The notes beneath the pieces are model-generated. The model was not told the DNA's origin. It was given only the letters and a program-made list of their open reading frames with translations, and searched no databases. 64,000 bases of DNA from contig JAFWEX010000074.1 of the NCBI GenBank assembly GCA_017512705.1, positions 60,418 through 124,417 on the forward strand, given 5' to 3'. The stretch comes from Paenibacillus sp. (GTDB taxonomy: Bacteria > Bacillota > Bacilli > Paenibacillales > Paenibacillaceae). The translations under genes and the position numbers were made by a program. Shown here one piece after another: positions 1 to 64,000 of this stretch. The first letter of the stretch is position 1. Every line of letters begins with the position of its first letter.

Positions 1-2
1 TG

Positions 3-740
3 GCATCACCGAGTGTGTTCGGAATCAACTCAGGTGCCATATTCTGTATTGTTATTGCTGTTGTGGTGCTGTCCGTGTCTTCCTTGACCACGATGATGTG
101 GTTTGGATTTGCGGGGGCGGCGATCTCCGCAGCTATTGTATACATGCTTGGTTCTCTGGGCCGTGATGGACTGACGCCGATTAAAATTGTGCTTGCCGGT
201 ACTGCGATCTCTGCCTTGTTTGCTTCCTTTACTCAGGCAATTCTTGTGCTCGATGGCACCGGACTGCAGGATGTATTATTCTGGCTTGCCGGTTCGGTCA
301 GTGGGCGAACGCTAGAGATGTTGTACCCGGTATTACCTTATATGGCGTTGGCAGCACTGATATCGCTATTCATGGGACGAGCCATTAACCTGTTACTAAC
401 AGGAGATGATATTGCAAAGGGTATGGGACAGAATGTGCTCCTGGTCAAAGTGTTGATGGGGGTCGTTACCGTGTTACTGGCGGGTGGTTCCGGTGCAGTA
501 GCCGGTTCGATCGGTTTGGTAGGTCTTGTTGTACCGCATATCATGCGTGCTTTGGTAGGCAATGATTATCGCTGGCTCATTCCTTATTGCTTCGTGGGTG
601 GGGCGATTCTGTTGATGTCAGCCGATGTCGTAGCAAGACTCGTAATTATGCCTCAGGAAGTTCCGCTTGGCATCATGACGGCATTAATCGGTGGTCCTTT
701 CTTCGTATATATCGCCCGCAAGGGGGTGACGAAGATATGA
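3..740 (+). CDS. FecCD-family siderophore ABC permease, 5' end outside window
   Basis: Inner-membrane permease subunit of an iron-siderophore importer (FecCD/BtuC family). The reading frame is already open at base 3 (A-S-P-S-V-F-G-I-N-S-G-A), which is the conserved region near the first third of these proteins, so roughly 90-100 N-terminal residues lie upstream of the window. The visible part is almost entirely hydrophobic helices and includes the family's G-x-I-x-F/L-V-G-L-V-x-P-H-I motif (here SIGLVGLVVPHI) that contacts the ATPase. The TGA overlaps the ATG of the next permease (ATGA), so the two are translationally coupled and should act as a heterodimer. A substrate-binding lipoprotein is probably encoded further upstream. 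The neighbouring siderophore operon suggests it imports that ferric siderophore; this is inference. Confidence 0.93.
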   Translation, partial: ASPSVFGINSGAIFCIVIAVVVLSVSSLTTMMWFGFAGAAISAAIVYMLGSLGRDGLTPIKIVLAGTAISALFASFTQAILVLDGTGLQDVLFWLAGSVSGRTLEMLYPVLPYMALAALISLFMGRAINLLLTGDDIAKGMGQNVLLVKVLMGVVTVLLAGGSGAVAGSIGLVGLVVPHIMRALVGNDYRWLIPYCFVGGAILLMSADVVARLVIMPQEVPLGIMTALIGGPFFVYIARKGVTKI

Positions 741-1780
741 GAAAAATGGTGACATATCGGAATAAGAAAGACACGGTCTCCATGCAAGTGGAGCGCAAGT
801 CTATGCTGGTCATTGCTGGATGTATATTTTTGTTTCTGGTAGCTGGAGTGGTAGGAACAAGTTTAGGCAGTGACTTTATATCTCCATTGGACGTTGTAAA
901 AACAATCTTCGGACTGAACGCAGGAGAGCATGATTTCGTTGTGTTAACACTGCGGCTGCCGCGTGTGCTGCTGTCTCTGTTAGTAGGTGCAGCACTGGGG
1001 ATGTCCGGTGCGTTGCTACAAGGCATTATCCGTAATCCACTTGCGTCGCCTGACGTCATCGGCATAACTGGTGGTGCGGCGGTAGCAGCAGTAGGATGTG
1101 TAACGCTATTGGGCGGGGCTGTAAACATAAAGCTGTTGCCACTCTTTGCGATCATCGGTGCATTAATTACCGCATTGATCATCTATATTCTTGCTTGGAA
1201 AAAAGGAGTTAGTCCGATCCGCCTCGTTCTTATAGGTATAGGCGTATCGGCTATAACGGGGGCTGGAACGACCTTTATGTTGATCCTAAGTCCATTCTAC
1301 ACGGCAAGTCAGGCTTATATCTGGCTGACAGGTAGCATCTATGGAGCCACATGGACAGATGTTCGTACGATATTGCCTGTAGTTGTTCTCATTGTTCCTC
1401 TCGCGATATGGTTTGCCCGGAGCCTGAATGCACAGGAGTTTGGAGATGACCTTGCCACAGGACTTGGCGTTACAGTGCAGTGGCATCGATCAGCTCTGTT
1501 GTTATGCAGTGTCCTGCTCGCTGGAGTTGCGGTGTCTGTCGCTGGGACGATCGGTTTCGTCGGTCTGATTGCTCCGCATATTGCAAGAAAGCTGGTCGGA
1601 CGCATGTTCGGCAGCTTGCTGGTAGTATCGGGATTCGTGGGTGCTCTGCTGGTATGTGCGGCGGATCTCATTGCTAGAACGGCATTTCTTCCGCTGGATA
1701 TTCCTGCTGGTGTATTTACCGCAGGCATCGGTGCGCCATTTTTCCTGTACTTACTATTTAAGAATCGAAACCACTATTAA
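737..1780 (+). CDS. FecCD-family siderophore ABC permease
   Basis: Second permease of the ferric-siderophore importer, 347 residues, the usual length for FecCD. I start it at the ATG inside the ATGA overlap with the upstream permease; the open frame extends further 5' but only inside the upstream gene. The visible family motifs are L-R-L-P-R-V-L near residues 74-80, N-P-L-A-S-P-D near 103-109, and [13 protein letters not shown] near 268-280, where the coupling helix meets the ATPase. About nine hydrophobic helices are visible after a short polar N-terminus. It ends 13 bases before the ATPase gene, giving the order permease-permease-ATPase known from cbrBCD of achromobactin and from fec/fhu operons. 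Confidence 0.95.
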
Positions 1781-1793
1781 GGAGGGGGAAGCC

Positions 1794-2618
1794 ATGAGTA
1801 TTTTGCAAGCCAAGGAGCTTACCATTGCCTATGGGGCAGATCCGATTATAGAAAATTTGAACCTGACCATCCCCAAGGGAGAGATAACGGTCCTGATCGG
1901 CAGTAATGGCTGCGGCAAATCGACATTGCTGCGTACCATGGCAAGGCTGTTGAAATCCAGCTCAGGCACGGTATTACTGGATGGTGAAGAGATTGCGAAG
2001 CTCCCTACCAAAGAAATCTCAAGACGCATGTCTATTTTGCCTCAAGGCCCATCGGCGCCAGAGGGTTTAACCGTACATCAACTGGTACGTCAAGGCCGTT
2101 ATCCCCACCAGACTTGGCTTAAGCAGTGGTCCCGTGAGGATGAACGTATGGTTGAGCTGGCGCTGGAGTCCACACATCTGACAGCACTAGCGGATCGGCC
2201 TGTCGATGCGCTGTCCGGTGGTCAGCGTCAACGCGCATGGATCGCCATGACGCTGGCCCAGGGTACGGAAACCTTGTTGCTGGACGAGCCTACGACGTAT
2301 CTCGATATGACGCATCAGATCGATATTCTGGATCTGTTGTTTGAATTAAATGAAAGGGAAGGGCGTACCATCGTGATGGTGCTTCACGACCTGAATCTGG
2401 CTTGTCGTTACGCCCATCATATTGTAGCGGTGCACAACAAGTCGATCTATGCGGAAGGCAAACCGGAAGATATTATCACTCGTGATCTCGTGCGCAACGT
2501 TTTTCAGATGGAGTGTGATATTGCTGTAGATCCGTTATTCGGCACGCCCACCTGTATTCCGCATGGAAGAGGCAGGAAGCTGAATGAAGTGCAGCACCGT
2601 TATACTCAGCTAGCTTGA
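1794..2618 (+). CDS. Siderophore ABC transporter ATP-binding protein (FecE/FhuC type)
   Basis: Cytoplasmic ATPase that powers the two preceding permeases, 274 residues. Walker A is GSNGCGKST near residues 36-44, the signature is LSGGQRQR near 140-147, Walker B is LLLDEP near 161-166, and the switch histidine lies in V-L-H-D-L-N. ATG 1794 is chosen because a strong AGGAGGGGG precedes it by about 6 bases; the frame is open further upstream but lacks a ribosome site. The longer Q-loop ([13 protein letters not shown]) is typical of the iron-chelate import subfamily. It is followed by about 350 bases with no gene and then the Fur-controlled biosynthetic promoter, so the importer and the biosynthesis genes are separate transcription units. 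Confidence 0.95.
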
Positions 2619-2833
2619 TGATCAGGCGTCTCACACTCCTGTTCGCCAAGCATAAGCATATCCATACATACTGAATGGCACGTGGTACGGGGCATGGTTT
2701 CCGGGTTCTTTCGGCCAAACGGTATGCTGATATGGTCATTGGCTCAGGTCCAATCGGCCATGTTTCTTTACGTTTATTCATTTCTTGATTCCCCCATGGT
2801 TATATCATTCCATCATCATGAGGATAACGAAAT

Positions 2834-2880
2834 AGGCAAGCAGCGATTCGTGAACGCAATGGCTTGCCTGATTTGTTATG
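2834..2880 (+). terminator. Possible terminator of the importer operon
   Basis: AGGCAAGC and GCTTGCCT form an 8-bp inverted repeat around a 20-base loop, followed by a weak T-rich stretch. It sits in the 2619-2968 gap, which otherwise holds no credible gene. The loop is long and the T-tract poor, so this is only a candidate. Confidence 0.3.
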
Positions 2881-2968
2881 CCTTTTCTATTCTTTTATTC
2901 TTCTATCCCCAGTTTCAATGCAAATCCTCTTCAGAAAATAAAACTATTTTTTCCTTAAAAGTTTTATA

Positions 2969-2998
2969 TTGACAACGTATCGAGGCTTGCCATAAAAT
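2969..2998 (+). promoter_or_regulatory. SigA-type promoter of the siderophore operon
   Basis: TTGACA (2969-2974) is a perfect -35 hexamer, and TAAAAT (2993-2998) follows at an 18-base spacing, or ATAAAA at 17. The expected transcription start falls at about 3005, directly next to the Fur box, and the first gene begins at 3058. Confidence 0.75.
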
Positions 2999-3014
2999 AG
3001 ATTTTACATGATAC

Positions 3015-3029
3015 TGATAATCATTATCA
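3015..3029 (+). promoter_or_regulatory. Fur box (perfect 7-1-7)
   Basis: TGATAATCATTATCA is an exact match to the 7-1-7 Fur operator of Bacillus-type Fur (TGATAAT-N-ATTATCA) and a perfect palindrome around the central base. It lies just downstream of the predicted -10, where bound Fe-Fur would block transcription. It implies iron repression of the whole 3058-14815 operon. Confidence 0.9.
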
Positions 3030-3057
3030 ATAAAATCAACCGATAGGAAGGTCGGAT

Positions 3058-4080
3058 ATGCATACACTTCGTTCTAAACGCTCCATATTTCCAGAGGGAT
3101 TTGAGAATTTACAGAATCGGCTGATTCTGAACAAAGCAAAAGAGATGGGGATCGATTGCGAGCTGCTTGTAGACGGCTGCGAGGACTTTCTGAAGTTATC
3201 CACCCGGGACAAGCAGATCATCATTAACAAAACGAGAACGCATCGACTTCCACTGATTGCTGGATTGCTTGCTAAGAATAAACAGGCATGTAATCTGATC
3301 CTGCATGAGCAGGGGATGCCAGTACCCTCTCATATCGTCATTACGGCTATGGGGGAAGAAGCTGAACAATTTCTGAACGAGCACAGCTCCATCGTGGTCA
3401 AACCGCTGGATGCCAGCAGTAGTCAGGGGGTTACGCTGGATGTTCGCAATGTTGCTGAACTGGAAGCGGCAATAGATGCCGCAGCCAAGCATGGCAGTAG
3501 GATTATGCTGCAACAATATGTCACAGGAACCGACTACAGGGTGCTGATTATTAACGATCAGGTAGCCGCAGTGAACCAATATCGTCCTGTGTATGTGACG
3601 GGTGATGGTAGTTCCTCTGTTCGTGAATTGATTGAGATACTGAACCGCAGCCGACTACAGGACACGGAGATCGGTGTGTATGAAGCTTTTCCTGAGATTG
3701 ATCCCGATCATACACGTTTGTTGGATACGTTGCGTAAGCAAGGTGTTGCTCTGAATGACGTACCCCTTGCGGGACAAGAGATTGAGCTATATGACCTCCG
3801 TAATTCGGCAGCGGGCAAAATCAGTGAGTTTTACAGAGATTGTACAGATGACATTCATCCGGACAATGCTCAGATGATGGTCCAGGCTGCACGGTCACTC
3901 CAGATTGACGTAGCAGGTATAGATGTTCGATGCAAGGACATTCGAGTCCCCATGACTACTGCACAGGGAGGGATTCTGGAGGTCAACGCATTGCCAGATC
4001 TGACTCACCATGTGTATCCACATGGTGGGACCAGAAGGGATGTTGTCCGTCAATATCTGGAGTATCTATGTCAGAGTTGA
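3058..4080 (+). CDS. ATP-grasp amide ligase, cyanophycin-synthetase-like
   Basis: First gene of the siderophore operon, 340 residues, after a GGAAGG-type ribosome site. The protein resembles the ATP-grasp module of cyanophycin synthetase and bifunctional glutathione synthetase. The segment VVKPLDASSSQGVTLDV (about 119-135) carries the ATP-binding lysine and small-residue loop, followed by LQQYVTGTDYRVLIIN (about 158-173), and the C-terminal ILEVNALPDLTHH has the Mg-binding E-x-N motif. ATP-grasp enzymes of this type join a carboxylate to an amine through an acyl phosphate. I do not recall a homologue in the achromobactin or staphyloferrin B clusters, so this enzyme probably adds or links an extra amino acid, or makes a precursor. 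Its exact substrate cannot be read from the sequence. Confidence 0.8.
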   Translation: MHTLRSKRSIFPEGFENLQNRLILNKAKEMGIDCELLVDGCEDFLKLSTRDKQIIINKTRTHRLPLIAGLLAKNKQACNLILHEQGMPVPSHIVITAMGEEAEQFLNEHSSIVVKPLDASSSQGVTLDVRNVAELEAAIDAAAKHGSRIMLQQYVTGTDYRVLIINDQVAAVNQYRPVYVTGDGSSSVRELIEILNRSRLQDTEIGVYEAFPEIDPDHTRLLDTLRKQGVALNDVPLAGQEIELYDLRNSAAGKISEFYRDCTDDIHPDNAQMMVQAARSLQIDVAGIDVRCKDIRVPMTTAQGGILEVNALPDLTHHVYPHGGTRRDVVRQYLEYLCQS

Positions 4081-4195
4081 TGGTTGACGGTTCGTTTATA
4101 GCATCATAAGGCGATTTTTTGTTGGAGTGGAAGAACAGTCTATAACGAATGTACGGGCATTTTGGGCCTGAATTGATGATAAGGGGCGTTTGACA

Positions 4196-5554
4196 GTGAT
4201 GTCAGTAGAGGTACAGACGGAATACCTGAAGCTGCAGAACGAGAAGGAGTCGAATGCACGAGCGTACTCCAGGCATTTTCCGCTCGTGATCAGCAAGGCA
4301 CAAGGAATGAAGATTACGGATACAGAAGGCCGTGAGTATTACGATTGCTTGGCAGGTGCGGGGACACTGGCGCTTGGACATAACCATGAGACGGTCGTTG
4401 GGGCCATCCGGGATGTCTTGGATCAGCAGATTCCTTTACATACCCTGGATCTCGCTACTCCGCTGAAGCTTTCGTATATGCAGGAGCTATTCTCCCTGTT
4501 GCCTGAAGAGATTCGGGATCAATCCAAAATTCAGTTCTGCGGTCCAACGGGGGCGGATGCGGTTGAAGCCGCGATCAAACTTGTGAAACACGCAACAGGT
4601 GGAAAATCCATTCTGGCTTTCCAAGGCGGATATCACGGTTCCACCCAAGCGACGATGTCGATGAGCGGTAATCTGAGTAAAAAAGAAAGCTTGCAGAGCC
4701 TCCTGCCGGATGTGCACTTCTTGCCGTTTCCGTATGAATACCGCTGTCCATTTGGCGTTGGTGAAGGCATGACTGCCCGCTTGAGTGCACAGTACATTGA
4801 GAACTTGCTGGATGATTGTGAGAGTGGAATAGCTGCACCATGCGGTGTAATCGTAGAAACGGTACAGGGCGAGGGCGGTGCCATTCCTGCGGATCTGGAG
4901 TGGCTGAGAGCGCTACGCAGGATCACTGCAGAACGGAATATTCCGCTCATTATAGATGAAGTGCAGACGGGCATTGGACGGACAGGACGTATGTTTTCGT
5001 TTGAACATGCTGGAATTGTACCTGATGTCATCATCTGCTCCAAAGCCGTAGGCGGCAGTCTTCCCATGTCTGTTGTGATCTATAAGGAAGAGCTGGATCA
5101 GTGGAAGCCGGGAGCACATACGGGCACATTTCGTGGCAATCAGCTAGCCATGGCTGCGGGTCTGGCGACGCTCCGTTATATCCAGGAGCATAATGTCATG
5201 CATAATGTACTGCTGCGCAGTGAGCAATTCATGACACGGTTACTGGCGTTGAAAGACCGTTTTGCCGAGATTGGTGACGTCCGCGGTCGTGGGCTGATGA
5301 TCGGTGTTGAAGTGGTGAACCCACAAGGCAGCAAAGATCGTCTGGGGCATTATCTCCAGCATGGTGAACTGGCTTCGGTCATTCAGCAGCAATGTTTCCG
5401 TAATGGACTGATTGTGGAACTTGGCGGACGTCATTCGGCGGTTGTACGTTTCCTGCCACCACTAAATATTACAGAGGAGGAAGCAGGCGAGGTACTGGAC
5501 ATCTTTGAACGATCGGTAGCGGAAGCTGTTGCGCTAACGGGAGCAGGATGTTGA
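4196..5554 (+). CDS. Class III aminotransferase, diaminobutyrate--2-oxoglutarate type (AcsF/RhbA-like)
   Basis: PLP-dependent transaminase expected to make L-2,4-diaminobutyrate from aspartate semialdehyde and glutamate. The family signature is clear: QFCGPTGADAVEAAIKLVK near residues 105-123, GGYHGST in the PLP phosphate region, IIDEVQTGIGRTG, and ICSKAVGGSLP with the Schiff-base lysine. GTG 4196 is taken as start because AAGGGG lies 9 bases upstream; ATG 4199 and TTG 4190 are alternatives. It follows the ATP-grasp gene after about 115 bases and overlaps the MFS gene by 7 bases. It supplies the diamine in achromobactin (AcsF) and rhizobactin 1021 (RhbA); staphyloferrin B clusters instead carry SbnA/SbnB for diaminopropionate, which are absent here. 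Confidence 0.88.
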   Translation: MMSVEVQTEYLKLQNEKESNARAYSRHFPLVISKAQGMKITDTEGREYYDCLAGAGTLALGHNHETVVGAIRDVLDQQIPLHTLDLATPLKLSYMQELFSLLPEEIRDQSKIQFCGPTGADAVEAAIKLVKHATGGKSILAFQGGYHGSTQATMSMSGNLSKKESLQSLLPDVHFLPFPYEYRCPFGVGEGMTARLSAQYIENLLDDCESGIAAPCGVIVETVQGEGGAIPADLEWLRALRRITAERNIPLIIDEVQTGIGRTGRMFSFEHAGIVPDVIICSKAVGGSLPMSVVIYKEELDQWKPGAHTGTFRGNQLAMAAGLATLRYIQEHNVMHNVLLRSEQFMTRLLALKDRFAEIGDVRGRGLMIGVEVVNPQGSKDRLGHYLQHGELASVIQQQCFRNGLIVELGGRHSAVVRFLPPLNITEEEAGEVLDIFERSVAEAVALTGAGC

Positions 5555-7002
5555 GTATGGCATTACTTCGGCGACATGCGGTTTTATTCGCTATTTTGCT
5601 CGGAGCTTTTACACTAGTGCTTACTAACAGTGCGTTTAACCTGCTGCTTCCGTATTTTATTGAATATTATGATATTTCTACGACGGCAGGCGGGTGGATC
5701 ATTGCCCTGTATATGCTCGCCATGACATTAACGATGCCGCTGGCTTCCCTGATTGTAGACCGGTTGGGGCGCAAGCGGACATACATGATGGGCATCTGCA
5801 TTTATGGGGTGTTCTCGGTGATAGGGGCATTGTTCCATTCCTATATAGAAGCGTTGCTGCTTGTAAGGTTCATGCATGGTGTAGCAGCAGGACTGATGAT
5901 TCCTTTATCCCTCGTGTTGCTGTTCGATGTCTACGGCCCGGAGGTGCGGGGACGCATTACAGGGGCGTGGGGATTGCTGCTCATGCTTGCTCCAGCGGCG
6001 GGGCCGACCCTTGGTGGATTTATCATTCAGTATGGACGGCTGGAGATGCTGTTCTGGCTGAATGTACCTTTGGCTGTTTTTTCACTAATCGGCTGTGGAC
6101 GAGTGATTCAGGCCTACACCCCCGCTCGCAGGAAAAAGTGGCATCCATCCAGTGTATTCCGAATTGTTGGTGCAGTGGGTGCGCTCAGTCTGGGTGTACA
6201 GGTGTACGCCAGTCCTGCAGTAGTTCCATGGATACCTTGGACATTGATTGCCCTTGGTGTAGTGTTGCTTATTCGTTTTATTCAGGTGGAGAATGAACGG
6301 GATGAGCCGCTCATTCGTTATTCGTTGCTGCGAAGAAAAGGTGTTTTTCCACTTACCGTGCTGATCTCCACGATTCAGGATTGTGTCATGTTTGGCGTGA
6401 TTTTTGCCCTGCCACTGCTATTCCAGGAAGTATTTCAGTTGTCTCCGGCGCTTTCAGGTGCCCTGTTCATTCCGCTCTCCATCTCCACTAGCCTGTTCAT
6501 GTGGATCGGAGGAAATCTGCTGGATCGGGGGCACTCACTTCGGTTTATTGCTTGGGGAACGCTGCTGGTATCGGTATCCATTTTGTCATTTGCATTTCTG
6601 CCTATGGGGGTATCCATCTGGATCATCGGGGTTCTCATGGCGTGCCGAGGAATTGGAGTGGGGTTGTCCGGTATGAGCATCTCGGCGATAGGGCTGCAGG
6701 CGTTACCTGATGAGGATATGCATGAAGGATCGGTGCTGTCCACAACGATTGAACGACTGGCTTCATCGTTTGCAGTCATGGGCTTAACACTGTATTACGA
6801 TATGCGCTGGCAGTGGCTTGCTGAGAATGGCAGAGCAGTTCACTTGGCTAAATGGGGAGCTCTTCAAGAGATCTGCATAGGTCTTGGCTGTGCCATCCTG
6901 CTGACGCTGCCTCTAGTCTTACTTATCATTCGAAAGAAGGTTGGCTTCATTGTTCAAAATGGAAAACAAACTCCGGTCCAAGGCGGAGCAACAGGCCGAT
7001 GA
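5548..7002 (+). CDS. MFS siderophore exporter (DHA2-like; SbnD/YhcA position)
   Basis: A 484-residue membrane protein with about 14 hydrophobic helices. The MFS motif DRLGRKRTYMMG lies between helices 2 and 3, and the motif-C-like stretch MLAPAAGPTLGGFI lies in helix 5, typical of drug/H+ antiporters of the EmrB/QacA group. ATG 5548 overlaps the aminotransferase stop; ATG 5557 has better spacing to GGAGCAGG. It sits where sbnD lies in staphyloferrin B clusters, directly before the first type A synthetase, so export of the finished siderophore is the likely role. Its 3' end overlaps the next gene, showing tight coupling. Confidence 0.88.
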   Translation: MLSMALLRRHAVLFAILLGAFTLVLTNSAFNLLLPYFIEYYDISTTAGGWIIALYMLAMTLTMPLASLIVDRLGRKRTYMMGICIYGVFSVIGALFHSYIEALLLVRFMHGVAAGLMIPLSLVLLFDVYGPEVRGRITGAWGLLLMLAPAAGPTLGGFIIQYGRLEMLFWLNVPLAVFSLIGCGRVIQAYTPARRKKWHPSSVFRIVGAVGALSLGVQVYASPAVVPWIPWTLIALGVVLLIRFIQVENERDEPLIRYSLLRRKGVFPLTVLISTIQDCVMFGVIFALPLLFQEVFQLSPALSGALFIPLSISTSLFMWIGGNLLDRGHSLRFIAWGTLLVSVSILSFAFLPMGVSIWIIGVLMACRGIGVGLSGMSISAIGLQALPDEDMHEGSVLSTTIERLASSFAVMGLTLYYDMRWQWLAENGRAVHLAKWGALQEICIGLGCAILLTLPLVLLIIRKKVGFIVQNGKQTPVQGGATGR

Positions 7003-8803
7003 GCATTCTTGCAAGCTGTTGCTGAACTGTTATATCCGTGAGCTTGGATCGGAACAAGCAGATCATGTGCAGCTTAACCCGAATACGCTGACGTATACGA
7101 TTGCATTTCCAACCAGCAATGTAAGGGTGACGGGGCTGTTGTCCTATTACTCAGCAATGGGTGAGCATGAATATCTCAGCATGAATTGTAACGGACAATC
7201 TGTCCATTACCGAGACCTGGTGCGCTGGATTTCATCTGAAATTGACGGAGATCAGGGCGGGGTAGCCGAACTTGTGCGTGACTTTGCTCAAAAGGTCGAG
7301 AATAGCGTGGCTAACCTAACCTTGTATCTTGAACATGCGTACGATTCCGGGATACATGACTACATAACATCCGAACAGTCCTTGTTGTACGGGCATCCGT
7401 TTCACCCTTTTCCGAAAAATTCCAGCGGTTTCTCTGCCCAGGATGTGCAGCAATATAGTCCAGAACTGCGAACCTCGTTCCAGCTCTGTTATATCGCCGT
7501 AAGGAAGGATGTGTATGCCGAGGAGTGGGTGAAACATTCGGACAAAATCGATCTGCATCAGCTTCTGGTAAACCAAGACTGGCCTGTGTCCCCAAAAAAG
7601 CTAGGCATGTATGGGCTGTTGCCTATGCATCCATGGCAGTATGCACACATCTCAGGTATAGACGAAGTGCAGTCGTATATCCGTGAAGAGAAGATATTGC
7701 TGCTCGGCAGTGCGGGTCCGCTCGCCTACCCCACTTCTTCTGTGCGCACGGTGTATGTTCCAGAATGGAACTGCAATATCAAGCTGTCGCTGAATATGCA
7801 GATTACGAACATGATTCGCACCAATAGTGCAGAGCAGATGCGGCGAACGCTGGATGCCTCCCGATATGTGTGGCAGCAGGGTTGTTTCGATGTCGAGGAT
7901 CAGACTCATATCGCGTATGAGACAGGTGTAGCGACATGTATGTTCGAGGATGAAGATCTTACGAGCTTGTTCACAATTGCCTATCGACCGATCGAGTTCG
8001 ATCCTGCCAATACATATGTATTGTCCAGTCTGGTGGAGTCGCCGCTGCCAGGAGCACCATCACGGCTAGTGACCCTGCTGAGTGGTAAAAGAGATCATGT
8101 CGATGTTGCTGACCGTGACATGGTCGAGCAGTGGCTGTCACAATATCTTGCCTGCTCGCTGCTACCGCTTGTGCGGGCGGCTGGAGAGAAGGGCATTCAT
8201 TTTGAAGCCCATCTGCAGAACACCTTGGTGACGCTGGAACAAGGCAAGCCGGTTGCTTTTATCGTGCGTGATCTGGAAGGGGTCAGTGTGGACGAGCAGT
8301 TGGCCAGTGGATTGCCCAGGGAACAGAGCATGGCTCAGAGTTCACAGGCTCAGGCGGGACAAAATCAGATGGGACAGGAGTACGAGCAACTGTCTGAGCA
8401 ATATCATCGAGACTCCACTCAGGGGCAAGGGCATGAACGGATGGAAGCTTCAACACTAGAAGTGTCCGAGTTGTTGTTTTACCCGCGTGAGAAGGCGTGG
8501 GCGCGGACCTCGTACTATTTTATCGTGAATCATCTGGGATCGTTAATTCATGTATTGGCCCGGGATATGAATGTGCCGGAGGAACATTACTGGATACAGG
8601 TGCGTGAGGTGCTTGAAGAGGAACTGGCACGAACAGGTAACGCTTATGTAGAGCATTTGCTGACCACAGAAGCCTTTCTGGCGAAACAAAACCTGGTGAG
8701 TTGTCTCACGGGCATTAGTCAGACCCCGGCTTATGTGCCGGTAGGTAACGTCATGAAACGTTTAGGGAGTGAAGTACGTGAGATTCGTGGGAATCAGAAC
8801 TGA
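6959..8803 (+). CDS. NIS siderophore synthetase, IucA/IucC family (SbnE/AcsD-like)
   Basis: Condenses a carboxylic acid, probably citrate, with an amine or alcohol via an acyl adenylate. Visible family motifs: GHPFHP with a K and GFS about 5 and 9 residues later, LPMHPWQYAH, YPTSSVRTVY, KLSLNMQITNMIR, FEAHLQNTLV and FIVRDLEGVSVD. The last two resemble staphyloferrin SbnE closely as I recall it, which suggests the citrate-first type A enzyme. ATG 6959 is used; TTG 6950 (9 bases from AGAAGG) is an alternative. A Gln/Ser-rich insertion of about 50 residues (about 450-500) interrupts the domain before the conserved WARTSYYFIVNHLG segment and has no counterpart I remember. The start overlaps the exporter gene. 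Confidence 0.9.
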   Translation: MENKLRSKAEQQADEHSCKLLLNCYIRELGSEQADHVQLNPNTLTYTIAFPTSNVRVTGLLSYYSAMGEHEYLSMNCNGQSVHYRDLVRWISSEIDGDQGGVAELVRDFAQKVENSVANLTLYLEHAYDSGIHDYITSEQSLLYGHPFHPFPKNSSGFSAQDVQQYSPELRTSFQLCYIAVRKDVYAEEWVKHSDKIDLHQLLVNQDWPVSPKKLGMYGLLPMHPWQYAHISGIDEVQSYIREEKILLLGSAGPLAYPTSSVRTVYVPEWNCNIKLSLNMQITNMIRTNSAEQMRRTLDASRYVWQQGCFDVEDQTHIAYETGVATCMFEDEDLTSLFTIAYRPIEFDPANTYVLSSLVESPLPGAPSRLVTLLSGKRDHVDVADRDMVEQWLSQYLACSLLPLVRAAGEKGIHFEAHLQNTLVTLEQGKPVAFIVRDLEGVSVDEQLASGLPREQSMAQSSQAQAGQNQMGQEYEQLSEQYHRDSTQGQGHERMEASTLEVSELLFYPREKAWARTSYYFIVNHLGSLIHVLARDMNVPEEHYWIQVREVLEEELARTGNAYVEHLLTTEAFLAKQNLVSCLTGISQTPAYVPVGNVMKRLGSEVREIRGNQN

Positions 8804-8819
8804 GGCAGGCGATAAGAAG

Positions 8820-10658
8820 ATGAACGACGATACAGTCCCCGTATACGTGGAAGTTCAGGAACGGATTATACGGCAGGCGCTGGAAGCGCTGTGGTTCGAA
8901 GATATTCTGGATCGTCAGGTGAACGGGAGTGAGTGGGCTACCAGCGGTATGACTGTGTCCGGTGAATCTGTAGTGTATACGTGTGAAGCGGAGCAGAAGT
9001 TTTCGTTTGGCCGGGTGAAGGTGAAGAAGGGGTCCATTAAGCGCGAAGGAATTGCCTGTACGGATCTGGATGTTTTCTTGGAAGAGATGGTGCTGAACCG
9101 CTTGAAGGGGGCAAAACTGACGGCCTTTGTTCAGGAGCTGCAAGAAACGATGGCAAAAGACAGTCAATGCCGCGCTATGCTTCCTCTTAGCATTCCGGTA
9201 GAGGATCGGCACTACGATGCGCTGGAAAGTCACATGATCGACGGTCATCTATATCATCCAAGTTATAAGTCCAGACTGGGGTTCTCGCTGAAAGACAACC
9301 TCGCCTACGGTCCGGAGTTCAATGCAGACGTTTCACTGATCTGGGTTGCGGTGAGAAAAGAACTGGCTCAAACGGCTGTATCCGATGGTTATGACCTGTC
9401 AGCACTGCTAGAACAGCATCTGACCAATGAGGATATGCAGCAATTCCGTCAGATGATCTCAACCAGAACAGCTTCGTTAGATATGGATTCGTACGTGTTG
9501 ATTCCGCTTCATCCGTGGCAGTGGGAGCACGCAGTGGAGTCCATATTTGCCAAACAGCTAATGGATGGAGACATCATTAATCTGGGTGCTTCGGTCTCAG
9601 CCTACCGTGCCCAGCAGTCCATTCGTTCTCTGTCCAATCGGGAAAATCCGGTGGCACCTTATATCAAGCTGGCTTTGAGTATCACCAACACATCCAGCAC
9701 ACGCATTCTCGCCCAGCATACGACGCAAAACGCACCCCTAATCAGCGACTGGCTGGATCAACTGGTGCGTGACGATGAGTTGTTACAGCGGGAGCAGTTT
9801 GCCATTTTAAAAGAAATCATGGGTCTGTCGTTCCGTTACGAACAATTACCTATCACTCAATACGGCCGCGCTTATGGCACTCTGGGTGCGATCTGGCGCG
9901 AAAATGTATCCGTTCATCTGAAAGCAGATGAAACGGCTTGGCCGCTGAATGCACTCATGCTCGTGCAGCGGAACGGGATTCCTTTTATACAAGAGGCCAT
10001 CGAGCGGCATGGTGTTCAGCCTTGGGCTGAGGCGCTGGTGCGTACACTCACATTGCCTGTTATTCATCTCTTGTATGCGCACGGGATTGCGTTCGAATGC
10101 CACGCTCAAAATATCATTTTGGTGCTGGAAAACGATCTGCCAAAACGTATCATCCTGAAGGATCTGCATGATGGCGTTCGTTATGTTCCAGATCAGCTAT
10201 TACACCCGGAGCGTGCACCGAAGCTGCATCCTGAACCGGAAACCCACCGCAAATTTAACCGATATTCGTTCATCTATGCTGAGGATGTGTCGGAGGTACG
10301 CGACTATACGTATGATGCATTCTTTTTTATCTGCATGACAGATATTGCGCTTATGCTGGAAACCTATGGTCTACCTGAAGAAACCTTCTGGCAGCTGTGC
10401 GCCCGTGTGATCCTGGATTACCAGCGGCAACATCCCGAGTATGCCGAGCGGTTTGAGATGTTTGATCTTCTGGCAGAGGATGCTCTGATTGAAGAAATGA
10501 CAAAGCGCCGCCTGTATGGCGATGGTGAGTTGTATTTCCGCAAAACTAGCAATCCACTCCGGTTGGCGAAGGATATGCTTGAACAGAAGAATGAACTTGA
10601 AGAGAAGAACACACTCGAACAGAAGGAAGAATTCAAACAGAAGGTAGCAGACCGATGA
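8820..10658 (+). CDS. NIS siderophore synthetase, IucA/IucC family (SbnF/AcsC-like)
   Basis: Second NIS synthetase, about 612 residues, in the position of sbnF. Motifs: GHLYHPSYKSRLGFS, IPLHPWQWEH, SIRSLSNRENP with ALSITNTSSTRIL, FECHAQNIILVLE and IILKDLHDGVRY. The N-T-S-S-T-R-I loop and the KDLHDG segment fit the type C-like enzymes that condense a partly built citrate conjugate with the next building block. ATG 8820 leaves a 16-base gap after the previous gene; the frame also allows GTG 8769 inside that gene. The C-terminus ends in a charged tail of repeated Glu-Gln-Lys (about 25 residues), probably disordered. The stop overlaps the next ATG. Confidence 0.9.
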   Translation: MNDDTVPVYVEVQERIIRQALEALWFEDILDRQVNGSEWATSGMTVSGESVVYTCEAEQKFSFGRVKVKKGSIKREGIACTDLDVFLEEMVLNRLKGAKLTAFVQELQETMAKDSQCRAMLPLSIPVEDRHYDALESHMIDGHLYHPSYKSRLGFSLKDNLAYGPEFNADVSLIWVAVRKELAQTAVSDGYDLSALLEQHLTNEDMQQFRQMISTRTASLDMDSYVLIPLHPWQWEHAVESIFAKQLMDGDIINLGASVSAYRAQQSIRSLSNRENPVAPYIKLALSITNTSSTRILAQHTTQNAPLISDWLDQLVRDDELLQREQFAILKEIMGLSFRYEQLPITQYGRAYGTLGAIWRENVSVHLKADETAWPLNALMLVQRNGIPFIQEAIERHGVQPWAEALVRTLTLPVIHLLYAHGIAFECHAQNIILVLENDLPKRIILKDLHDGVRYVPDQLLHPERAPKLHPEPETHRKFNRYSFIYAEDVSEVRDYTYDAFFFICMTDIALMLETYGLPEETFWQLCARVILDYQRQHPEYAERFEMFDLLAEDALIEEMTKRRLYGDGELYFRKTSNPLRLAKDMLEQKNELEEKNTLEQKEEFKQKVADR

Positions 10659-11431
10659 GGATAAACACACTGAAAGAAAAGATTGCCCGCAAACAGGAGG
10701 TCTTTGGCCTTTTTGTATCCATCCCGCATCCGATCATTATCGAGATGATTGGTCATGCGAATTATGATTTTGTCATCATTGATCTGGAGCATACGTCAAC
10801 GTCGATGGAAACGGTGGAAGAGTTGATTCGGGCAGCCGAAGGGGTTGGACTCACACCTCTTGTACGGATTCCAAAGGTGGAGCGGACAGAGATTCTGAAG
10901 GTGCTGGACTGCGGTGCACAGGGCATCGTGATCCCCCACGTGGAGACACTTGCCCAAGTGAAGGAAACTGTACATCATGCGTATTATCATCCATTGGGGA
11001 TGCGCAGTTTGAACAGCGGACGTCCGGGGGTATTCGGTAAATTCCCGCTAACGGATTACATTGCAGAAGCCAACTCGCAGGTCATGATTGTGCCGATGAT
11101 CGAAAGTGTGAAGGGTGTGCGGCAGAGCCCGGAGATTCTATCTCATCCGCAGGTGAGCTTTGTGCTGGAAGGTGCAGCAGACTTGTCCCAATCACTTGGT
11201 GTACCTTGGCAGACAAATCACCCGGAAGTGAGGGAGGCACTGGACGTATTGTATGAGAACGCGAAACAAGCGCGGGTACCGTATGCGACCGTCACAAGAG
11301 GAATCGAAGATATGGCCGTATGGCGTGAGCGTGGTGTGCGGATCTATGTGCTTGGGGATGACCGGAATACGGCATTTCGTGCCTACGCCCAAAAGCGTAA
11401 TGACTATGAAAATGCAGGTGGAGCGATATGA
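10655..11431 (+). CDS. HpcH/HpaI-family aldolase, SbnG-like citrate synthase
   Basis: 258 residues, class II pyruvate-aldolase fold. Visible signatures are IIDLEHTS near residues 41-48 (family His46), LVRIPK, GIVIPHVET, and the metal-binding glutamate in MIVPMIES (E150), with an aspartate in GAADLS (D176). SbnG of Staphylococcus uses this fold to make citrate from oxaloacetate and acetyl-CoA, independent of the TCA cycle, and AcsB is the achromobactin homologue. The position between the second synthetase and the PLP decarboxylase is the same as sbnG. Coupled on both sides by ATGA overlaps. The likely role is a dedicated citrate supply when iron starvation lowers TCA flux. Confidence 0.9.
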   Translation: MRINTLKEKIARKQEVFGLFVSIPHPIIIEMIGHANYDFVIIDLEHTSTSMETVEELIRAAEGVGLTPLVRIPKVERTEILKVLDCGAQGIVIPHVETLAQVKETVHHAYYHPLGMRSLNSGRPGVFGKFPLTDYIAEANSQVMIVPMIESVKGVRQSPEILSHPQVSFVLEGAADLSQSLGVPWQTNHPEVREALDVLYENAKQARVPYATVTRGIEDMAVWRERGVRIYVLGDDRNTAFRAYAQKRNDYENAGGAI

Positions 11432-12717
11432 GAATCCGTGTAAAGGAAGCATTAGATGCGATTCAGCATGAATCACATGAGCCAATCTGTGCGTACATCT
11501 ACGATCTGGCCGGTGTTCAGGAACAGGTGCGAGGCATGCTGCACACGATGCCATTACATACGCACTTGTTCTATGCGATCAAAGCTAATCCCGATCCACA
11601 CATTATTGAAGCGCTGCTTCCATTGGTGAAGGGGTTTGAGGTGGCATCGATTGGGGAGCTGCTGAAGGTTCGAGCGGTGAGCCGTGAAGTTCCGATCCTG
11701 TTTGGCGGCCCGGGCAAGAAGGAAAGTGAACTGAGGCTGGCGATCGAGCACAACGTGAGTTATATCCATGTCGAGAGTCTGCTGGAGCTGCGTCGCATTA
11801 TTGCGATTGTAAACGAACGAGAGGAGCAGGGGCGAGGGCGATCGGGAGAAGAGCATAAGTCTGACGTGCGTGTGCTGCTCCGCATCAACCTGCGAAGTAA
11901 CACCTTGCCACAGACCAAGATTGTGATGGGTGGCGGTCCCAGTCCATTTGGTATCGATGAAGAGGCGGTGGAAGAAGCCATTGAACTGATTCGTGTGGAA
12001 GGCGCGGGCAAGGTTCAGTTGTGCGGATTTCATTTTCATTCTCTGTCCAACAACATGGATGCAAGGCTGCATGCTGAGATGATCGAGCTGTATTTGCAAA
12101 AGGTAGAGCACTGGCAGCAGCAATATCATTTGCAGGTGAAGGTGGTCAATGCAGGCGGTGGCTTTGGGGTGACGTATGACGGCAGTCCGGGCTTCGACTG
12201 GTCTTTGTTTACTGCGCTTTTGCAGCAGAGTGGAGCCAGACAGCGTTTTGCTGGGCGTGGTGGAGAGTTATTTTTCGAATCCGGTCGCTTGCTCGTGGCA
12301 GACCACGGGTATTATGCAGCCGAAGTGATAGATATCAAACGTTCCCATGGGCAGATGTTTGTCATTATACGGGGAGGTACACATCATCATCGCTTGCCTG
12401 CATCGTGGGGGCATAATCATCCTTATCAGATTGTTAATACGGATCGATGGAAGCATGAGTTCATAAGACCGGAGATACGAGGAGAGCGAGCCCATATCGT
12501 GGGTGAATTATGTACACCGAAGGATCGCATGCATTCGGATGCGGAGATTGAGCAGCTAGGCGTAGGCGATTTGATTGTGTTTGAAAAATCCGGTGCGTAT
12601 GCCTGGACGATCTCGCATCATGATTTTCTAGGACACCCGCATCCGGCATTCCACTATTTGACGGAGGATGATGAGCATGTCAACGCTAATGCAACGTTCC
12701 AGTCGGCAAATCGCTGA
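11428..12717 (+). CDS. PLP-dependent fold-III decarboxylase (SbnH/AcsE-like)
   Basis: 429 residues of the alanine-racemase-fold decarboxylase family (diaminopimelate/ornithine type). The PLP lysine lies in FYAIKANPDP (about residues 45-54), the glycine-rich phosphate loop is NAGGGFG (about 238-244), and the dimer-interface active-site motif is GELCTPKD. SbnH removes the carboxylate of the amino acid after it has been attached to citrate, and AcsE forms ethanolamine-type units. Here it would convert an amide-linked or free amino acid into its amine. It follows the aldolase as in sbn and overlaps the last synthetase gene by about 40 bases. A short charged insertion (about 131-142, E-E-Q-G-R-G-R-S-G-E) looks non-conserved. 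Confidence 0.9.
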   Translation: MRIRVKEALDAIQHESHEPICAYIYDLAGVQEQVRGMLHTMPLHTHLFYAIKANPDPHIIEALLPLVKGFEVASIGELLKVRAVSREVPILFGGPGKKESELRLAIEHNVSYIHVESLLELRRIIAIVNEREEQGRGRSGEEHKSDVRVLLRINLRSNTLPQTKIVMGGGPSPFGIDEEAVEEAIELIRVEGAGKVQLCGFHFHSLSNNMDARLHAEMIELYLQKVEHWQQQYHLQVKVVNAGGGFGVTYDGSPGFDWSLFTALLQQSGARQRFAGRGGELFFESGRLLVADHGYYAAEVIDIKRSHGQMFVIIRGGTHHHRLPASWGHNHPYQIVNTDRWKHEFIRPEIRGERAHIVGELCTPKDRMHSDAEIEQLGVGDLIVFEKSGAYAWTISHHDFLGHPHPAFHYLTEDDEHVNANATFQSANR

Positions 12718-14815
12718 ACAACAGGTGATGTCCGATCTGATGAATAGCCTGCTCGCAGAGCGGTTGCTTCCGCTGCAAGGTCAGGCGTTTGTCGACTTGG
12801 CTGCTGCACCTGTAGAGTTTAGGCAGTACTACAAGGGATATGAAGCAGATGGGGAAAAGAGTCGTGAGAAGCGTGGTACGTCCCATCTTACACACGATCA
12901 AGCTGCTGATGTGCAGAACAATATGGCATATAGCTACAGTGAGCGTAGTTCCATCGAGGATACACCCAGTAAGGATAAACTCAGTGAGAATAAGCCCAGT
13001 CGGTATAGCTCCAGTGTAGATAAATCTAATGAGGATCGCTCCAACAAGTGTAACTCTACGGGGGATAGCTCCAATGGGGATAAATCCACTGAGGGTAGCT
13101 ACGGTGGGGATTGCTCCAATGAGGATAACGTTACTGAGGATAAATCTACGGCTGCGCTGGATTTCCGTTTGGGTTTGCATACCGAGGGTGTGTTGTGTCT
13201 GGTCGAAAACGGGGTGAGGCAGGGCATTCAGTGGGTTCAAGGATCACCGATCTATCAACAGCATTCGGATGGGAGTTGGACGGTGCTGGATACTCCAGCG
13301 GAAGTGGCTCGAGTGGTATTGCAGCAGGCATTATCTGCGGAAGCCTATGCACAGCCTGGTGTGACAGATTTCCTGGCAAGTTTGGAGTTGGCGGTAGAGC
13401 ATTATACACTTGGATGGGATCAAATTCAGGCGTTGTCTGCCTACCATCCGAGGTCCTCATATGAATGGTTTGTCAAAAGTGAGCGCATTGCTGCACTCCG
13501 GGATCGCCCGTTCCATCCAACCTCCAAAGCAAAGGTTGGGTTCAGTGCGGAAGACGTCAAAGATTATGCCGCCGAATTCGGACAAACCATCCGGCTGCGT
13601 TGGGTGGCGATCCAGCGAAATGCTGTGCAGCAGGGATGTCTAGATGGACTGTCTATTCTGGATATGCTGTATGATGCTCAGCGTGAAGAGATTCAGTCCG
13701 AATGTGATCGCAGAGGCCTGTCGATGGACGAATATTTGCCCATGCCGGTGCACCCGTGGCAGCTGGAGCACATCATTCTGCCGCGGTTTACGAAAGAGAT
13801 CGTGGAGGGCAGCATTGTGGTGCTGGATGTTCAGATTGGAGACGTATGGGCCACGTCATCTCTGCGGTCGATGGCTCAGACCGCAGAATCTGCCCTCATG
13901 CTCAAGCTGCCCGTTAGTGTGTTGTCGCTAGGTGCTGCGCGATATCTTCCGGTTGTTAAGCTGCTGAACGGACTGGTGGGCGAGAAGATGTTAAGACAGG
14001 CGGTAGCTTGTGACGAGACTTTGAAAGACAGAGTGTATATGTGTGAAGAACAGAACTGGTGGGGATACATGCCAGAGTGGGCGGGACTGTTCGACGATCA
14101 CCCGCGGCACTTGGCGGCGCAGATTCGTGTCTATCCCGCGGAACTGCTGGATGATGCCTACCGCATTGTTCCGATGGCTGCACTCGGCGTCAATCTGGAC
14201 GGGCATCATTTGTTAAGCGAGATGGTGGGCAGGGATCTAAGTGCAGTAGAAGTGTTGGACTTTTACGGGGCTATAGCTTCTACTTTTTATGATATCGTTA
14301 TGCGTCTGTTCAAAGTGGGTGTGGTGCCGGAGATTCATGGTCAGAACTGCTGTCTGGTGTTAGAGCATCATCAGGTGAAGGGACTGTTGTTCCGGGATCA
14401 TGACTCTGTGCGTTTGCATCAGCCGTATCTGGATCAGCATAGAATTGCCGATCCGGGGTATCACATCCGTCCGGGGTATTCGAACAGTCTGTATAATGAG
14501 ACCATCCAGAAGCTGATCTTCTATGTGCAATCTCTAGGTACGCAGGTGAATCTGGCTGCGATCATGGAGGCGATGAGCGAAGTGTACGACATCCCGGAAA
14601 CGAAGTTCTGGGAGATCACGGAGCAGGCTTGGCGGGAAGCGCTGCACCAGGTGCAGCTTCCCGAGACGGATCGGGCCATGCTGGAGCGCGTCATCTTCGA
14701 GAGCGAGGCGTGGCCTGTGAAGCTCGTTGTCCGTCCGCTGCTTGAGGCGGACGGTGTGCCTGGCGCGATGCCATCGGGCAAAGGCCAAGGGTGGAACCCT
14801 TTTTACAAGAGATAG
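12677..14815 (+). CDS. NIS siderophore synthetase, IucA/IucC family (SbnC/AcsA-like), with pentapeptide-repeat insert
   Basis: Third NIS synthetase and last gene of the operon, 712 residues, about 120 more than I expect for the family. Motifs: RPFHPTSKAKVGFS, MPVHPWQLEH, SSLRSMAQTAES, EIHGQNCCLVLE, FRDHDSVRLHQPYL. The R-D-H-D motif points to the type B group, which adds alpha-ketoglutarate. ATG 12677 is 9 bases after ACGGAGG; ATG 12668/12671 are too close to it. The excess length is mainly a hydrophilic N-terminal insert of 15 five-residue units (residues about 85-159) that is not needed for the fold. In staphyloferrin B clusters this gene precedes the exporter; here it has moved to the operon end. 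Confidence 0.9.
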   Translation: MSTLMQRSSRQIAEQQVMSDLMNSLLAERLLPLQGQAFVDLAAAPVEFRQYYKGYEADGEKSREKRGTSHLTHDQAADVQNNMAYSYSERSSIEDTPSKDKLSENKPSRYSSSVDKSNEDRSNKCNSTGDSSNGDKSTEGSYGGDCSNEDNVTEDKSTAALDFRLGLHTEGVLCLVENGVRQGIQWVQGSPIYQQHSDGSWTVLDTPAEVARVVLQQALSAEAYAQPGVTDFLASLELAVEHYTLGWDQIQALSAYHPRSSYEWFVKSERIAALRDRPFHPTSKAKVGFSAEDVKDYAAEFGQTIRLRWVAIQRNAVQQGCLDGLSILDMLYDAQREEIQSECDRRGLSMDEYLPMPVHPWQLEHIILPRFTKEIVEGSIVVLDVQIGDVWATSSLRSMAQTAESALMLKLPVSVLSLGAARYLPVVKLLNGLVGEKMLRQAVACDETLKDRVYMCEEQNWWGYMPEWAGLFDDHPRHLAAQIRVYPAELLDDAYRIVPMAALGVNLDGHHLLSEMVGRDLSAVEVLDFYGAIASTFYDIVMRLFKVGVVPEIHGQNCCLVLEHHQVKGLLFRDHDSVRLHQPYLDQHRIADPGYHIRPGYSNSLYNETIQKLIFYVQSLGTQVNLAAIMEAMSEVYDIPETKFWEITEQAWREALHQVQLPETDRAMLERVIFESEAWPVKLVVRPLLEADGVPGAMPSGKGQGWNPFYKR
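12929..13153 (+). repeat. 15-bp tandem repeat, 15 units, inside NIS synthetase gene
   Basis: Reading in frame from 12929 gives 15 consecutive five-residue units of the pattern D-x-S-[NTS]-[EGK] (for example DKSNE, DSSNG, DKSTE, DCSNE, DNVTE). Units diverge mostly at the second and fifth residues. Every unit is exactly 15 bases, so length changes keep the frame. Looks like an expandable, disordered linker. Confidence 0.85.
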
Positions 14816-14848
14816 AGCAGTTGCACCTGAAAGTTGTACCAGAGAAGA

Positions 14849-14877
14849 AGGTAACCCATGTTCGGGTTGCCTTTTTG
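14849..14877 (+). terminator. Intrinsic terminator of siderophore operon
   Basis: AGGTAACCC pairs with GGGTTGCCT (one G-U pair) around a 6-base loop, followed by TTTTTGTTG. It lies 33 bases after the last synthetase stop. Confidence 0.85.
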
Positions 14878-14909
14878 TTGTTGGTTCTTTTATATTGGTT
14901 TTGCACTTA

Positions 14910-14923
14910 TGAAAACGTTAACT
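14910..14923 (+). promoter_or_regulatory. cre-like CcpA site upstream of GH2 gene
   Basis: TGAAAACGTTAACT matches the TGWNANCGNTNWCA consensus at all but the last base. It lies about 150 bases before the glycosidase start, so carbon catabolite control is plausible. Confidence 0.5.
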
Positions 14924-15022
14924 TTTTTTATGTGATAAATTCGAGTAAACTACGTTACAAAAGGGAGATGAATGGTATAATCAGTGCATGATTGATGTTA
15001 TGATATGATTTTATTGTTCGTT

Positions 15023-15040
15023 ATCGAAAAGGTTTTCGAT
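15023..15040 (+). promoter_or_regulatory. Palindromic operator candidate
   Basis: ATCGAAAA-GG-TTTTCGAT is an 8-2-8 inverted repeat ending 22 bases before the glycosidase ATG. No T-tract follows, so it is more likely a repressor site than a terminator. The cognate regulator is not in the window. Confidence 0.45.
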
Positions 15041-15062
15041 ATATGACGGTCGAGGGACTGAT

Positions 15063-18000
15063 ATGCTCAATTATTTCAACCAGAAGAGAGTGAGAAACGG
15101 CATGAATGTGAAAAGACAATTTAATGAAGGCTGGCAATTTGCCAAAAGCGGACTAGGTGTTACAGAGCCGGGAGACCTGAGCTTTGAACCGGTTGAGCTT
15201 CCCCACGATTGGTTGATTTACAATACGCTTGATCTATATGAGGACAGCATTGGGTGGTACCGCAAGACGTTTCAATATGTGAGGGATGAGCAGCAGGTGC
15301 TTTTGTGCTTTGACGGGGTCTATATGGATTCGTCCGTATATGTGAATGGGCAGCTTGTTGGTGAATGGAAATATGGATATTCTGCGTTTGAACATGAGAT
15401 TACGAGTGCTCTAGTGGAAGGCGATAACGAACTTCTGGTTAAGGTTGTGCATCAAAGTCCGAACAGCCGGTGGTATTCCGGGGCGGGCATCTATCGTAAT
15501 GTGTGGCTCAAAACAAGGAGCCGCAACCACATCATTACCGATGGAATCTACGTGACTATTCAGCAACAGCCGGATGGATGGCAGGTGGAAGTGGATACAG
15601 AGCTGCGCTTGGCGCAGGATCAGCGTGCAGAACTCGTGCATACGATTCTATACCAGGGTCAAGTTGTGGCTTCATCTCAGGCAGAGGTTTTGGCGAACAT
15701 CACTGAAGAGGGAATGGAAGAGATAGACGCTGAAATAGGTTTAGAAAAAGGTAATGATGCAGAGGCTTTGATAAACACTCAGCAGCTCCAAATACAGAGT
15801 CCCGAACTGTGGAGCCCGGATACACCGAATTTATATGATCTCGTAACCGAACTCCGCCTGATCTCGGAGGATCAAGCTAAAAAGGTCATCGAATCTGTAT
15901 CACAGCGTATCGGATTCAAACATGTGCGAATGGATGCCAGCGAAGGCTTCGTTCTGAACGGGGTCAATATGAAAATGAACGGTGTTTGCGAGCACCATGA
16001 TCTCGGGGCACTAGGTGCTGCTTTTAACGTGACGGCACTGAGAAGGAGATTCGTTCTGCTGAAAGAGATGGGGGTTAACGCCATTCGGACGGCACATAAT
16101 ATGCCCGCAAAAGAGTTCATGGAGCTTGCCGATGAGATGGGGATACTGGTGGTATCGGAAGCCTTTGATATGTGGGAGCGGGCGAAGACGCCGTATGATT
16201 ATGCAAGGTTTTTCCCCGAGTGGTCGTACAGGGATGTACGAAGCTGGGTGAGACGTGACCGGAATCACGTCAGCCTGGTGATGTGGAGTATTGGGAACGA
16301 AATCTATGATACCCATGCGGATGAACGCGGGCAGGAAGTAACGCGGATGCTGATGGAGTATGTGCAGGAATTTGATCCAAAAGGCAATGCACGCGTGACG
16401 ATAGGCTCCAACTACATGCCTTGGGAAAATGCACAGAAATGCGCAGATATCGTGAAGCTGGCTGGCTATAACTATGCGGAAAAATATTATGAACAGCATC
16501 ATGCCGAGCATCCCGACTGGATCATCTATGGCAGTGAGACTTCTTCGGTCGTGCAGAGCCGGGGCATCTACCACTTTCCATATGAACAACCTGTTCTGGA
16601 CGATGATGATGAGCAGTGCTCGGCGCTGGGGAACAGTACAACGAGTTGGGGAGCCAAATCACCGGAATATTGCATTCTGGCTGAACGGGATCATCCATAT
16701 TCCTTGGGACAATTCCTCTGGACCGGGTTCGATTATATTGGAGAACCGACACCGTATCATACGAAAAACTCGTATTTCGGTCAGTTGGACACGGCCACTT
16801 TCCCCAAAGACTCCTATTATATCTACCAGGCTGCATGGACGGATTATAAGAAAAAACCAATGGTTCATCTGTTTCCGTACTGGGATTTCAGCCCGGGTCA
16901 GATCATCGATGTACGCGTATGCAGCAATGCACCCAGAATTGAGCTGCAACTTAATGGTAAGACGATCGGAACGTACGATATCGACCATGCACATGGCACA
17001 CAACTGTCGGGCTGGTGGAAAGTGCCGTATCAAGCGGGCGAGCTGAAGGCAATTGCGTATGATGAACACGGTAATGTAATTGCCAGGGATGTACAGCGTT
17101 CATTTGGCGATGCGAGCAAGCTTCGTATACAGTCCGATCGGCAGCAGTTGCGGGCTGACGGGACAGATCTCATTTTTGCAGAAATTACTGTAGAGGATGA
17201 AGCGGGGAATCCGGTTCACAATGCTAATAATCGCGTGCAGGTGAAGGTGTCCGGTGCGGGACGTTTGCTCGGTCTGGATAACGGGGACAGCACGGACTAT
17301 GACCCATACAAAGGGGTAAGCAGAAGGCTATTCAGCGGTAAGCTAATGGCAATTATAGGATCAACGAATGAGGCAGGAGAGGTTCGGATTGAGGTTTCTT
17401 CTGAAGGACTGCAAGGTACAGCACTTGCTATTGAAGCTGTAGCTGCGAATGAGAAGCCAAAAGTAGAAGGTGTTCGTGTTGGAAGTGATTTTAATGCTGA
17501 TTCTACATCTACATCTAATTCTACTTCTATTTATGCCCCGAATCTGCAAGAGCCTGTTTATATGAAAAATGAAGAGCGTCCGGTGCTAACGGGCAGTGCT
17601 AACGAGATTCCTTTGCGAAAAATCGAGATCATTAGTGAATCAGGGCAGCTGCTCGATCCTTCTAACCCTGAACTGGTTGTCACCGCTAAATTGTATCCGC
17701 AGAATACCTCCTATCGGGATATAGAATGGTCCGCAGTGAACGATGCAGGCATTGTATCCAATATTGCCAAGGTAGAAGTATTGAATGAAGGAGCGGTAGA
17801 CGGGGCAAGTACACGGAGCACGAATGATCATCAGCATATGGTGAAGGTATCCGCCATGGGTGACGGGGCGTTCCGTCTTCGCGCAACCAGTCGTAATGGT
17901 ACGGACAGAACCAAGCTGATCTCCCAGCTCGAATTCAAAGCGGAAGGTCTGGGTACAGCCTACAAAGATCCGTATGGCTTTATTACAGGGGGGCTGTACA

Positions 18001-18722
18001 ATTACGCCAAAGGTGACGTTGGCAACGGCAATGAACGAGGGGTAGCCACAAGCCGGGACGGCGAGACTCATGTAGGTTTCCGTAACATCGACTTCGGACC
18101 GTACGGTTCGGATACGATTACGATTCCAATCTTTGCTTTGTCGAGTGAAGATTATTTCATTCAAATCTGGGAAGGTATGCCGGATGAGGAAGGCAGTACG
18201 ATGATTGCGAATGTCGTATATGACAAGGAATCGATATGGAATGTGTATCAGGAAGAGACGTATCGTTTATCCAAACGCCTGAAGGGCATCACTTCGATCT
18301 GTTTTGTTCTGAAACAGAAGATTCATATTAAAGGATTTTCGTTTGAACGTCAGAGCCGGGCCTTTGAACTAAATGCAGCAGCATCCTGCGATCATCTGTA
18401 TGGGGATTCGTTCACGGTGAGGGAAGATCGTGTGGAGGGCATCGGCAATAACGTATCACTGGAGTTCGAGCAGATGGATTTTACAAGTGAAGGTGCGTCG
18501 AGGCTGGTGATCTATGGTGCTTCTCCCATTGACAAAAACACGATTCATATCCGCTTCTCTGGGGCAGACGGCCAGCATAATCAATTGGTAGAGTTCACCC
18601 AGTCGGAAGGGTACGAGGAACGTTCATTTGAACTGGAGCGGGTGAGCGGAGAGCAGAAGGTGACCTTTATTTTCCTGCCAGGCAGTCAGTTTGATTTTGG
18701 CTGGTTCCGGTTCGAGAAATAA
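15063..18722 (+). CDS. Glycoside hydrolase family 2 enzyme (beta-galactosidase-like), multidomain
   Basis: 1219 residues, no signal peptide. The N-terminal sugar-binding domain has W-Q-F-A and E-L-P-H-D-W; an Ig-like domain follows, then the TIM barrel with acid/base MWSIGNE (about 406-412) and nucleophile candidate YGSETSS (about 488-494). After that come DUF4982/Ig-like modules (HLFPYWDFSPGQ; L-R-A-D-G-T-D-L-I-F-A-E-I-T-V; G-L-L-G-L-D-N-G-D type motifs), a Ser/Thr/Asn-rich linker (about 815-830), a further Ig-like segment and two C-terminal beta-rich domains resembling carbohydrate-binding modules. GAGGG lies 6 bases before ATG 15063; ATG 15102 is an alternative. It probably acts on beta-galactosides or glycan fragments; exact specificity is not readable. 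A cre-like site and a palindrome lie upstream. Confidence 0.88.
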   Translation: MLNYFNQKRVRNGMNVKRQFNEGWQFAKSGLGVTEPGDLSFEPVELPHDWLIYNTLDLYEDSIGWYRKTFQYVRDEQQVLLCFDGVYMDSSVYVNGQLVGEWKYGYSAFEHEITSALVEGDNELLVKVVHQSPNSRWYSGAGIYRNVWLKTRSRNHIITDGIYVTIQQQPDGWQVEVDTELRLAQDQRAELVHTILYQGQVVASSQAEVLANITEEGMEEIDAEIGLEKGNDAEALINTQQLQIQSPELWSPDTPNLYDLVTELRLISEDQAKKVIESVSQRIGFKHVRMDASEGFVLNGVNMKMNGVCEHHDLGALGAAFNVTALRRRFVLLKEMGVNAIRTAHNMPAKEFMELADEMGILVVSEAFDMWERAKTPYDYARFFPEWSYRDVRSWVRRDRNHVSLVMWSIGNEIYDTHADERGQEVTRMLMEYVQEFDPKGNARVTIGSNYMPWENAQKCADIVKLAGYNYAEKYYEQHHAEHPDWIIYGSETSSVVQSRGIYHFPYEQPVLDDDDEQCSALGNSTTSWGAKSPEYCILAERDHPYSLGQFLWTGFDYIGEPTPYHTKNSYFGQLDTATFPKDSYYIYQAAWTDYKKKPMVHLFPYWDFSPGQIIDVRVCSNAPRIELQLNGKTIGTYDIDHAHGTQLSGWWKVPYQAGELKAIAYDEHGNVIARDVQRSFGDASKLRIQSDRQQLRADGTDLIFAEITVEDEAGNPVHNANNRVQVKVSGAGRLLGLDNGDSTDYDPYKGVSRRLFSGKLMAIIGSTNEAGEVRIEVSSEGLQGTALAIEAVAANEKPKVEGVRVGSDFNADSTSTSNSTSIYAPNLQEPVYMKNEERPVLTGSANEIPLRKIEIISESGQLLDPSNPELVVTAKLYPQNTSYRDIEWSAVNDAGIVSNIAKVEVLNEGAVDGASTRSTNDHQHMVKVSAMGDGAFRLRATSRNGTDRTKLISQLEFKAEGLGTAYKDPYGFITGGLYNYAKGDVGNGNERGVATSRDGETHVGFRNIDFGPYGSDTITIPIFALSSEDYFIQIWEGMPDEEGSTMIANVVYDKESIWNVYQEETYRLSKRLKGITSICFVLKQKIHIKGFSFERQSRAFELNAAASCDHLYGDSFTVREDRVEGIGNNVSLEFEQMDFTSEGASRLVIYGASPIDKNTIHIRFSGADGQHNQLVEFTQSEGYEERSFELERVSGEQKVTFIFLPGSQFDFGWFRFEK

Positions 18723-18758
18723 ACATGTAAGAGTGTATACCATCGTGTAAAAGATAAC

Positions 18759-18812
18759 CTCCTCAAATCACGGATGTTGATTCTGCACAGCCATTGATTT
18801 GAGGAGTTTTTT
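18759..18812 (+). terminator. Intrinsic terminator after GH2 gene
   Basis: CTCCTCAAATCA pairs perfectly with TGATTTGAGGAG (12 bp), followed by TTTTTTCG. It separates the GH2 gene from the convergent RCC1 gene. Confidence 0.9.
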
Positions 18813-18816
18813 CGTT

Positions 18817-20436
18817 TCATTCATCAATCGTTACTCTGGCAGTATTGCGTTCCCAGGCCACTTGTAATCCAAGCCCTTTCAGCATTTCATATGGCACTGT
18901 AGTAGCCCCGGAATAGTTGCTAATTGGTGCAGGCAGTGGTACAAGCTGTCCTTCCTGCGGATCAACTGTATTCGTGCTCATTACTGTGTATTGGGATTCT
19001 TTTGGTTTAATGGTAATGATCCGATCGTTATATTTTAACGTGTAGTGAGTTATTAGTCCTTCCTCTCCCTCTACATGCACCTCAAATTGTGCTCCAAGGG
19101 CTGAAGCTACATCTTTGATTGGGAGTTGGATCGTTTCGGATGTATCCACAGCTGGGTAGATCGACTGGAGCAGCTTCCCTTTTACATAAATATCTGTTCC
19201 GAGTTTGGCCTGGACGGGTGTATAAACCATACCCCCGGCAGACGTAGCAGGCGCTCCTGCTTCCTCATATTTATCTCCCCCCCATCCCCAGACGATTCCA
19301 TCAGCCGAAAGTGCGAGACTGTGGTAATGACCCGCAGATACCTCAGCGATATTGGATAATGATGTTACTTTACCTTGTTTGCCTGTTGCGGTTCTGCCAT
19401 AGTTGTATACGTCTCCTGACGTAGTTACTAACAATACATAATTTGAGTTGGCATCTAATTTTTTTACTTTGAGTTCGTGATGATAGGCAGTTCGTTTACC
19501 TTGTGCATCCCGTCTCCAAACCCTGCCTTTGGAATCAAGGAGTAGTAAATCCCCGCTGTGATCCGTAATGAAGGATATGTTGCTCAGACCTGTGATCATC
19601 TTGGCTTTAGTAGGCTTGCTGTTTGTTTCGCTTGCTTCCTTCCACGTCCATACCGTACCGTCTTTCTTCAAAGCATACCCGTCCAGCCCTACAAGAGCCG
19701 TTTGAATAACGTCATTCAATCCGGCGATCTGGTGCAAAACAGGCTTTGGTTCAGCTTCTGTACTTGGACGACCTGGGAGCTTCTGGGATGGATTCTTCCA
19801 GGAATGAACCGTTCCGTTTCGAGAGCGGACCAAGGTTGTAAAAGGTCCCACAGTAAAATCAACAGCATCGTTGATCCCATGAATCTTGCTGGGTGTTCTG
19901 CCCGCTCCCCATTGCCAGGCTGTGCCATCTGCTTGGACCGCTACACTGTAACCTCCACCTACGGTAGAGATGGCAGTGATATTGGATAGCTGCGGTATAC
20001 GCACAGGGCTGAAGGTATGGCGGTATCTTACCGTATCGCTGATCCCAAGTTCTCCTAGCAGATTACGCCCCCAGGCCCACACTGATCCGTCATTTCTTAG
20101 AGCCACCGTATAATAGTATCCGCCTTGTACTTCTGTGTAGTGGAGTTTCTCACCTATATCGGTAGCTGTAGTGGGTTCGGGGGGAGTAGATGCAGAAGAG
20201 ATCAAGATCGAACGATCCACCAAGCTCCTTGTGGAAGTTACCCCGTCATAGGCTGCATACGTAGTAGTCAGTGAACATAGGTTAGCCATCAACAGGCTTG
20301 AAATGATGCCAGTAGATACGACGATTTTGGTCAAGCGATGAAGGGATTCGTCTTTTGTTCTGCTTACTGGCTTGAGCTGTGAATTAGAGGTAGGTTGCTC
20401 TGTTGTTACATGATTGGATTTTTCATCAAGATACAT
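18817..20436 (-). CDS. Secreted RCC1-repeat protein with copper-amine-oxidase-N-like stalk domain
   Basis: 539 residues. A polar N-terminus of about 30 residues is followed by a hydrophobic segment (IVVSTGIISSLLMANLCSL) ending in T-T-T-Y-A-A-Y, a likely signal peptide. The middle (about 90-400) contains repeated V-x-A-W-G-x-N and H-S-L-A-L-x-x-D-G units typical of RCC1/BNR beta-propeller blades. The C-terminal about 110 residues (LPIKDVASALGAQFEV; VPYEMLKGLGLQVAWE) match the stalk-type domain common in Paenibacillus secreted proteins. ATG 20436 is preceded by AAAGAGGCG. It is alone between a convergent glycosidase and a divergent small gene. The function is extracellular or cell-wall associated, otherwise unknown. 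Confidence 0.85.
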   Translation of the reverse strand: MYLDEKSNHVTTEQPTSNSQLKPVSRTKDESLHRLTKIVVSTGIISSLLMANLCSLTTTYAAYDGVTSTRSLVDRSILISSASTPPEPTTATDIGEKLHYTEVQGGYYYTVALRNDGSVWAWGRNLLGELGISDTVRYRHTFSPVRIPQLSNITAISTVGGGYSVAVQADGTAWQWGAGRTPSKIHGINDAVDFTVGPFTTLVRSRNGTVHSWKNPSQKLPGRPSTEAEPKPVLHQIAGLNDVIQTALVGLDGYALKKDGTVWTWKEASETNSKPTKAKMITGLSNISFITDHSGDLLLLDSKGRVWRRDAQGKRTAYHHELKVKKLDANSNYVLLVTTSGDVYNYGRTATGKQGKVTSLSNIAEVSAGHYHSLALSADGIVWGWGGDKYEEAGAPATSAGGMVYTPVQAKLGTDIYVKGKLLQSIYPAVDTSETIQLPIKDVASALGAQFEVHVEGEEGLITHYTLKYNDRIITIKPKESQYTVMSTNTVDPQEGQLVPLPAPISNYSGATTVPYEMLKGLGLQVAWERNTARVTIDE

Positions 20437-20716
20437 GAGATCGCCTCTTTTTAATGGTAATGAGGAGCGGGAAGTGCTGTTGAATTAAACGCAGAGTTTC
20501 GGATTAAGGTTACGGAGTTAGAGCAATTTTCATAAAAATAGATAATCTTTCGTATTGCCAGGAAACCTTTCAAAAAACGTAACTCAGCCTCTACCAGAAG
20601 CGTTGTACATATGAAGTGATTTCGATAGGTAAATATTTGCTTATGCTGTTATTTCTACAGTACTTAACAAGATGGATTTCAAACGAATATATGTGAACAA
20701 GAGGTGGATGAAAGCT

Positions 20717-20920
20717 ATGAAAAATAGAAACATAACAGGTATTGTAGTGGCCATAGTCTATTGTGTTGTTCTTTATGTTTTTTTAACTGATGCACCCCCT
20801 GGTGAAGCTCCAAATAATCCGCTATGGGTATATTCATTGTTTCCACTTGGAGTTGTTGTAATTACGGCTCTTTTTGATTTCGTGATCAAGTTCGATTTCT
20901 TCAGAAAAAAGAAGAAGTAG
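20717..20920 (+). CDS. Small two-helix membrane protein
   Basis: 67 residues with two hydrophobic helices (about 7-24 and 38-55) and a basic Lys tail (F-F-R-K-K-K-K). ATG 20717 is chosen because AGAGGTGG lies 9 bases upstream; upstream in-frame ATGs at 20672 and 20708 are badly placed for it. No family recognised. The 240 bases that follow hold no gene I can support. Confidence 0.55.
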   Translation: MKNRNITGIVVAIVYCVVLYVFLTDAPPGEAPNNPLWVYSLFPLGVVVITALFDFVIKFDFFRKKKK

Positions 20921-21153
20921 TAGAAAAAAAGTAAGAATGAAGAGGATAAAAATGATAAAATCGAAAATTGCTAAAACATTTTTCGCAGGAGTTCTGTTCT
21001 CTAGAAGATGGTAAGATTACCTGATCCTGAGCGAAGTCTGGCTGCTTTCTCTAATTGCAGCAAGAGACTACTGACCTCTCCCCAATTGAATTCCGAGGAA
21101 AAGTCGCAGCTTAATAAAAATCTTCTCTTCTATCCATTTAATTCCTTTAGTAG

Positions 21154-21180
21154 TTGACCAATGGTTGATTTTTGCATAAT
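21154..21180 (+). promoter_or_regulatory. Promoter of the quorum-sensing receptor gene
   Basis: TTGACC (21154-21159) and CATAAT (21175-21180, spacing 15), or TAATAT at 21177 (spacing 17). It overlaps the most upstream ATG of the receptor frame (21161), which argues that translation starts later, at TTG 21239. Confidence 0.45.
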
Positions 21181-21238
21181 ATTAGTAATATATAGGTGTG
21201 AAATGATAATTTGTGGTTTTTTCCTGGGGGTGTGTGTA

Positions 21239-22636
21239 TTGGATTCTGGAAACTCTATACGATCTACACTAATAGAGTATATGAAGCAACATAATATCTT
21301 ACATTCGCAATTTGCGGATATCGCAGGAATTAACTCGGGCACACTTAGTCGGATATTACAAGGGAATAAGCCTATTTCAATGAGTCAGTTGGTTGCTATC
21401 ACGGCGGCGATGGGATTACCTGAAGACTACTTTTTTGATGATTACTTAGAAGAATGCTTTTCTATTGTCTCTATTCGGCGTATCCGGCCGTTTATTATGC
21501 GCTGTGCTGAATTGAATCGTTTAGATTGTATTCAAAAAACGGTTAATCAGCTCTTAGATGATCTTTCCTATGTTGCTGTACTCTTTGAGATTGCGGAAGA
21601 GTTATATGAAGACAAGAAGTATTCAGCAGCTAGGATTTTATACATCGGTGTGAGTGAATCGGAGAAATTGCAGCATTCTGAACGGCTGGCCATGTGTCAG
21701 TACCGATTATTTTTGATTGATTTAGGTGAAAACCTTCAATTGAATCTGCGGGCGGCCACACAATTTGAGTATTATTTGTATCGACTGGATGAAGCGGTTC
21801 AGATCGAGGCGCTAAAGCAACTCATGCATGTATACGGTACAGTACATGAATGGGCTAAAGTGGATGCATTAGCTGAAGAAATGCACCGGCTCGCGACCAT
21901 TCAGTATGAGTTACAAAGCCGATCTGAGCGAGCAACGGATGAACAAAAACGGACAAAACGACCTCTTTATTACTACATTCTTTATGCATATTTGGGGCGT
22001 GCTAAAGCCAGTGAAGAATGTCGTGATTACGAAAGAGCATTACAATTTGTCTCCCTGTATGCTAGTGGAGACACGTGGATTCGTGAGAAAGACGAAGAAG
22101 CCATTCAGATCATAAATCAATTCTCTGAATGGGCGGTGGCGAATACCTGTCTCTATCGTTTAATGTCAGGTGACGTGGATGTGTTGAATGAATATGCGGA
22201 TTACATAGCGTCCCATGAGGATGAAATATTTATTGCGGTAAGTCGAATGGTTCAAGCGGCCAATACATATGATCTGAATATTGATCGTATCCTGGAACGC
22301 TTTAAAGACTATATTCCACTTCAGTCAGATATAACGGTATTAGGTGACTACGAGGTACGTATTTTAAAAGAAAATTATATCCAGTTTCTCAGTGATCTTG
22401 CAGTGTATCGGTTGAACACAAGTAAGGATGCAAATTCTGCAATACATCTTATTCTCCAATCTTTGAAGTTATCGCTTACAATGAACAGTGAAACCAATAT
22501 CATCACTTGTTTTACGTTGTTTGAGCAGTACAGAGATTTTGCTGATCTCGAAGCACGAGAGGAATTCAAAAAACTATCAAGTGAGGTGCACCAACTTAAT
22601 GCGAAAAAAGATGTTATACTTCTTGGTTCTCTGTAG
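21239..22636 (+). CDS. HTH-TPR peptide receptor, AimR/Alo-like (RRNPP) regulator
   Basis: 465 residues. The N-terminal helix-turn-helix (about 5-65, containing F-A-D-I-A-G-I-N-S-G-T-L-S-R-I-L-Q-G-N-K) is of the Cro/XRE type. The rest is all-helical with TPR-like pairs (A-E-E-L-Y-E-D-K-K-Y-S-A-A-R and so on), the layout of the RRNPP peptide receptors PlcR, NprR and AimR. TTG 21239 is chosen: GGGGGTG lies 8 bases upstream, the HTH starts directly after it, and the earlier ATG 21161 lies inside the promoter. Its last 38 bases overlap a small secreted-peptide gene, the arrangement of Alo systems of Paenibacillus polymyxa. It probably switches DNA binding when re-imported mature peptide is bound. 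Confidence 0.8.
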   Translation: MDSGNSIRSTLIEYMKQHNILHSQFADIAGINSGTLSRILQGNKPISMSQLVAITAAMGLPEDYFFDDYLEECFSIVSIRRIRPFIMRCAELNRLDCIQKTVNQLLDDLSYVAVLFEIAEELYEDKKYSAARILYIGVSESEKLQHSERLAMCQYRLFLIDLGENLQLNLRAATQFEYYLYRLDEAVQIEALKQLMHVYGTVHEWAKVDALAEEMHRLATIQYELQSRSERATDEQKRTKRPLYYYILYAYLGRAKASEECRDYERALQFVSLYASGDTWIREKDEEAIQIINQFSEWAVANTCLYRLMSGDVDVLNEYADYIASHEDEIFIAVSRMVQAANTYDLNIDRILERFKDYIPLQSDITVLGDYEVRILKENYIQFLSDLAVYRLNTSKDANSAIHLILQSLKLSLTMNSETNIITCFTLFEQYRDFADLEAREEFKKLSSEVHQLNAKKDVILLGSL

Positions 22637-22700
22637 TGTTGCTATTGTTACAGCTGCGCCACAAACTGTAGCCCTACTCAGTCACGGTTGGGGAACGTAG
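22599..22700 (+). CDS. Alo-like signalling pro-peptide, predicted mature SHGWGT
   Basis: 33-residue ORF in another frame, overlapping the receptor's 3' end. It begins M-R-K-K, then a hydrophobic core (LYFLVLCSVAIVTAA), then Q-T-V-A-L-L-S-H-G-W-G-T at the extreme C-terminus: an export signal followed by a short mature peptide, as in Phr, PapR and AimP precursors. GAGGTG lies 11 bases before the ATG. As I recall, one P. polymyxa Alo peptide has the mature form SHGRGG, which is strikingly close. A terminator follows 20 bases later. Peptide processing and import by Opp are inferred from the family. Confidence 0.75.
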   Translation: MRKKMLYFLVLCSVAIVTAAPQTVALLSHGWGT

Positions 22701-22719
22701 TATCTTGCAGTGTTGAAAA

Positions 22720-22757
22720 AAGGGAGTTCCTTCTATATAGAGGGAGCTTCCTTTTTC
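22720..22757 (+). terminator. Intrinsic terminator after peptide gene
   Basis: AGGGAGTTCCTTCT pairs with AGAGGGAGCTTCCT (14 bp with G-U pairs) around a 4-base loop, then TTTTTCG. Confidence 0.8.
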
Positions 22758-22962
22758 GTCTCTGTTTGAAACGCGGCCTTGGTTATAACCAAGCTTCGAT
22801 TAAAGGATGTTTTAGATCAGTGGATCCGATGTACCTTATGCAGGTAATCGAGGATGCTTGCGGCAGGGCGTAGAGATCTAAACCAGAGGAAAGCCAAGAC
22901 TTTCATGCCATTATAAAGAAGTGTCTATATCTGTCATATGCTCCTAGAATATTACAAAGGAG

Positions 22963-23271
22963 ATGTATGTTATAGACACTTTGGAGCGACGTATAGAACA
23001 TGCGAGAAAGCAGATGTATGCTCTACTGAATAAATACGGACTATTCTTGCATCCGGCTGTAATTAAGCAGTCTATGGTGTTGGATGAATTAATTAATCAG
23101 TATAGTAAAGAGCAGTTGAAAAAAAGAGATTGGAAGGGAGCATCTATGATGAAAACATGCGGATATTGTGGATCGGCGGTCGAAACACTTGCAAATAGAA
23201 TGTATTGCACATTTTGTGATATGAAATTATATAAAGACGATATCACCACGGACGGTATGAGAGAAAAGTGA
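22963..23271 (+). CDS. Spo0E-family aspartyl-phosphate phosphatase-like protein with C-terminal zinc ribbon
   Basis: 102 residues. Residues 5-50 form the two-helix hairpin of Spo0E-like phosphatases, with the S-x-x-L-D signature as SMVLDELINQY. Such proteins dephosphorylate Spo0A~P and delay sporulation. Residues 62-102 add M-K-T-C-G-Y-C-G and M-Y-C-T-F-C-D, a four-cysteine CxxC-x18-CxxC zinc ribbon not normally found in Spo0E. A ribosome-site-like GGAAGGGAG precedes the in-frame ATG 23146, so the zinc ribbon may also be made alone. The start ATG 22963 directly abuts AAAGGAG, an unusual spacing; TTG 22981 is an alternative. The next frame overlaps its stop. Confidence 0.65.
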   Translation: MYVIDTLERRIEHARKQMYALLNKYGLFLHPAVIKQSMVLDELINQYSKEQLKKRDWKGASMMKTCGYCGSAVETLANRMYCTFCDMKLYKDDITTDGMREK

Positions 23272-23889
23272 ACGTTGAAAAAACAGTTTTCCTATCAGCT
23301 GCAGAACAATCCACACAAGATCTTATGGAAAAAGACAGCCTAATTATCGGTTTAAGCTTGGCCATCTCTGGTAATTCGGAATGGCAAGTTAGTTCGTCTA
23401 CTTCTACCTACTAGGGAAGTAGCTTCATCCGCCAGAGATTGGGAAGCATCCATTCGCCGCTGGCGCAAAAGGTACAAAAAAGGTATTCCCGTGGAACGAC
23501 TAGGTGATTCGGTAGAGAATCTTGAACAGATCATTCAGACTGCGCTGGTGCTGGGGATCGGATCACGATGTGTCCGTAAGACCGATTGGTCTGTATTACA
23601 GCAGCATTATGATCCAGAGCTTAGACGAATCGCCAGCCTTGAACCTGCGAAGAAGGATAGTCTGCCTGAATCAACAACATTACAGCAAGCCCCTCTACTA
23701 GTGTTGGCTCTACATCTTAGAGGTATGTTCCGGGTATTGTCTGCGGCGGAGTTTCCGTTTGATCGCTATAATTATATGTTTGGAATATTGCCCTCCGGAA
23801 CAGATGCAAACGGCCATACACCTTCACATGATCACAACAGTTCCAGCAGTTCAGCCAGCGGATCTTCTGATGGTGGCGGTGGCGATTAA
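23268..23889 (+). pseudogene. Frameshifted hypothetical gene
   Basis: GTG 23268 overlaps the Spo0E-like stop (GTGA) and opens a frame of 48 residues ending at TAG 23412. The frame one base over is open from 23356 to 23889 and clearly coding: it reads L-V-I-R-N-G-K-L-V-R-L-L-L-P-T-R-E-V, then a basic segment R-R-W-R-K-R-Y-K-K-G, a helical region and a Ser/Gly/His-rich tail ending in GSSDGGGGD. The two parts join as one protein of about 200 residues if a single-base shift near 23356-23412 is restored. It may be a true frameshift mutation, a sequencing error, or translated alone from GTG 23491. Family not recognised. Confidence 0.55.
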
Positions 23890-24163
23890 CTCAAAACATA
23901 GAGAATTGCTTATACGATCATACTAAACACGATAGTGATAATGACGTAGTTCTTACAGTAGTTTACAAAATGATTAAGGATCTAAGAGACGGATGTGATA
24001 TGCGCATATATGCAAGTCTGACTATCTGGAGTAGTTACCAAATTACCGAATCAATAAAGCAGAAAATGCTACTTCTGTTCAATTCTTTTCACAGATCCAA
24101 TTTGTTAAAATTTAGGTATTATAATGATGATGAAAATGATGATTAGATGAGCGGTGAGATGAT

Positions 24164-25252
24164 ATGACACGTATTCAGGTACACCCGGATGAAATGATAA
24201 AAAACGCAGTACTTATATCAGAAAGTAAACATCAACTTGGGAAGATATTCTATGAATTGGAAAAGACCATGCATTTCCTGCAATCCGATTGGTCTGGTAT
24301 GACTCGTGAGGATTTTTTTCGGGACTTTCGAGAGGTGAAGGAGTATATATTTCCAAGCTTTCTTGATTTGCTAAGTACCTTTCAAAAAAAGTTGCAGGAA
24401 GAAGCCAGAGCATTCAGAGCAGTAGATAGTTCGACCGGGGAAGTTAGAATAATTCCGTCTCCACCAGAGCCCAGTTTTCTTATGGGATTGATTGATAAAG
24501 CCATTGGTGACACAGTTATAGGGTTAAGCGATACGATAGTCTCTTTTTTCAACAATCCGCTCAGTACATTGGGTGATGTGGGCTATGATTTGACGATTGG
24601 TAAAATTGTCGACGTAGGGCGCGGAATTGGATTTGCTTGGGATGCAGCTTGGGGGACAGGGACGGCAAAATCCGACATCGAAGAGTTTGTTAATGAGCAG
24701 AAAAAGCAGCTGGAAGAGGACGAGTCGGGGTACTATAAAGGAGCAGTTATAGGAAAGGCGGCGTCATATTTTCTATTTGGTAAAGCTCTGCATTCGAAGA
24801 ATCATAACGGATCGGGTGGATCAAATGGATCAAATGGTTCAGGGGATAGTAAGAAAGAGCCGGAGAAGGGGAGTGGAAAAGAGGGGACGGGTAATGTATT
24901 TGAGAATGGTCGGGCGTCAATTGAAACATTTAAGTCAAATCCAAAGGTTTTTAGTGGTAAATCAGCCGAAGAAATTGCAAAGACCTTAGAAGATGCAGGA
25001 TACGAAGTTACAGTTCAGGCTTCTAAAAAATCAAGATCGGGTGCAAAAATCATCAAAATTCTAAATACTGAAGGAGATAAGAACATAACACAAATGCAGG
25101 TTTCTCCTGGTGGAGGCAGACACGGTGAAAGTCCATACGTTAAAATAAGCACCAGTGACCAGGGAATTATTAAAATCGTCGATGGTTCTGAAAATGTGTA
25201 TAAAACAGACGGTGCAGAAACTGCAACTATTATCTTTACAGGGAGGAAATAG
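24164..25252 (+). CDS. WXG100-headed polymorphic toxin (T7SS-type effector)
   Basis: 362 residues. Residues 1-85 form a helical hairpin with W43-S-G45 in SDWSGMT, the WXG100 signature for type VII secretion. A helical pre-toxin region follows (about 100-205), then a Gly/Ser/Lys-rich linker (about 209-245) and a separate C-terminal domain of about 110 residues. That domain has K-x-G-A-K-I-I-K-I, QVSPGGGRHGESPYVKIS and ETATIIFTG; the conserved R-H-G and K-I-S look like active-site residues of a small nuclease-like toxin, but I cannot name the family with certainty. It is followed 1 base later by a small gene, the expected immunity partner. No ESX/Yuk secretion genes lie in the window. Confidence 0.8.
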   Translation: MTRIQVHPDEMIKNAVLISESKHQLGKIFYELEKTMHFLQSDWSGMTREDFFRDFREVKEYIFPSFLDLLSTFQKKLQEEARAFRAVDSSTGEVRIIPSPPEPSFLMGLIDKAIGDTVIGLSDTIVSFFNNPLSTLGDVGYDLTIGKIVDVGRGIGFAWDAAWGTGTAKSDIEEFVNEQKKQLEEDESGYYKGAVIGKAASYFLFGKALHSKNHNGSGGSNGSNGSGDSKKEPEKGSGKEGTGNVFENGRASIETFKSNPKVFSGKSAEEIAKTLEDAGYEVTVQASKKSRSGAKIIKILNTEGDKNITQMQVSPGGGRHGESPYVKISTSDQGIIKIVDGSENVYKTDGAETATIIFTGRK

Positions 25253-25253
25253 A

Positions 25254-25685
25254 GTGATTGACAATAGCTCACCAATTACACCATGGGTCGGACTTGGAGG
25301 ACTTAAACTGTACAGTCATATAAGTCAATTCTATGAATTAATTGATAAGTTGGATGAAAAGTCATCGTTGTTAGTGAAATTCTTTGTTAGGTATGAAATT
25401 AAGGGTTATGTAGATTTGTGGTTCAATTTGATAAATGGAAAACTGTTCAAGATAACAGCATCGAAAGGTTACAAAGGATTATTATTTGATAAGATTCATA
25501 TAGGGATGCATATTGATGATGTACTCCAAATAGAGCCAAGTTTTGAATACGATGATTTCGAAGAAGTATATTGTAGTCCTAAAGGAATTTACATTGAGAC
25601 TGACCCTGTCGAAAACACTGTTTTATGGATTTCGGTGTACGTTAAAGAGATTGATAATGAGGACTTTGATAGAGGGAACTGGTAA
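25254..25685 (+). CDS. Cognate immunity protein of the WXG100 toxin
   Basis: 143 residues, acidic and soluble. GTG 25254 comes 1 base after the toxin stop, with GGGAGG 7 bases upstream inside the toxin's 3' end; the open frame reaches further into the toxin gene but without a start site. The small size, acidity and coupling to a toxin with a variable C-terminal domain are the standard immunity-gene context. W-V-G-L-G-G-L and the L-Y-S-H-I region resemble small proteins often found beside such toxins. Direct family not recognised; the role is inferred from position. Confidence 0.7.
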   Translation: MIDNSSPITPWVGLGGLKLYSHISQFYELIDKLDEKSSLLVKFFVRYEIKGYVDLWFNLINGKLFKITASKGYKGLLFDKIHIGMHIDDVLQIEPSFEYDDFEEVYCSPKGIYIETDPVENTVLWISVYVKEIDNEDFDRGNW

Positions 25686-25750
25686 TATGATTGACCTTGA
25701 TTGGCTTCGTGCTATTAGATTTTTCTGTTGGTGGTGAGGCTACCTTGTAC

Positions 25751-25877
25751 CGAATAAACTCATCATTCAACCAAATAACACAGTTAACCCATGCTATACC
25801 TGTATAAAGCTTTCTTCATTTCAATTGTATGTACATCAGATGCTTGAAGTTTATACACTAAATAACGCTATTCAGAT
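25751..25877 (+). repeat. Immunity-cassette spacer repeat, copy A
   Basis: AT-rich stretch running from CGAATAAACTCATC to CTAAATAACGCTATTC. Related sequence recurs at 26812-26950 (same order: CGAATgAgtTCATCA ... TATACC ... cTAAATAACGCTATTC) and more weakly at 29880-29981. It lies between immunity-type genes and is followed here by a terminator. Confidence 0.65.
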
Positions 25878-25924
25878 ACAGGTCGATTATGGTCAGATAC
25901 TACCATGATTGACCCGTTTTTTGT
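25878..25924 (+). terminator. Terminator ending cassette A
   Basis: GGTCGATTATGGT pairs with ACCATGATTGACC (two mismatches) around a short loop, followed by CGTTTTTTG. The same hairpin type recurs at 29224 and 29982. From here to 26191 I see no intact gene, only AT-rich sequence with scattered short frames. Confidence 0.7.
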
Positions 25925-26191
25925 TAAGCTCGCTTTCTCACAATTTTGAAATCTATCGCAACTGTAGAATACGACGCCCCGATAGAGAGGCTGAGAAGCT
26001 AACAATCGCATCTTTTTTGTGTGTAACTCGACAATTAATAGTAGGACGGCTAAATCGAAAACATTTTTTGTTTTTGTCAGCAACAGAATAAAAGGCTATA
26101 GGGATTGTTACTGTGAAAGAAATAACTCTGGTGACCACCAGTTAACATATAACAGGTAGGGAACGTATATGGCTAGCCACCTGCCCTCTAA

Positions 26192-26299
26192 CAAACGAAA
26201 CCGCTGATCTATTTACGGAAAAATGGATATTACATTGAAATGTTTAATGAGGTACATGGTGGAATCCTGAATCTATGGTATTCTTACGAAATTATTTGA
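26192..26299 (+). pseudogene. 3' remnant of a toxin-like gene
   Basis: 35 open codons ending at TGA 26297, reading ...LIYLRKNGYYIEMFNEVHG then G-I-L-N-L-W-Y-S-Y-E-I-I. The frame is closed by TAA at 26189 and has no start. It ends 13 bases before the ATG of an orphan immunity-type gene, where a toxin's C-terminus would be expected, so it may be the last piece of a lost toxin. Speculative. Confidence 0.35.
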
Positions 26300-26312
26300 G
26301 AGGTAGATGGAT

Positions 26313-26759
26313 ATGGAGTTTGAGTTGTTTTTATTTTCAACTTATGAAGCAGAGGATATCGCTAAAATGTTGATTGATTCGGATGCAACCTTAGATTTTG
26401 AAATGAAGGTGTATGAAGGTTCTAGAGTATACATTGGTTGTGAATTTTTTTCAATGAATATTGAAATAGAAGATATATCAGACTTGGGATTTATAATGGA
26501 TAACTATGGTCTAAAATTAAACTTATGCATAGATTTTCAGGTTTATAATAAGACGTTTAGTACAGGAGTTATGCATATGTTAGAAACCATAGGTAAAATT
26601 TTGTCACAAATTCAAGGTGATATATTACTGTTAAGTAATAATTCAACACAAGTATTGAGAAGAGAGAAAGAAGTTTTATATGTAAATAATATGGAAGAAT
26701 TTTCCGAGTTCCCGTTCGATGCACTTAAAATCGCTTATAAAGAAACCGAACTAATGTGA
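26313..26759 (+). CDS. Orphan immunity protein, SitI3-like
   Basis: 148 residues. ATG 26313 is preferred over 26307: GAGAGG lies 9 bases upstream, and it aligns the protein (MEFELFLFST) with its paralogue at 29398 (MDFEMFLESN). Shared motifs are E-I-E-D-I-S-D near residues 50-57 and D-I-L-L-L-S-N-N-S-T-Q-V-L-R-R-E near 107-122. The late L-L-L-x-x-N-x-x-x-x-L-L-R-R pattern reminds me of SitI3-type immunity proteins. No full toxin gene stands before it, so it is probably an orphan kept for protection against siblings. Confidence 0.55.
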   Translation: MEFELFLFSTYEAEDIAKMLIDSDATLDFEMKVYEGSRVYIGCEFFSMNIEIEDISDLGFIMDNYGLKLNLCIDFQVYNKTFSTGVMHMLETIGKILSQIQGDILLLSNNSTQVLRREKEVLYVNNMEEFSEFPFDALKIAYKETELM

Positions 26760-26811
26760 AAAAATTATTAGTATAGGTGTTTTAGGGTTTAAGGTGGGCT
26801 ATATCCATTTC

Positions 26812-26950
26812 CGAATGAGTTCATCAATAAACCAATACACATATAACCTATGTTATACCCGTATGAGGATTTCGTCATATTGTTTGTACGCAAATCAAAT
26901 GCTTTAATTTTATAACCTAAATAACGCTATTCCGTTACGTTAAACAGGTG
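26812..26950 (+). repeat. Immunity-cassette spacer repeat, copy B
   Basis: Degenerate copy of the 25751-25877 spacer ending in CTAAATAACGCTATTCcGttacGTTAAACAGGTGAGG. Here the repeat's ACAGGT is followed by a ribosome site and a gene instead of the terminator hairpin. Confidence 0.6.
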
Positions 26951-26952
26951 AG

Positions 26953-27597
26953 GTGATTCTTCTGAAGACATTTGGAGATAAAAACAAATTTTCCATTCAA
27001 TATGCGCTTGGAGTTAATTCTTTTAATGAAACCAGCTTAATTGGTGAAACATGGGGGAAGTTTGAATTATGGGTTCATGGCATAGACATCTGCCGATATA
27101 AAACAGAGGATAGCGTAACTACCTATCAGTGGAATTTATTATACATTGTCGAATGGTTAAGCGAAAATCTCAGGTACATAGTGGGTGAAAAATCATTCCC
27201 TCTCCCTGTTGAAGGTCAACATTCACTTGAACTTCTGGAGAATTGCTTATTGTTTGAATCAGACAACGATGATGAATTTGATGTGTGGTTTGATACAAAG
27301 CAAGAATGGGAGTTTAAACACTCTTGGTTTTCGAATAGAGGTGGTTCTTTTTTACCTGATGTATTTTTTAGAAGGGTTAACGATAAAATAGAGATTGCTT
27401 GGGATAATGAATCAACTTACTCAGCGGAAGGGATAACATTTATTAATCCAATTGGTTTGGAATATATTCCAATTGATACATTTGAATCTACTATCAAAAG
27501 TTTCATTGAAGATTTCTTAGAGAATCTTCTGCAAAATTCTAAAAACAAATTTGAAGCAGAAGAAGTTTGCCAAAAAATAAAGGAATTAATTAGCTAA
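26953..27597 (+). CDS. Hypothetical acidic protein, probable orphan immunity gene
   Basis: About 214 residues, soluble, strongly acidic and rich in Trp (for example W-F-D-T-K-Q-E-W-E-F-K-H-S-W-F, then G-G-S-F-L-P-D-V-F-F-R-R). The GTG at 26953 partly overlaps the likely ribosome site AGGTGAGG, so the true start may be a few codons later (ATT 26956 or CTG 26962). It lies between immunity-type genes and shares their base composition. I recognise a conserved-looking S-x-R-G-G-x-F-L-P-D-x-x-F-R-R block but cannot name the family. Role inferred from context only. Confidence 0.5.
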   Translation: MILLKTFGDKNKFSIQYALGVNSFNETSLIGETWGKFELWVHGIDICRYKTEDSVTTYQWNLLYIVEWLSENLRYIVGEKSFPLPVEGQHSLELLENCLLFESDNDDEFDVWFDTKQEWEFKHSWFSNRGGSFLPDVFFRRVNDKIEIAWDNESTYSAEGITFINPIGLEYIPIDTFESTIKSFIEDFLENLLQNSKNKFEAEEVCQKIKELIS

Positions 27598-27709
27598 CTG
27601 TTTCTTGTGATAAAGGGCCTACGTAGTATCGAAGGAATAAAAGACTGAATTGTTGAGAAATAAACTGCATCACGACATAAAAATCCATCTTAATGGTAGA
27701 TGCGATAGT

Positions 27710-27745
27710 AACCTTGAAAGGCTCTATAGCCTTCAAGGTTTTTAT
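27710..27745 (+). terminator. Intrinsic terminator
   Basis: AACCTTGAAaGGC pairs with GCCTTCAAGGTT (one bulge) around TCTATA, followed by TTTATTTGTTTTT. It ends the 26953 transcript; nothing else is seen between 27598 and 27872. Confidence 0.85.
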
Positions 27746-27872
27746 TTGTTTTTGAGCTGCCAGAGTCTAAAATACTAGGACTGGATATTGTTGCAGAAAA
27801 AAAGTCACTGAGCGCGGTAAGCAAGAAACAATTCAATAAACTGACAGACCCAATGAGGAGGTTGTAAAAAAA

Positions 27873-28358
27873 GTGAGCTCAATAATAATTTAAAAAAAGA
27901 TAGAGCATTTTGTTCCCGAGAAAGCTATCGAGGATTTTAAGAAGGCAGCGGATAAAGCGAATATGTATTGTATTTTATTGAAACTTAAATATGATGGAGA
28001 TATGTTTTTATCCGGAGAAGGGACACTTTCAGAGGTAGACGAATTCGCTTTTAAAAGTACAGTAAATGAAGGACATTTGAAATATTTCACTTTTAATGTA
28101 AATCAGATCGAAGAAGATTCTCTAGGCAGTTTTACATGGCTTACTCAGGACGAGAATTACTTTTGAGCATTAGACATTGAAAATATAAAAAGTGACCAAT
28201 ATGAATTTATTTACAGTTTTGTAGTAGAGTATTTTAAAGATAATCCAGAAGATTGCCTATGGTTTGATGATGCCAAGTGGTACTACACTGCTGATGATAT
28301 CTTTAGACTTAGTCAAAGGCCATATAATCCAAAGTGGTGTAGCGAAAAAAATATATAA
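27873..28358 (+). pseudogene. Immunity gene with two in-frame stop codons
   Basis: GTG 27873 (GAGGAGG 12 bases upstream) opens a frame of exactly 162 codons, the same length as the intact gene at 28724-29209. It is interrupted only by TAA at codon 7 and TGA at codon 98 (28164). Between and after the stops the frame is coherent, for example W-F-D-D-A-K-W-Y-Y-T-A-D-D-I-F and N-P-K-W-C, aligning with W-I-E-D-N-W-F-Y-T-I-E-D-L-E and D-N-E-W-C of the intact paralogue. A paralogous immunity gene recently inactivated by nonsense changes. Confidence 0.75.
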
Positions 28359-28442
28359 ATTAAGAGGGTAGAGAATGAGTGAGTTTATCATCATTACAAC
28401 CAACAAACCAAACACTAAACAATAAATACTTGATAAACTTTC

Positions 28443-28487
28443 AAAAGTTCTTTCCCACCTGATTTAGGAAAGGAATGAGCTTTTTTT
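28443..28487 (+). terminator. Probable intrinsic terminator
   Basis: AAAGTTCTTTCC pairs imperfectly with GGAAAGGAATGAGCTTT, followed by a run of seven T. Confidence 0.45.
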
Positions 28488-28618
28488 GCGTGTCCAGAAT
28501 CAAAGAGAAACAAAATGATTGGCAGAACGTGAACAATAAGGCTAGAATGTTGGCAAAATCATTACGTTGGACACTGATTCGTATAGGATACGGACTATGG
28601 TATAGAAACCGCAAGGGT

Positions 28619-28674
28619 CGACATCGAAGAGTTTGTTAATGAGCAGAAAAAGCAGCTAGAAGAGGGCGAGTCGG
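28619..28674 (+). repeat. 56-bp fragment of the toxin gene (pre-toxin region)
   Basis: These 56 bases match 24673-24728 of the intact WXG100 toxin gene with two mismatches; the source encodes D-I-E-E-F-V-N-E-Q-K-K-Q-L-E-E. The match begins and ends abruptly. It is a scrap of a displaced toxin cassette just before an orphan immunity gene. The remainder of 28359-28723 holds no gene. Confidence 0.8.
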
Positions 28675-28723
28675 AGCAAATAGTTGTTCATTCTTTAGTT
28701 GAATTAGGTGAGGGATTAATATA

Positions 28724-29209
28724 ATGGGAATTTCAGCTTTTTTATTGTTTAGGCAGGGTGAAAGTATCTCAGCAAGTGATTTATTAATAAGTATTAGAGA
28801 AATATGTGATAAGTATGGGCTATACTTTTCTAACAATTATGACGAGTATGATGAAACTGGAAAATTAAAGTTCTGCTCAATTTATTTTAGTGACATTCCC
28901 TTTGAAGACGATTATTCAAGGCAAATAGCTTGGAATTTGTATGATGAGCCCTATAACTTTCAAAATGTAGACTTTAAATGGGATGTTTCCAAGAGTCAAT
29001 ATTTTAAGGCGTTAGTGTCTGAAGATTTCTATGAGAATGAAGATTTATTATTTAAAATACTTTATGGAATTCTAATAGTATATCCATCTGCAAAAATATG
29101 GATTGAAGATAATTGGTTTTATACAATAGAAGATTTAGAAAAAATCAAAAGTAAACCATTTGACAATGAATGGTGTTATAAAGATCCAAAAGATTTCACA
29201 CGAGATTAA
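28724..29209 (+). CDS. Orphan immunity-type protein, intact paralogue of the 27873 pseudogene
   Basis: 161 residues, acidic and rich in Phe/Tyr/Trp, with no signal peptide or membrane segment. ATG 28724 follows GGTGAGGG by 10 bases. The C-terminal half shares W-x-x-D-x-W-F-Y-T-x-x-D-L and W-C-Y-K-D-P-K-D-F with the pseudogene at 27873. The toxin-gene fragment 50 bases upstream supports membership of the same toxin-immunity locus. Toxin target unknown. Confidence 0.6.
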   Translation: MGISAFLLFRQGESISASDLLISIREICDKYGLYFSNNYDEYDETGKLKFCSIYFSDIPFEDDYSRQIAWNLYDEPYNFQNVDFKWDVSKSQYFKALVSEDFYENEDLLFKILYGILIVYPSAKIWIEDNWFYTIEDLEKIKSKPFDNEWCYKDPKDFTRD

Positions 29210-29223
29210 ATTGCTTTCATAAG

Positions 29224-29268
29224 ACAGGTCGACTATGTACAGATAACACCATGATTGGCCTTTCTTAT
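29224..29268 (+). terminator. Terminator ending cassette C (degenerate)
   Basis: ACAGGTCGACTATGTACAGAT...ACCATGATTGGCC is a diverged copy of the hairpins at 25878 and 29982, followed by a pyrimidine-rich TTTCTTATTTTCG. Confidence 0.5.
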
Positions 29269-29397
29269 TATTTTCGTTTTCTTCCGGTTTATCAAAAAGA
29301 ATCACAACAGCAATCCAAACGGAATTTAAAGAACTTGCAAGAATTATTAATTGTGGTTGACGATAAAATCACACGGATATTTGGGGGATAGATATGC

Positions 29398-29871
29398 ATG
29401 GATTTTGAAATGTTTTTAGAATCTAATTTAAGTTGTGAATCACTAGCAGAAGTTATTGAAAGAATAATTATTAACATTGTGAACGAAAAGGTTTCCATTC
29501 ACAATGATGAGGAAGAAATAGTTATTGGAACGAAATATTTTTCATTGGCTCTTGAAATTGAGGATATTTCGGACATAAATTTTGTTAGAAACCATTATGA
29601 CTTAGATGTTAATTACTGCATCAGGGGTCAATTATTTGGTAGTACCTTTTATCAAGGACTAGAAGCTTTGATTAAAGTTATAGGCGAGTTTATGAAACAA
29701 AGTGGTGGGAATCTGTTGTTGTTAGAAAATGGTTCAGATCAGCTACTTAGAAAAGAGAATGGTCAGTTAATTGTCAATAGTGATTTGAATCAACACCAGA
29801 TAAAGTACTTAACCCCAAGTCTACTTAGTTTACTGGATCATACTTATATCGAAAGGAAATTGAAAAATTAG
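29398..29871 (+). CDS. Orphan immunity protein, SitI3-like paralogue
   Basis: 157 residues. ATG 29398 follows GGGGGA by 10 bases. It is a diverged paralogue of the gene at 26313: both begin M-[DE]-F-E-[LM]-F-L, carry E-I-E-D-I-S-D, and have N-L-L-L-L-E-N-G-S-D-Q-L-L-R-K-E near residues 100-116. As with its paralogue, no complete toxin precedes it. It is followed by a cassette spacer and a strong terminator, the right-hand end of the toxin-immunity locus. Confidence 0.55.
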   Translation: MDFEMFLESNLSCESLAEVIERIIINIVNEKVSIHNDEEEIVIGTKYFSLALEIEDISDINFVRNHYDLDVNYCIRGQLFGSTFYQGLEALIKVIGEFMKQSGGNLLLLENGSDQLLRKENGQLIVNSDLNQHQIKYLTPSLLSLLDHTYIERKLKN

Positions 29872-29879
29872 AGTGGACA

Positions 29880-29981
29880 TCCGACTTAAACGGATTACCC
29901 AGTGCCGAAGGACTAATCATTAAACTAGTAGCATACTTAACCTTTACGTATAACTTGAATAACGTTAAAAAGTTACATAAA
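29880..29981 (+). repeat. Immunity-cassette spacer repeat, copy D
   Basis: Diverged relative of the spacers at 25751 and 26812 (…AACCTTTACGTATAACTTGAATAACG…), placed between an immunity gene and the same ACAGGTC hairpin as copy A. Confidence 0.45.
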
Positions 29982-30028
29982 ACAGGTCAGTTATGGTCAG
30001 ATACCACCGTAATTGACCTGTTTTTTTG
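29982..30028 (+). terminator. Terminator ending cassette D
   Basis: ACAGGTCA pairs with TGACCTGT, with ATGGT/ACCACCGT inside, followed by TTTTTTTG. Same hairpin type as 25878-25924. The 140 bases up to the next gene show no feature beyond a likely promoter region. Confidence 0.75.
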
Positions 30029-30172
30029 TTAGCTTTATTTTTTCGGGGCTACCAAGACTATAGTTCTTTTTATTGGGCAGTGGTCATAGTTATTCGCACA
30101 CTCTCCACATGTGCTAATGACATAGTATAGGGCATATATACGGTGTTTACTCGCATAAGGAGTGTGACGACT

Positions 30173-31129
30173 TTGAAGCATAGGAAGAAAGTAAAAACGA
30201 CTCTTCACCCTTTAAGAACGAGACATTTTTCATCGAAACGCTCTAACAATAACCTGAGAAAACGCAGGAAACGGAATGCGTTGCGTAAAGCTTTGAGGAA
30301 AAAACGATGTGCTGCAAAGCAGCGTTTAAGAAGACAAAAAAAAGCATCTTGTAATCACAAAATCATTGCATTCCCTAGAAGGATGGGCATTAACCGCACC
30401 TGTTCTAAGCCCAATTTTGATTTTGTCCCAGTTAAACTAGAAAAAACAAAAGCAATCCGTTTTCCTGAAATGCAAGAACTAGCAGGAGAGCAAAGGGCTC
30501 AAGGCTTGGTTGGCCCTCGGGGTGAGCAAGGTGAAGCAGGCAGTGTGGGAGTACAAGGTGCCGTTGGTGCTCGTGGCGAACACGGTGAACCGGGAGGCCC
30601 TGGAGCACAAGGCCCGATCGGCCCTCAAGGTGTGCCAGGTGAACAGGGACCTCCCGGATCACAAGGACCCGCGGGCCCTCGCGGTGAACGGGGTGAACCG
30701 GGAAGTGCGGGAGCACAGGGCCCGATCGGCCCTCAAGGTGCAACCGGTGAACAGGGTCCTCCCGGATTGCAGGGTCCGACGGGACCGCAAGGTGAGCAAG
30801 GCCCGCCGGGCAGTATATCCGGAATTCAGATCACTCCTTTGTCAGCTCGTTACTTCTATTTCCCCGAGATAGATTTGGATTTATCGAACTCGGTTACGAT
30901 TCCAGTAGGGGATTTCGTTGATGATGAAGGCGGGAGTGTCTCCGAATTTGCAGGAATCGGGAAGAACAGTTATTACAATCTTTATATTAATGGGATCGTA
31001 CAACCTGGTAACTCTTATATGTTAACTGCGGATCGTTTATTTATTCCGCCTCAAAATGGTGTGCTATTTGCTGAAACACCCATCATCATTGAGATCATTC
31101 AATTAACAGCCGTAATCTCGAATATTTAA
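30173..31129 (+). CDS. Collagen-like protein with basic N-terminus and DUF4183-like C-terminal domain
   Basis: 318 residues. The first 80 are extremely rich in Lys/Arg (for example [17 protein letters not shown]). Then come 34 uninterrupted G-x-y triplets (about 114-216) with an internal repeat of about 36 residues, and a globular C-terminus with [13 protein letters not shown], typical of DUF4183 domains in spore-surface proteins of Bacillales. TTG 30173 is chosen from TAAGGAG 10 bases upstream; GTG 30164 and 30143 are alternatives. The G-x-y region should form a triple-helical stalk with the DUF4183-like domain as its trimer tip, as in exosporium filaments. The neighbour at 31212 shares the tip domain. 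Confidence 0.8.
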
Positions 31130-31211
31130 AAATGGTTATATCACCTCTTACCTCTGCCTTCACTACTCTCAAATCTACTACATATATTATGTCAGGTAGG
31201 AGGTGAGAAAT

Positions 31212-31496
31212 ATGCCACTGGTTACCCCCTTTCAGAATAGCTTGAGATTCGCTGCGACCATTGGTGATGGAACAGGCACTGGTGCGACATTTGCGATTGC
31301 TGCGACGGCTTTTACCAATGATGCTGGTACAGCTGCAACTGCTTTTCCGGGCACCTTTAATTATTACAATCTTTATATTAATGGTCTTATGCAAACAGCA
31401 GACACATCCTCGGTTTCGACTACTACACTTACGATCCCTGGAGGAGATGCATTGAATGATGGTACTCCAATTGTCGTACAGTTTGTAGTGTCATAA
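31212..31496 (+). CDS. DUF4183-like surface protein
   Basis: 94 residues, essentially one DUF4183-like domain. [13 protein letters not shown] (about 53-65) is nearly the same as [11 protein letters not shown] in the preceding collagen-like protein. The N-terminal half is Ala/Thr/Gly-rich. ATG 31212 follows AGGAGG by 8 bases. It probably packs with the collagen-like protein on the spore or cell surface. A terminator follows 34 bases later. Confidence 0.75.
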   Translation: MPLVTPFQNSLRFAATIGDGTGTGATFAIAATAFTNDAGTAATAFPGTFNYYNLYINGLMQTADTSSVSTTTLTIPGGDALNDGTPIVVQFVVS

Positions 31497-31530
31497 GGAT
31501 TGGTTGAATGGATTTTTAAAAACATTGTGT

Positions 31531-31560
31531 GGCTTCTATCTTTGATAGGAGTCTTTTTTT
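31531..31560 (+). terminator. Intrinsic terminator
   Basis: GGCTTCTATC pairs with GATAGGAGTC (two G-U pairs) around TTT, then TTTTTTT. Confidence 0.85.
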
Positions 31561-31690
31561 ACTCTATACTAATTCACCGTGCGGACGTTGATGTGTTGAT
31601 GGATCTGCTACACTTAGTTGGAAAGAAAAAAGGGGTTTTACCATAAAACGTTCATGTTAAGGAGCGGATCTCTATATTTTTAAAATCCTT

Positions 31691-31738
31691 TGTCACACGA
31701 AGAGCTGGATTGGTGTTATACCGTGTGAAGATGAGGGG
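31691..31738 (+). repeat. Leader repeat of ECF module, copy 1
   Basis: TGTCACACGAAGAGCTG...GTGTTATACCGTGTGAAGATGAGG, nearly identical to 34454-34500. It contains the inverted repeat TCACACG-N22-CGTGTGA. It lies directly before the sigma factor start, so it likely holds the module's promoter or operator. Between 31561 and 31690 nothing else is seen. Confidence 0.7.
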
Positions 31739-32329
31739 GTGACCATTCTGGACAGGCTGAGCACGAAATATAGAACAGAACTAGATCAGATCGAGATGTT
31801 GGTCAGGAGAACGAAAGAAGGAGATAAAGAGGCTTTTGATGAGATCATCAGGCACTTTGAAAAACCGATGTATATCTATTGCTATCATATGCTTAGAAGC
31901 AAAGAAGAAGCAGAGGATGCTCTTCAAGAAATTTTTATCAAGGTCTATGAACGGATCAGGAAGTATCAACCCACAGTTTCCTTCTCAGCTTGGGTATATA
32001 AAATCGCTTACCACTATTGCCTTAATCAGATTAGAGGTAAAAAACGCTGGTATAAATTTTTGGAACGCTATAAGCACGTTCAAACCCATACTCGAGAGAA
32101 TGAGAGTACTCTCCTGATCCAAGATCAGATGAGACTGCTAACAGCAGAGGAGAAACATATCGTACTTCTTCGAATTATTTATTTGTATAACTTTAATGAA
32201 ATTAGCGAGATGATGAACCTCAAGCCAGCTACAGTCCGCAAAAAATACGAGCGCATTCGCAAGAAGCTACAGGTCGAGAATATGGATGAAGGAGGTACAC
32301 AACATGCATCGTTTGCCAAATTCAACTAA
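31739..32329 (+). CDS. ECF-family RNA polymerase sigma factor
   Basis: 196 residues with region 2 (E-A-F-D-E-I-I-R-H-F-E near residue 35; EEAEDALQEIFIKVYERI for -10 recognition; FSAWVYKIAYHYCLNQIR) and region 4 (LTAEEKHIVLLRIIYLYNFNEI ending in K-P-A-T-V-R-K-K-Y-E-R-I-R-K-K-L). The sequence is unusual in that GTG 31739 sits within the GAGGGGG ribosome-site run, so the start could be a few codons later. The 3' end overlaps the anti-sigma gene by 26 bases. It probably directs its own operon. A decayed second copy lies at 34501. Confidence 0.88.
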   Translation: MTILDRLSTKYRTELDQIEMLVRRTKEGDKEAFDEIIRHFEKPMYIYCYHMLRSKEEAEDALQEIFIKVYERIRKYQPTVSFSAWVYKIAYHYCLNQIRGKKRWYKFLERYKHVQTHTRENESTLLIQDQMRLLTAEEKHIVLLRIIYLYNFNEISEMMNLKPATVRKKYERIRKKLQVENMDEGGTQHASFAKFN

Positions 32330-33305
32330 CCCTGCTGAATTCAATCAGGTAGAACGAGAAATTCTAGGAACGGAAACGCCAGAGAATAGCTTCAGCCGAC
32401 AGATCATACATCGAATTGAAGAGAAAGAGAGAAGTAGTTTACGAGTTAGGCGAGGATTTGTTAGAAAAACAGGCATTACAGCTGCGGTGTTAGCTTCAGT
32501 GATTTTGTTTGGTACCTTCCTGTCTCCGGCTATGGCTAAAGTTATTCAAAACCTGCCGTTATCGGAGCATGTGAGAATGTTCGTTGCGCAATTAGGTCTG
32601 AACAGTGAGAATATTTTCTCACAAGCGAGCTTTGAGAACATTCCAGATGAGGAATTCAAATACCAGTTATTACACATGTGGAATGAAGCTTTTCAAACCA
32701 ATAGTGATCAAGTGGATCACATCAGATTTTTCCACCCTTCGGAAAGTGAGATTATCGTCCAAATGAGCGATGAGACGGGTGCCTTGTACATAAGCAATGG
32801 ACAGTGGACCCATGCTAAGCAGCGTGTTGAGGAACACGAGGTTCCCGAATCTGTAAAAACGGCTGCTGATCAGGCTATGGACAAGGTAGGAGATCTTGGA
32901 GATAGCATTCGTTCCGTTGAACAAAAAATTCTACAGCCTGGACATAAGCCTATGTACACATTTTGGTATGCAACGAAGCAAGGAACCATTGAGATGGATG
33001 TGGAGGAGGGGACGAATCGCATTATCCGCTTGTTTGCCGAGCCTCTATCGGAGCGGTTTTATAAAATCAACAGTGCTGACGACCGACGTTTACTGGTCGA
33101 GAAAACGAAGGATCTGGAGCTTAGCCGGTTGCAAAAAAAGGCAATGGAGCAAGCTAAAGTGTGGATGAATCTGGACTTGTCGGATTATGAGGTGATTCGC
33201 CCGGACTCTCCGTTCAATATGCTGAAGTTTACCAAAGACGGCTTTCCTACGGTGAACGCATCCTTCACTTCAGAAGCGGTATTCTATTACTTCGAAATTC
33301 AGTAG
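32304..33305 (+). CDS. Membrane anti-sigma factor of the ECF module
   Basis: 333 residues. ATG 32304 follows AAGGAGGT; the frame is open further upstream without a start site. A cytoplasmic N-terminus of about 45 residues precedes one membrane helix (about 52-70: T-A-A-V-L-A-S-V-I-L-F-G-T-F-L-S-P-A-M-A) and a long extracytoplasmic domain. The overlap with the sigma gene and the topology fit an anti-sigma factor that holds the ECF factor at the membrane. The C-terminal about 100 residues share a layout with the two secreted proteins at 33338 and 35106: L-D-L-S-D-Y-E-V followed by L-K-F-T-K-D-G versus L-D-L-S-G-Y-N-V followed by V-F-T-K-K-G, so they are related. Confidence 0.75.
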   Translation: MHRLPNSTNPAEFNQVEREILGTETPENSFSRQIIHRIEEKERSSLRVRRGFVRKTGITAAVLASVILFGTFLSPAMAKVIQNLPLSEHVRMFVAQLGLNSENIFSQASFENIPDEEFKYQLLHMWNEAFQTNSDQVDHIRFFHPSESEIIVQMSDETGALYISNGQWTHAKQRVEEHEVPESVKTAADQAMDKVGDLGDSIRSVEQKILQPGHKPMYTFWYATKQGTIEMDVEEGTNRIIRLFAEPLSERFYKINSADDRRLLVEKTKDLELSRLQKKAMEQAKVWMNLDLSDYEVIRPDSPFNMLKFTKDGFPTVNASFTSEAVFYYFEIQ

Positions 33306-33337
33306 TTTAATCATGATAAGAAAAGAGGATGATATAC

Positions 33338-34369
33338 ATGACAAAGATGACAAAAACCAAAATAATTCTGCCCATTCTAGGTGGGATGCTGCTGTTCGGG
33401 GCGGCTGTAGTCCCAAATTGGGGTGTGCTATATGCAGCTCCAAAGAAAGAGAGCAGTATCACTAAGATAACGGATGCTCAGCAAAAGGCTCTGGAAATTG
33501 CTAAAGCCAAAATTAAGGAGATTACCGGAAATGATTATGAAGTTGTTGCCGCTGGGAACGACAAAAGCACTATGAAATTCAAAACTAAAAACAATAAATC
33601 TGACAGTATTTTAGTATCCTCCAAGGGTGAGATTGCTCATTTGTCTCTAACCTTCAGCTACAAAGACCTGAAAGAGACAAAGCTCAAGGAGCAGCTGGAC
33701 AAGGCATGGACCGAGCTGTTCCCTAATGAAGATGAATCGCTGCAAAATGTCACTGTTAATATGTTTACAGGCATGGCTACTGAGGTGAAGGCTTCGAATT
33801 CCAAGGGAATGATCGGTTTGAAGGACGGAAAGCTGATATATGGGGGTTGGTATGCTAAGGAGAAGGAGATATCACCTGATGCGTTAGAGGCAGCAGATCA
33901 AGTCTTGAAGCGCATTGGCAAAGGGCTTACCAAAACCGGACGGGACTTAAAGGTCGTAGTAAAAAGACCGGGCGAGTCATCGGTGTATGGCTTTGAATAT
34001 ACGACGAACAAGGGAAAGGTACGGATTGACATCGAAGAGAAATCGCTCGTACCGGTAAGAGTTAGCATGGATGAGAAAATTCTGTCAAACGGCAAGAAAC
34101 AAGCGTACGAAGCTGAGCAAAAGAAGATCAACAGCCTCGATATCAACAAATTGGGTAAAGCAGCAAAACAAGAGGCCAAGACCATTATGAAGCTGGACCT
34201 GAGCGGGTACAACGTTGCAAAAGATAAATATCGAAATGATGTACTTGTCTTTACGAAGAAGGGAGCGCCAGAGGTACAGATTGGTTTTACCGGCAATGGC
34301 TCTTTCCACACGTTCTTCATCTCGAAATACCACAGAATTGTGCTACCTACAGACCCTGTAAAGCTGTGA
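33338..34369 (+). CDS. Secreted protein of the ECF module, copy 1
   Basis: 343 residues, with a signal peptide (about 1-34: basic start, ILPILGGMLLFGAAVV, cleavage near L-Y-A-A). The mature part is Lys/Glu-rich with two related halves, each holding an A-K-x-x-x-x-x-L-D/T-G-x-x-Y-x-V segment (ITGNDYEVV near 62; LDLSGYNVAKDKY near 285), like PepSY-type repeats. ATG 33338 lies 10 bases after AGAGGA. Homologous to the extracellular half of the anti-sigma protein, so it may be a soluble ligand or decoy for the same signal. A close paralogue (about 40 substitutions) lies at 35106. Confidence 0.7.
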   Translation: MTKMTKTKIILPILGGMLLFGAAVVPNWGVLYAAPKKESSITKITDAQQKALEIAKAKIKEITGNDYEVVAAGNDKSTMKFKTKNNKSDSILVSSKGEIAHLSLTFSYKDLKETKLKEQLDKAWTELFPNEDESLQNVTVNMFTGMATEVKASNSKGMIGLKDGKLIYGGWYAKEKEISPDALEAADQVLKRIGKGLTKTGRDLKVVVKRPGESSVYGFEYTTNKGKVRIDIEEKSLVPVRVSMDEKILSNGKKQAYEAEQKKINSLDINKLGKAAKQEAKTIMKLDLSGYNVAKDKYRNDVLVFTKKGAPEVQIGFTGNGSFHTFFISKYHRIVLPTDPVKL

Positions 34370-34421
34370 TACACATTATGAGTAGTCAAGGAATCCCATG
34401 TTAATCACTGGGGTTTGAATT

Positions 34422-34447
34422 CGAACTTATACTTCAGTATAAGTTCG
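34422..34447 (+). repeat. Perfect hairpin at the end of module copy 1
   Basis: CGAACTTATA and TATAAGTTCG form a 10-bp perfect stem around CTTCAG. There is no T-tract. A mutated version (CGATCTTATACTTCAGTATAGGTTCG) lies at 36189-36214 after copy 2, so it marks the end of each duplicated unit. It could be an operator, an mRNA-end structure, or the duplication endpoint. Confidence 0.6.
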
Positions 34448-34453
34448 GAACTG

Positions 34454-34500
34454 TGTCACACGAAGAGCTGAATTGGTGTTATACCGTGTGAAGATGAGGG
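34454..34500 (+). repeat. Leader repeat of ECF module, copy 2
   Basis: Near-identical to 31691-31738, including the TCACACG...CGTGTGA inverted repeat. It now precedes a dead sigma gene but may still supply the promoter for the secreted-protein gene at 35106. Confidence 0.7.
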
Positions 34501-34800
34501 AGTAACCATTCTGGGCAGGCTGAGTACGAAATGCAGAACTAGAACAGATCGAGATGTTGGTTAGGAGAACGAAAGAAGGGGATAAAGAGGCTTTTAATGA
34601 GACTATCAGGCACTTTGAAAAAACCTATGTAAGAAGTATCAACCTACAGTTTCTTTCTAGGCTGGGGCATACCACTATTGCCTTAATCAGATTAGAGGAA
34701 ATAAACGCTGGTTTAAGTATTCGGAGCGTTATAAGCATGTTCAAAGCTATACTCGATGGAATGAGAGTACTCTCCTAACCCAAGATTATAAGACAGCTAA
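34501..34800 (+). pseudogene. Decayed ECF sigma factor gene (copy 2)
   Basis: Aligns with the start of the intact sigma gene but begins AGTAACC where copy 1 has GGTGACC, so the start codon is lost. It has an internal deletion of about 100 bases removing region 2 (34627: CTATGT joined to AAGAAGTATCAACC), and has several frameshifts. It fades out near 34800, after the region 2/4 linker, with region 4 missing. Not translatable as a sigma factor. Confidence 0.85.
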
Positions 34801-34825
34801 CAACGTAGGAAAAACATGTTGAAGT

Positions 34826-35070
34826 GCACACCATACAGTGTTTTCCAAATCAACTACCCCCCTGTAATTCAAGCTGGAGGAACGAGTTATTCTGGGAATG
34901 GTACTGAAGAGAAAGCAAGAAGTAAGTAACGGGTAGGCGAGGATTTGGTAGAAAAACAGGTATTACAGCTGCGGTGTTAGCTTCAGTGATTGTGTTTGGT
35001 ACCTTCGACGGCTTCCCTACGGTGAACGATCCTTCACTTCAGAAACGCTGTTCTATTCTTCAAAATTCAG
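34826..35070 (+). pseudogene. Decayed anti-sigma gene (copy 2) with large internal deletion
   Basis: Begins with ACACCATACAGTGTTTTCCAAATCAACTA, the counterpart of the anti-sigma start. At about 35007 it jumps from GGTACCTTC (matching 32511-32519) to GACGGCTTCCC (matching 33237), an internal deletion of some 720 bases that removes nearly the whole extracytoplasmic domain. Several frameshifts as well. Confidence 0.85.
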
Positions 35071-35105
35071 TAGTTTAATCATGAAAAGAAAAGAGGATGA
35101 AAAAC

Positions 35106-36134
35106 ATGACAAAGATGACAACCAAAATAATTCTGCCCATTCTAGGTGGGATGCTATTGTTCGGGGCGACTGCAGTCCCGAATGGGGGTGTGCTATATGC
35201 AGCTCCAAAGGAAGATAGCAGTACCACTAAGGCTATCGATGCTCAACAAGAGGCTCTGGAAATCGCTAAAGCCAAAATCAAGGAGATTACCGGAAATGAT
35301 TATGAGGTTGTTTTCGCTGGAAAAGACCAAAGCACTATGATTTTCAAAACCAAAAACAATAAATCTGACAGTATTCTAGTATCCTCCAAGGGTGAGATTG
35401 CGCATTTATCTCTAACCTTCAGCTACAATGATCTGAAAGAGACAAAGCTACAGGAGAAGCTGGACAAGGCATGGACCGAGCTGTTCCCGAATGAAGACGA
35501 ACCGCTGCAAAATGTCACTGTTAATATGTTTACAGGCTTTGCTACTGAGGTGAAGGCTTCAAATTCCAAGGGGATGATCGCTTTGAAGGACGGAAAGCTG
35601 TCGTATGGGGGCTGGTATGCTATGGAGAAGGAGATATCACCTGATGCGCTCGAGGCAGCAGATCAAGTCTTAAAACGCATTGGCAAAGGGCTTACCAAAA
35701 CCGGACGGGACTTAAAGGTCGTAGTAAAGAGACCGGGCGAATCATCGGTGTATGGTTTCGAATATACTACGAACAAGGGAAAGGTACGGATTGATATTGA
35801 GGAGAAATCGCTCGTACCGGTAAGAATTAGCATGGATGAGAACATCCTGTCAAACGGCAAGAAAGAAGATTATGAAGCCGAGCAAAAGAAGATCAATAGC
35901 CTCGATATCAACAAATTGGGGAAAGCAGCAAAACAAGAGGCCGAGACTATTATGAAGCTGGACCTGAGCGGGTACAACGTTGCAAAAAGTAAATATCAAA
36001 ATGATGTACTTGTCTTTTCCAAGAAGGGAGCGTCAGATGTACAAGTTAGTTTCACCGGAAATGGCTCTTTCCACACGTTCTTAATCTCGAAATACAACAG
36101 CATTGTGCTACCTACAGACCCTGTAAAGCTATGA
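35106..36134 (+). CDS. Secreted protein of the ECF module, copy 2
   Basis: 342 residues, a close paralogue of the protein at 33338. The differences (about 40) are scattered and mostly conservative, and the frame has no stop or shift, although the sigma and anti-sigma genes ahead of it are ruined. It keeps the signal peptide (ILPILGGMLLFGATAV, cleavage near L-Y-A-A) and the paired LDLSGYNV-type segments. ATG 35106 follows an AAGAGGA site. The intact frame suggests selection to retain it, with transcription from the duplicated leader at 34454 or from copy 1's sigma factor. Confidence 0.7.
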   Translation: MTKMTTKIILPILGGMLLFGATAVPNGGVLYAAPKEDSSTTKAIDAQQEALEIAKAKIKEITGNDYEVVFAGKDQSTMIFKTKNNKSDSILVSSKGEIAHLSLTFSYNDLKETKLQEKLDKAWTELFPNEDEPLQNVTVNMFTGFATEVKASNSKGMIALKDGKLSYGGWYAMEKEISPDALEAADQVLKRIGKGLTKTGRDLKVVVKRPGESSVYGFEYTTNKGKVRIDIEEKSLVPVRISMDENILSNGKKEDYEAEQKKINSLDINKLGKAAKQEAETIMKLDLSGYNVAKSKYQNDVLVFSKKGASDVQVSFTGNGSFHTFLISKYNSIVLPTDPVKL

Positions 36135-36273
36135 TACACATTTAATGAGTTGTCAAGGAATCCCATGTTAATCACTGTGGTTGGGATTCGATCTTATACT
36201 TCAGTATAGGTTCGGAAATAGCGGGCCGTTTCTAGATCAACTCTTCATAGTATGTTGCTTATCCATTGTTTTG

Positions 36274-36315
36274 TGGCACCCTTTTCGGATTCCGAGGAGG
36301 GTGCCATATTTATGT
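36274..36315 (+). terminator. Probable terminator upstream of helicase gene
   Basis: TGGCACCC pairs with GGGTGCCA, with inner CGG/CCG pairs, followed by a weak T-rich tail (ATATTTATGTTTGTTT). The rest of 36135-36459 holds the copy-2 hairpin and no supported gene. Confidence 0.45.
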
Positions 36316-36459
36316 TTGTTTCCTTGATCAAACAACGCATGAAATATTTCACGCGCTGGACGATAATAGAGTAGAGACCTATTTTACCAATACCAATCAA
36401 TATGTACTAAGATTACCACTACATATCCACAACGATCCTAACATTTACGAGGTGTATCC

Positions 36460-39400
36460 ATGAAACAAGGCATATATGAACAGCTTATTAACACCATCAC
36501 CAGGCAGGAGATTTCTGCGCTCGATCCGGATGTGTATAACATTGGGACGGAGAAGTTGGATGCGGAGGAAGCACGTAAGCTACTGTCCACGTATTTGGCG
36601 GCCGTGACTCGACGAGCGCTCAAGATTGTGCGGGAACAGACAGAAGATAAATCGGCAGTGTTGGAGCAGATTCGAACGTGTAATGAGATTATTGCCACTC
36701 TGAAAGGCACGCTGGGAGAAGAAGAGTACAGCGAGTTACAACTGGACGAGCAAGGAGAGGTGCTGACGCATGTGTATTCCAAACTGAACAGCATCCGTGC
36801 TATTCGGGATACCAAAATCGTACGTCCAGATACGCCAATCTCCCAGAGCTCTTTATTCACAGGTGCAAAGTCCGAGCCGAGTATGTTACTGGAGCTGCAA
36901 AAGGAGATCGTGACAGCCGATCGGATCGACTGGTTGGTGTCATTTATCAAGTTCAGTGGGCTTCGCCTTCTGCTGGACCAGCTTCAACAATTCACGGCGG
37001 GTGGCGGGAAGCTGCGGATTATCACGACCACATATATGGAAGCAACCGACCTCAAAGCGATTACCGAACTTAGCAAATTACCGAACACCGAAATCCAGAT
37101 TTCGTATGATACCAAGGTCACCCGGCTGCACGCCAAAACATACATTTTTCACCGTGACACTGGATTCACCACCGCCTATGTCGGCTCTTCCAATCTATCC
37201 AACCCGGCGTTGACCAGTGGTATGGAGTGGAACCTCAAGGTGACAGAGAAGGATTCACTCGATGTGCTGCGCAAGATCGAAGCGACCTTCGAGAGTTATT
37301 GGAATGACCGCGAATTTACGAGATACATCCCAGAGGATCAGGAGCATGAAGCACAGTTGAGAGCGGCTCTGAATCGTAAAAAAGATCAGTCCAACCACTT
37401 TCACCTCGATATCCAGCCCTATGATTATCAAAAGGAAGTGCTGGAACAGCTCGACGCCGAGCGTACGCTGTATGGACGAAACCGTAATCTGATCGTCGCC
37501 GCCACAGGCGTTGGCAAAACGGTCATCTCTGCTTTCGATTACAAGCGATTCCGCGCCAGCTCTGGGGGAGCCAAGCTCCTTTTTGTCGCACATCGGGAAG
37601 AGATTTTGAAGCAAAGTCGGGACACCTTCCGGTATATCTTGAAGGATATGAATTTTGGAGAGCTGCATGTCGGGAGTCACCGGGCGGAGGCTTTGGAGCA
37701 TCTGTTTGTCAGCATACAGAGTCTGAACTCCATGAAGCTAACAGAGATCACGAGCCCAGACTATTACGATTACATCATTGTGGATGAATTCCATCATGCT
37801 GCTGCGCCTTCGTACCAGAAGCTGTTGTCCCACTATGAACCACAAATTCTGCTTGGACTTACTGCAACACCGGAACGGATGGATGGCAAAGACATTACCG
37901 CCTACTTCGAGCATACGATTGCGGCTGAGATCCGTCTGACGGATGCTATTGATCGAAAGCTGCTGAGTCCGTTTCAATATTTTGGTGTCACCGATACTGT
38001 CGATCTGTCCCAGGTGAAGTGGTCGCGCAAAGGCTATGACCTGAATGAATTAGAGAAACTGTACACCCATAACAAAATTCGAGCCAACCAGATCATGCAG
38101 AGCCTGAACCGCTATGTAACCGATCTGGATGAGGTGAAAGGACTTGGTTTCTGCGTAGGGGTGGATCATGCGTTGTATATGGCTAAAGTTTTCAACGAAG
38201 CTGGTATTCCATCGATAGCGTTGCATGGCGGGTCGAGCGAGCAGGAGCGTCATTCTGCGAAAGGACAATTGGTGAACGGGGAACTCCGCATGATCTTTGT
38301 CGTGGATCTGTACAATGAAGGTGTGGATATTCCTGAGGTGAACACCATTCTGTTCCTGCGTCCTACCGAGAGTCTGACCGTATTCTTGCAACAGTTGGGA
38401 CGTGGACTACGGATGGCGGAGGGCAAAGAATGTCTGACTGTACTCGATTTCATCGGGCAAGCGCATCAGGAGTACAGATACCAGGATAAATTCCGCGCTC
38501 TGATCGGTGCGACCAAACATTCCATCTCGTACTACGTCGAGAACGGATTTTCGAACCTGCCTCGTGGCACTTTTATTCAATTGGAAAAGCAGGCGAAGGA
38601 TTACGTGATGCGTAATCTGAAGCAGATGAGTCGTAATCGGAAAGCGCTGATCCAGAAGCTGCAAACGTTCCAGCAAGACACCGGATTGCCGCTGACTTTG
38701 GCTCACTTTGTAGAGCATCACGGGATGACACTGGCTGAATTCTATGGTGGACGTACGGGGAGAAGGTATTTCCGCGGCCTGTTGGCCGAAGCCGGATTAA
38801 CCGAGCCAGTAGAGGACGCGCAAGAGGAATATATCCGCAGACTTCCGTCGGTGTTGACGATTAACTCTCGAAGCTGGCTGACTTTCCTGAACGATTATAT
38901 TGAAAAAGGTAAAGAGCCTACCACTGCTGATGAACAGCGCATGTTGATTATGTTCTATTACACCTTCCACCGCGCTGCGCCGGAGAAGTTGGGACTGAGC
39001 AGCATTGAAGAGGGTATAGAGCGCGTGCTGGCTTGTGACGCATTCCGAGCAGAGCTTGTGGATATCTTTAAATATAATCTGTCTCATCTGCGATTTGTGG
39101 ATAAAAGCAATTCCTTCCCATACACTTGTCCACTGGATATCCACTGTATGTACTCCATCGACCAAGTACTCGCTGCTTTTGGCTACTGGAATGCCGAGCA
39201 ATCACCAACGTTTCGTGAAGGCGTGAAGTATTTTGCCGACGAACAGACGGATATCTTCTTCATCACATTGAACAAATCTGACAAAGATTTCTCGCCCTCC
39301 ACACTGTATGAAGATTATGCGATCAACGAGCGCTTATTCCACTGGCAGACTCAGAGCCGGGTGTCGGAGCATACGGCTACCGCGCAGCGGTATATTCATC

Positions 39401-39597
39401 ACCGGGAGACAGGCAACCGAATTGCCCTGTTCGTGCGGGAGTATAAGGAGGAGCATGGCTATACGTCTCCATTTGTCTTCCTGGGTGAAGCGGATTACGT
39501 GAGTCATGAGGGGAACAAACCGATGAGCTTTGTGTGGCGACTGCGTGAAGAAATGCCAGCGAAGATGGTGGTGGTGGCGAATAAGTGTATTGTTTGA
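36460..39597 (+). CDS. PLD-nuclease/DEAD-box helicase fusion with DUF3427-like C-terminus
   Basis: 1045 residues. ATG 36460 follows GAGGTG. Order: helical N-terminus (1-130); phospholipase-D-type nuclease domain (about 140-290) with one HxK motif in RLHAKTYIF (about 224) and GSSNLS (about 243); superfamily 2 helicase with Walker A ATGVGKT (about 347), DEFHHA (about 441), LTATPER (about 466) and QQLGRGLRM (about 643); then about 370 residues of DUF3427-like domain. Only one HKD half-site is present, so the nuclease probably works as a dimer. This architecture is known but poorly characterised. The neighbours (a second PLD-helicase, a NERD-helicase) suggest phage defence or DNA repair. GC-rich relative to the toxin locus. 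Confidence 0.88.
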   Translation: MKQGIYEQLINTITRQEISALDPDVYNIGTEKLDAEEARKLLSTYLAAVTRRALKIVREQTEDKSAVLEQIRTCNEIIATLKGTLGEEEYSELQLDEQGEVLTHVYSKLNSIRAIRDTKIVRPDTPISQSSLFTGAKSEPSMLLELQKEIVTADRIDWLVSFIKFSGLRLLLDQLQQFTAGGGKLRIITTTYMEATDLKAITELSKLPNTEIQISYDTKVTRLHAKTYIFHRDTGFTTAYVGSSNLSNPALTSGMEWNLKVTEKDSLDVLRKIEATFESYWNDREFTRYIPEDQEHEAQLRAALNRKKDQSNHFHLDIQPYDYQKEVLEQLDAERTLYGRNRNLIVAATGVGKTVISAFDYKRFRASSGGAKLLFVAHREEILKQSRDTFRYILKDMNFGELHVGSHRAEALEHLFVSIQSLNSMKLTEITSPDYYDYIIVDEFHHAAAPSYQKLLSHYEPQILLGLTATPERMDGKDITAYFEHTIAAEIRLTDAIDRKLLSPFQYFGVTDTVDLSQVKWSRKGYDLNELEKLYTHNKIRANQIMQSLNRYVTDLDEVKGLGFCVGVDHALYMAKVFNEAGIPSIALHGGSSEQERHSAKGQLVNGELRMIFVVDLYNEGVDIPEVNTILFLRPTESLTVFLQQLGRGLRMAEGKECLTVLDFIGQAHQEYRYQDKFRALIGATKHSISYYVENGFSNLPRGTFIQLEKQAKDYVMRNLKQMSRNRKALIQKLQTFQQDTGLPLTLAHFVEHHGMTLAEFYGGRTGRRYFRGLLAEAGLTEPVEDAQEEYIRRLPSVLTINSRSWLTFLNDYIEKGKEPTTADEQRMLIMFYYTFHRAAPEKLGLSSIEEGIERVLACDAFRAELVDIFKYNLSHLRFVDKSNSFPYTCPLDIHCMYSIDQVLAAFGYWNAEQSPTFREGVKYFADEQTDIFFITLNKSDKDFSPSTLYEDYAINERLFHWQTQSRVSEHTATAQRYIHHRETGNRIALFVREYKEEHGYTSPFVFLGEADYVSHEGNKPMSFVWRLREEMPAKMVVVANKCIV

Positions 39598-39707
39598 GAA
39601 GTATGGAATGGTCAGCCTACTGTCAACAGTAGGTTTACCAATTATAATTACTCATAATTGATCTAATGTAACATATAGAGATAGTAATGAGAAAGGAGAG
39701 GAAAGTT

Positions 39708-40028
39708 ATGAGAAATGGAGACGTGTATAAATCCAGTGGTAGACAAGGGAATTATAAGTTCTGGATTATCATTGGATTTATATTGGTTTTGCTTGCCATA
39801 ACAAACCCCAGTAAAGATGACTTTGTAAAATGGGTTGTAAATTCATCAATAGAAGAGTCAAGTAATGAATGGGTGAATGCAGGAATCAGTCTGCTTGGAG
39901 GTCCAGTTATTAACGGAGTAACTACACAACAAGATCTAGTATTCGTTTCTATTTTTAAAATGGAACTTGGATTAGAAACAACCTCGGTAGTCGGTTTTGG
40001 AAAAAGATTTTTTATTAGGCTACCTTAA
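39708..40028 (+). CDS. Small membrane-anchored protein, DUF4359-like
   Basis: 106 residues. One N-terminal membrane helix (about 15-34, FWIIIGFILVLLAIT) is followed by the conserved-looking TNPSKDDFVKWVV, then G-x-x-x-x-x-G-V-T-T-Q-Q-D-L-V-F-V-S-I-F-K-M-E and a final V-G-F-G-K-R-F-F. This pattern resembles the DUF4359 family of small exported or membrane proteins. ATG 39708 follows GGAGAGG by 7 bases; the upstream ATG 39687 is less well placed. No known function. It sits between two helicase units without an obvious operon link. Confidence 0.6.
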   Translation: MRNGDVYKSSGRQGNYKFWIIIGFILVLLAITNPSKDDFVKWVVNSSIEESSNEWVNAGISLLGGPVINGVTTQQDLVFVSIFKMELGLETTSVVGFGKRFFIRLP

Positions 40029-40282
40029 CTGAATTGAATGTAATGTACTACTGTCAAACGAATTGGAAGATTATACGTGAAGTATTTTTTAACATGTTGA
40101 TGATTGTAATTACAGATTGTGAATGAACTTCTGGTGCAGACAAGAAAGAGAATATCGTAACAAGTATCGTAACAAATGAGTTGATACATATACCTTGTTG
40201 AAAATGACAAGGGTGATGTGGGTTGGGTATGGAGTAGTATGATTATTGCAGCGAAATAAAGGCTGTTTGAGTGTACTTAATA
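40029..40282. other. Intergenic region without recognised gene
   Basis: AT-rich, no ORF with a plausible ribosome site. The only notable feature is a short direct repeat TATCGTAACAA (40154-40175, two copies). Confidence 0.5.
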
Positions 40283-40330
40283 TAAAAAGGAAAACCAAAG
40301 GCAGAGCGGATCTATGTCACTCTGCCTTTG
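40283..40330 (-). terminator. Terminator of the XRE regulator gene
   Basis: CAAAGGCAGAG pairs perfectly with CTCTGCCTTTG (11 bp). On the minus strand the stem is followed by GTTTTCCTTTTTA, so it serves the regulator gene ending at 40353. Confidence 0.75.
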
Positions 40331-40352
40331 AACGTTACATATTTTCTAGGGT

Positions 40353-40694
40353 TCATTTTAGAATCTCGCGTATCACATTTTTGGCTAAATGAATACTATC
40401 GGGATTAGCTTCTCTCAGCATAGCAACAATCTCTTGAATTATTATTTCGGATTCTGTAAATTGATACTCTTCATCAACATATGCGAATAATTGAATTAAA
40501 TTTACATCAAGAGACTCGGCTATCTTTGCTAAGTTCACCAAAGATACGTTCTTTTCACCACGTTCAATCTGACCTATGTATGAAAAATGAAATCCACCTT
40601 TTTCTCCGAGGGATTCCTGTGAATACCCTCTTTCTTTGCGTAGTGCACGAATTCTGGCTCCGACTAATTTCAAAACTTCTCTGTCCTCGTTCAC
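40353..40694 (-). CDS. XRE-family transcriptional regulator
   Basis: 113 residues. The HTH_3 domain spans about 12-66 (R-I-R-A-L-R-K-E-R-G-Y-S-Q-E-S-L-G, then S-Y-I-G-Q-I-E-R-G-E-K-N-V-S-L), followed by a short helical tail (about 75-113). GTG 40694 is chosen because GAGGTG lies 6 bases upstream on the minus strand; TTG 40727 extends it by 11 residues. It is transcribed away from the HEPN-like gene, with about 140 bases between them, the usual arrangement for a regulator controlling itself and its neighbour. Similar small XRE proteins often control toxin or defence genes. Confidence 0.8.
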   Translation of the reverse strand: MNEDREVLKLVGARIRALRKERGYSQESLGEKGGFHFSYIGQIERGEKNVSLVNLAKIAESLDVNLIQLFAYVDEEYQFTESEIIIQEIVAMLREANPDSIHLAKNVIREILK

Positions 40695-40798
40695 GGTATT
40701 CACCTCTATGTTCAAAAGTGTAGTCAAGTTTCCTAAAGGTAAACACCAAACGAAGAATACAAAATTATAATTTGATTACTATAAGTATCATTTTGTTG

Positions 40799-40804
40799 TA
40801 TAAT
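40799..40804 (+). promoter_or_regulatory. -10 element upstream of the HEPN-like gene
   Basis: Perfect TATAAT 30 bases before ATG 40834. No good -35 at 16-18 bases (nearest TTGATT at 40772, spacing 21), so an activator may be needed. Confidence 0.45.
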
Positions 40805-40833
40805 ATTGGTATTAACTCATTGGAGGGATGACA

Positions 40834-41355
40834 ATGGCAAGAAATCGGTCCATTACCGAGGCGTATTGTAATCACCAATTCGATTGTACTCCACGTTTTC
40901 AAGAATGCTATGGCTCTATACAACAATCCGTGTCTGGACATAATCCAGAGGAATACGCTCTGCGAAATACAATATTGGATTATCAGCAGCATTCGAGATA
41001 TCACATTAAACTTGCCAAAATCATGCATAGCCACAATCAGTTTCAAGCCTGTCTGATCCTCTGCGATTGGGCACTTACCTCAATGATAAAGGCGTTATAT
41101 ATTCAAAAGTATTATGCAGTGAATCCTCCGAAAGAAGTCACCATGAATGAGATTTTACCTTTAATTCATACAGATATTGAACCTGGATTAGATATTGCTT
41201 TATTCATCGGTACGATTCGACATATGTCCTCCATAGAAGAGTTTAACCAGGAACAGACTCTAAAACCACACAACATCAAGAAGCTGCTTCAACGAACAGA
41301 AGAAATACTAATGGAGTTAGAGAATCGATTGAATGATGAAATAGCTTTGAATTAA
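40834..41355 (+). CDS. HEPN-like helical protein
   Basis: 173 residues, all-helical. The central F-Q-A-C-L-I-L-C-D-W-A-L-T-S-M-I-K-A-L-Y-I, the Y-x-V-N-P-P-K turn and the last helix resemble HEPN proteins, where a first pair of helices packs on a substrate cavity. The R-x4-6-H catalytic motif of HEPN RNases is not clearly visible (the nearest is I-R-H-M near 130), so it may be inactive or binding-only. ATG 40834 is 6 bases after GGAGGG; ATG 40828 touches it. It is divergent from a XRE regulator and followed by a short unknown gene 29 bases later. Confidence 0.5.
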   Translation: MARNRSITEAYCNHQFDCTPRFQECYGSIQQSVSGHNPEEYALRNTILDYQQHSRYHIKLAKIMHSHNQFQACLILCDWALTSMIKALYIQKYYAVNPPKEVTMNEILPLIHTDIEPGLDIALFIGTIRHMSSIEEFNQEQTLKPHNIKKLLQRTEEILMELENRLNDEIALN

Positions 41356-41384
41356 TCTATAGATTCAAGGACTGGGGGATTGAA

Positions 41385-41771
41385 ATGGGAAAGTATGTAT
41401 CTGTAAGAGGTTGGTTAGAGTGTGATGAGAGCACAATCAATGAAGTGAAAAAGATACGCGATGATTTCACAGCGAATTACAATGAAGGTTTACTGGATGA
41501 GGATAAATTGGAACTGTACCAGTCAGGCTGGACGTTTCCCGAGAAACAAATCAATTGGACAGCGTATGTTTTTTATGGGGCAGATATCAGAGAGTATCAT
41601 CTTGATTTTATTGATTTTATGAAGAAACAGCTTTCTGAGATGGCTAATATTCCGGATTTAACCGGATATTTCTTGATAGATGATCATGATGGAGATTATC
41701 ATTTATGCTGGCAGATAAGTGATAATAAGATTATTGAAAGTGAACAGGAGAATATCGTATTCAACAAATAA
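41385..41771 (+). CDS. Hypothetical acidic protein
   Basis: 128 residues, soluble, no membrane segment. It starts M-G-K-Y-V-S-V-R-G-W-L-E-C-D-E and later has W-T-A-Y-V-F-Y-G-A-D-I-R-E-Y and L-T-G-Y-F-L-I-D-D-H-D-G. I recognise the Y-x-S-V-R-G-W-L-E-C motif from small uncharacterised proteins often seen near toxins, which makes an immunity role possible but unproven. ATG follows a GGGGG run by 6 bases. It lies downstream of the HEPN-like gene, probably co-transcribed, and ends at a strong terminator. Confidence 0.5.
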   Translation: MGKYVSVRGWLECDESTINEVKKIRDDFTANYNEGLLDEDKLELYQSGWTFPEKQINWTAYVFYGADIREYHLDFIDFMKKQLSEMANIPDLTGYFLIDDHDGDYHLCWQISDNKIIESEQENIVFNK

Positions 41772-41784
41772 ATAAGTTAAAATC

Positions 41785-41827
41785 GAAAGCCCATTTCACT
41801 CCTTAACGAGTAGTCACGGGCTTTTTA
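41785..41827 (+). terminator. Intrinsic terminator
   Basis: AAAGCCC pairs with GGGCTTT, and inner ACTCC/GAGT extends the stem; followed by TTTACCC. It separates the HEPN unit from the MazG-helicase operon. Confidence 0.75.
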
Positions 41828-41955
41828 CCCTTCATCTGCTCCCACCACTTTACAAAATCCACCTCTCTCCATCCATAGCAAATGGTATAATGGCAAAAAG
41901 GGAGATTCTGGCGCATAGCCAGAAGGTGCTCATAGCAGAGAGGATGGTATACCAC

Positions 41956-42282
41956 ATGCCTACATACAACAAATTAGTGCGGGACAAGATTCCGCATATT
42001 ATCACATCCAGTGGTAAGGAGTGCCGGACGCGCATTCTGGACCCGGAGGAATATAAGCAAGAATTAAGAACAAAATTGAGTGAAGAGTCAGAAGAATACA
42101 TGAGTGCGGGAAGCGATCAAGAAGCACTAGAGGAACTAGCTGATATGCTCGAAGTGATTCGGGCGCTGGCAGAAGTGCATGGAGCTAATGCGGCGCAGCT
42201 GGACAAGCTGCGTGCAGATAAAGCCGAGGCGCGCGGAGGATTTCAAGAGAGAGTGTATCTAATCGATGTCGACGAAGCTTAA
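41956..42282 (+). CDS. MazG-like nucleotide pyrophosphohydrolase
   Basis: 108 residues. Begins MPTYNKLVRDKIPHII, the hallmark of the short MazG-like/phosphoribosyl-ATP pyrophosphohydrolase-type family, and has the E-E-S-E-E-Y...E-E-L-A-D-M-L-E-V metal-binding helices (about 47-75). It would hydrolyse NTPs or related nucleotides to monophosphates. ATG 41956 fits the family N-terminus; ATG 41944 adds four residues. Its last 17 bases overlap the start of a PLD-helicase gene in another frame, so the two are co-translated. The link to a nuclease-helicase suggests nucleotide control during phage infection or DNA damage; inference. Confidence 0.85.
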   Translation: MPTYNKLVRDKIPHIITSSGKECRTRILDPEEYKQELRTKLSEESEEYMSAGSDQEALEELADMLEVIRALAEVHGANAAQLDKLRADKAEARGGFQERVYLIDVDEA

Positions 42283-44713
42283 TGTAAAACTCATTACCGA
42301 CAATCTGGCCGATGAACTCATTACCCGGATGCAGCATGCGTCCGGGATTTATATTATGACGTCCTTTATTATGCAATCTGGAGTCAAGCTGCTAGCCCCG
42401 CATTTGAAGCGGGCGGCAGAACGTGGAGCAGAGGTACGGATGCTGGCAGGGGATTATCTATATATCACACAGCCCGAAGGGTTAAGGGCGCTCTGTGAGG
42501 TTGATCCACGAATCGAAGCGAGGCTATGGCGAAGCATGGGTACTTCTTTTCACCCAAAAGCGTATCTGTTTGATCATGAACATGGGGAAGGCATGCTGAT
42601 TGTTGGCTCATCGAACTTTTCATTCACAGCGCTCAAGACGGGGTATGAGTGGAATCTGGCCATGAACGCGGAGGCAGAGCCGTATACATTTCAGTCGGCT
42701 TTGGAGAAGTTCATGCAGAGTTTCTACCACGAAACCACCTTGCCAGTGAACCTGGATTCTATTGCATTGTATGAAGAAGAGTACCAGAAATATCATCAGA
42801 AGAACCCGGAAATGATCCAGCGGATCACCGAGATGGAGGAAGCAGAATTCGGCACAAGGCTCCCAGAAGAGGAAACCGAACAAGAGTCTGATGTCCTGCC
42901 TCTCCTGCCTATTCAGCCACGATTTGCTCAATTGGATGCGCTCGAAGCGTTGAATGCGACGATGGAGGAGCAGTACGAAAGAGCCATGGTGGTGATGGCG
43001 ACCGGACTTGGCAAAACGTATTTGGCGGGCTTCTTTGCACAAAAATTTCAGCGGATATTGTTCATAGCGCATCGGGAAGAGATTCTGAATCAGGCGAAAA
43101 AATCGTTCCAGCAGATTATGCCTGAGCGGAGCCATGGAATATATAACGGCAAGCAAAAGGATGGAGAAGCAGACTGTGTGTACGCTTCGATCTATACACT
43201 GAGTTTGCAAAGACATCGGGATGTGTTTGCGGCTGATGCCTTTGATCTGATTGTGGTGGATGAGTTTCATCATGCGGCAGCGAAAACGTATATGAAGGTC
43301 ATAGAATATTTCCGTCCACAGTTCCTACTCGGGATTACGGCAACGCCGGACCGACTGGATGGTAAGGATGTATATGCACTGTGTGATGGAAACGTGGCGT
43401 ACCAGATGCATTTTATTGAAGCGATCCGTCGGGGGTGGCTGGCACCATTTCAGTATTACGGTGTGTTCGATAATACAGATTATTCTCAGATTCGCTGGCT
43501 CGGTACCAAATACGATGAAGAGCAGCTCATGTCTGTTCAACTGCATGAAGAGCATGTGGAAACGATCTATGCGGCCTGGATGCGTCACAAGCAGACGAGA
43601 ACGATCGGTTTCTGCTCATCGATTCGGCAAGCGGATTACTTGGCTGCGTATTTCCGCAGTCAGGGGGTGAAGGTACTTAGTCTGCACTCACGAACAAGGG
43701 AGATGTCAAGAGAAGAGGCGATTCGGCAACTTGGAGCAGGAGAGCTGGAAGTGGTATTTACCGTAGATTTGTTTAACGAAGGCACGGATATCCCAAGTGT
43801 GGATACGTTGCTTTTCGTGCGTCCTACGGAGTCACTTACGGTATTCACCCAGCAAGTAGGGCGTGGTTTGAGATTGTCTGAAGGAAAGTCGCACTGTACT
43901 ATCATTGACCTGATCGGGAATTACCGGAACGCGGATGTGAAGCTGAGTCTGTTCGAAGTACATGGAAAAGAGAAAGTCAGTGGAAAAGCGCTGGATTCAG
44001 CTATACCGGAAGTTCCCGACAACTGTGGTATTCATCTGGAGACCCAAGTTGTGAACCTGCTTCAGGAGCTAAGTCGCAAGCGTATGCCACGCCGCGAGAA
44101 GCTGCATCAGGATTTTCTGGATGTCAAACGAGAACTAGGGCGCATTCCAACCTACTTGGAACTTCATCTTATGGGGCAGTCTAAAAGCATCGGATATCGG
44201 AGCGAGTTTGGCTCATATATCGGTTTCCTGTATTGGGCAGAGATGTTATCACCGGCTGAGGGAGAGATCTATGTACGGCACGAAGCGTGGCTACGGGATG
44301 TGGAGAAGACGATCATGAACAAAAGCTACAAAATGATCGTGCTGCTATACATGCTGGAGCGAGGCGAAGCCCACTGGATGGACCCGATTACGCCCGGGGA
44401 AATGGCTGGATTTTTCTATAGGTATCTGACGGAGAAAGAGTATCGGAAACGAAAAGACTTTTTGGACAAAGGGAAGGCCGCGCTCACAGAATGGAATGAG
44501 AAGACGGAAAATGAGATGACAAAGATTATTATTGACATGCCGATGTCCAAGTGGAGCGGTGCGAAGGATAGTATGACACGGTTCGAAGATGGCGTCTTCT
44601 CGCTGAATGTAGAAGTGCAGAATCCAGAGGAACGAGCAGTGTTATATCGCTGGACACGGGATATATGTCTGTATCGGTTGCATACGTACTTCGAACGAGG
44701 AAATCTTGGTTAG
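42266..44713 (+). CDS. PLD-nuclease/DEAD-box helicase fusion
   Basis: 815 residues. Order: PLD-type nuclease domain (1-165) with the HxK motif in SFHPKAYLF (about 94-102) and GSSNFS (about 113); a linker; superfamily 2 helicase with Walker A ATGLGKT (about 245), DEFHHA (about 332), ITATPDR (about 356) and QQVGRGLRL (about 528); a C-terminal region (about 600-815) with no family I recognise (R-K-R-M-P-R-R-E-K-L-H-Q-D-F). It shares the helicase core and QQ-x-GRGLR motif with the protein at 36460 but lacks the DUF3427-like tail. Overlap with the MazG-like gene implies a shared function. Only one HKD half is present. Confidence 0.87.
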   Translation: MSTKLNVKLITDNLADELITRMQHASGIYIMTSFIMQSGVKLLAPHLKRAAERGAEVRMLAGDYLYITQPEGLRALCEVDPRIEARLWRSMGTSFHPKAYLFDHEHGEGMLIVGSSNFSFTALKTGYEWNLAMNAEAEPYTFQSALEKFMQSFYHETTLPVNLDSIALYEEEYQKYHQKNPEMIQRITEMEEAEFGTRLPEEETEQESDVLPLLPIQPRFAQLDALEALNATMEEQYERAMVVMATGLGKTYLAGFFAQKFQRILFIAHREEILNQAKKSFQQIMPERSHGIYNGKQKDGEADCVYASIYTLSLQRHRDVFAADAFDLIVVDEFHHAAAKTYMKVIEYFRPQFLLGITATPDRLDGKDVYALCDGNVAYQMHFIEAIRRGWLAPFQYYGVFDNTDYSQIRWLGTKYDEEQLMSVQLHEEHVETIYAAWMRHKQTRTIGFCSSIRQADYLAAYFRSQGVKVLSLHSRTREMSREEAIRQLGAGELEVVFTVDLFNEGTDIPSVDTLLFVRPTESLTVFTQQVGRGLRLSEGKSHCTIIDLIGNYRNADVKLSLFEVHGKEKVSGKALDSAIPEVPDNCGIHLETQVVNLLQELSRKRMPRREKLHQDFLDVKRELGRIPTYLELHLMGQSKSIGYRSEFGSYIGFLYWAEMLSPAEGEIYVRHEAWLRDVEKTIMNKSYKMIVLLYMLERGEAHWMDPITPGEMAGFFYRYLTEKEYRKRKDFLDKGKAALTEWNEKTENEMTKIIIDMPMSKWSGAKDSMTRFEDGVFSLNVEVQNPEERAVLYRWTRDICLYRLHTYFERGNLG

Positions 44714-44778
44714 ATCGAGATAAGATCTGATGAAGTGAGCCCAATCCAATCGAGCAAGTGAGACTATGTAAACATTGA

Positions 44779-44820
44779 AACCAGGTTACACATCTTGCTA
44801 GATGATGTAATCTGGTTTTA
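44779..44820 (+). terminator. Intrinsic terminator
   Basis: AACCAGGTTACA-CATC pairs with GATGATGTAATCTGGTT (one bulge), followed by TTATATTA. It ends the MazG-helicase operon. Confidence 0.75.
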
Positions 44821-44957
44821 TATTATGTACTATTTTCAATAGTTATTAATTGATAAAGGTACGATTAAGTTTGCTTGAACATGTGGAAAATTGTGGCTTT
44901 TTAATACATAATGAAGTAATAGCAATTGTAGATGAATAGAATTAAGGAGCGATTAGC

Positions 44958-46862
44958 ATGGCCGATACAGTACCAGAGGTTATTCGGAAGAATGCAACAG
45001 GTGGTGAAAGAATACTATTTGATACGTTGAAGAAGTATCTACCTGATGAATATATCGTGTATTATGAACCTGAGATTCGTGGAAAAAGGCCGGATTTTGT
45101 TATTATTGGACCTGATTTGGGTTTGCTAGTTTTGGAAGTGAAAGACTATACGAAAGGCACGTTGCATCAGTTGAATCGGGATGAATGGACACTGCGTAAT
45201 ACAGCAGGGGAGTTGGTTACTGCCCGGAGCCCCTTGAAGCAAGCCCGAGATTATGCCTTTGTGATTGCAGATCAACTGAAGAAGGATAAGAATCTGATTA
45301 AAGAGGGGACGCCAGGATATTTAAAATTCAATTATGGCTATGGTACTGTGTTCGGTCGCTTGAAGCAGAAAGATTTTCTCCAAATGGACCTATACAGCGT
45401 CATCGATCCCTTGTTTGTACTGACTAGAGAAGAGATCGATCCGGATGATGAAGATTTCTCGGCAGAGATATTAATAGAGAAGTTATTACATATGTTCACG
45501 GTGCCAACTCGGAATCGATATAGCTTGACCCACGAAGATATACAGGCTATTCGCTACCACCTGTTTCCTGAAGTGCGAATCAGTGCAGAGCGTAGAGAAA
45601 TCATCCCTCATCAGGATCAGCTTTTGTTATCTTTGCATAACATCAAGACGATGGACTTACATCAGGAGAAGATGGCGAAGCAGATTGGGGACAAGCATCG
45701 TTTAATTCGCGGTGTTGCAGGGAGTGGCAAAACGCTCGTACTTGTGAGCCGAGCAAGGATGCTCGCCAAGACCCATCCGGATTGGAGCATTCTTGTCCTA
45801 TGCTATAATTCAACGTTGTCACAGTATTTAAGGCATACCATTGTACAGAAGATGGCGGAGCCAGAGGATTTGTTTGACTTTGCCGGACATGATACGATTT
45901 CCCAACTCGAATCTAATATTGAAGTCAGTACCTTCCACTCATGGCTCGGACAGCAATTTCGTATTATAGACAGGAAATTGCCAGATTTGCTGGAAAAGGT
46001 GGAGCAGGGGCAACAAGAGTTACCTAAATATGATGCCATCCTGATCGATGAAGGACAGGATTTTGATAGAGACTGGCTGAGACTGGTGAGCTTATGTCTT
46101 AATGAAGAGATACAGTCTCTGTTAATTGTAGAGGACAGAGCACAAACCATTTTCAAACGTAAGAATAGTCTCGCGCAGGATACAGGATTAGATTTCCGTG
46201 GACGGTCTAGGATCTTAACAATCAATTACCGAAATACGGCTCAGATTGTTCAATTTGCTTGGGATTTCTATAAGCAGCAGTCCAATTTACAGCAAAAAGT
46301 AATTAGTTCGGGGACCGAAGGAGTTGAGATTATTCCTCCTCAATTCACTAAGCGCAGAGGCCCAGAGCCCTTAATCTATCGAAGTAAGAACACGCAAATT
46401 GAGATGGCGTTTGTTGCAAAATCCATAAACTATTTAAGACGTGAAAAATCATTGACTCTGAAGGACATTGCAATTTTGTACAGAGTGAAGGAATCCAATC
46501 AAGTGCACATTATCGACGAATTGGGCAAAGCTTTGGATGAGAATCATCTGCAATATAACTGGGTTACCGAAAATGAACAGACCAAAAAGAGCTTTAATCG
46601 TGAAGAAGACAGTATCAAAGTATTAACGATTGATAGTGCAAAGGGACTCGATTTCAGAGCTGTGTTTATCATTTCCATTGAGACCATGCCGCGCAACGCA
46701 GGAAAATCAGATGAAGTTGATGACCGCGAGATATCTCGTTTCTATATCGGCATGACAAGAGCGTTGGAATGGTTATTTCTAAGCTATTCCGGAGAATCGC
46801 CATTCACTCAATATCTTGATGAAGTGCAGCGGCAGAGAACGCAAAAACCTGTAATGTCCTAA
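44958..46862 (+). CDS. NERD-nuclease/UvrD-type helicase fusion
   Basis: 634 residues. The N-terminal NERD domain (about 12-130) has G-G-E-R-I-L-F and R-P-D-F-V-I-I-x8-LLVLEVKDY, the restriction-endonuclease-like D...E-x-K core. A superfamily 1 helicase follows, with Walker A GVAGSGKT (about 251), the DEGQDFD motif II (about 363), Y-R-N-T-A-Q-I, DSAKGLDF (about 558) and YIGMTRA (about 595). ATG 44958 follows AAGGAG. The fusion of a nuclease to a DNA motor, beside two PLD-helicase proteins, points to phage defence or DNA-end processing. It has its own transcription unit between two terminators. Confidence 0.9.
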   Translation: MADTVPEVIRKNATGGERILFDTLKKYLPDEYIVYYEPEIRGKRPDFVIIGPDLGLLVLEVKDYTKGTLHQLNRDEWTLRNTAGELVTARSPLKQARDYAFVIADQLKKDKNLIKEGTPGYLKFNYGYGTVFGRLKQKDFLQMDLYSVIDPLFVLTREEIDPDDEDFSAEILIEKLLHMFTVPTRNRYSLTHEDIQAIRYHLFPEVRISAERREIIPHQDQLLLSLHNIKTMDLHQEKMAKQIGDKHRLIRGVAGSGKTLVLVSRARMLAKTHPDWSILVLCYNSTLSQYLRHTIVQKMAEPEDLFDFAGHDTISQLESNIEVSTFHSWLGQQFRIIDRKLPDLLEKVEQGQQELPKYDAILIDEGQDFDRDWLRLVSLCLNEEIQSLLIVEDRAQTIFKRKNSLAQDTGLDFRGRSRILTINYRNTAQIVQFAWDFYKQQSNLQQKVISSGTEGVEIIPPQFTKRRGPEPLIYRSKNTQIEMAFVAKSINYLRREKSLTLKDIAILYRVKESNQVHIIDELGKALDENHLQYNWVTENEQTKKSFNREEDSIKVLTIDSAKGLDFRAVFIISIETMPRNAGKSDEVDDREISRFYIGMTRALEWLFLSYSGESPFTQYLDEVQRQRTQKPVMS

Positions 46863-46938
46863 TTCATAGTGAAATGATAGCTACCATTGAGATTCGCTGA
46901 GAGCTATGACATATCTCAAAAACACCAAAACAACCAAT

Positions 46939-46985
46939 AAAAGCTTATCTAGTTTCGCCTTGACGAAACAGATAAGCTTTTTCGG
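46939..46985 (+). terminator. Bidirectional terminator between convergent genes
   Basis: AAAGCTTATCT...AGATAAGCTTT (11 bp) extended by GTTTCG/CGAAAC, with T-runs on both strands. Serves the NERD-helicase gene (+) and the anti-sigma gene (-). Confidence 0.9.
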
Positions 46986-47006
46986 CTATGCCTTTTAACA
47001 AGAAAT

Positions 47007-47990
47007 CTATTTCTTCACAGCAGGGATCATCGTTTTAACAACGCGCATTAAATCTTCATTGGATACGTTACCTTGAGCAGCTCTCAGAAAGTAGTGATAG
47101 GCAAATTTGGTTTTTGGATCTTCGTAGACCCATATAAATTCAGATGTCCCACCACCTAAAGTCCGCTGGATGACATCCTGCCCGTTAATGTTGATCTTCC
47201 GACTGGTAACATTTAGTTTTCCTTCATATGAAGCACTAACTGTGCCCGTATCTTGGCTATTCAGAATGTCCAGAGAAATTTTATTTTTGCCACTAGTATA
47301 AGTCAGAGTGGTGAGCCAGAACTGGTCTGTAAAAGGAACCGGCATTAAGGCATAGTCTTTACCTGAAGCCTGTGCCTCCAGAAGAAGCTTGTTAGCAATG
47401 TCTGCTTTTTCCGTCTCGGATAGTTTGTACAGATCCATGCCATGCTCCATGTGCACGCTGGCCTTTTGGAACGTATATTTTTCTTTTCCTTTGCCGGGAA
47501 TCTGTTTAGCTAGAGTCTTACCAGGAATTTTAACCATCTTTTGCAGGGTGGAGAAGTCTTTAACAATATGTGAATTAGCCTTGAGATAGAGCTCCTGATT
47601 CGGATTGTTAGGCACGATGTAGATGATTGCCGCTTCTCCTGGCTTAATCTCATTCACCCAGATGTGATTCATGCGGCTAATTCTTTTATCGTCATCCTCC
47701 GTACGATTAGAATTAGTATCATGAGTCATGGGCCGCTCCTGAAAAAGTACATCTCCATTGTCGTTGGTAAGTGACTGATATTTCACGGCAGCAAATCCAG
47801 TTGATGCGGTTAACAATAAACCTAGTGTGAGTAGTAGACTAACTTTGTATTTCATAAACCATCGCTCCTTCGTATGGGGGTTTTCTTCAAGATTAATCTG
47901 GCTCATAATCCGATGTTGTAAGGTCGTGTCTATGGGTTCGACTCTCTGAAATTTTGATTTTATCGCTTGCCTGGTATCCTGTTCATCCAA
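47007..47990 (-). CDS. Membrane anti-sigma factor with DUF4367-like domain
   Basis: 327 residues. About 45 cytoplasmic residues (T-T-L-Q-H-R-I-M-S-Q-I) are followed by one membrane helix (about 48-67, KVSLLLTLGLLLTASTGFAA) and a long extracytoplasmic domain. The last about 90 residues (Q-D-V-I-Q-R-T-L-G-G-G-T-S-E-F-I-W-V-Y-E-D...D-L-M-R-V-V-K-T-M-I) resemble the DUF4367 domain common in such proteins. TTG 47990 is used because GGGAGG lies about 8 bases upstream. It lies downstream of the ECF sigma factor at 48756, and should sequester it until an envelope signal is sensed. Confidence 0.75.
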   Translation of the reverse strand: MDEQDTRQAIKSKFQRVEPIDTTLQHRIMSQINLEENPHTKERWFMKYKVSLLLTLGLLLTASTGFAAVKYQSLTNDNGDVLFQERPMTHDTNSNRTEDDDKRISRMNHIWVNEIKPGEAAIIYIVPNNPNQELYLKANSHIVKDFSTLQKMVKIPGKTLAKQIPGKGKEKYTFQKASVHMEHGMDLYKLSETEKADIANKLLLEAQASGKDYALMPVPFTDQFWLTTLTYTSGKNKISLDILNSQDTGTVSASYEGKLNVTSRKININGQDVIQRTLGGGTSEFIWVYEDPKTKFAYHYFLRAAQGNVSNEDLMRVVKTMIPAVKK

Positions 47991-48156
47991 TGGTCTTTCC
48001 CTCCTGACTCAGCGTAAGATACAATGCAAAACTCCTCCCTTCGTATGGGTATAACGGAACTTGAAGTGGATTCGTGACACCAATAGAATAAAATGTTTTT
48101 CTTGGGATAGCAGCATCACGAACACTAAGTGCGTAGTGATATGTATAGTAGGTGGT

Positions 48157-48756
48157 TCAACTTTTTGAAAAAGTAGTATCAGGTCGTGTTCCGGATCGCT
48201 TTGACTCTTTCGGTTTTTCTTCCTCTTGGCTAACATAGTTCTTTCTGAATTTGGTGGCAGCTCGTTGGAACTTTTTGCGCAGATAGGCAGCATTCTGATT
48301 AAGAATGAGACTGATATCGTTGTAGCTTTTGTCCTCAACACAGCGCAAAATCAACAAGCTTCGTTCTTCTGCGGACAGTGCAGCGAGAGCGTGTAACACG
48401 GCCGGATTGTAATATTTGTGGTCAATCGCTTGATCCACGTGATTGTTATCCCGTTCATTTTTGTACAAAAAAGGCAGAAACCTCGTGACTCTACGCTTGC
48501 GAATCATATCAATCGATTGATTATAGGCGATACGATACAGCCACGCTTCAAAAGGCGCATCAGGTTGATACGTATGCAGTCCGCGATATGCTTTCAGGAA
48601 TACCTCCTGGCTGCAATCTTCTGCTTCGCCATAATCACCCAACATGTGGTAACAGTAGTTGAAAATAAATTTTTCGCAACGGACGACGATCAAGGCATAC
48701 TTCTCTTTATTGCCTTGCAACACATCCGTGATAATCTGTTGGATTGGTTCTTCCAA
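48157..48756 (-). CDS. ECF-family RNA polymerase sigma factor
   Basis: 199 residues. Region 2 is KFIFNYCYHMLGDYGEAEDC then S-Q-E-V-F-L-K-A-Y, with F-E-A-W-L-Y-R-I-A-Y-N-Q-S-I-D-M-I; region 4 is LSAEERSLLILRCVEDKSYNDI then A-A-Y-L-R-K-K-F-Q-R-A-A. TTG 48756 is chosen because GGAGGGG lies 7 bases upstream. The Cys/Ser/Gly-containing D-Y-G-E-A-E-D-C-S-Q is a variant of the usual D-A-E-D-A-x-Q-E. The tail (about 170-199) is Lys/Ser-rich. It is followed by about 165 bases without a gene before the anti-sigma gene. It is a different ECF family from the one at 31739. Confidence 0.88.
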   Translation of the reverse strand: MEEPIQQIITDVLQGNKEKYALIVVRCEKFIFNYCYHMLGDYGEAEDCSQEVFLKAYRGLHTYQPDAPFEAWLYRIAYNQSIDMIRKRRVTRFLPFLYKNERDNNHVDQAIDHKYYNPAVLHALAALSAEERSLLILRCVEDKSYNDISLILNQNAAYLRKKFQRAATKFRKNYVSQEEEKPKESKRSGTRPDTTFSKS

Positions 48757-48782
48757 GTGATTCCCCTCCTAACATATAGTAT

Positions 48783-48809
48783 GACGAAGGAGAGACCTGA
48801 AATGTGACA
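48783..48809 (-). promoter_or_regulatory. ECF-type promoter candidate
   Basis: Read on the minus strand: TGTCACA, a 16-base spacer, then CGTC, 27 bases before TTG 48756. This matches the TGTCACA/CGTC hexamer pattern I recall for ECF41-type promoters, suggesting autoregulation. Confidence 0.5.
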
Positions 48810-48898
48810 CGTCTGAGAAAGTAAAATAAAAAGAGGGGAGAAAGGGAGTGGAGATGGGGGGGGTTGATCGATTTATAATGAGTATTTTGCTGATCAAG

Positions 48899-49024
48899 CT
48901 AGTTTTTAAATTCATAGATAGCCAAAATGATTATGGCAATTAGTGCTATAAGAAAGAAAATAAATAGGGCAGTTAGAAGTCCATATCCTAGTATAGATGC
49001 TAGCTTGGTAATTAACTTTGTCAT
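48899..49024 (-). CDS. Small single-helix membrane protein, 41 residues
   Basis: ATG 49024 follows GAAAGG (10-base spacing) on the minus strand. The product starts M-T-K-L-I-T-K-L-A-S, continues with a hydrophobic stretch of about 25 residues rich in Ile/Leu/Ala/Phe (LLTALFIFFLIALIAIIILA) and ends Y-E-F-K-N. It is a predicted single-pass membrane peptide. The closest kinds of protein are small membrane toxins or stress peptides, but nothing specific is recognised. It lies alone between the sigma factor and a decayed peptide gene. Confidence 0.5.
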   Translation of the reverse strand: MTKLITKLASILGYGLLTALFIFFLIALIAIIILAIYEFKN

Positions 49025-49071
49025 AGAGAACAACCTTTCTAATATAGGAAGTGTGGATATAAGATATGACC

Positions 49072-49236
49072 ATGGCAAAGGCGGTATTGAATAGTATCAA
49101 AAGCAACAATATTGCTACTTTAGAGGCTCAGGTACAACAAGAGACTTAGGCCAAATTTTTGGAAAAAGTACAATAATTTCAGTCTTCTACAAATGCTAAT
49201 GATCCATCTAATCTTATTAGTGTATATAACAACTGA
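49072..49236 (+). pseudogene. Decayed small-peptide gene with two in-frame stops
   Basis: From ATG 49072 the frame reads M-A-K-A-V-L-N-S-I-K-S-N-N-I-A-T-L-E-A-Q and on through TAG (codon 26) and TAA (codon 36) to TGA at 49234, 55 codons in all with no frameshift. Base composition and coherence suggest a lost small gene, perhaps a secreted or modified peptide. It lies upstream of a transporter of the bacteriocin-immunity type, and a terminator at 49261 follows. No ribosome site as strong as its neighbours'. Confidence 0.35.
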
Positions 49237-49249
49237 AAAAGAGTTTAGT

Positions 49250-49330
49250 TACCCATTTTTAACAAAAGATTGACTCTGAGCTTCTGAGTCACTTTTTTTT
49301 GAGTTAGTGCCCGATAGATTCGTTGGAGGT
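49250..49330 (+). repeat. Direct repeat with terminator, left copy
   Basis: TTTTTAACAAAAGATTGACTCTGAGCTTCTGAGTCACTTTTTTTTGAGTTAGTGC...ATAGATTCGTTGG, about 75 bases with a near copy at 53249-53330. The TGACTC...GAGTCA hairpin followed by eight T is an intrinsic terminator. The pair brackets the transporter-lipoprotein block. Confidence 0.7.
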
Positions 49331-49446
49331 TATTATTATAGGCTGTTTACAACTTCCAATAATATGCAGACAGAGGGTGAAATAAATCACGGAAGGGAAG
49401 AAGTGAATATGTTATAAAATGGAAATCATATACAGAGGTGGCCAAT

Positions 49447-50313
49447 ATGACTATTGTTACACAAGATCTTTACAAAAAATACGGGAATCAGGATGCGCTC
49501 AAAGGGGTCAATATAACCATACCTACAGGAATGTATGGGATTTTAGGGAGAAATGGTGCGGGAAAGACAACATTCATGCGCATACTCACCACATTAATTG
49601 AGCCCAATGGTGGTAGAGTCGAAATGAATGGTATTCCCCTGTTACCCAAGAACGTAAATAAGATTAAAGCCATGGTGGGGTATTTACCACAGGAGTTTGG
49701 TTTTTATCCTAACTTCACAGTTAGGGATAGCTTGGAATATATTGGTCTTCTGAATAAAATGGACTCTAGAATCCTCAAGGCTCGCATCGATCACATCTTG
49801 GAAGAGGTTAACTTGATTCAACATACGCGAAAAAAAGTGAGGCAGTTGTCTGGGGGGATGAAACGTAGACTTGGTGTAGCCCAAGCTATTTTACATGAGC
49901 CAGAGATTCTTATCGTGGATGAACCAACAACAGGTGTTGATCCCGAGGAACGGATTGCACTGCGAAATCTATTAAGTAACTACTCCCGGGACAAGATTGT
50001 TATATTATCAACTCATATCATTGAGGATATAGCCAGCACCTGCAACCAGATCGCCATCTTGGATCAGGGTCGCCTCGCATTTGATGGGGAAGTACGAAGT
50101 CTGATAAAGCAGGGTGAAGGATGCGTATGGACTGCAATGGTATATGACGTGGAAGAATTGGATCTTGTTAAGAAAAGCTATCCTGTCCTATCTACGCGTT
50201 TTCTGGAGAATGGAATTGAGATTAGAATGATTTCTAGAACCAGGCCAGCTTTGGAATGCAGTCCCGTATCTCCAAGCATTGAAGACGCCTATATGCTTCT
50301 TCTGAAAGGATGA
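49447..50313 (+). CDS. ABC transporter ATP-binding protein (ABC-2 type exporter)
   Basis: 288 residues. Walker A GRNGAGKTT (about 33-41), Q-loop Y-L-P-Q-E-F-G, signature LSGGMKRRLG (about 134-143), Walker B ILIVDEP (about 153-159), D-loop T-G-V-D-P. The C-terminal 80 residues are a regulatory extension as in lantibiotic-immunity/YtrB-type ATPases. ATG 49447 is preceded by AGAGGTGG; the GTG at 49438 lies inside it. It ends 9 bases before the first permease. Confidence 0.92.
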   Translation: MTIVTQDLYKKYGNQDALKGVNITIPTGMYGILGRNGAGKTTFMRILTTLIEPNGGRVEMNGIPLLPKNVNKIKAMVGYLPQEFGFYPNFTVRDSLEYIGLLNKMDSRILKARIDHILEEVNLIQHTRKKVRQLSGGMKRRLGVAQAILHEPEILIVDEPTTGVDPEERIALRNLLSNYSRDKIVILSTHIIEDIASTCNQIAILDQGRLAFDGEVRSLIKQGEGCVWTAMVYDVEELDLVKKSYPVLSTRFLENGIEIRMISRTRPALECSPVSPSIEDAYMLLLKG

Positions 50314-50322
50314 GGTTTACCT

Positions 50323-51231
50323 ATGTCCGTTCTCAAGCTCATGGGATTTGAAATGAAACAACAATTCAGGAGCCTGATCCTTATCATGATCGGGTTAATT
50401 CTGATGATCTTTACCTATTCGGAATTCAATACATATATATATTATTATCCAATTCAGAGCCAGTCTGATATTGAAGGTTTACAACAGTCAGGATATCATT
50501 CTTTTCTCTATGTAGCTCAGGCTGACGAAGATGTTAACGGTATTCATACTGAGGTGATCGGTACTGTTAAACAGGTCAGCCAAAATTTGCTGCGAAAATT
50601 GGATGGTCGGACATTAACCTCTGTAGTAGCCCAAATCTTTGCCGATCGTATGCAAGTTGTATCTTCGCTGCTGGCTCTACCGTTATTTACGTTTATGTTT
50701 GACAAGGATCGCAGGTTTAGGATGAATGAACTTGTTCGAACGCGACCCATCCATAAATATAGTTATGTTCTGGGGAAATATGGTGGAGTGCTATTGTCTT
50801 ATCTGTCCATCATTACTGTCATAGGTATTATTCTGAACACCTGGGTGATGTTCAACGTATCAGGCTCAGGCAGTGGTTTAACGGGAAGCTTCTGGGATAT
50901 GCCGATAACTTTGATTATACAGGTTTATCCAACAATATTGTATATGAGTGCCTTTATCGTCGGTATTTCCTTGTTATTTTCAAGCAACGTTATAAGTGTT
51001 CCGGTGGTGTTGGTATATGTTATTTTTAGTATTTCAATGACGGCTTTCACCGGAGAAGTGAATAACGATGTAGAACTGTATAGTGCTATTATTCGAAATG
51101 ACACAGGGTTCATTGAGCAATCGCAAGTCATGGTTCTGTTGAATCGGCTAATATACCTGGTTGCCACAGTTGCCATTCTTTACTTTGCTGGGTTTTGGTG
51201 GGAGAAAACGGGGAGGAGAGTTGATAAGTAG
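50323..51231 (+). CDS. ABC-2 type permease subunit
   Basis: 302 residues with about six membrane helices. A long extracytoplasmic loop (about 32-120) lies between helix 1 (LILIMIGLILMIFTYSEF) and helix 2. The N-terminal M-K-Q-Q-F-R-S-L start and the R-M-N-E-L-V-R-T-R-P coupling segment near residue 130 fit ABC-2 permeases. No GTP-binding or nuclease motif. The stop overlaps the next GTG by one base. It pairs with the following membrane protein and the ATPase ahead. Confidence 0.85.
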   Translation: MSVLKLMGFEMKQQFRSLILIMIGLILMIFTYSEFNTYIYYYPIQSQSDIEGLQQSGYHSFLYVAQADEDVNGIHTEVIGTVKQVSQNLLRKLDGRTLTSVVAQIFADRMQVVSSLLALPLFTFMFDKDRRFRMNELVRTRPIHKYSYVLGKYGGVLLSYLSIITVIGIILNTWVMFNVSGSGSGLTGSFWDMPITLIIQVYPTILYMSAFIVGISLLFSSNVISVPVVLVYVIFSISMTAFTGEVNNDVELYSAIIRNDTGFIEQSQVMVLLNRLIYLVATVAILYFAGFWWEKTGRRVDK

Positions 51232-51926
51232 TGCTTAGTGATATAGCCTATCAATGGAAACTGATATATAGCCCCGTTCGATGGATCGTGTGTCTGCTAT
51301 TCATTGTTATGGTGCCATTCATTTTCTATGCGCCAACAGCCAGAGACGTCCTGAATATATCAGAAATATATATGCCGTTGGCTGGAATGATTATGATGAC
51401 CGATCTGATGTTAATTGAAATTACATGTCAGGCAAGTGAAACTGTATATATGAGCAAGCAACACAGAGGGGTTCCTCTGGTTTACAGGTTCATCATGATT
51501 ACCGTACTTCTTTCATGTTGTTTACTAATTTCCTACGGTATAATTCAAGGCAAAAGTATGGACACGGGCTCATTTACGTTTGAATTTTTCAAGATGTACA
51601 TGATTGTTATGCCGGGAATGCTTCTGATGGGCATGCTTGGGATGACGTTTGCCAATCTAACCTCATTCACTGCTGCCGGATACCTGCCTGCGCTGCTATA
51701 CTGGGGATATTGGATGACCAATTCGACTATGAATCAGGATATGCCTTTTCATCTGTTTGCGTTTGCCAATAATAATAACTATATCTTATCCAAAGGATTG
51801 CTTCTCCTCACTGTATTATTTTTTCTCGGAATAAATATATATATGGTCAATCAGAGTCCATTGCGTAGGATGCGAATAAATCATCTGAAAAAGCATATAA
51901 AGCGATTTAAGAAAAAGAGTATGTGA
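51231..51926 (+). CDS. ABC-2 type permease subunit, second membrane protein
   Basis: 231 residues, about six hydrophobic helices. GTG 51231 shares its G with the previous stop (TAGTG); GGGAGG lies 14 bases upstream. The basic tail (R-R-M-R-I-N-H-L-K-K-H-I-K-R-F-K-K-K) is likely cytoplasmic. Together with the two genes before it, this makes a complete exporter or self-protection transporter; the substrate is unknown. Confidence 0.8.
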   Translation: MLSDIAYQWKLIYSPVRWIVCLLFIVMVPFIFYAPTARDVLNISEIYMPLAGMIMMTDLMLIEITCQASETVYMSKQHRGVPLVYRFIMITVLLSCCLLISYGIIQGKSMDTGSFTFEFFKMYMIVMPGMLLMGMLGMTFANLTSFTAAGYLPALLYWGYWMTNSTMNQDMPFHLFAFANNNNYILSKGLLLLTVLFFLGINIYMVNQSPLRRMRINHLKKHIKRFKKKSM

Positions 51927-52000
51927 ACACCAATCCACAGAGGGCCAAACGTTGCTTGTTTCCACAAAAAAAAGCCCTTGTAATAGTAATGTTGCATCAG

Positions 52001-52035
52001 AACACTGTAGTCCATATGGACGGCAGTGTTTTTTC
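52001..52035 (+). terminator. Intrinsic terminator after ABC operon
   Basis: AACACTGTAGTCCAT and ATGGACGGCAGTGTT form a 15-bp stem with one mismatched pair, followed by TTTTTTC. The remainder of 51927-52266 holds no gene; a TACAAT-type -10 near 52137 may serve the lipoprotein gene. Confidence 0.85.
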
Positions 52036-52266
52036 TTTTGGTGTGTTTGGTGTAGCAGAAATACCTTCTGGTCTGCAATCAAAAAAGCCTTTAGACACAG
52101 GTATATGGTCGTATACAACCTATTTTTTACTTATGATACAATATAGACCGCGTCCAATGTGAACCGCGCTTGTTATCTGAAAGGATTATTTTTGGAACAG
52201 GTATTCATAACTTGAAGCAGAGGTTAATGGTTCACAGGAATATACATACGATAAGGGGAAGAGCAT

Positions 52267-53142
52267 ATGATGAAATGGAATTATACGATGAAAATGTTTA
52301 CGGTCATGTTCAGTGTAGCAGCTGTTCTGACAGCTTGTGGTGGTGGAGCTAAAGAAACTCCAAAGCCAGAGGCAACTTCCAGTACAGCAGTCACTCCATC
52401 CGAGACGAGTAGTACGGAACCTGTTACCACGGAAGCGGCGACATCTGGTTCGAATGGGAGTGAACAGACAGGTTCAGCTGCCGAAGAAGGTCGCATTGGG
52501 CTGGACTCCACTATGGAAGAGTTGGAGCAGAAGTATACGGATAAGCTCGGTTATATTCGTATCCCAATTAGTGATCATCCGGTTCGTCGAGTCAGTGAGA
52601 AAGGTTCCAAAAATATTAGTATTTCCAATTATGGTGATGCTGTTGTGGATTTGAATGCCGGTGTGCCGATTCATTCCGATTCGCAGAAGCTGATCGATGA
52701 TGCTTTCCCTCATTTTACAACGGTGCAAGCACCTGACGTGTCTTATGTAACTTGGGAAGAGGCTACCAATATGGAGCGTGCCATGGTGAAAACGCTGTTT
52801 ATCGCCCGTGAAGGCTTGCTCATCACTGAGGATGCTATGAAAAATAAGGACTACAGCAGCCAGGACTTTCGTGATTCCATGAATTTCTTTAGAGTAACCG
52901 CCAAGTTCGAATCCATGCCGCCCGTGGCACAGCATCCGTACGACATTACGCTGACCACGCTGTATGAGAAGGCTCGCAAATCGTGGGGGCAGCTGGCTGC
53001 AATGGACCCTGAGCAGGATGAAGCGGCATTTGCCGAGATGTATAAAACGGCGCGAACGGATGCCAATAATGCGATGGGATTTCTTAATGTGGTGTTGTCT
53101 ACGAATGAGGAAGAGCGAATCAAAGAGATATATGGGGAGTAA
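52267..53142 (+). CDS. Lipoprotein of unknown function
   Basis: 291 residues. The signal peptide with lipobox LTAC (Cys at about residue 24) is followed by a Ser/Thr/Glu-rich linker (about 30-75) and a helical mature domain (M-E-E-L-E-Q-K-Y; W-E-E-A-T-N-M-E-R-A-M-V-K-T-L-F). ATG 52267 follows AGGGGAAG. It should be anchored on the outer face of the membrane. No known family recognised. It is the only complete gene between the ABC operon and the second copy of the 75-base repeat. Confidence 0.7.
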   Translation: MMKWNYTMKMFTVMFSVAAVLTACGGGAKETPKPEATSSTAVTPSETSSTEPVTTEAATSGSNGSEQTGSAAEEGRIGLDSTMEELEQKYTDKLGYIRIPISDHPVRRVSEKGSKNISISNYGDAVVDLNAGVPIHSDSQKLIDDAFPHFTTVQAPDVSYVTWEEATNMERAMVKTLFIAREGLLITEDAMKNKDYSSQDFRDSMNFFRVTAKFESMPPVAQHPYDITLTTLYEKARKSWGQLAAMDPEQDEAAFAEMYKTARTDANNAMGFLNVVLSTNEEERIKEIYGE

Positions 53143-53242
53143 ACCTATCAATGTGCTGGTCGGCAGTGCCGTTGTAGCTTTTGCCGGAGGAATTGCCAAT
53201 GAAGGTGCAGAAGCTCAAGAAGCGGGTGGCATTGTTTCTTAA
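53132..53242 (+). CDS. Possible 36-residue peptide gene overlapping the lipoprotein
   Basis: ATG 53132 in a second frame, overlapping the lipoprotein's last 11 bases, encodes M-G-S-K-P-I-N-V-L-V-G-S-A-V-V-A-F-A-G-G then I-A-N-E-G-A-E-A-Q-E-A-G-G-I-V-S. The Gly/Ala-rich hydrophobic middle and acidic tail look like a small secreted or bacteriocin-like peptide. The ribosome site (AAAGAG) is weak, so this could be chance. Confidence 0.3.
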   Translation: MGSKPINVLVGSAVVAFAGGIANEGAEAQEAGGIVS

Positions 53243-53248
53243 TTCAGT

Positions 53249-53330
53249 TTTTCATTTTAACAAAAGAGTGACTCTGAGCTTCTGAGTCACTTTTTTATTT
53301 GGGTTAGTGCGTTATAGATAGGTTGGCATT
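53249..53330 (+). repeat. Direct repeat with terminator, right copy
   Basis: Near copy of 49250-49330: AACAAAAGAGTGACTCTGAGCTTCTGAGTCACTTTTTTATTTGGGTTAGTGC. The hairpin TGACTC/GAGTCA followed by a T-run terminates the lipoprotein transcript. Confidence 0.7.
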
Positions 53331-53342
53331 GGGTTGGAAAAC

Positions 53343-53687
53343 TTATTTGGAGTTAACCTCTTCCTCGCTTTTTCGTTTGTCGATAAACTCTCCCGGTCCA
53401 CCTTCTGAATCGATTTCCAAGGAGGGGAGATGAAATGATAATGAGAGAGAAGTATATGGATCATCTTTAACATGTCCGTACAATACCATTGTAGATGACA
53501 TGGGTAAATGAACTTCGTAACGATTGAACTCAACATCAGCATCATAATATTTTTTGAAGTATTCTTCTCCAATAGGAATCGCTTTATGATAATATTCATC
53601 ACTTTCACTCTGAGATAATCCTCCGCAACCAGTTACAAGGATCATAAGTGTAATGAAAATTAGTAAAAAACGATGGTTAATAACCAA
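53343..53687 (-). CDS. Small lipoprotein, DUF1433-like
   Basis: 114 residues. The signal peptide ends with lipobox VTGC (Cys about 21). The mature part has I-P-I-G-E-E-Y-F-K-K-Y-Y-D-A-D-V-E-F and later G-H-V-K-D-D-P, a pattern resembling DUF1433 lipoproteins of Bacillus/Paenibacillus. TTG 53687 is the only in-frame start; AAAGGA lies 14 bases upstream, rather far. No partner genes. Confidence 0.55.
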   Translation of the reverse strand: MVINHRFLLIFITLMILVTGCGGLSQSESDEYYHKAIPIGEEYFKKYYDADVEFNRYEVHLPMSSTMVLYGHVKDDPYTSLSLSFHLPSLEIDSEGGPGEFIDKRKSEEEVNSK

Positions 53688-53840
53688 AATGAATATACAT
53701 CCTTTCTTGGAAAAAAGTATGTGTCATAGTATACTATAATCCTCATGAAAAGATAATGGTAATGAAGAGCTATACAACGGAGGAATAATTCCATCTTGTA
53801 ATATACCCATTCCCAATACATGTACCAAACTGCATTGCAG

Positions 53841-53893
53841 ACCTTTAAGAACCATCCTAATCTCCATGGATAGCTGGTGCTTAAAGGTTTTTG
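53841..53893 (+). terminator. Isolated terminator-like hairpin upstream of galactokinase-family gene
   Basis: ACCTTTAAGaACCA pairs with TGGTgCTTAAAGGT around a 20-base loop, followed by TTTTTG on the plus strand. No gene lies upstream on that strand (the 53688-53982 gap is empty), so it may end a small RNA or act as an attenuator for the 54070 gene. Confidence 0.5.
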
Positions 53894-54069
53894 TTATCTT
53901 AATTTCTAAATAGACACATCTTTCAAAAAACGCTTACAAAATTTCAATTCTGCCCTACCCATTCGGCTACGAAGCTGAGATAATGGAAAGGGCTAATCCG
54001 ATGAGGATTGTAGACGACATAAGAGATAGCGGTTACAACCCGCTCGCATATGAAATGGGAGGAATAGAG

Positions 54070-55365
54070 ATGACCACACAGGTAACAGAACTCATTCAGT
54101 CAAAACAGGGACAGGCATTGCTTGCGCAAATGTACGGTTCACAGCATGCTGAGGAACAGGGCGCACGATACATCAAGCTAGATGCTTCATTTCGCGAGCA
54201 CTTTGGTGAGCAAGAGCAGGTGCACTTGTTCAGTTCTCCGGGACGCAGCGAGATCGGTGGTAACCACACGGACCATAACCATGGTAAAGTTCTTGCGGGT
54301 AGCATCACACTGGATACGATTGCGGTAGCAGCAGCGACAGATGATTCCGTAATTACGTTCTACTCCGAGGGATATGATCAAAAATATGTCATCGATCTTG
54401 CAGATTTGAAACCGAACACGAATGATGACGGTACTACTGCATTGATTCGCGGTATGGCTGCCGGACTTGTCGAAATGGGTTATAAGGTTGGCGGATTCAA
54501 GGCAGACATCTCCAGTAACGTATTTGCGGCTTCTGGTGTAAGCTCCTCAGCTTCCTTTGAGATGCTGATCTGTACGATCCTGAACCATTTCTACAATGAT
54601 GGCAAACTGGATGTCGTGACACTTGCGAAGATTGGACAGTATGCAGAGAATCATTTCTGGAACAAACCGTCCGGCCTGTTGGATCAGATGGCTTGTGCGT
54701 ATGGGGGTCTGATCTCCATTGATTTTGCCAATCCGGCTGAACCTGTGATTGAGCCTGTGGAATGGAATTTCCAAGAGAACGGTTATTCCTTGGTCATCGT
54801 GAATACAGGTGGTAACCATGCCGACCTGACAGAAGATTATGCTTCGGTTCCTAATGAGATGAGAGCTGTGGCGAAGGCCCTTGGCGCTGAATATGTACGT
54901 GAAATTTCGGAAGATGATATCTATGCGAAGCTGCCTGCGATCCGTGAAGCAGCTGGAGATCGCGCGGTATTGCGTGCGCTGCATTTCCTAGAAGAGAATA
55001 AACGCGTGGATGGACAAGTATCTGCTCTGCGTGAAGGACGCTTTAGTGATTTCTTGTCGCTCATCACTGCGTCGGGTAACTCATCATGGAAATGGCTACA
55101 AAACGTTTACCAAAGCGGTGCTTCTCGTGCACAGGAGATATCCGTTGCTCTCGCATTGACCGAGAATTACTTGAGTAAACTCGGGGATGGCGCGTGCCGT
55201 GTCCACGGCGGTGGATTTGCAGGGGTTATTCTGGCTATCGTACCGAATGCCAAGGCAGAGGAATACATGAACTGGATGCGCGGCATGCTGGATACACCGA
55301 TCATCGTGGTTAACGTGCGTCAACAGGGTTCCATCTGTTTGAATGCGGAGCTGAATAAAATTTAA
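54070..55365 (+). CDS. galK: Galactokinase-family GHMP kinase
   Basis: 431 residues. All three GHMP motifs are present: SPGRSEIGGNHTDHNHGK (about 56-73, substrate and phosphate binding), ASGVSSSASFEML (about 153-165, P-loop) and CRVHGGGFAGVILAIV (about 375-390). ATG 54070 has GGGAGG 7 bases upstream; the frame extends to 53983 without a start site. The GGNHTDH in place of G-E-H-T-D-Y marks a subgroup different from classical GalK, so the sugar substrate may differ. There is no galT/galE neighbour. It may link to the GH2 glycosidase far upstream, but no operon connects them. Confidence 0.82.
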   Translation: MTTQVTELIQSKQGQALLAQMYGSQHAEEQGARYIKLDASFREHFGEQEQVHLFSSPGRSEIGGNHTDHNHGKVLAGSITLDTIAVAAATDDSVITFYSEGYDQKYVIDLADLKPNTNDDGTTALIRGMAAGLVEMGYKVGGFKADISSNVFAASGVSSSASFEMLICTILNHFYNDGKLDVVTLAKIGQYAENHFWNKPSGLLDQMACAYGGLISIDFANPAEPVIEPVEWNFQENGYSLVIVNTGGNHADLTEDYASVPNEMRAVAKALGAEYVREISEDDIYAKLPAIREAAGDRAVLRALHFLEENKRVDGQVSALREGRFSDFLSLITASGNSSWKWLQNVYQSGASRAQEISVALALTENYLSKLGDGACRVHGGGFAGVILAIVPNAKAEEYMNWMRGMLDTPIIVVNVRQQGSICLNAELNKI

Positions 55366-55381
55366 GGCGATAATGATTCAA

Positions 55382-55417
55382 GGCGGCCTGGAGGGAATTC
55401 CTCCAGACCGCCTTTTT
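55382..55417 (+). terminator. Intrinsic terminator after galactokinase gene
   Basis: GGCGGCCTGGAGG pairs with CCTCCAGACCGCC (one mismatch) around GAATT, followed by TTTTTG. Confidence 0.9.
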
Positions 55418-55460
55418 GAATTCGGGAAATAATGCTGGACAAAGGTTTGTCAGAAGAGCT

Positions 55461-56405
55461 TCATATTAAACGTTGATCCTGAAAAATCGTGTCTTCATGC
55501 CAGAAGTCCTGAGTCTCAGCAAGGATAACACTTGCAGGTGTGATGGTGGCTTCCGTAATCGGCTGGCCTGTTTTGTTCAGATAATATCGGATCAGATGAT
55601 ATCCACAAGCGTACCCCGCAGCGTAGGGCATGCCCACAGGCGTAAAGTGCTGCATACGTGCGAGTTCATCACCGTACAGATAAGGGTGAATTTGGTCAAA
55701 TCCGGTGACATGTAACTGGTCTTTGATCTTGGGTTTAATGATGTTGTTTAACGTATCCATATCCGTTTTAGTCACCCATGGTCCAAGCAACCCCTCCCCA
55801 TATAGGGATGTAGCAAAATTCTCCGCAAGCCCTTCGCTTACCATCATCTCACCGAGCGTAACCGCCGGATTCCACTGGATATGTTGGTACCTCACATTGT
55901 GGTTGCACTCATGGGCAAGTACGGATGGAATGCGAGGTAGGGTATACGCGTTTGGAACCAGATTGGCAATAATATAACCTGGAATCCCGCCGTCTCCACT
56001 AATGCCTTCATTGATCTGCAGCATGGGACTGTCCGGATTACCTAATAAAACGGTGTATACATATTCCGAAACGTTCAAGGTAATGCCATCCTTTATGAAT
56101 GCATGCAAACTTCTCTCAACCGCCTCCTGACATTGCTGCCAGAATGTCTCCGAAGAGATGGCTGCGAGAGGTTCTTTAATGTCCGCAGTGATCGCTTCTG
56201 GTGCGATATTCATCCAGTTGTTCATCGTAATTACATCGAAACCGCCAGGCTCCTGAGCGCGGAAAGGGATGTGCTGAATGTTCCATTTTTCTATAAAAGG
56301 GCTGAGCATCATCTGACGGTATAATTCTATTTTTTCCGCTGGCACAGCTTGCATGATATTCTGATAGATCTTGTCTGAACGTAACGCAGTTATCTTTAAA
56401 GACAT
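55461..56405 (-). CDS. DUF2268-like predicted Zn-dependent protease (YjaZ family)
   Basis: 314 residues, cytosolic. The metal motif V-L-A-H-E-C-N-H-N-V (His-Glu-x-x-His near residue 165) and E-G-L-A-E-N-F-A about 27 residues later fit the DUF2268/YjaZ gluzincin-like family, whose E-x-x-A supplies the third ligand. N-E-G-I-S-G-D-G-G-I-P-G-Y-I lies before it. ATG 56405 follows GGGAGCG on the minus strand. It has an independent transcript convergent with the galactokinase gene. Substrate unknown. Confidence 0.8.
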   Translation of the reverse strand: MSLKITALRSDKIYQNIMQAVPAEKIELYRQMMLSPFIEKWNIQHIPFRAQEPGGFDVITMNNWMNIAPEAITADIKEPLAAISSETFWQQCQEAVERSLHAFIKDGITLNVSEYVYTVLLGNPDSPMLQINEGISGDGGIPGYIIANLVPNAYTLPRIPSVLAHECNHNVRYQHIQWNPAVTLGEMMVSEGLAENFATSLYGEGLLGPWVTKTDMDTLNNIIKPKIKDQLHVTGFDQIHPYLYGDELARMQHFTPVGMPYAAGYACGYHLIRYYLNKTGQPITEATITPASVILAETQDFWHEDTIFQDQRLI

Positions 56406-56513
56406 GTTGAATCGCTCCCTTGTGTATGATGGAACTCATTATCCGGGATCACGTTACGTGAGAGTCAAGTGGGTCTGGACAAGACTATGATATTGATTCT
56501 GAACTGGACCAGA

Positions 56514-57848
56514 CTACATGGATGAATGTTGCTGTTGCTTCTCAGGCAGATCAGACACATTGCGCATCTTGGAGGCAAACAGGAAGCAGGCCACGATGTA
56601 AACGGCACTAAGTAACAGATAAGGCAGCTGCAATGAGAAGGAACGGTCGAAAAAGGTTTCGCTCACACGCACGAGTAATCCGCCCAGCAAGGTGCCGATC
56701 GCACTAATGCCGAAGGACAGGAATCGGAATACGCTGCCTACACGCCCGAGTAGTTCATTTGGGACGGAGCGTTGCAAGATCGACGAACGGGTCACGTTAT
56801 AAACAACGATGAAAAAAGCTGCACAGAAGTACAGGCCGCCGACAAGATAAGCATTAGACGTCAGACCAACCGCTCCGTAGATCAGCCCCATCGACAGGAT
56901 GGATAGAAGGATGAGCTGCTTGGCACTCCAACGTGTTCGCATATGTGCTACAGCCTGACTACCCAGAATGCTGCCGATCGTCGCAATGGAGATGAGTACA
57001 CCGAAGGCATAGGCTTCCAGCTGCAACACTTCACGTACAAAGAAAATTTGAGTCACCAGAATCATTGAGAACATTAACGTGAGGGTCACCGAGAGAATAG
57101 CCAGACCCCGGAGAAAACGATCCTGAAACACATACTGAATGCCGGACCACATCTCACGTTTCCAATTATGCATCGGGGGGGCTTCCTGCTCTGACTCTTC
57201 CTGAGTTGTTTGCTTGGAATCTTCTGCTGATGGTTCTTGGTCTTGGGACGCTGCCGGTTTCGCAGGCAAGAAGCTGCCGCGTAAACCCATAATCAGGAGC
57301 AACGAGAGTACAGCCGTTACGGTGTCGATGGCAAAAGGATAAACGATATGCAGCGTAATAATAACTCCGCCGAATGCTACGCCCAGTATATCACTGGTGA
57401 TCAGCTGCCCGGCCGTGAATTGGCCGTTGGCTTTTTCAAGATTCTTTTCCTCCACGATCTGAGGAATAATCGTCTGGACGGTGCTGTCAAAGACAACGCG
57501 GCTCAGACCAATTCCGAACATAAAGAGGGCAAGCAGCGGGATACTGATCCAGCCTCCCCAGATACATATCGTTAGAATCAGTAGAAACAACATGCGGGTA
57601 AAGCTGGCTCCAACCAGCATATGTTTGCGTGAATATCGGTCGATCAGCACACCAACGGGCAGACTGAAAATAAGCCATGGCAATCGCAGGGCGGTCATCG
57701 TAATGGATGCATATAACGTATCTGTCGTTAGGGTGGAGACAAGCCAGGGCACAGCAGCGAGAGTCAGGCCGTCTCCCAGGAAAGTAAGGGAAAAAGCGCT
57801 GAATAGTTTGGCGTAGTTATGTTTCACAGATATAGATTTGCTCTTCAT
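56514..57848 (-). CDS. MFS transporter
   Basis: 444 residues, 12 predicted helices. Motif A is V-G-V-L-I-D-R-Y-S-R-K-H (about 68-79) between helices 2 and 3, and a charged cytoplasmic loop (about 200-230, S-Q-D-Q-E-P-S-A-E-D-S-K-Q-T-T-Q-E-E-S) lies between the two halves. It resembles macrolide-efflux-type MFS proteins. ATG 57848 is preferred, 5 bases after GGAGG; ATG 57860 adds four residues. Single gene with no clear partner. Confidence 0.85.
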   Translation of the reverse strand: MKSKSISVKHNYAKLFSAFSLTFLGDGLTLAAVPWLVSTLTTDTLYASITMTALRLPWLIFSLPVGVLIDRYSRKHMLVGASFTRMLFLLILTICIWGGWISIPLLALFMFGIGLSRVVFDSTVQTIIPQIVEEKNLEKANGQFTAGQLITSDILGVAFGGVIITLHIVYPFAIDTVTAVLSLLLIMGLRGSFLPAKPAASQDQEPSAEDSKQTTQEESEQEAPPMHNWKREMWSGIQYVFQDRFLRGLAILSVTLTLMFSMILVTQIFFVREVLQLEAYAFGVLISIATIGSILGSQAVAHMRTRWSAKQLILLSILSMGLIYGAVGLTSNAYLVGGLYFCAAFFIVVYNVTRSSILQRSVPNELLGRVGSVFRFLSFGISAIGTLLGGLLVRVSETFFDRSFSLQLPYLLLSAVYIVACFLFASKMRNVSDLPEKQQQHSSM

Positions 57849-58076
57849 TATGTCCTCCATTTGCTGATGAATGGTGGTATTTGCTCATACGTCGCAGGAT
57901 AAAGTATGGATTTGGCATAACTCCAATTTATGGTATTATAAAATGGATTTCAATCCTTATTATGTAAACGGATAAATATTATATGGAGTGAACTTATCTA
58001 TAGATCAAACGCTTATGGCTTCGTTTTGTTATTTAGTTATAAGGAATACAAGAAGGGATAAAGAGGAGGTATGTTC

Positions 58077-58361
58077 ATGAATACATTGCATCCGGAGACA
58101 ACTCTGGAAGAGGAGCGTCTATACGAAGAATTGCATCGTGTACTGGAAGACATACCGCAAGGGGAAGAACGGCAGCGAGTTATGCAACGAATGATTCGTC
58201 AGCTACAAGCTACCAACGGGCGCAATGAGCGTTTGAATGGGATCAAGGAATCATGGAACAATGCCAGACCAGCTAAACTTTGGATATGGATCGCTACTGG
58301 AGCGCTTGCACCTGTCGTATTCTTCTGTATATTTATCTGGGCATCCCTTTGGGTAGAGTGA
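58077..58361 (+). CDS. Small membrane-anchored protein
   Basis: 94 residues. A hydrophilic helical N-terminus (E-E-E-R-L-Y-E-E-L-H-R-V-L-E) is followed by one C-terminal membrane helix (about 70-92, WIWIATGALAPVVFFCIFIW). ATG 58077 follows GAGGAGGT; ATG 58071 is only 1 base from it. The topology suggests a tail-anchored protein. Family not recognised. Confidence 0.6.
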   Translation: MNTLHPETTLEEERLYEELHRVLEDIPQGEERQRVMQRMIRQLQATNGRNERLNGIKESWNNARPAKLWIWIATGALAPVVFFCIFIWASLWVE

Positions 58362-58420
58362 CGGAAATCCGTGACTGATAAAGGAGCGTTATAGGTAGAT
58401 TTATAGACTGAATTTTTAGA

Positions 58421-58450
58421 CAAAAAATAGCCTGCAGGAATATCAGGCTC
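58421..58450 (-). terminator. Terminator of the minus-strand lipoprotein gene
   Basis: On the minus strand AGCCTG pairs with CAGGCT around a 9-base loop, followed by ATTTTTTG. It lies about 100 bases past the stop at 58551. Confidence 0.65.
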
Positions 58451-58550
58451 TAGGGTGAAGTTGGTAGAACATTATATTCTATTTAGAGGTTTTGAACTCT
58501 TCAGGAACTGAATGTGGTTGGCTGAGATCTGCGAGGCTGAAGGTCCGTTG

Positions 58551-59075
58551 TTATTTATTCATCACTTTGACCTGACCTTGTACATACTCATGGTAGTCCC
58601 GAAAACTGCTGATATGATGAAGGGCATCGGTTTTCGACGATTGAATTTTGATTTTCCCGGACCAAGTACTGTTCTTCATTTTGGTGACTGCATTTTTGGA
58701 GCCTTCGATATCCCCGGACATCTCTTGAATGCGTTGCAGCAGAGCAGGCTGGCCCTCATATTGAAGCATCTCGGCGAGCGGCCTCATCTCTTCGAGTTTT
58801 TGACTTGAACGTTCCAGTGTTGTCATGACTTGATCACCATCGGTGTTGACGCTTAGAGAGACCATACGATGAATGTGATCTTTCTCCATCCGTTCCAGAG
58901 CTTCAAGGTGAGAAGCTTCTAACCGCTTGGGATCTCCCCAGCTCTGGGTCTGTTCAGTTTGGTGAGACTGATCCATTGCCGTAGGGTTAGTGTTGTTGCT
59001 GTTAGTCCCGCATCCCCAAACTAACGATGTACACGCCAGAATCGCTCCAATAGCAGCTAAGCGTTTTATACTCAT
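58551..59075 (-). CDS. Lipoprotein of unknown function
   Basis: 174 residues. Signal peptide with lipobox V-W-G-C (Cys about 22), an Asn/Thr/Gln-rich spacer (about 24-45), then a helical domain (H-L-E-A-L-E-R-M-E-K-D-H; R-S-S-Q-K-L-E-E-M-R-P-L-A-E-M-L). ATG 59075 follows AAGGAGTG. No domain recognised. Transcribed away from the dehydrogenase gene. Confidence 0.7.
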   Translation of the reverse strand: MSIKRLAAIGAILACTSLVWGCGTNSNNTNPTAMDQSHQTEQTQSWGDPKRLEASHLEALERMEKDHIHRMVSLSVNTDGDQVMTTLERSSQKLEEMRPLAEMLQYEGQPALLQRIQEMSGDIEGSKNAVTKMKNSTWSGKIKIQSSKTDALHHISSFRDYHEYVQGQVKVMNK

Positions 59076-59356
59076 GTTGTCTTGTCACTCCTTCAAAATT
59101 TTCCTGAAGGTAGTATGAGCTATACTTTCCAAAAACATGCCTGATTTTTCAAGGCTGCATTCCTATTACGAATAAAGAAGAAATAAGGCCAGACATCGAT
59201 GGTCAACAGGAAGGTAAAGTGAACATGAATAGACGCAGTGGAAAGAAAGCGATAACATGTACTATATAAGGTATAGATCAAGCTATGCAGAATGAGTAAA
59301 TCGAGCCGAGAGTTAGGAAGTAAGGATTCACAGAACAAACAGGGAGGACACGCACA

Positions 59357-60250
59357 ATGACCATATCAACAAAATCACCTGAAGAGATTACAGTAGGCTT
59401 TATTGGAACAGGCGTTATGGGAAAAAGCATGGCTGGTCACATTCAGCGTGCAGGATATATGCTTCATGTATACACGCGCACTGCCGCTAAGGCAGAAGCG
59501 CTCGTGAAGGAAGGGGCTGTCTGGCATGAGACGCCGGCAGACTTGGCTGCTGCATGTGATGTGATCATTACCATGGTAGGTTATCCCAAGGATGTAGAGG
59601 AGATTTATCTCGGAGAAGGTGGGCTTGTTGCTCATGCGAAGCCGGGTTCATATCTGATTGACATGACCACATCCAGCCCGTTGCTGGCTGCCCGTATTGC
59701 GGAGGCTGCGGAAGCCAAAGGTCTGCAGGCACTGGACGCGCCTGTATCCGGCGGTGACATCGGCGCTCGGGACGCCAAGCTGTCCATTATGGTGGGCGGT
59801 AACGAGGACGCCTATGAAGCGGTGCGTCCGATCTTTGAGCAGATGGGCACGAACATTGTGCTGCAAGGCAAGCCGGGCGCCGGGCAGCATACCAAGATGT
59901 GCAACCAGATTGCCATCGCCTCTGGCATGCTTGGCGTATGCGAAGCGCTCGCCTATGCCAAGACGTCGGGACTGAACGCGGAGAATGTGCTGAAGAGTAT
60001 AGCAACAGGCGCAGCCGGAAGCTGGTCACTCAGCAACCTCGGACCGCGTATGATCGCAGGCGACTATGAGCCTGGATTCTATGTGAAACATTTTATCAAA
60101 GACATGGGCATTGCCCTTGAATCTGCTCAAGCGATGGGCATGACAACGCCGGGATTGGCTCTGGCGGAATCCCTCTATCAGGAAATATCGAAGAACGGTT
60201 TGGACGAGAAAGGCACACAAGTGCTGTACACTTATTATCTCCCGGCTTGA
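59357..60250 (+). CDS. NAD(P)-dependent 3-hydroxyisobutyrate-dehydrogenase-family enzyme
   Basis: 297 residues. Rossmann motif VGFIGTGVMGKSMAGHI (about 13-29), the D-A-P-V-S-G-G-D-I-G-A (about 125-135) substrate motif, and G-x-x-G-x-G-Q-H-T-K-M-C-N with the catalytic lysine (about K178). The last third is helical. It may reduce or oxidise a beta-hydroxy acid such as 3-hydroxyisobutyrate, or an aldehyde such as succinate semialdehyde; the substrate is not readable. ATG 59357 follows GGGAGG by 10 bases. Monocistronic. Confidence 0.87.
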   Translation: MTISTKSPEEITVGFIGTGVMGKSMAGHIQRAGYMLHVYTRTAAKAEALVKEGAVWHETPADLAAACDVIITMVGYPKDVEEIYLGEGGLVAHAKPGSYLIDMTTSSPLLAARIAEAAEAKGLQALDAPVSGGDIGARDAKLSIMVGGNEDAYEAVRPIFEQMGTNIVLQGKPGAGQHTKMCNQIAIASGMLGVCEALAYAKTSGLNAENVLKSIATGAAGSWSLSNLGPRMIAGDYEPGFYVKHFIKDMGIALESAQAMGMTTPGLALAESLYQEISKNGLDEKGTQVLYTYYLPA

Positions 60251-60267
60251 AGTTGAACATGGGAAAA

Positions 60268-60316
60268 TGACAGTGGACTCTTTTGTTTGGAGAAGGAGAT
60301 GCTGTCTTTTTCTTTT
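60268..60316 (+). terminator. Intrinsic terminator
   Basis: GACAG-tgGACTC pairs with GAGatGCTGTC around a loop, followed by TTTTTCTTTTT. Confidence 0.6.
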
Positions 60317-60490
60317 TATGTTGAGCCAGAGGTGTGTCTGAAATCGCGGATTAGGGTATATCATGTCGTGTACTTATAACAAATCGATGAATTTATCGAA
60401 AATCCCTTTATTTTTGTTCGACTTTATCCGACATAAGTTATAGAAGTTTACATAATGATTGTACCAATATAAATAGAACGGAGCTTGCCC

Positions 60491-61231
60491 ATGTTCAAAA
60501 AAATCTTGTCTCTGTTCAAGAATCAGTCAGAGCTTGTGAGCCCGCTTACCGATTCTGTTTCAGCTGCGGCTATGCCGTCGGCTACAGCGATTCCTCCACG
60601 TATGGCGCGTAGTCGACGTAAGAAGAAAAAATCGGATCCGGATTGGATCAGCGTCCCGCAAGAACCAACAACTGCCGAGCTTCTTCTTGGGTTGCCAAGC
60701 GAATATAAAGTGTTGAACGATCTGCTGGTTACCAATCCGAAGTCACGTTCGGGGTATTCACAGATTGATCATGTGGTGATTGGTCCGCGAGCAATCTTTG
60801 TCATCGAGACCCGGAACCTGACCACCGGAGAGATTCGTGGTGGCCGCCGGGAGGCGAATTGGTCGGTGAGTAGCAGCCGGGTCAAAATGTATAATCCGCT
60901 CATGCAGCACCGAGCTCGTGTTGAAGCGATTCAGGCACATCTCGGAGACTACAAGCGTGTTCGGCTTGTCTCTATGGTGACATTCACCAACCGTTGCCGG
61001 ATCAGTGTTGATCCAGACGTAAGGTATGTCAATTCTGATGAGATGGTTATCTACGATCATGAATTGGTGGAGACCATACAGCGCAAGACAGAACGGCTTG
61101 AGGCTGAACTTCCCGAAACCTTATATAAAGAGCAGGATACGCAGATGATCTGGAATATGCTGAATGCAGCGAATTCCACAGATTATCAGGTTCGGGCCGA
61201 GCATATGGCCAAGGCCAAAGGAATCAAGTAG
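60491..61231 (+). CDS. NERD-domain nuclease-like protein
   Basis: 246 residues. A basic linker (R-S-R-R-K-K-K-K, about 40-47) follows a 35-residue N-terminus. The NERD core (about 60-185) has S-Q-I-D-H-V-V-I-G-P-R-A-I-F-V-I-E-T-R-N: the D and E are present, but the usual E-x-K lysine is a threonine-arginine here, so catalysis is doubtful. ATG 60491 follows ACGGAG by 7 bases; TTG 60485 is too close. It is a single-domain NERD protein, unlike the NERD-helicase at 44958. Confidence 0.78.
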   Translation: MFKKILSLFKNQSELVSPLTDSVSAAAMPSATAIPPRMARSRRKKKKSDPDWISVPQEPTTAELLLGLPSEYKVLNDLLVTNPKSRSGYSQIDHVVIGPRAIFVIETRNLTTGEIRGGRREANWSVSSSRVKMYNPLMQHRARVEAIQAHLGDYKRVRLVSMVTFTNRCRISVDPDVRYVNSDEMVIYDHELVETIQRKTERLEAELPETLYKEQDTQMIWNMLNAANSTDYQVRAEHMAKAKGIK

Positions 61232-61312
61232 TCGGGAACCAGTTCAACAGTAACCATTCGATCGGCTGAATGGAACCCGGAATCAAAGTAGATGTTAGCA
61301 CAAACTACATGC

Positions 61313-61360
61313 AACAGGGATACTTCGAGCTATTGCACTATGCTCTGGAGTATCCCTGTT
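61313..61360. terminator. Bidirectional terminator
   Basis: AACAGGGATAC pairs perfectly with GTATCCCTGTT (11 bp) between the convergent NERD and unknown-function genes. T-tracts on either side are weak. Confidence 0.55.
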
Positions 61361-61383
61361 TGTGTTGCTTCTCCTTTTAACGA

Positions 61384-62052
61384 TTAAGGCAGATGAAGAG
61401 TTTGAATATGACTGGTGTGCATGATACGTGCGGAACCTTCTGCATCGATTACTTCCAGTAACTTTCCATTTATACTTTTGAGCAATCCCGTCTGTTCAGG
61501 CTTGTAACTTAAATTCAAAATTACGAGCCCTCCCACCATTTTCTGTAATTGTTGATCGAGAGTGCGAGAGAGTGAGAGTGATGATGGCTGGATTGGGAAA
61601 TGTTGATGATCCATGGCAAAAGGTCTATTTTCGGAGGGAGAAGGGATGATATATTTCAGGTGGTTAATGGAGATATATACGGATTGATGAATCGGCGAGT
61701 AGAAAATAAAATAATCGTTCATAATGCTGGTAATATAACCATGTAGGGTTCGTCCACCAATGGAGATTTCGCTGAATTTTGCACGAGCATTCATTAATAC
61801 TTTTCGGTAAGATATATCGTTATGGTCCATTTCAGGATCAGGGGCAGTTACATCTATGCTATTGGAGTTCTTCTCTGAGTTCATAAAACACATCGTTTGA
61901 AGATGATGGAGCGGCACATAAATGTAGCGCTGATTCCCATAGACAACCATGATGTCCTCACCTGCATCAATGACTTCTCCCTGAATAGGCATCTTGCAGC
62001 CTGACAGTTCGAACTCGATGCTTTTACCTAACCACGTTGCTGCAGGTTTCAC
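61384..62052 (-). CDS. Hypothetical protein with repeated beta modules (DUF2642-like)
   Basis: 222 residues, soluble. Three similar beta-rich segments can be seen: one has I-Q-G-E-V-I-D-A-G-E-D-I-M-V-V-Y, the second L-H-G-Y-I-T-S-I-M-N-D-Y-F-I-F-Y-S and the third L-L-K-S-I-N-G-K-L-L-E-V-I-D; the first two are each followed by Y-I/V-Y-I/V-x-x-x-H-L. That is a small Sm-like or DUF2642-like barrel pattern seen in Bacillus spore-coat proteins; a tentative match. GTG 62052 follows AGGGGGT. It follows the ArsB-like gene after 16 bases, so it is probably in its operon. Confidence 0.55.
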   Translation of the reverse strand: MKPAATWLGKSIEFELSGCKMPIQGEVIDAGEDIMVVYGNQRYIYVPLHHLQTMCFMNSEKNSNSIDVTAPDPEMDHNDISYRKVLMNARAKFSEISIGGRTLHGYITSIMNDYFIFYSPIHQSVYISINHLKYIIPSPSENRPFAMDHQHFPIQPSSLSLSRTLDQQLQKMVGGLVILNLSYKPEQTGLLKSINGKLLEVIDAEGSARIMHTSHIQTLHLP

Positions 62053-62068
62053 AATATTTTACCCCCTA

Positions 62069-63424
62069 TCAAAACAGCATAGCGACCCAAATATATAAGG
62101 AAAATAGGCTAACAATTAGACTGAGAGGTATCACAATAAAGGTTACCTTCATATACTGTTTCCATGAGACTCGAATATGATGAGTCCGTAATATATACAT
62201 CCATATCAAGGTGGCAAGTGTGCCTATAGGAGTCAATAGTGCACCAATGTCACTGCCCAGTATATTGGCGAGGTACGCCAAATGCACCTGGGTTTCACTC
62301 AAGTGAAGGTCAGTAACAGCAAATGTTCCGATCATAACGGAAGGCAGATTGTTGAACAAATTAGACAGCGTCGTAAGCAGTAATCCGGATACAGCAATAA
62401 GTGTGGCGTCTCCTCTTGCTGCAATCGGACCGATGATTTCGGTAATCCATGTTGTCATCCCGGCTCGGTGAAGGCTGTCCACAATGATATAGATGCTGAA
62501 AGCGAAGAGAAGAATATGCCATGGCGTCTGTGTGACAACATCTTTCAGTCCAGATCGTGTACGATACCATCTTACAGTGAGCATGAGAACAACTCCGGTG
62601 ATGGCCACAATCTCCATATGAATGCCGAGTTGTTCTGCAAGGAAATAACCTGCCCGAATGAATACGACGATCCCGATACAGACACGGAATAACCACCAGT
62701 CTACCTTGTTTTTGGAATTATCGGATTCGGCTGTCTGGAGCGGATGATAGCCTGAACCAGATGAGTTCTGCATAGTGATAGGGAAATGATGAATAACTTT
62801 GGGTATATTTTTGCGGAAATAATAGAGTAACAGCAGAGTCATGGTGATAATCCCGAGCATAGAGGGTACAAACATCATCTGAGTGTAGGTGTTCAAGTTC
62901 AATCCCACCATCTTTAGCGCGATCAGATTAGCTAGATTACTGAGTCCGATAGGAGCACTGGAGGCTGTAGCGATGAGTGCACCGGATATGAGGTAGGGTA
63001 ACTGCTGATGGATTTTTAGACGTAACATGGAACAGATTCGAATGATGATCGGGGTAGTAATCAGAATGCTTCCATCGTTGTTGAAGAAGATGGTCATGAG
63101 AAAACAGAGTAATAGAACGAGCCAGAATAATCGCAAGCCGGAGCCTCGTGCTTTCTCAATCATATTCACAGCGATCCAGCGAAAAAAGCCGATGCTATCT
63201 AGAATAATGGACATGACAATGGTAGAGAGAATCGTGATCGCTGCGCCAGAGACAATTCCAAAAATATTCATGATATGCATCCAACTACTCACACCGGTTA
63301 TCACAAGAAGCAGTGCGCCAACCGAAGTGGGAATGGATTCGTTTAATCCACCAGGCCGCCACATTAAGAAAATAACAGTAACTATAAATATCCCGAGAGT
63401 TAACCACAACTGGTAATCAGGCAT
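62069..63424 (-). CDS. ArsB/NhaD-like ion transporter
   Basis: 451 residues, about 11-12 helices, in the ion-transporter superfamily that includes ArsB. It has F-N-N-D-G-S-I-L-I-T-T-P-I-I-I (helix 4 motif; ArsB has N-D-x-A-x-L-x-x-T-P) and L-F-N-N-L-P-S-V-M-I-G-T, the paired second half. ATG 63424 directly follows the stop of a 45-residue gene, with GGGAGGTG inside that gene. There is no arsR or arsC nearby, so arsenite is not certain as substrate; a dicarboxylate or Na+ is possible. Confidence 0.8.
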   Translation of the reverse strand: MPDYQLWLTLGIFIVTVIFLMWRPGGLNESIPTSVGALLLVITGVSSWMHIMNIFGIVSGAAITILSTIVMSIILDSIGFFRWIAVNMIEKARGSGLRLFWLVLLLCFLMTIFFNNDGSILITTPIIIRICSMLRLKIHQQLPYLISGALIATASSAPIGLSNLANLIALKMVGLNLNTYTQMMFVPSMLGIITMTLLLLYYFRKNIPKVIHHFPITMQNSSGSGYHPLQTAESDNSKNKVDWWLFRVCIGIVVFIRAGYFLAEQLGIHMEIVAITGVVLMLTVRWYRTRSGLKDVVTQTPWHILLFAFSIYIIVDSLHRAGMTTWITEIIGPIAARGDATLIAVSGLLLTTLSNLFNNLPSVMIGTFAVTDLHLSETQVHLAYLANILGSDIGALLTPIGTLATLIWMYILRTHHIRVSWKQYMKVTFIVIPLSLIVSLFSLYIWVAMLF

Positions 63425-63562
63425 TTACTGTGATTCACCTCCCAGGGGGAGAAGTCCTTGTGAAGACTGAATTAAATGTTCGTGAGTCGGGGCAGGCCTT
63501 CCCGGGATAACGATCCAATACAAAGGCACACCCGTCAAGATGATTGCAATAAAGATCAGCAT
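63425..63562 (-). CDS. 45-residue membrane peptide, leader gene of the ArsB-like transporter
   Basis: ATG 63562 follows a GGGGGG run by 7 bases on the minus strand; the TAA touches the transporter's ATG (TAAATG). The peptide starts M-L-I-F-I-A-I-I-L-T-G-V-P-L-Y-W-I-V-I (one hydrophobic helix) and ends in a polar S-S-Q-G-L-L-P-L-G-G-E-S-Q tail. The strong ribosome site and exact coupling support translation. It may be a small subunit or a translational coupler of the transporter. Confidence 0.65.
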   Translation of the reverse strand: MLIFIAIILTGVPLYWIVIPGRPAPTHEHLIQSSQGLLPLGGESQ

Positions 63563-63630
63563 GATAATTCCCCCCTTTAGACTGGCAGTATCTTAGTTCC
63601 TTTAATACCAGACTCAAATTAACGTTTTAA

Positions 63631-64000
63631 TTACCGTTTGCCACCTGACTTATTTCCACGAGATTGATTCCCCTGAGCTTTGTTCCCTTGAGACTTATTT
63701 CCACGAGATTGGTTCCCGTGAGATTTATTTCCTTGAGACTTGTTCCCACGAGATTGATTCGCTTGGGATTGGTTCCCTCTGGACTTGTTGTTGGACCAGC
63801 GATTCCCGTTAGATTTATTACCTTGTACTTTGTTTCCTTGAGATTTGTTGCCTTTAGATTTATTGCCTTGGGATTGATTTCCCTGTGATTGATTCGCTGC
63901 ATTGCGATTCCCTTGCGAACGATTGCCCCCGGATTGGTTGTTTTGTGTTCTATTTCCCTGGCTTGTGTTGTTGCTATTGCTATTGCTGTTGCTGTTGTTA
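63631..64000 (-). CDS. Gly/Asn-rich pentapeptide-repeat protein, 5' end outside window
   Basis: The frame is open from the window edge to TAA 63631, 122 residues visible. It is a tandem of five-residue units of the form [KQ]-S-[QRKH]-G-N (for example NKSQG, NQSRG), starting with an Asn/Ser tract (N-S-N-S-N-S) and ending K-S-G-G-K-R. Each unit is 15 bases. The composition suggests a disordered or structural surface protein; Bacillales spore-coat proteins can look like this. The start codon and any signal peptide lie beyond 64000. Confidence 0.7.
   Translation of the reverse strand, partial: NNSNSNSNSNNTSQGNRTQNNQSGGNRSQGNRNAANQSQGNQSQGNKSKGNKSQGNKVQGNKSNGNRWSNNKSRGNQSQANQSRGNKSQGNKSHGNQSRGNKSQGNKAQGNQSRGNKSGGKR

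Follow-up and report, generated by a model that had tools for sequence, protein, structure and literature searches.

A putative NIS siderophore operon of Paenibacillus with a cyanophycin synthetase-type ATP-grasp ligase

Judged by its genes, a NIS operon of Paenibacillus probably directs the synthesis of a siderophore of an undescribed kind. We read it as a Fur-controlled operon of the staphyloferrin B kind in which 2,4-diaminobutyrate (DABA) would replace diaminopropionate and the product would be extended by one amide bond, a reading to which we assign a probability of roughly two in three. It builds on features seen in the sequence, namely the gene content, a Fur-box match, the linkage of an ATP-grasp gene to its neighbors, the clades of the enzymes, and the predicted fold and core of the ATP-grasp protein.

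RESULTS

Organization and control of the operon

Within the window (the whole stretch of 64,000 nucleotides that was analyzed), eight intact genes, from the ATP-grasp gene to NIS3 (3058 to 14815), run in the same direction with overlaps or short gaps (Table 1). IucA/IucC-type synthetases are thus clustered with a decarboxylase and an exporter, and three PF04183 proteins score over the cut-off. The genome contains three IucA/IucC genes, every one in this operon (assembly 94.8% complete). An earlier note on this DNA had listed the same genes with an importer and a Fur-box promoter, all of which we found in place, the Fur box being perfect. The window opens inside the first permease gene, whose 5′ end is found just upstream on the same contig together with an ORF that we call by eye a probable substrate-binding protein. 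The top NCBIfam model for the importer ATPase is FecE, with a score under that model's cut-off, and the MFS exporter does not reach the cut-off of TIGR00711 (175 bits; cut-off, 230).

In all 38 loci described below, a Fur box with two mismatches or fewer lies no further than about 350 bp ahead of the ATP-grasp match, and we propose that the operon is under Fur control. Promoter-like and terminator-like sites were little more frequent than expected from shuffled sequences (27 versus 15.1 and 14 versus 10.0, respectively), so that the individual promoter and terminator calls are weak taken alone.

Table 1 Predicted genes and control elements of the operon and the adjoining importer
Feature	Position	Strand	Basis
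FecCD-type permease 1, importer	1..740	+	Full ORF 337 aa; syntenic in relatives
FecCD-type permease 2	737..1780, start inferred (~737)	+	PF01032, E 2.4e-92 (ORF from 587)
Iron-siderophore ABC transporter ATPase	1794..2618	+	PF00005, E 1.3e-32
Sigma-70-like promoter match TTGACA-18-TAAAAT	2969..2998	+	11/12 matches
Putative Fur box, perfect 7-1-7 palindrome	3015..3029	.	0 mismatches; 0 in 20 simulated windows
Stand-alone ATP-grasp ligase, cyanophycin synthetase G-module type	3058..4080	+	Profile, alignment, tree, predicted fold
2,4-Diaminobutyrate--2-oxoglutarate aminotransferase, AcsF-like, class III	~4199..5554	+	NF005393, 718.6 bits (cut-off 671)
MFS exporter, DHA2-like	5548..7002	+	PF07690, E 4.1e-45
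NIS1, type-A NIS synthetase, SbnE side	6959..8803	+	PF04183; trees; topology tests
NIS2, NIS synthetase, SbnF/AcsC side	8820..10658	+	SbnF model, 502 bits (cut-off 900); tree
SbnG/AcsB-like HpcH/HpaI aldolase, presumed citrate synthase	10655..11431	+	PF03328
PLP-dependent decarboxylase, SbnH side	11428..12717	+	PF02784/PF00278; tree
NIS3, NIS synthetase, SbnC/AcsA side	12668..14815	+	SbnC model, 386 bits (cut-off 700); tree
Terminator-like hairpin after NIS3	14845..14876	+	13-pair stem, then T-rich tail

The ATP-grasp protein resembles the G module of cyanophycin synthetase

The ATP-grasp protein has 340 residues and aligned to residues 152 to 482 of CphA1 only. It matches the G module of CphA1 in predicted fold, in length and in the conserved ATP/Mg core, and its chain contains neither the N-terminal nor the Mur-ligase module of CphA1. 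Residues that CphA and GshF have in common are substituted in the operon protein, which is 98% identical to its counterpart in Paenibacillus sp. JJ-100; the alignment of the family comprised 23 of the 38 loci plus the window. Profile scores were 173 to 203 bits for CphA versus at most 5.2 bits for PvsA in three of five cases, with no match reported for the other two. We rejected the identification of the protein as PvsA (blastp E value, 0.71), and a scan of it against a defence library gave no match. In a sample of the phylum, two short ATP-grasp proteins (G412 and G407; 27 to 29% identity) grouped with glutathione ligases, that of G407 on a long branch with a support of 85, and the 15- to 16-kb stretches around them held no NIS genes.

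Members of the CphA family convert a carboxylate to an acyl phosphate, which is then joined to the amine of an amino acid. CphA, GshF and RimK all couple a peptide-like carboxylate to an amino acid amine; in CphA and GshF, the C-terminal carboxylate of a peptide is joined to a free amino acid.

The ligase gene is linked to one type of NIS operon

We found the ATP-grasp protein at 50% identity or more in 16 of 36 genomes of the same genus, i.e., that of the window and 35 relatives, and the neighborhoods of the remaining 15 carriers show the same operon. Six further genomes of the genus have NIS genes in threes without such an ATP-grasp gene, five of them in a sister operon and G017 in a different one. 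When scanned with the alignment of the ATP-grasp proteins, a public collection of genomes yielded 38 loci in Paenibacillus, Cohnella, Lysinibacillus and Caldalkalibacillus, a set that overlaps in part with the 36 genomes, so that the two counts are not additive. The aminotransferase, NIS1, NIS2, aldolase, decarboxylase and NIS3 genes lie downstream of the ligase gene in all 38 loci and the exporter gene in 33. Among relatives, NIS1 is split in two pieces in L026, and the aldolase and decarboxylase read as a single ORF in L032.

As the 38 loci had been selected by the ATP-grasp itself, we ran the reverse test with NIS1 in 148 genomes of the family; the NIS1 and ATP-grasp samples were drawn alike, and their genome handles agree where both listings show them. 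Matches to NIS1 were found in 21 genomes at E values of at most 6e-127 (49 to 100% identity) and in 25 at E values of at least 1e-70 (at most 44% identity). The ATP-grasp (E ≤ 1e-50) occurred in all 21 genomes with a strong NIS1 match, and the remaining 127 lacked it. Among the 398 genomes of the phylum sample, four have an operon-type ATP-grasp protein (more than 400 bits), always in this operon, although the stretch from G162 stops before NIS3. With 38 of 38 loci, and the same 21 of 148 genomes as the NIS1 type, a chance neighborhood was rejected. By this distribution, the ATP-grasp gene is obligately linked to the operon and part of its predicted pathway, as the earlier note, which proposed a search in other genomes, had supposed.

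Affiliation of the synthetases, the decarboxylase and the precursor enzymes

As references we used plasmid-borne clusters, classed by gene content and annotation, not by a known product of the strain. The staphyloferrin B-type clusters were those of Bacillus badius, Methylocystis, Rhizobium, Agrobacterium and Pseudonocardia (SbnA in all five, SbnB in four). The achromobactin type was represented by Sodalis pSG1 and Thalassospira, and the vibrioferrin type by two Vibrio clusters and those of Cupriavidus necator, Pantoea and Rhodococcus, with PvsA named only in Pantoea. The AcsC and AcsA labels of the two later NIS genes in the Sodalis and Thalassospira clusters are presumed from the acs gene order. 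For the trees of NIS proteins and decarboxylases, we used the window, 10 of the 38 loci and three of five sister operons; PvsD and PvsE came from four of the five vibrioferrin-type clusters and AcsE from one of the two achromobactin-type clusters. All were quick searches with SH-aLRT support only.

NIS1 grouped with SbnE, apart from AcsD and PvsD, with support of 97 among 81 NIS proteins and of 99 in a smaller tree of 33. Topology tests, for groupings picked after a tree had been seen, rejected NIS1 with AcsD (p-AU 6e-104) and NIS1 with AcsD and PvsD (p 0.008, the more telling but moderate result). A branch of support 99 separated the decarboxylase and SbnH from AcsE and PvsE; this tree has a single AcsE, on a long branch. 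NIS2 fell with SbnF and the AcsC-position genes. The nearest neighbors of NIS3 were the AcsA-position genes, and SbnC was more distant; the third NIS protein of the Bacillus badius cluster grouped with SbnF. AcsD and PvsD use serine. For PvsD, two reviews name an amide bond instead (PMC5577590, PMC6836290). According to excerpts of one study, diaminopropionate is the substrate of SbnE, and the same residue is decarboxylated by SbnH (PMC3179956).

NIS1, NIS2, NIS3 and the decarboxylase of the ATP-grasp operons each form one single group (support, 100). The nearest kin of NIS1 are the sister operons and G017 (99), and those of the decarboxylase are the sister operons (93). The stem branches of the ATP-grasp operons are long (0.82 to 0.86 for NIS1, 0.96 for the decarboxylase), and the substrates of these two enzymes may thus have shifted from those of SbnE and SbnH.

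For precursor supply, the aminotransferase passes the cut-off of the DABA transaminase model and is 57% and 50% identical to its counterparts in two acs-type clusters, which supports the earlier proposal of a NIS siderophore built on DABA or its decarboxylation product. The aldolase is 50% identical to that of the Sodalis cluster. A genome-wide search found no SbnA or SbnB over the curated cut-offs (assembly 94.8% complete), in line with the absence claimed before; synthesis of diaminopropionate by SbnA and SbnB elsewhere in the genome was rejected on this ground.

Proposed pathway and rival explanations

In the following scheme we infer the order of the reactions, the substrate of each enzyme, where the extra amide sits and which amino acid is added. 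The aldolase would supply citrate and the aminotransferase DABA. NIS1 would join the two, and the decarboxylase would convert the product to citryl-1,3-diaminopropane, to which NIS2 would add a second DABA and NIS3 alpha-ketoglutarate. Most likely, the ATP-grasp enzyme would cap the free alpha-carboxylate of a DABA residue with the amine of an amino acid; this is the most economical reading because the DABA added by NIS2 would bear the one free amino-acid carboxylate of the intermediate. The product would leave the cell through the MFS protein, and its ferric form would return through the ABC importer encoded upstream.

The main rival to this scheme has the ATP-grasp enzyme place a free amino acid on the amine of the decarboxylated linker, with NIS3 then adding alpha-ketoglutarate to that residue, which would give a vibrioferrin-like product. 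In vibrioferrin, alanine sits between ethanolamine and alpha-ketoglutarate, and PvsA may have the alanine role. Vibrioferrin-type clusters indeed have an ATP-grasp gene beside NIS genes and a decarboxylase gene, as the first biosynthetic gene in four of five and after the aldolase in Pantoea, but PvsA belongs to a different ATP-grasp family. The earlier idea that the ligase sets this locus apart from described pathways thus survives as regards the family, not as regards the presence of an ATP-grasp gene. Insertion of the amino acid into the chain would also reverse the polarity of the relatives CphA and GshF, which join a peptide carboxylate to a free amino acid. Excerpts of the same two reviews give PvsA, as a presumed role, the citrate ester rather than alanine (PMC5577590, PMC6836290); in these parts of the vibrioferrin literature, we found no enzyme-level proof for PvsA. 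We regard such an insertion as rather unlikely.

Less likely again, the product would be an unextended DABA analogue of staphyloferrin B and the ATP-grasp enzyme an accessory that, for example, makes a precursor dipeptide, releases iron inside the cell or serves redox balance. The five sister operons of the same genus keep the other seven gene types without the ATP-grasp (the aminotransferase ORF in four of five), so that the core can exist alone. An accessory role fits poorly, however, with the full co-occurrence of the ligase with one NIS1 type, with its position as first gene behind the Fur box in 38 of 38 loci, and with the single, fully supported groups that the three synthetases and the decarboxylase of its operons form. 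Achromobactin proper, which the earlier note saw in the gene set minus the ATP-grasp, is very improbable. The AcsF-like aminotransferase, the AcsB-like aldolase, and NIS2 and NIS3 next to the AcsC- and AcsA-position genes speak for it, but the type-A synthetase is on the SbnE side and the decarboxylase on the SbnH side. Neither is AcsD- or AcsE-like, and equating the operon with achromobactin was rejected by the trees of both and the topology tests.

DISCUSSION

We consider it somewhat more probable than even that a CphA-type ligase was recruited to NIS assembly in Paenibacillaceae, independently of PvsA, giving a staphyloferrin B-like core of citrate, DABA and alpha-ketoglutarate to which a peptide-like amide would link an amino acid, in a class of operons that spans Paenibacillus, Cohnella, Lysinibacillus and Caldalkalibacillus. 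If so, this would be a second, unrelated entry of an ATP-grasp ligase into NIS pathways, and, in our searches, the first of the cyanophycin type. An undescribed siderophore would then be predicted for many Paenibacillus, and loss of the ligase should alter its mass. Automatic annotation would probably label such clusters achromobactin- or staphyloferrin-like and overlook the difference.

Our literature search, in which subscription papers were thinly covered, found no description of such an operon. ATP-grasp enzymes are cited as peptide-like ligases in siderophores, with vibrioferrin as the example, in excerpts of PMC4431377. Homologues of SbnA and SbnB, with product unknown, are listed for Paenibacillus sp. 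JDR-2 in excerpts of PMC3179956, so that sbn-like genes in this genus were already known. In excerpts of a 2026 survey of Gram-positive siderophore receptors, Paenibacillus is named only for its many receptors (PMC13293324).

Compared with known systems, the ligase differs from CphA1 in consisting of the G module without the N-terminal and Mur-ligase modules, and its gene belongs to a NIS operon preceded by a Fur box. With pvs, the locus shares a NIS operon that includes an ATP-grasp gene, an MFS gene and a PLP decarboxylase gene. The pvs ligase, however, is of the other family, pvs has two NIS enzymes against three here, its enzymes fall in the PvsD/PvsE clade, and a DABA transaminase is absent from the annotated genes of the five vibrioferrin-type stretches. 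The sister Paenibacillus operons (G004, G006, G007, G032 and G035) have the same gene types in the same order but no ATP-grasp, and their MFS and NIS1 proteins are only 30 to 33% identical to those of the operon; that of G004 is followed by a gene that by eye resembles an AraC-plus-binding-protein regulator, and then by importer genes.

The run exporter-NIS-NIS-aldolase-decarboxylase is that of four plasmid sbn-type clusters, which bears out the sbnD-E-F-G-H order noted before, and NIS1, NIS2 and the decarboxylase go with SbnE, SbnF and SbnH. Unlike sbn, the operon has a DABA aminotransferase in the place of SbnA and SbnB, an extra CphA-type ATP-grasp and a NIS3 nearer to the achromobactin enzyme than to SbnC, and NIS2 and NIS3 score far under the SbnF and SbnC cut-offs (Table 1). 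Its likeness to acs lies in the DABA aminotransferase, the aldolase of the citrate-forming type, the DHA2-like exporter (the MFS protein was compared with one Sodalis exporter only) and the placement of NIS2 and NIS3, whereas it has no AcsD- or AcsE-type enzyme and adds the ATP-grasp. Given the clades of NIS1 and the decarboxylase, the DABA transaminase and the lack of SbnA and SbnB over the cut-offs, the operon is neither sbn nor acs, but appears to begin synthesis as for staphyloferrin B and to use the diamino acid found in achromobactin.

Gene content around and within the siderophore operon

A gene for an FhuF-type 2Fe-2S reductase lies immediately 5′ of the ATP-grasp gene in 20 of the 38 ATP-grasp-bearing loci (stretches L070 to L092), an assignment checked against Pfam in five of them, and fragments of such a gene occupy the same side in 2 further loci. 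No FhuF-type gene was found just upstream of the ATP-grasp gene in the window; the genome has one FhuF_C match, on a different contig.

Since the importer permeases are absent beside the operon in two loci, L060 and L061, where the ATPase match is only partial, the importer seems to have been lost or moved in some strains. The sister operon of L040, which has no ATP-grasp gene, encodes a protein that by eye combines AraC-like and binding-protein-like parts and is likely a siderophore-sensing regulator. The two genes that follow the operon in the window have putative identities, judged by eye from their translations (see the table).

Low-complexity stretches in NIS3 and NIS2 stem from short tandem repeats, with units of 15, 30 and 18 bp. 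The NIS3 ORF of the window comprises 715 aa, versus 615 to 682 aa in 15 relatives of the same genus.

Features in the window and in L040
Feature	Stretch	Position	Strand
Tandem repeats within NIS3	window	12957-13127	
Tandem repeats at the NIS2 end	window	10581-10643	
Glycoside hydrolase family 2 enzyme-like gene	window	15063-18722	+
Secreted RCC1-repeat protein-like gene	window	18817-20436	-
AraC-like/binding-protein-like protein	L040	14607-16310	

As for known systems, no aldolase/citrate lyase family gene is annotated adjoining two Vibrio vibrioferrin-type clusters. An SbnG-like gene of this family is also present in the vibrioferrin-type clusters of Cupriavidus necator pHG1 (L102), Pantoea soli (L104) and Rhodococcus (L105).
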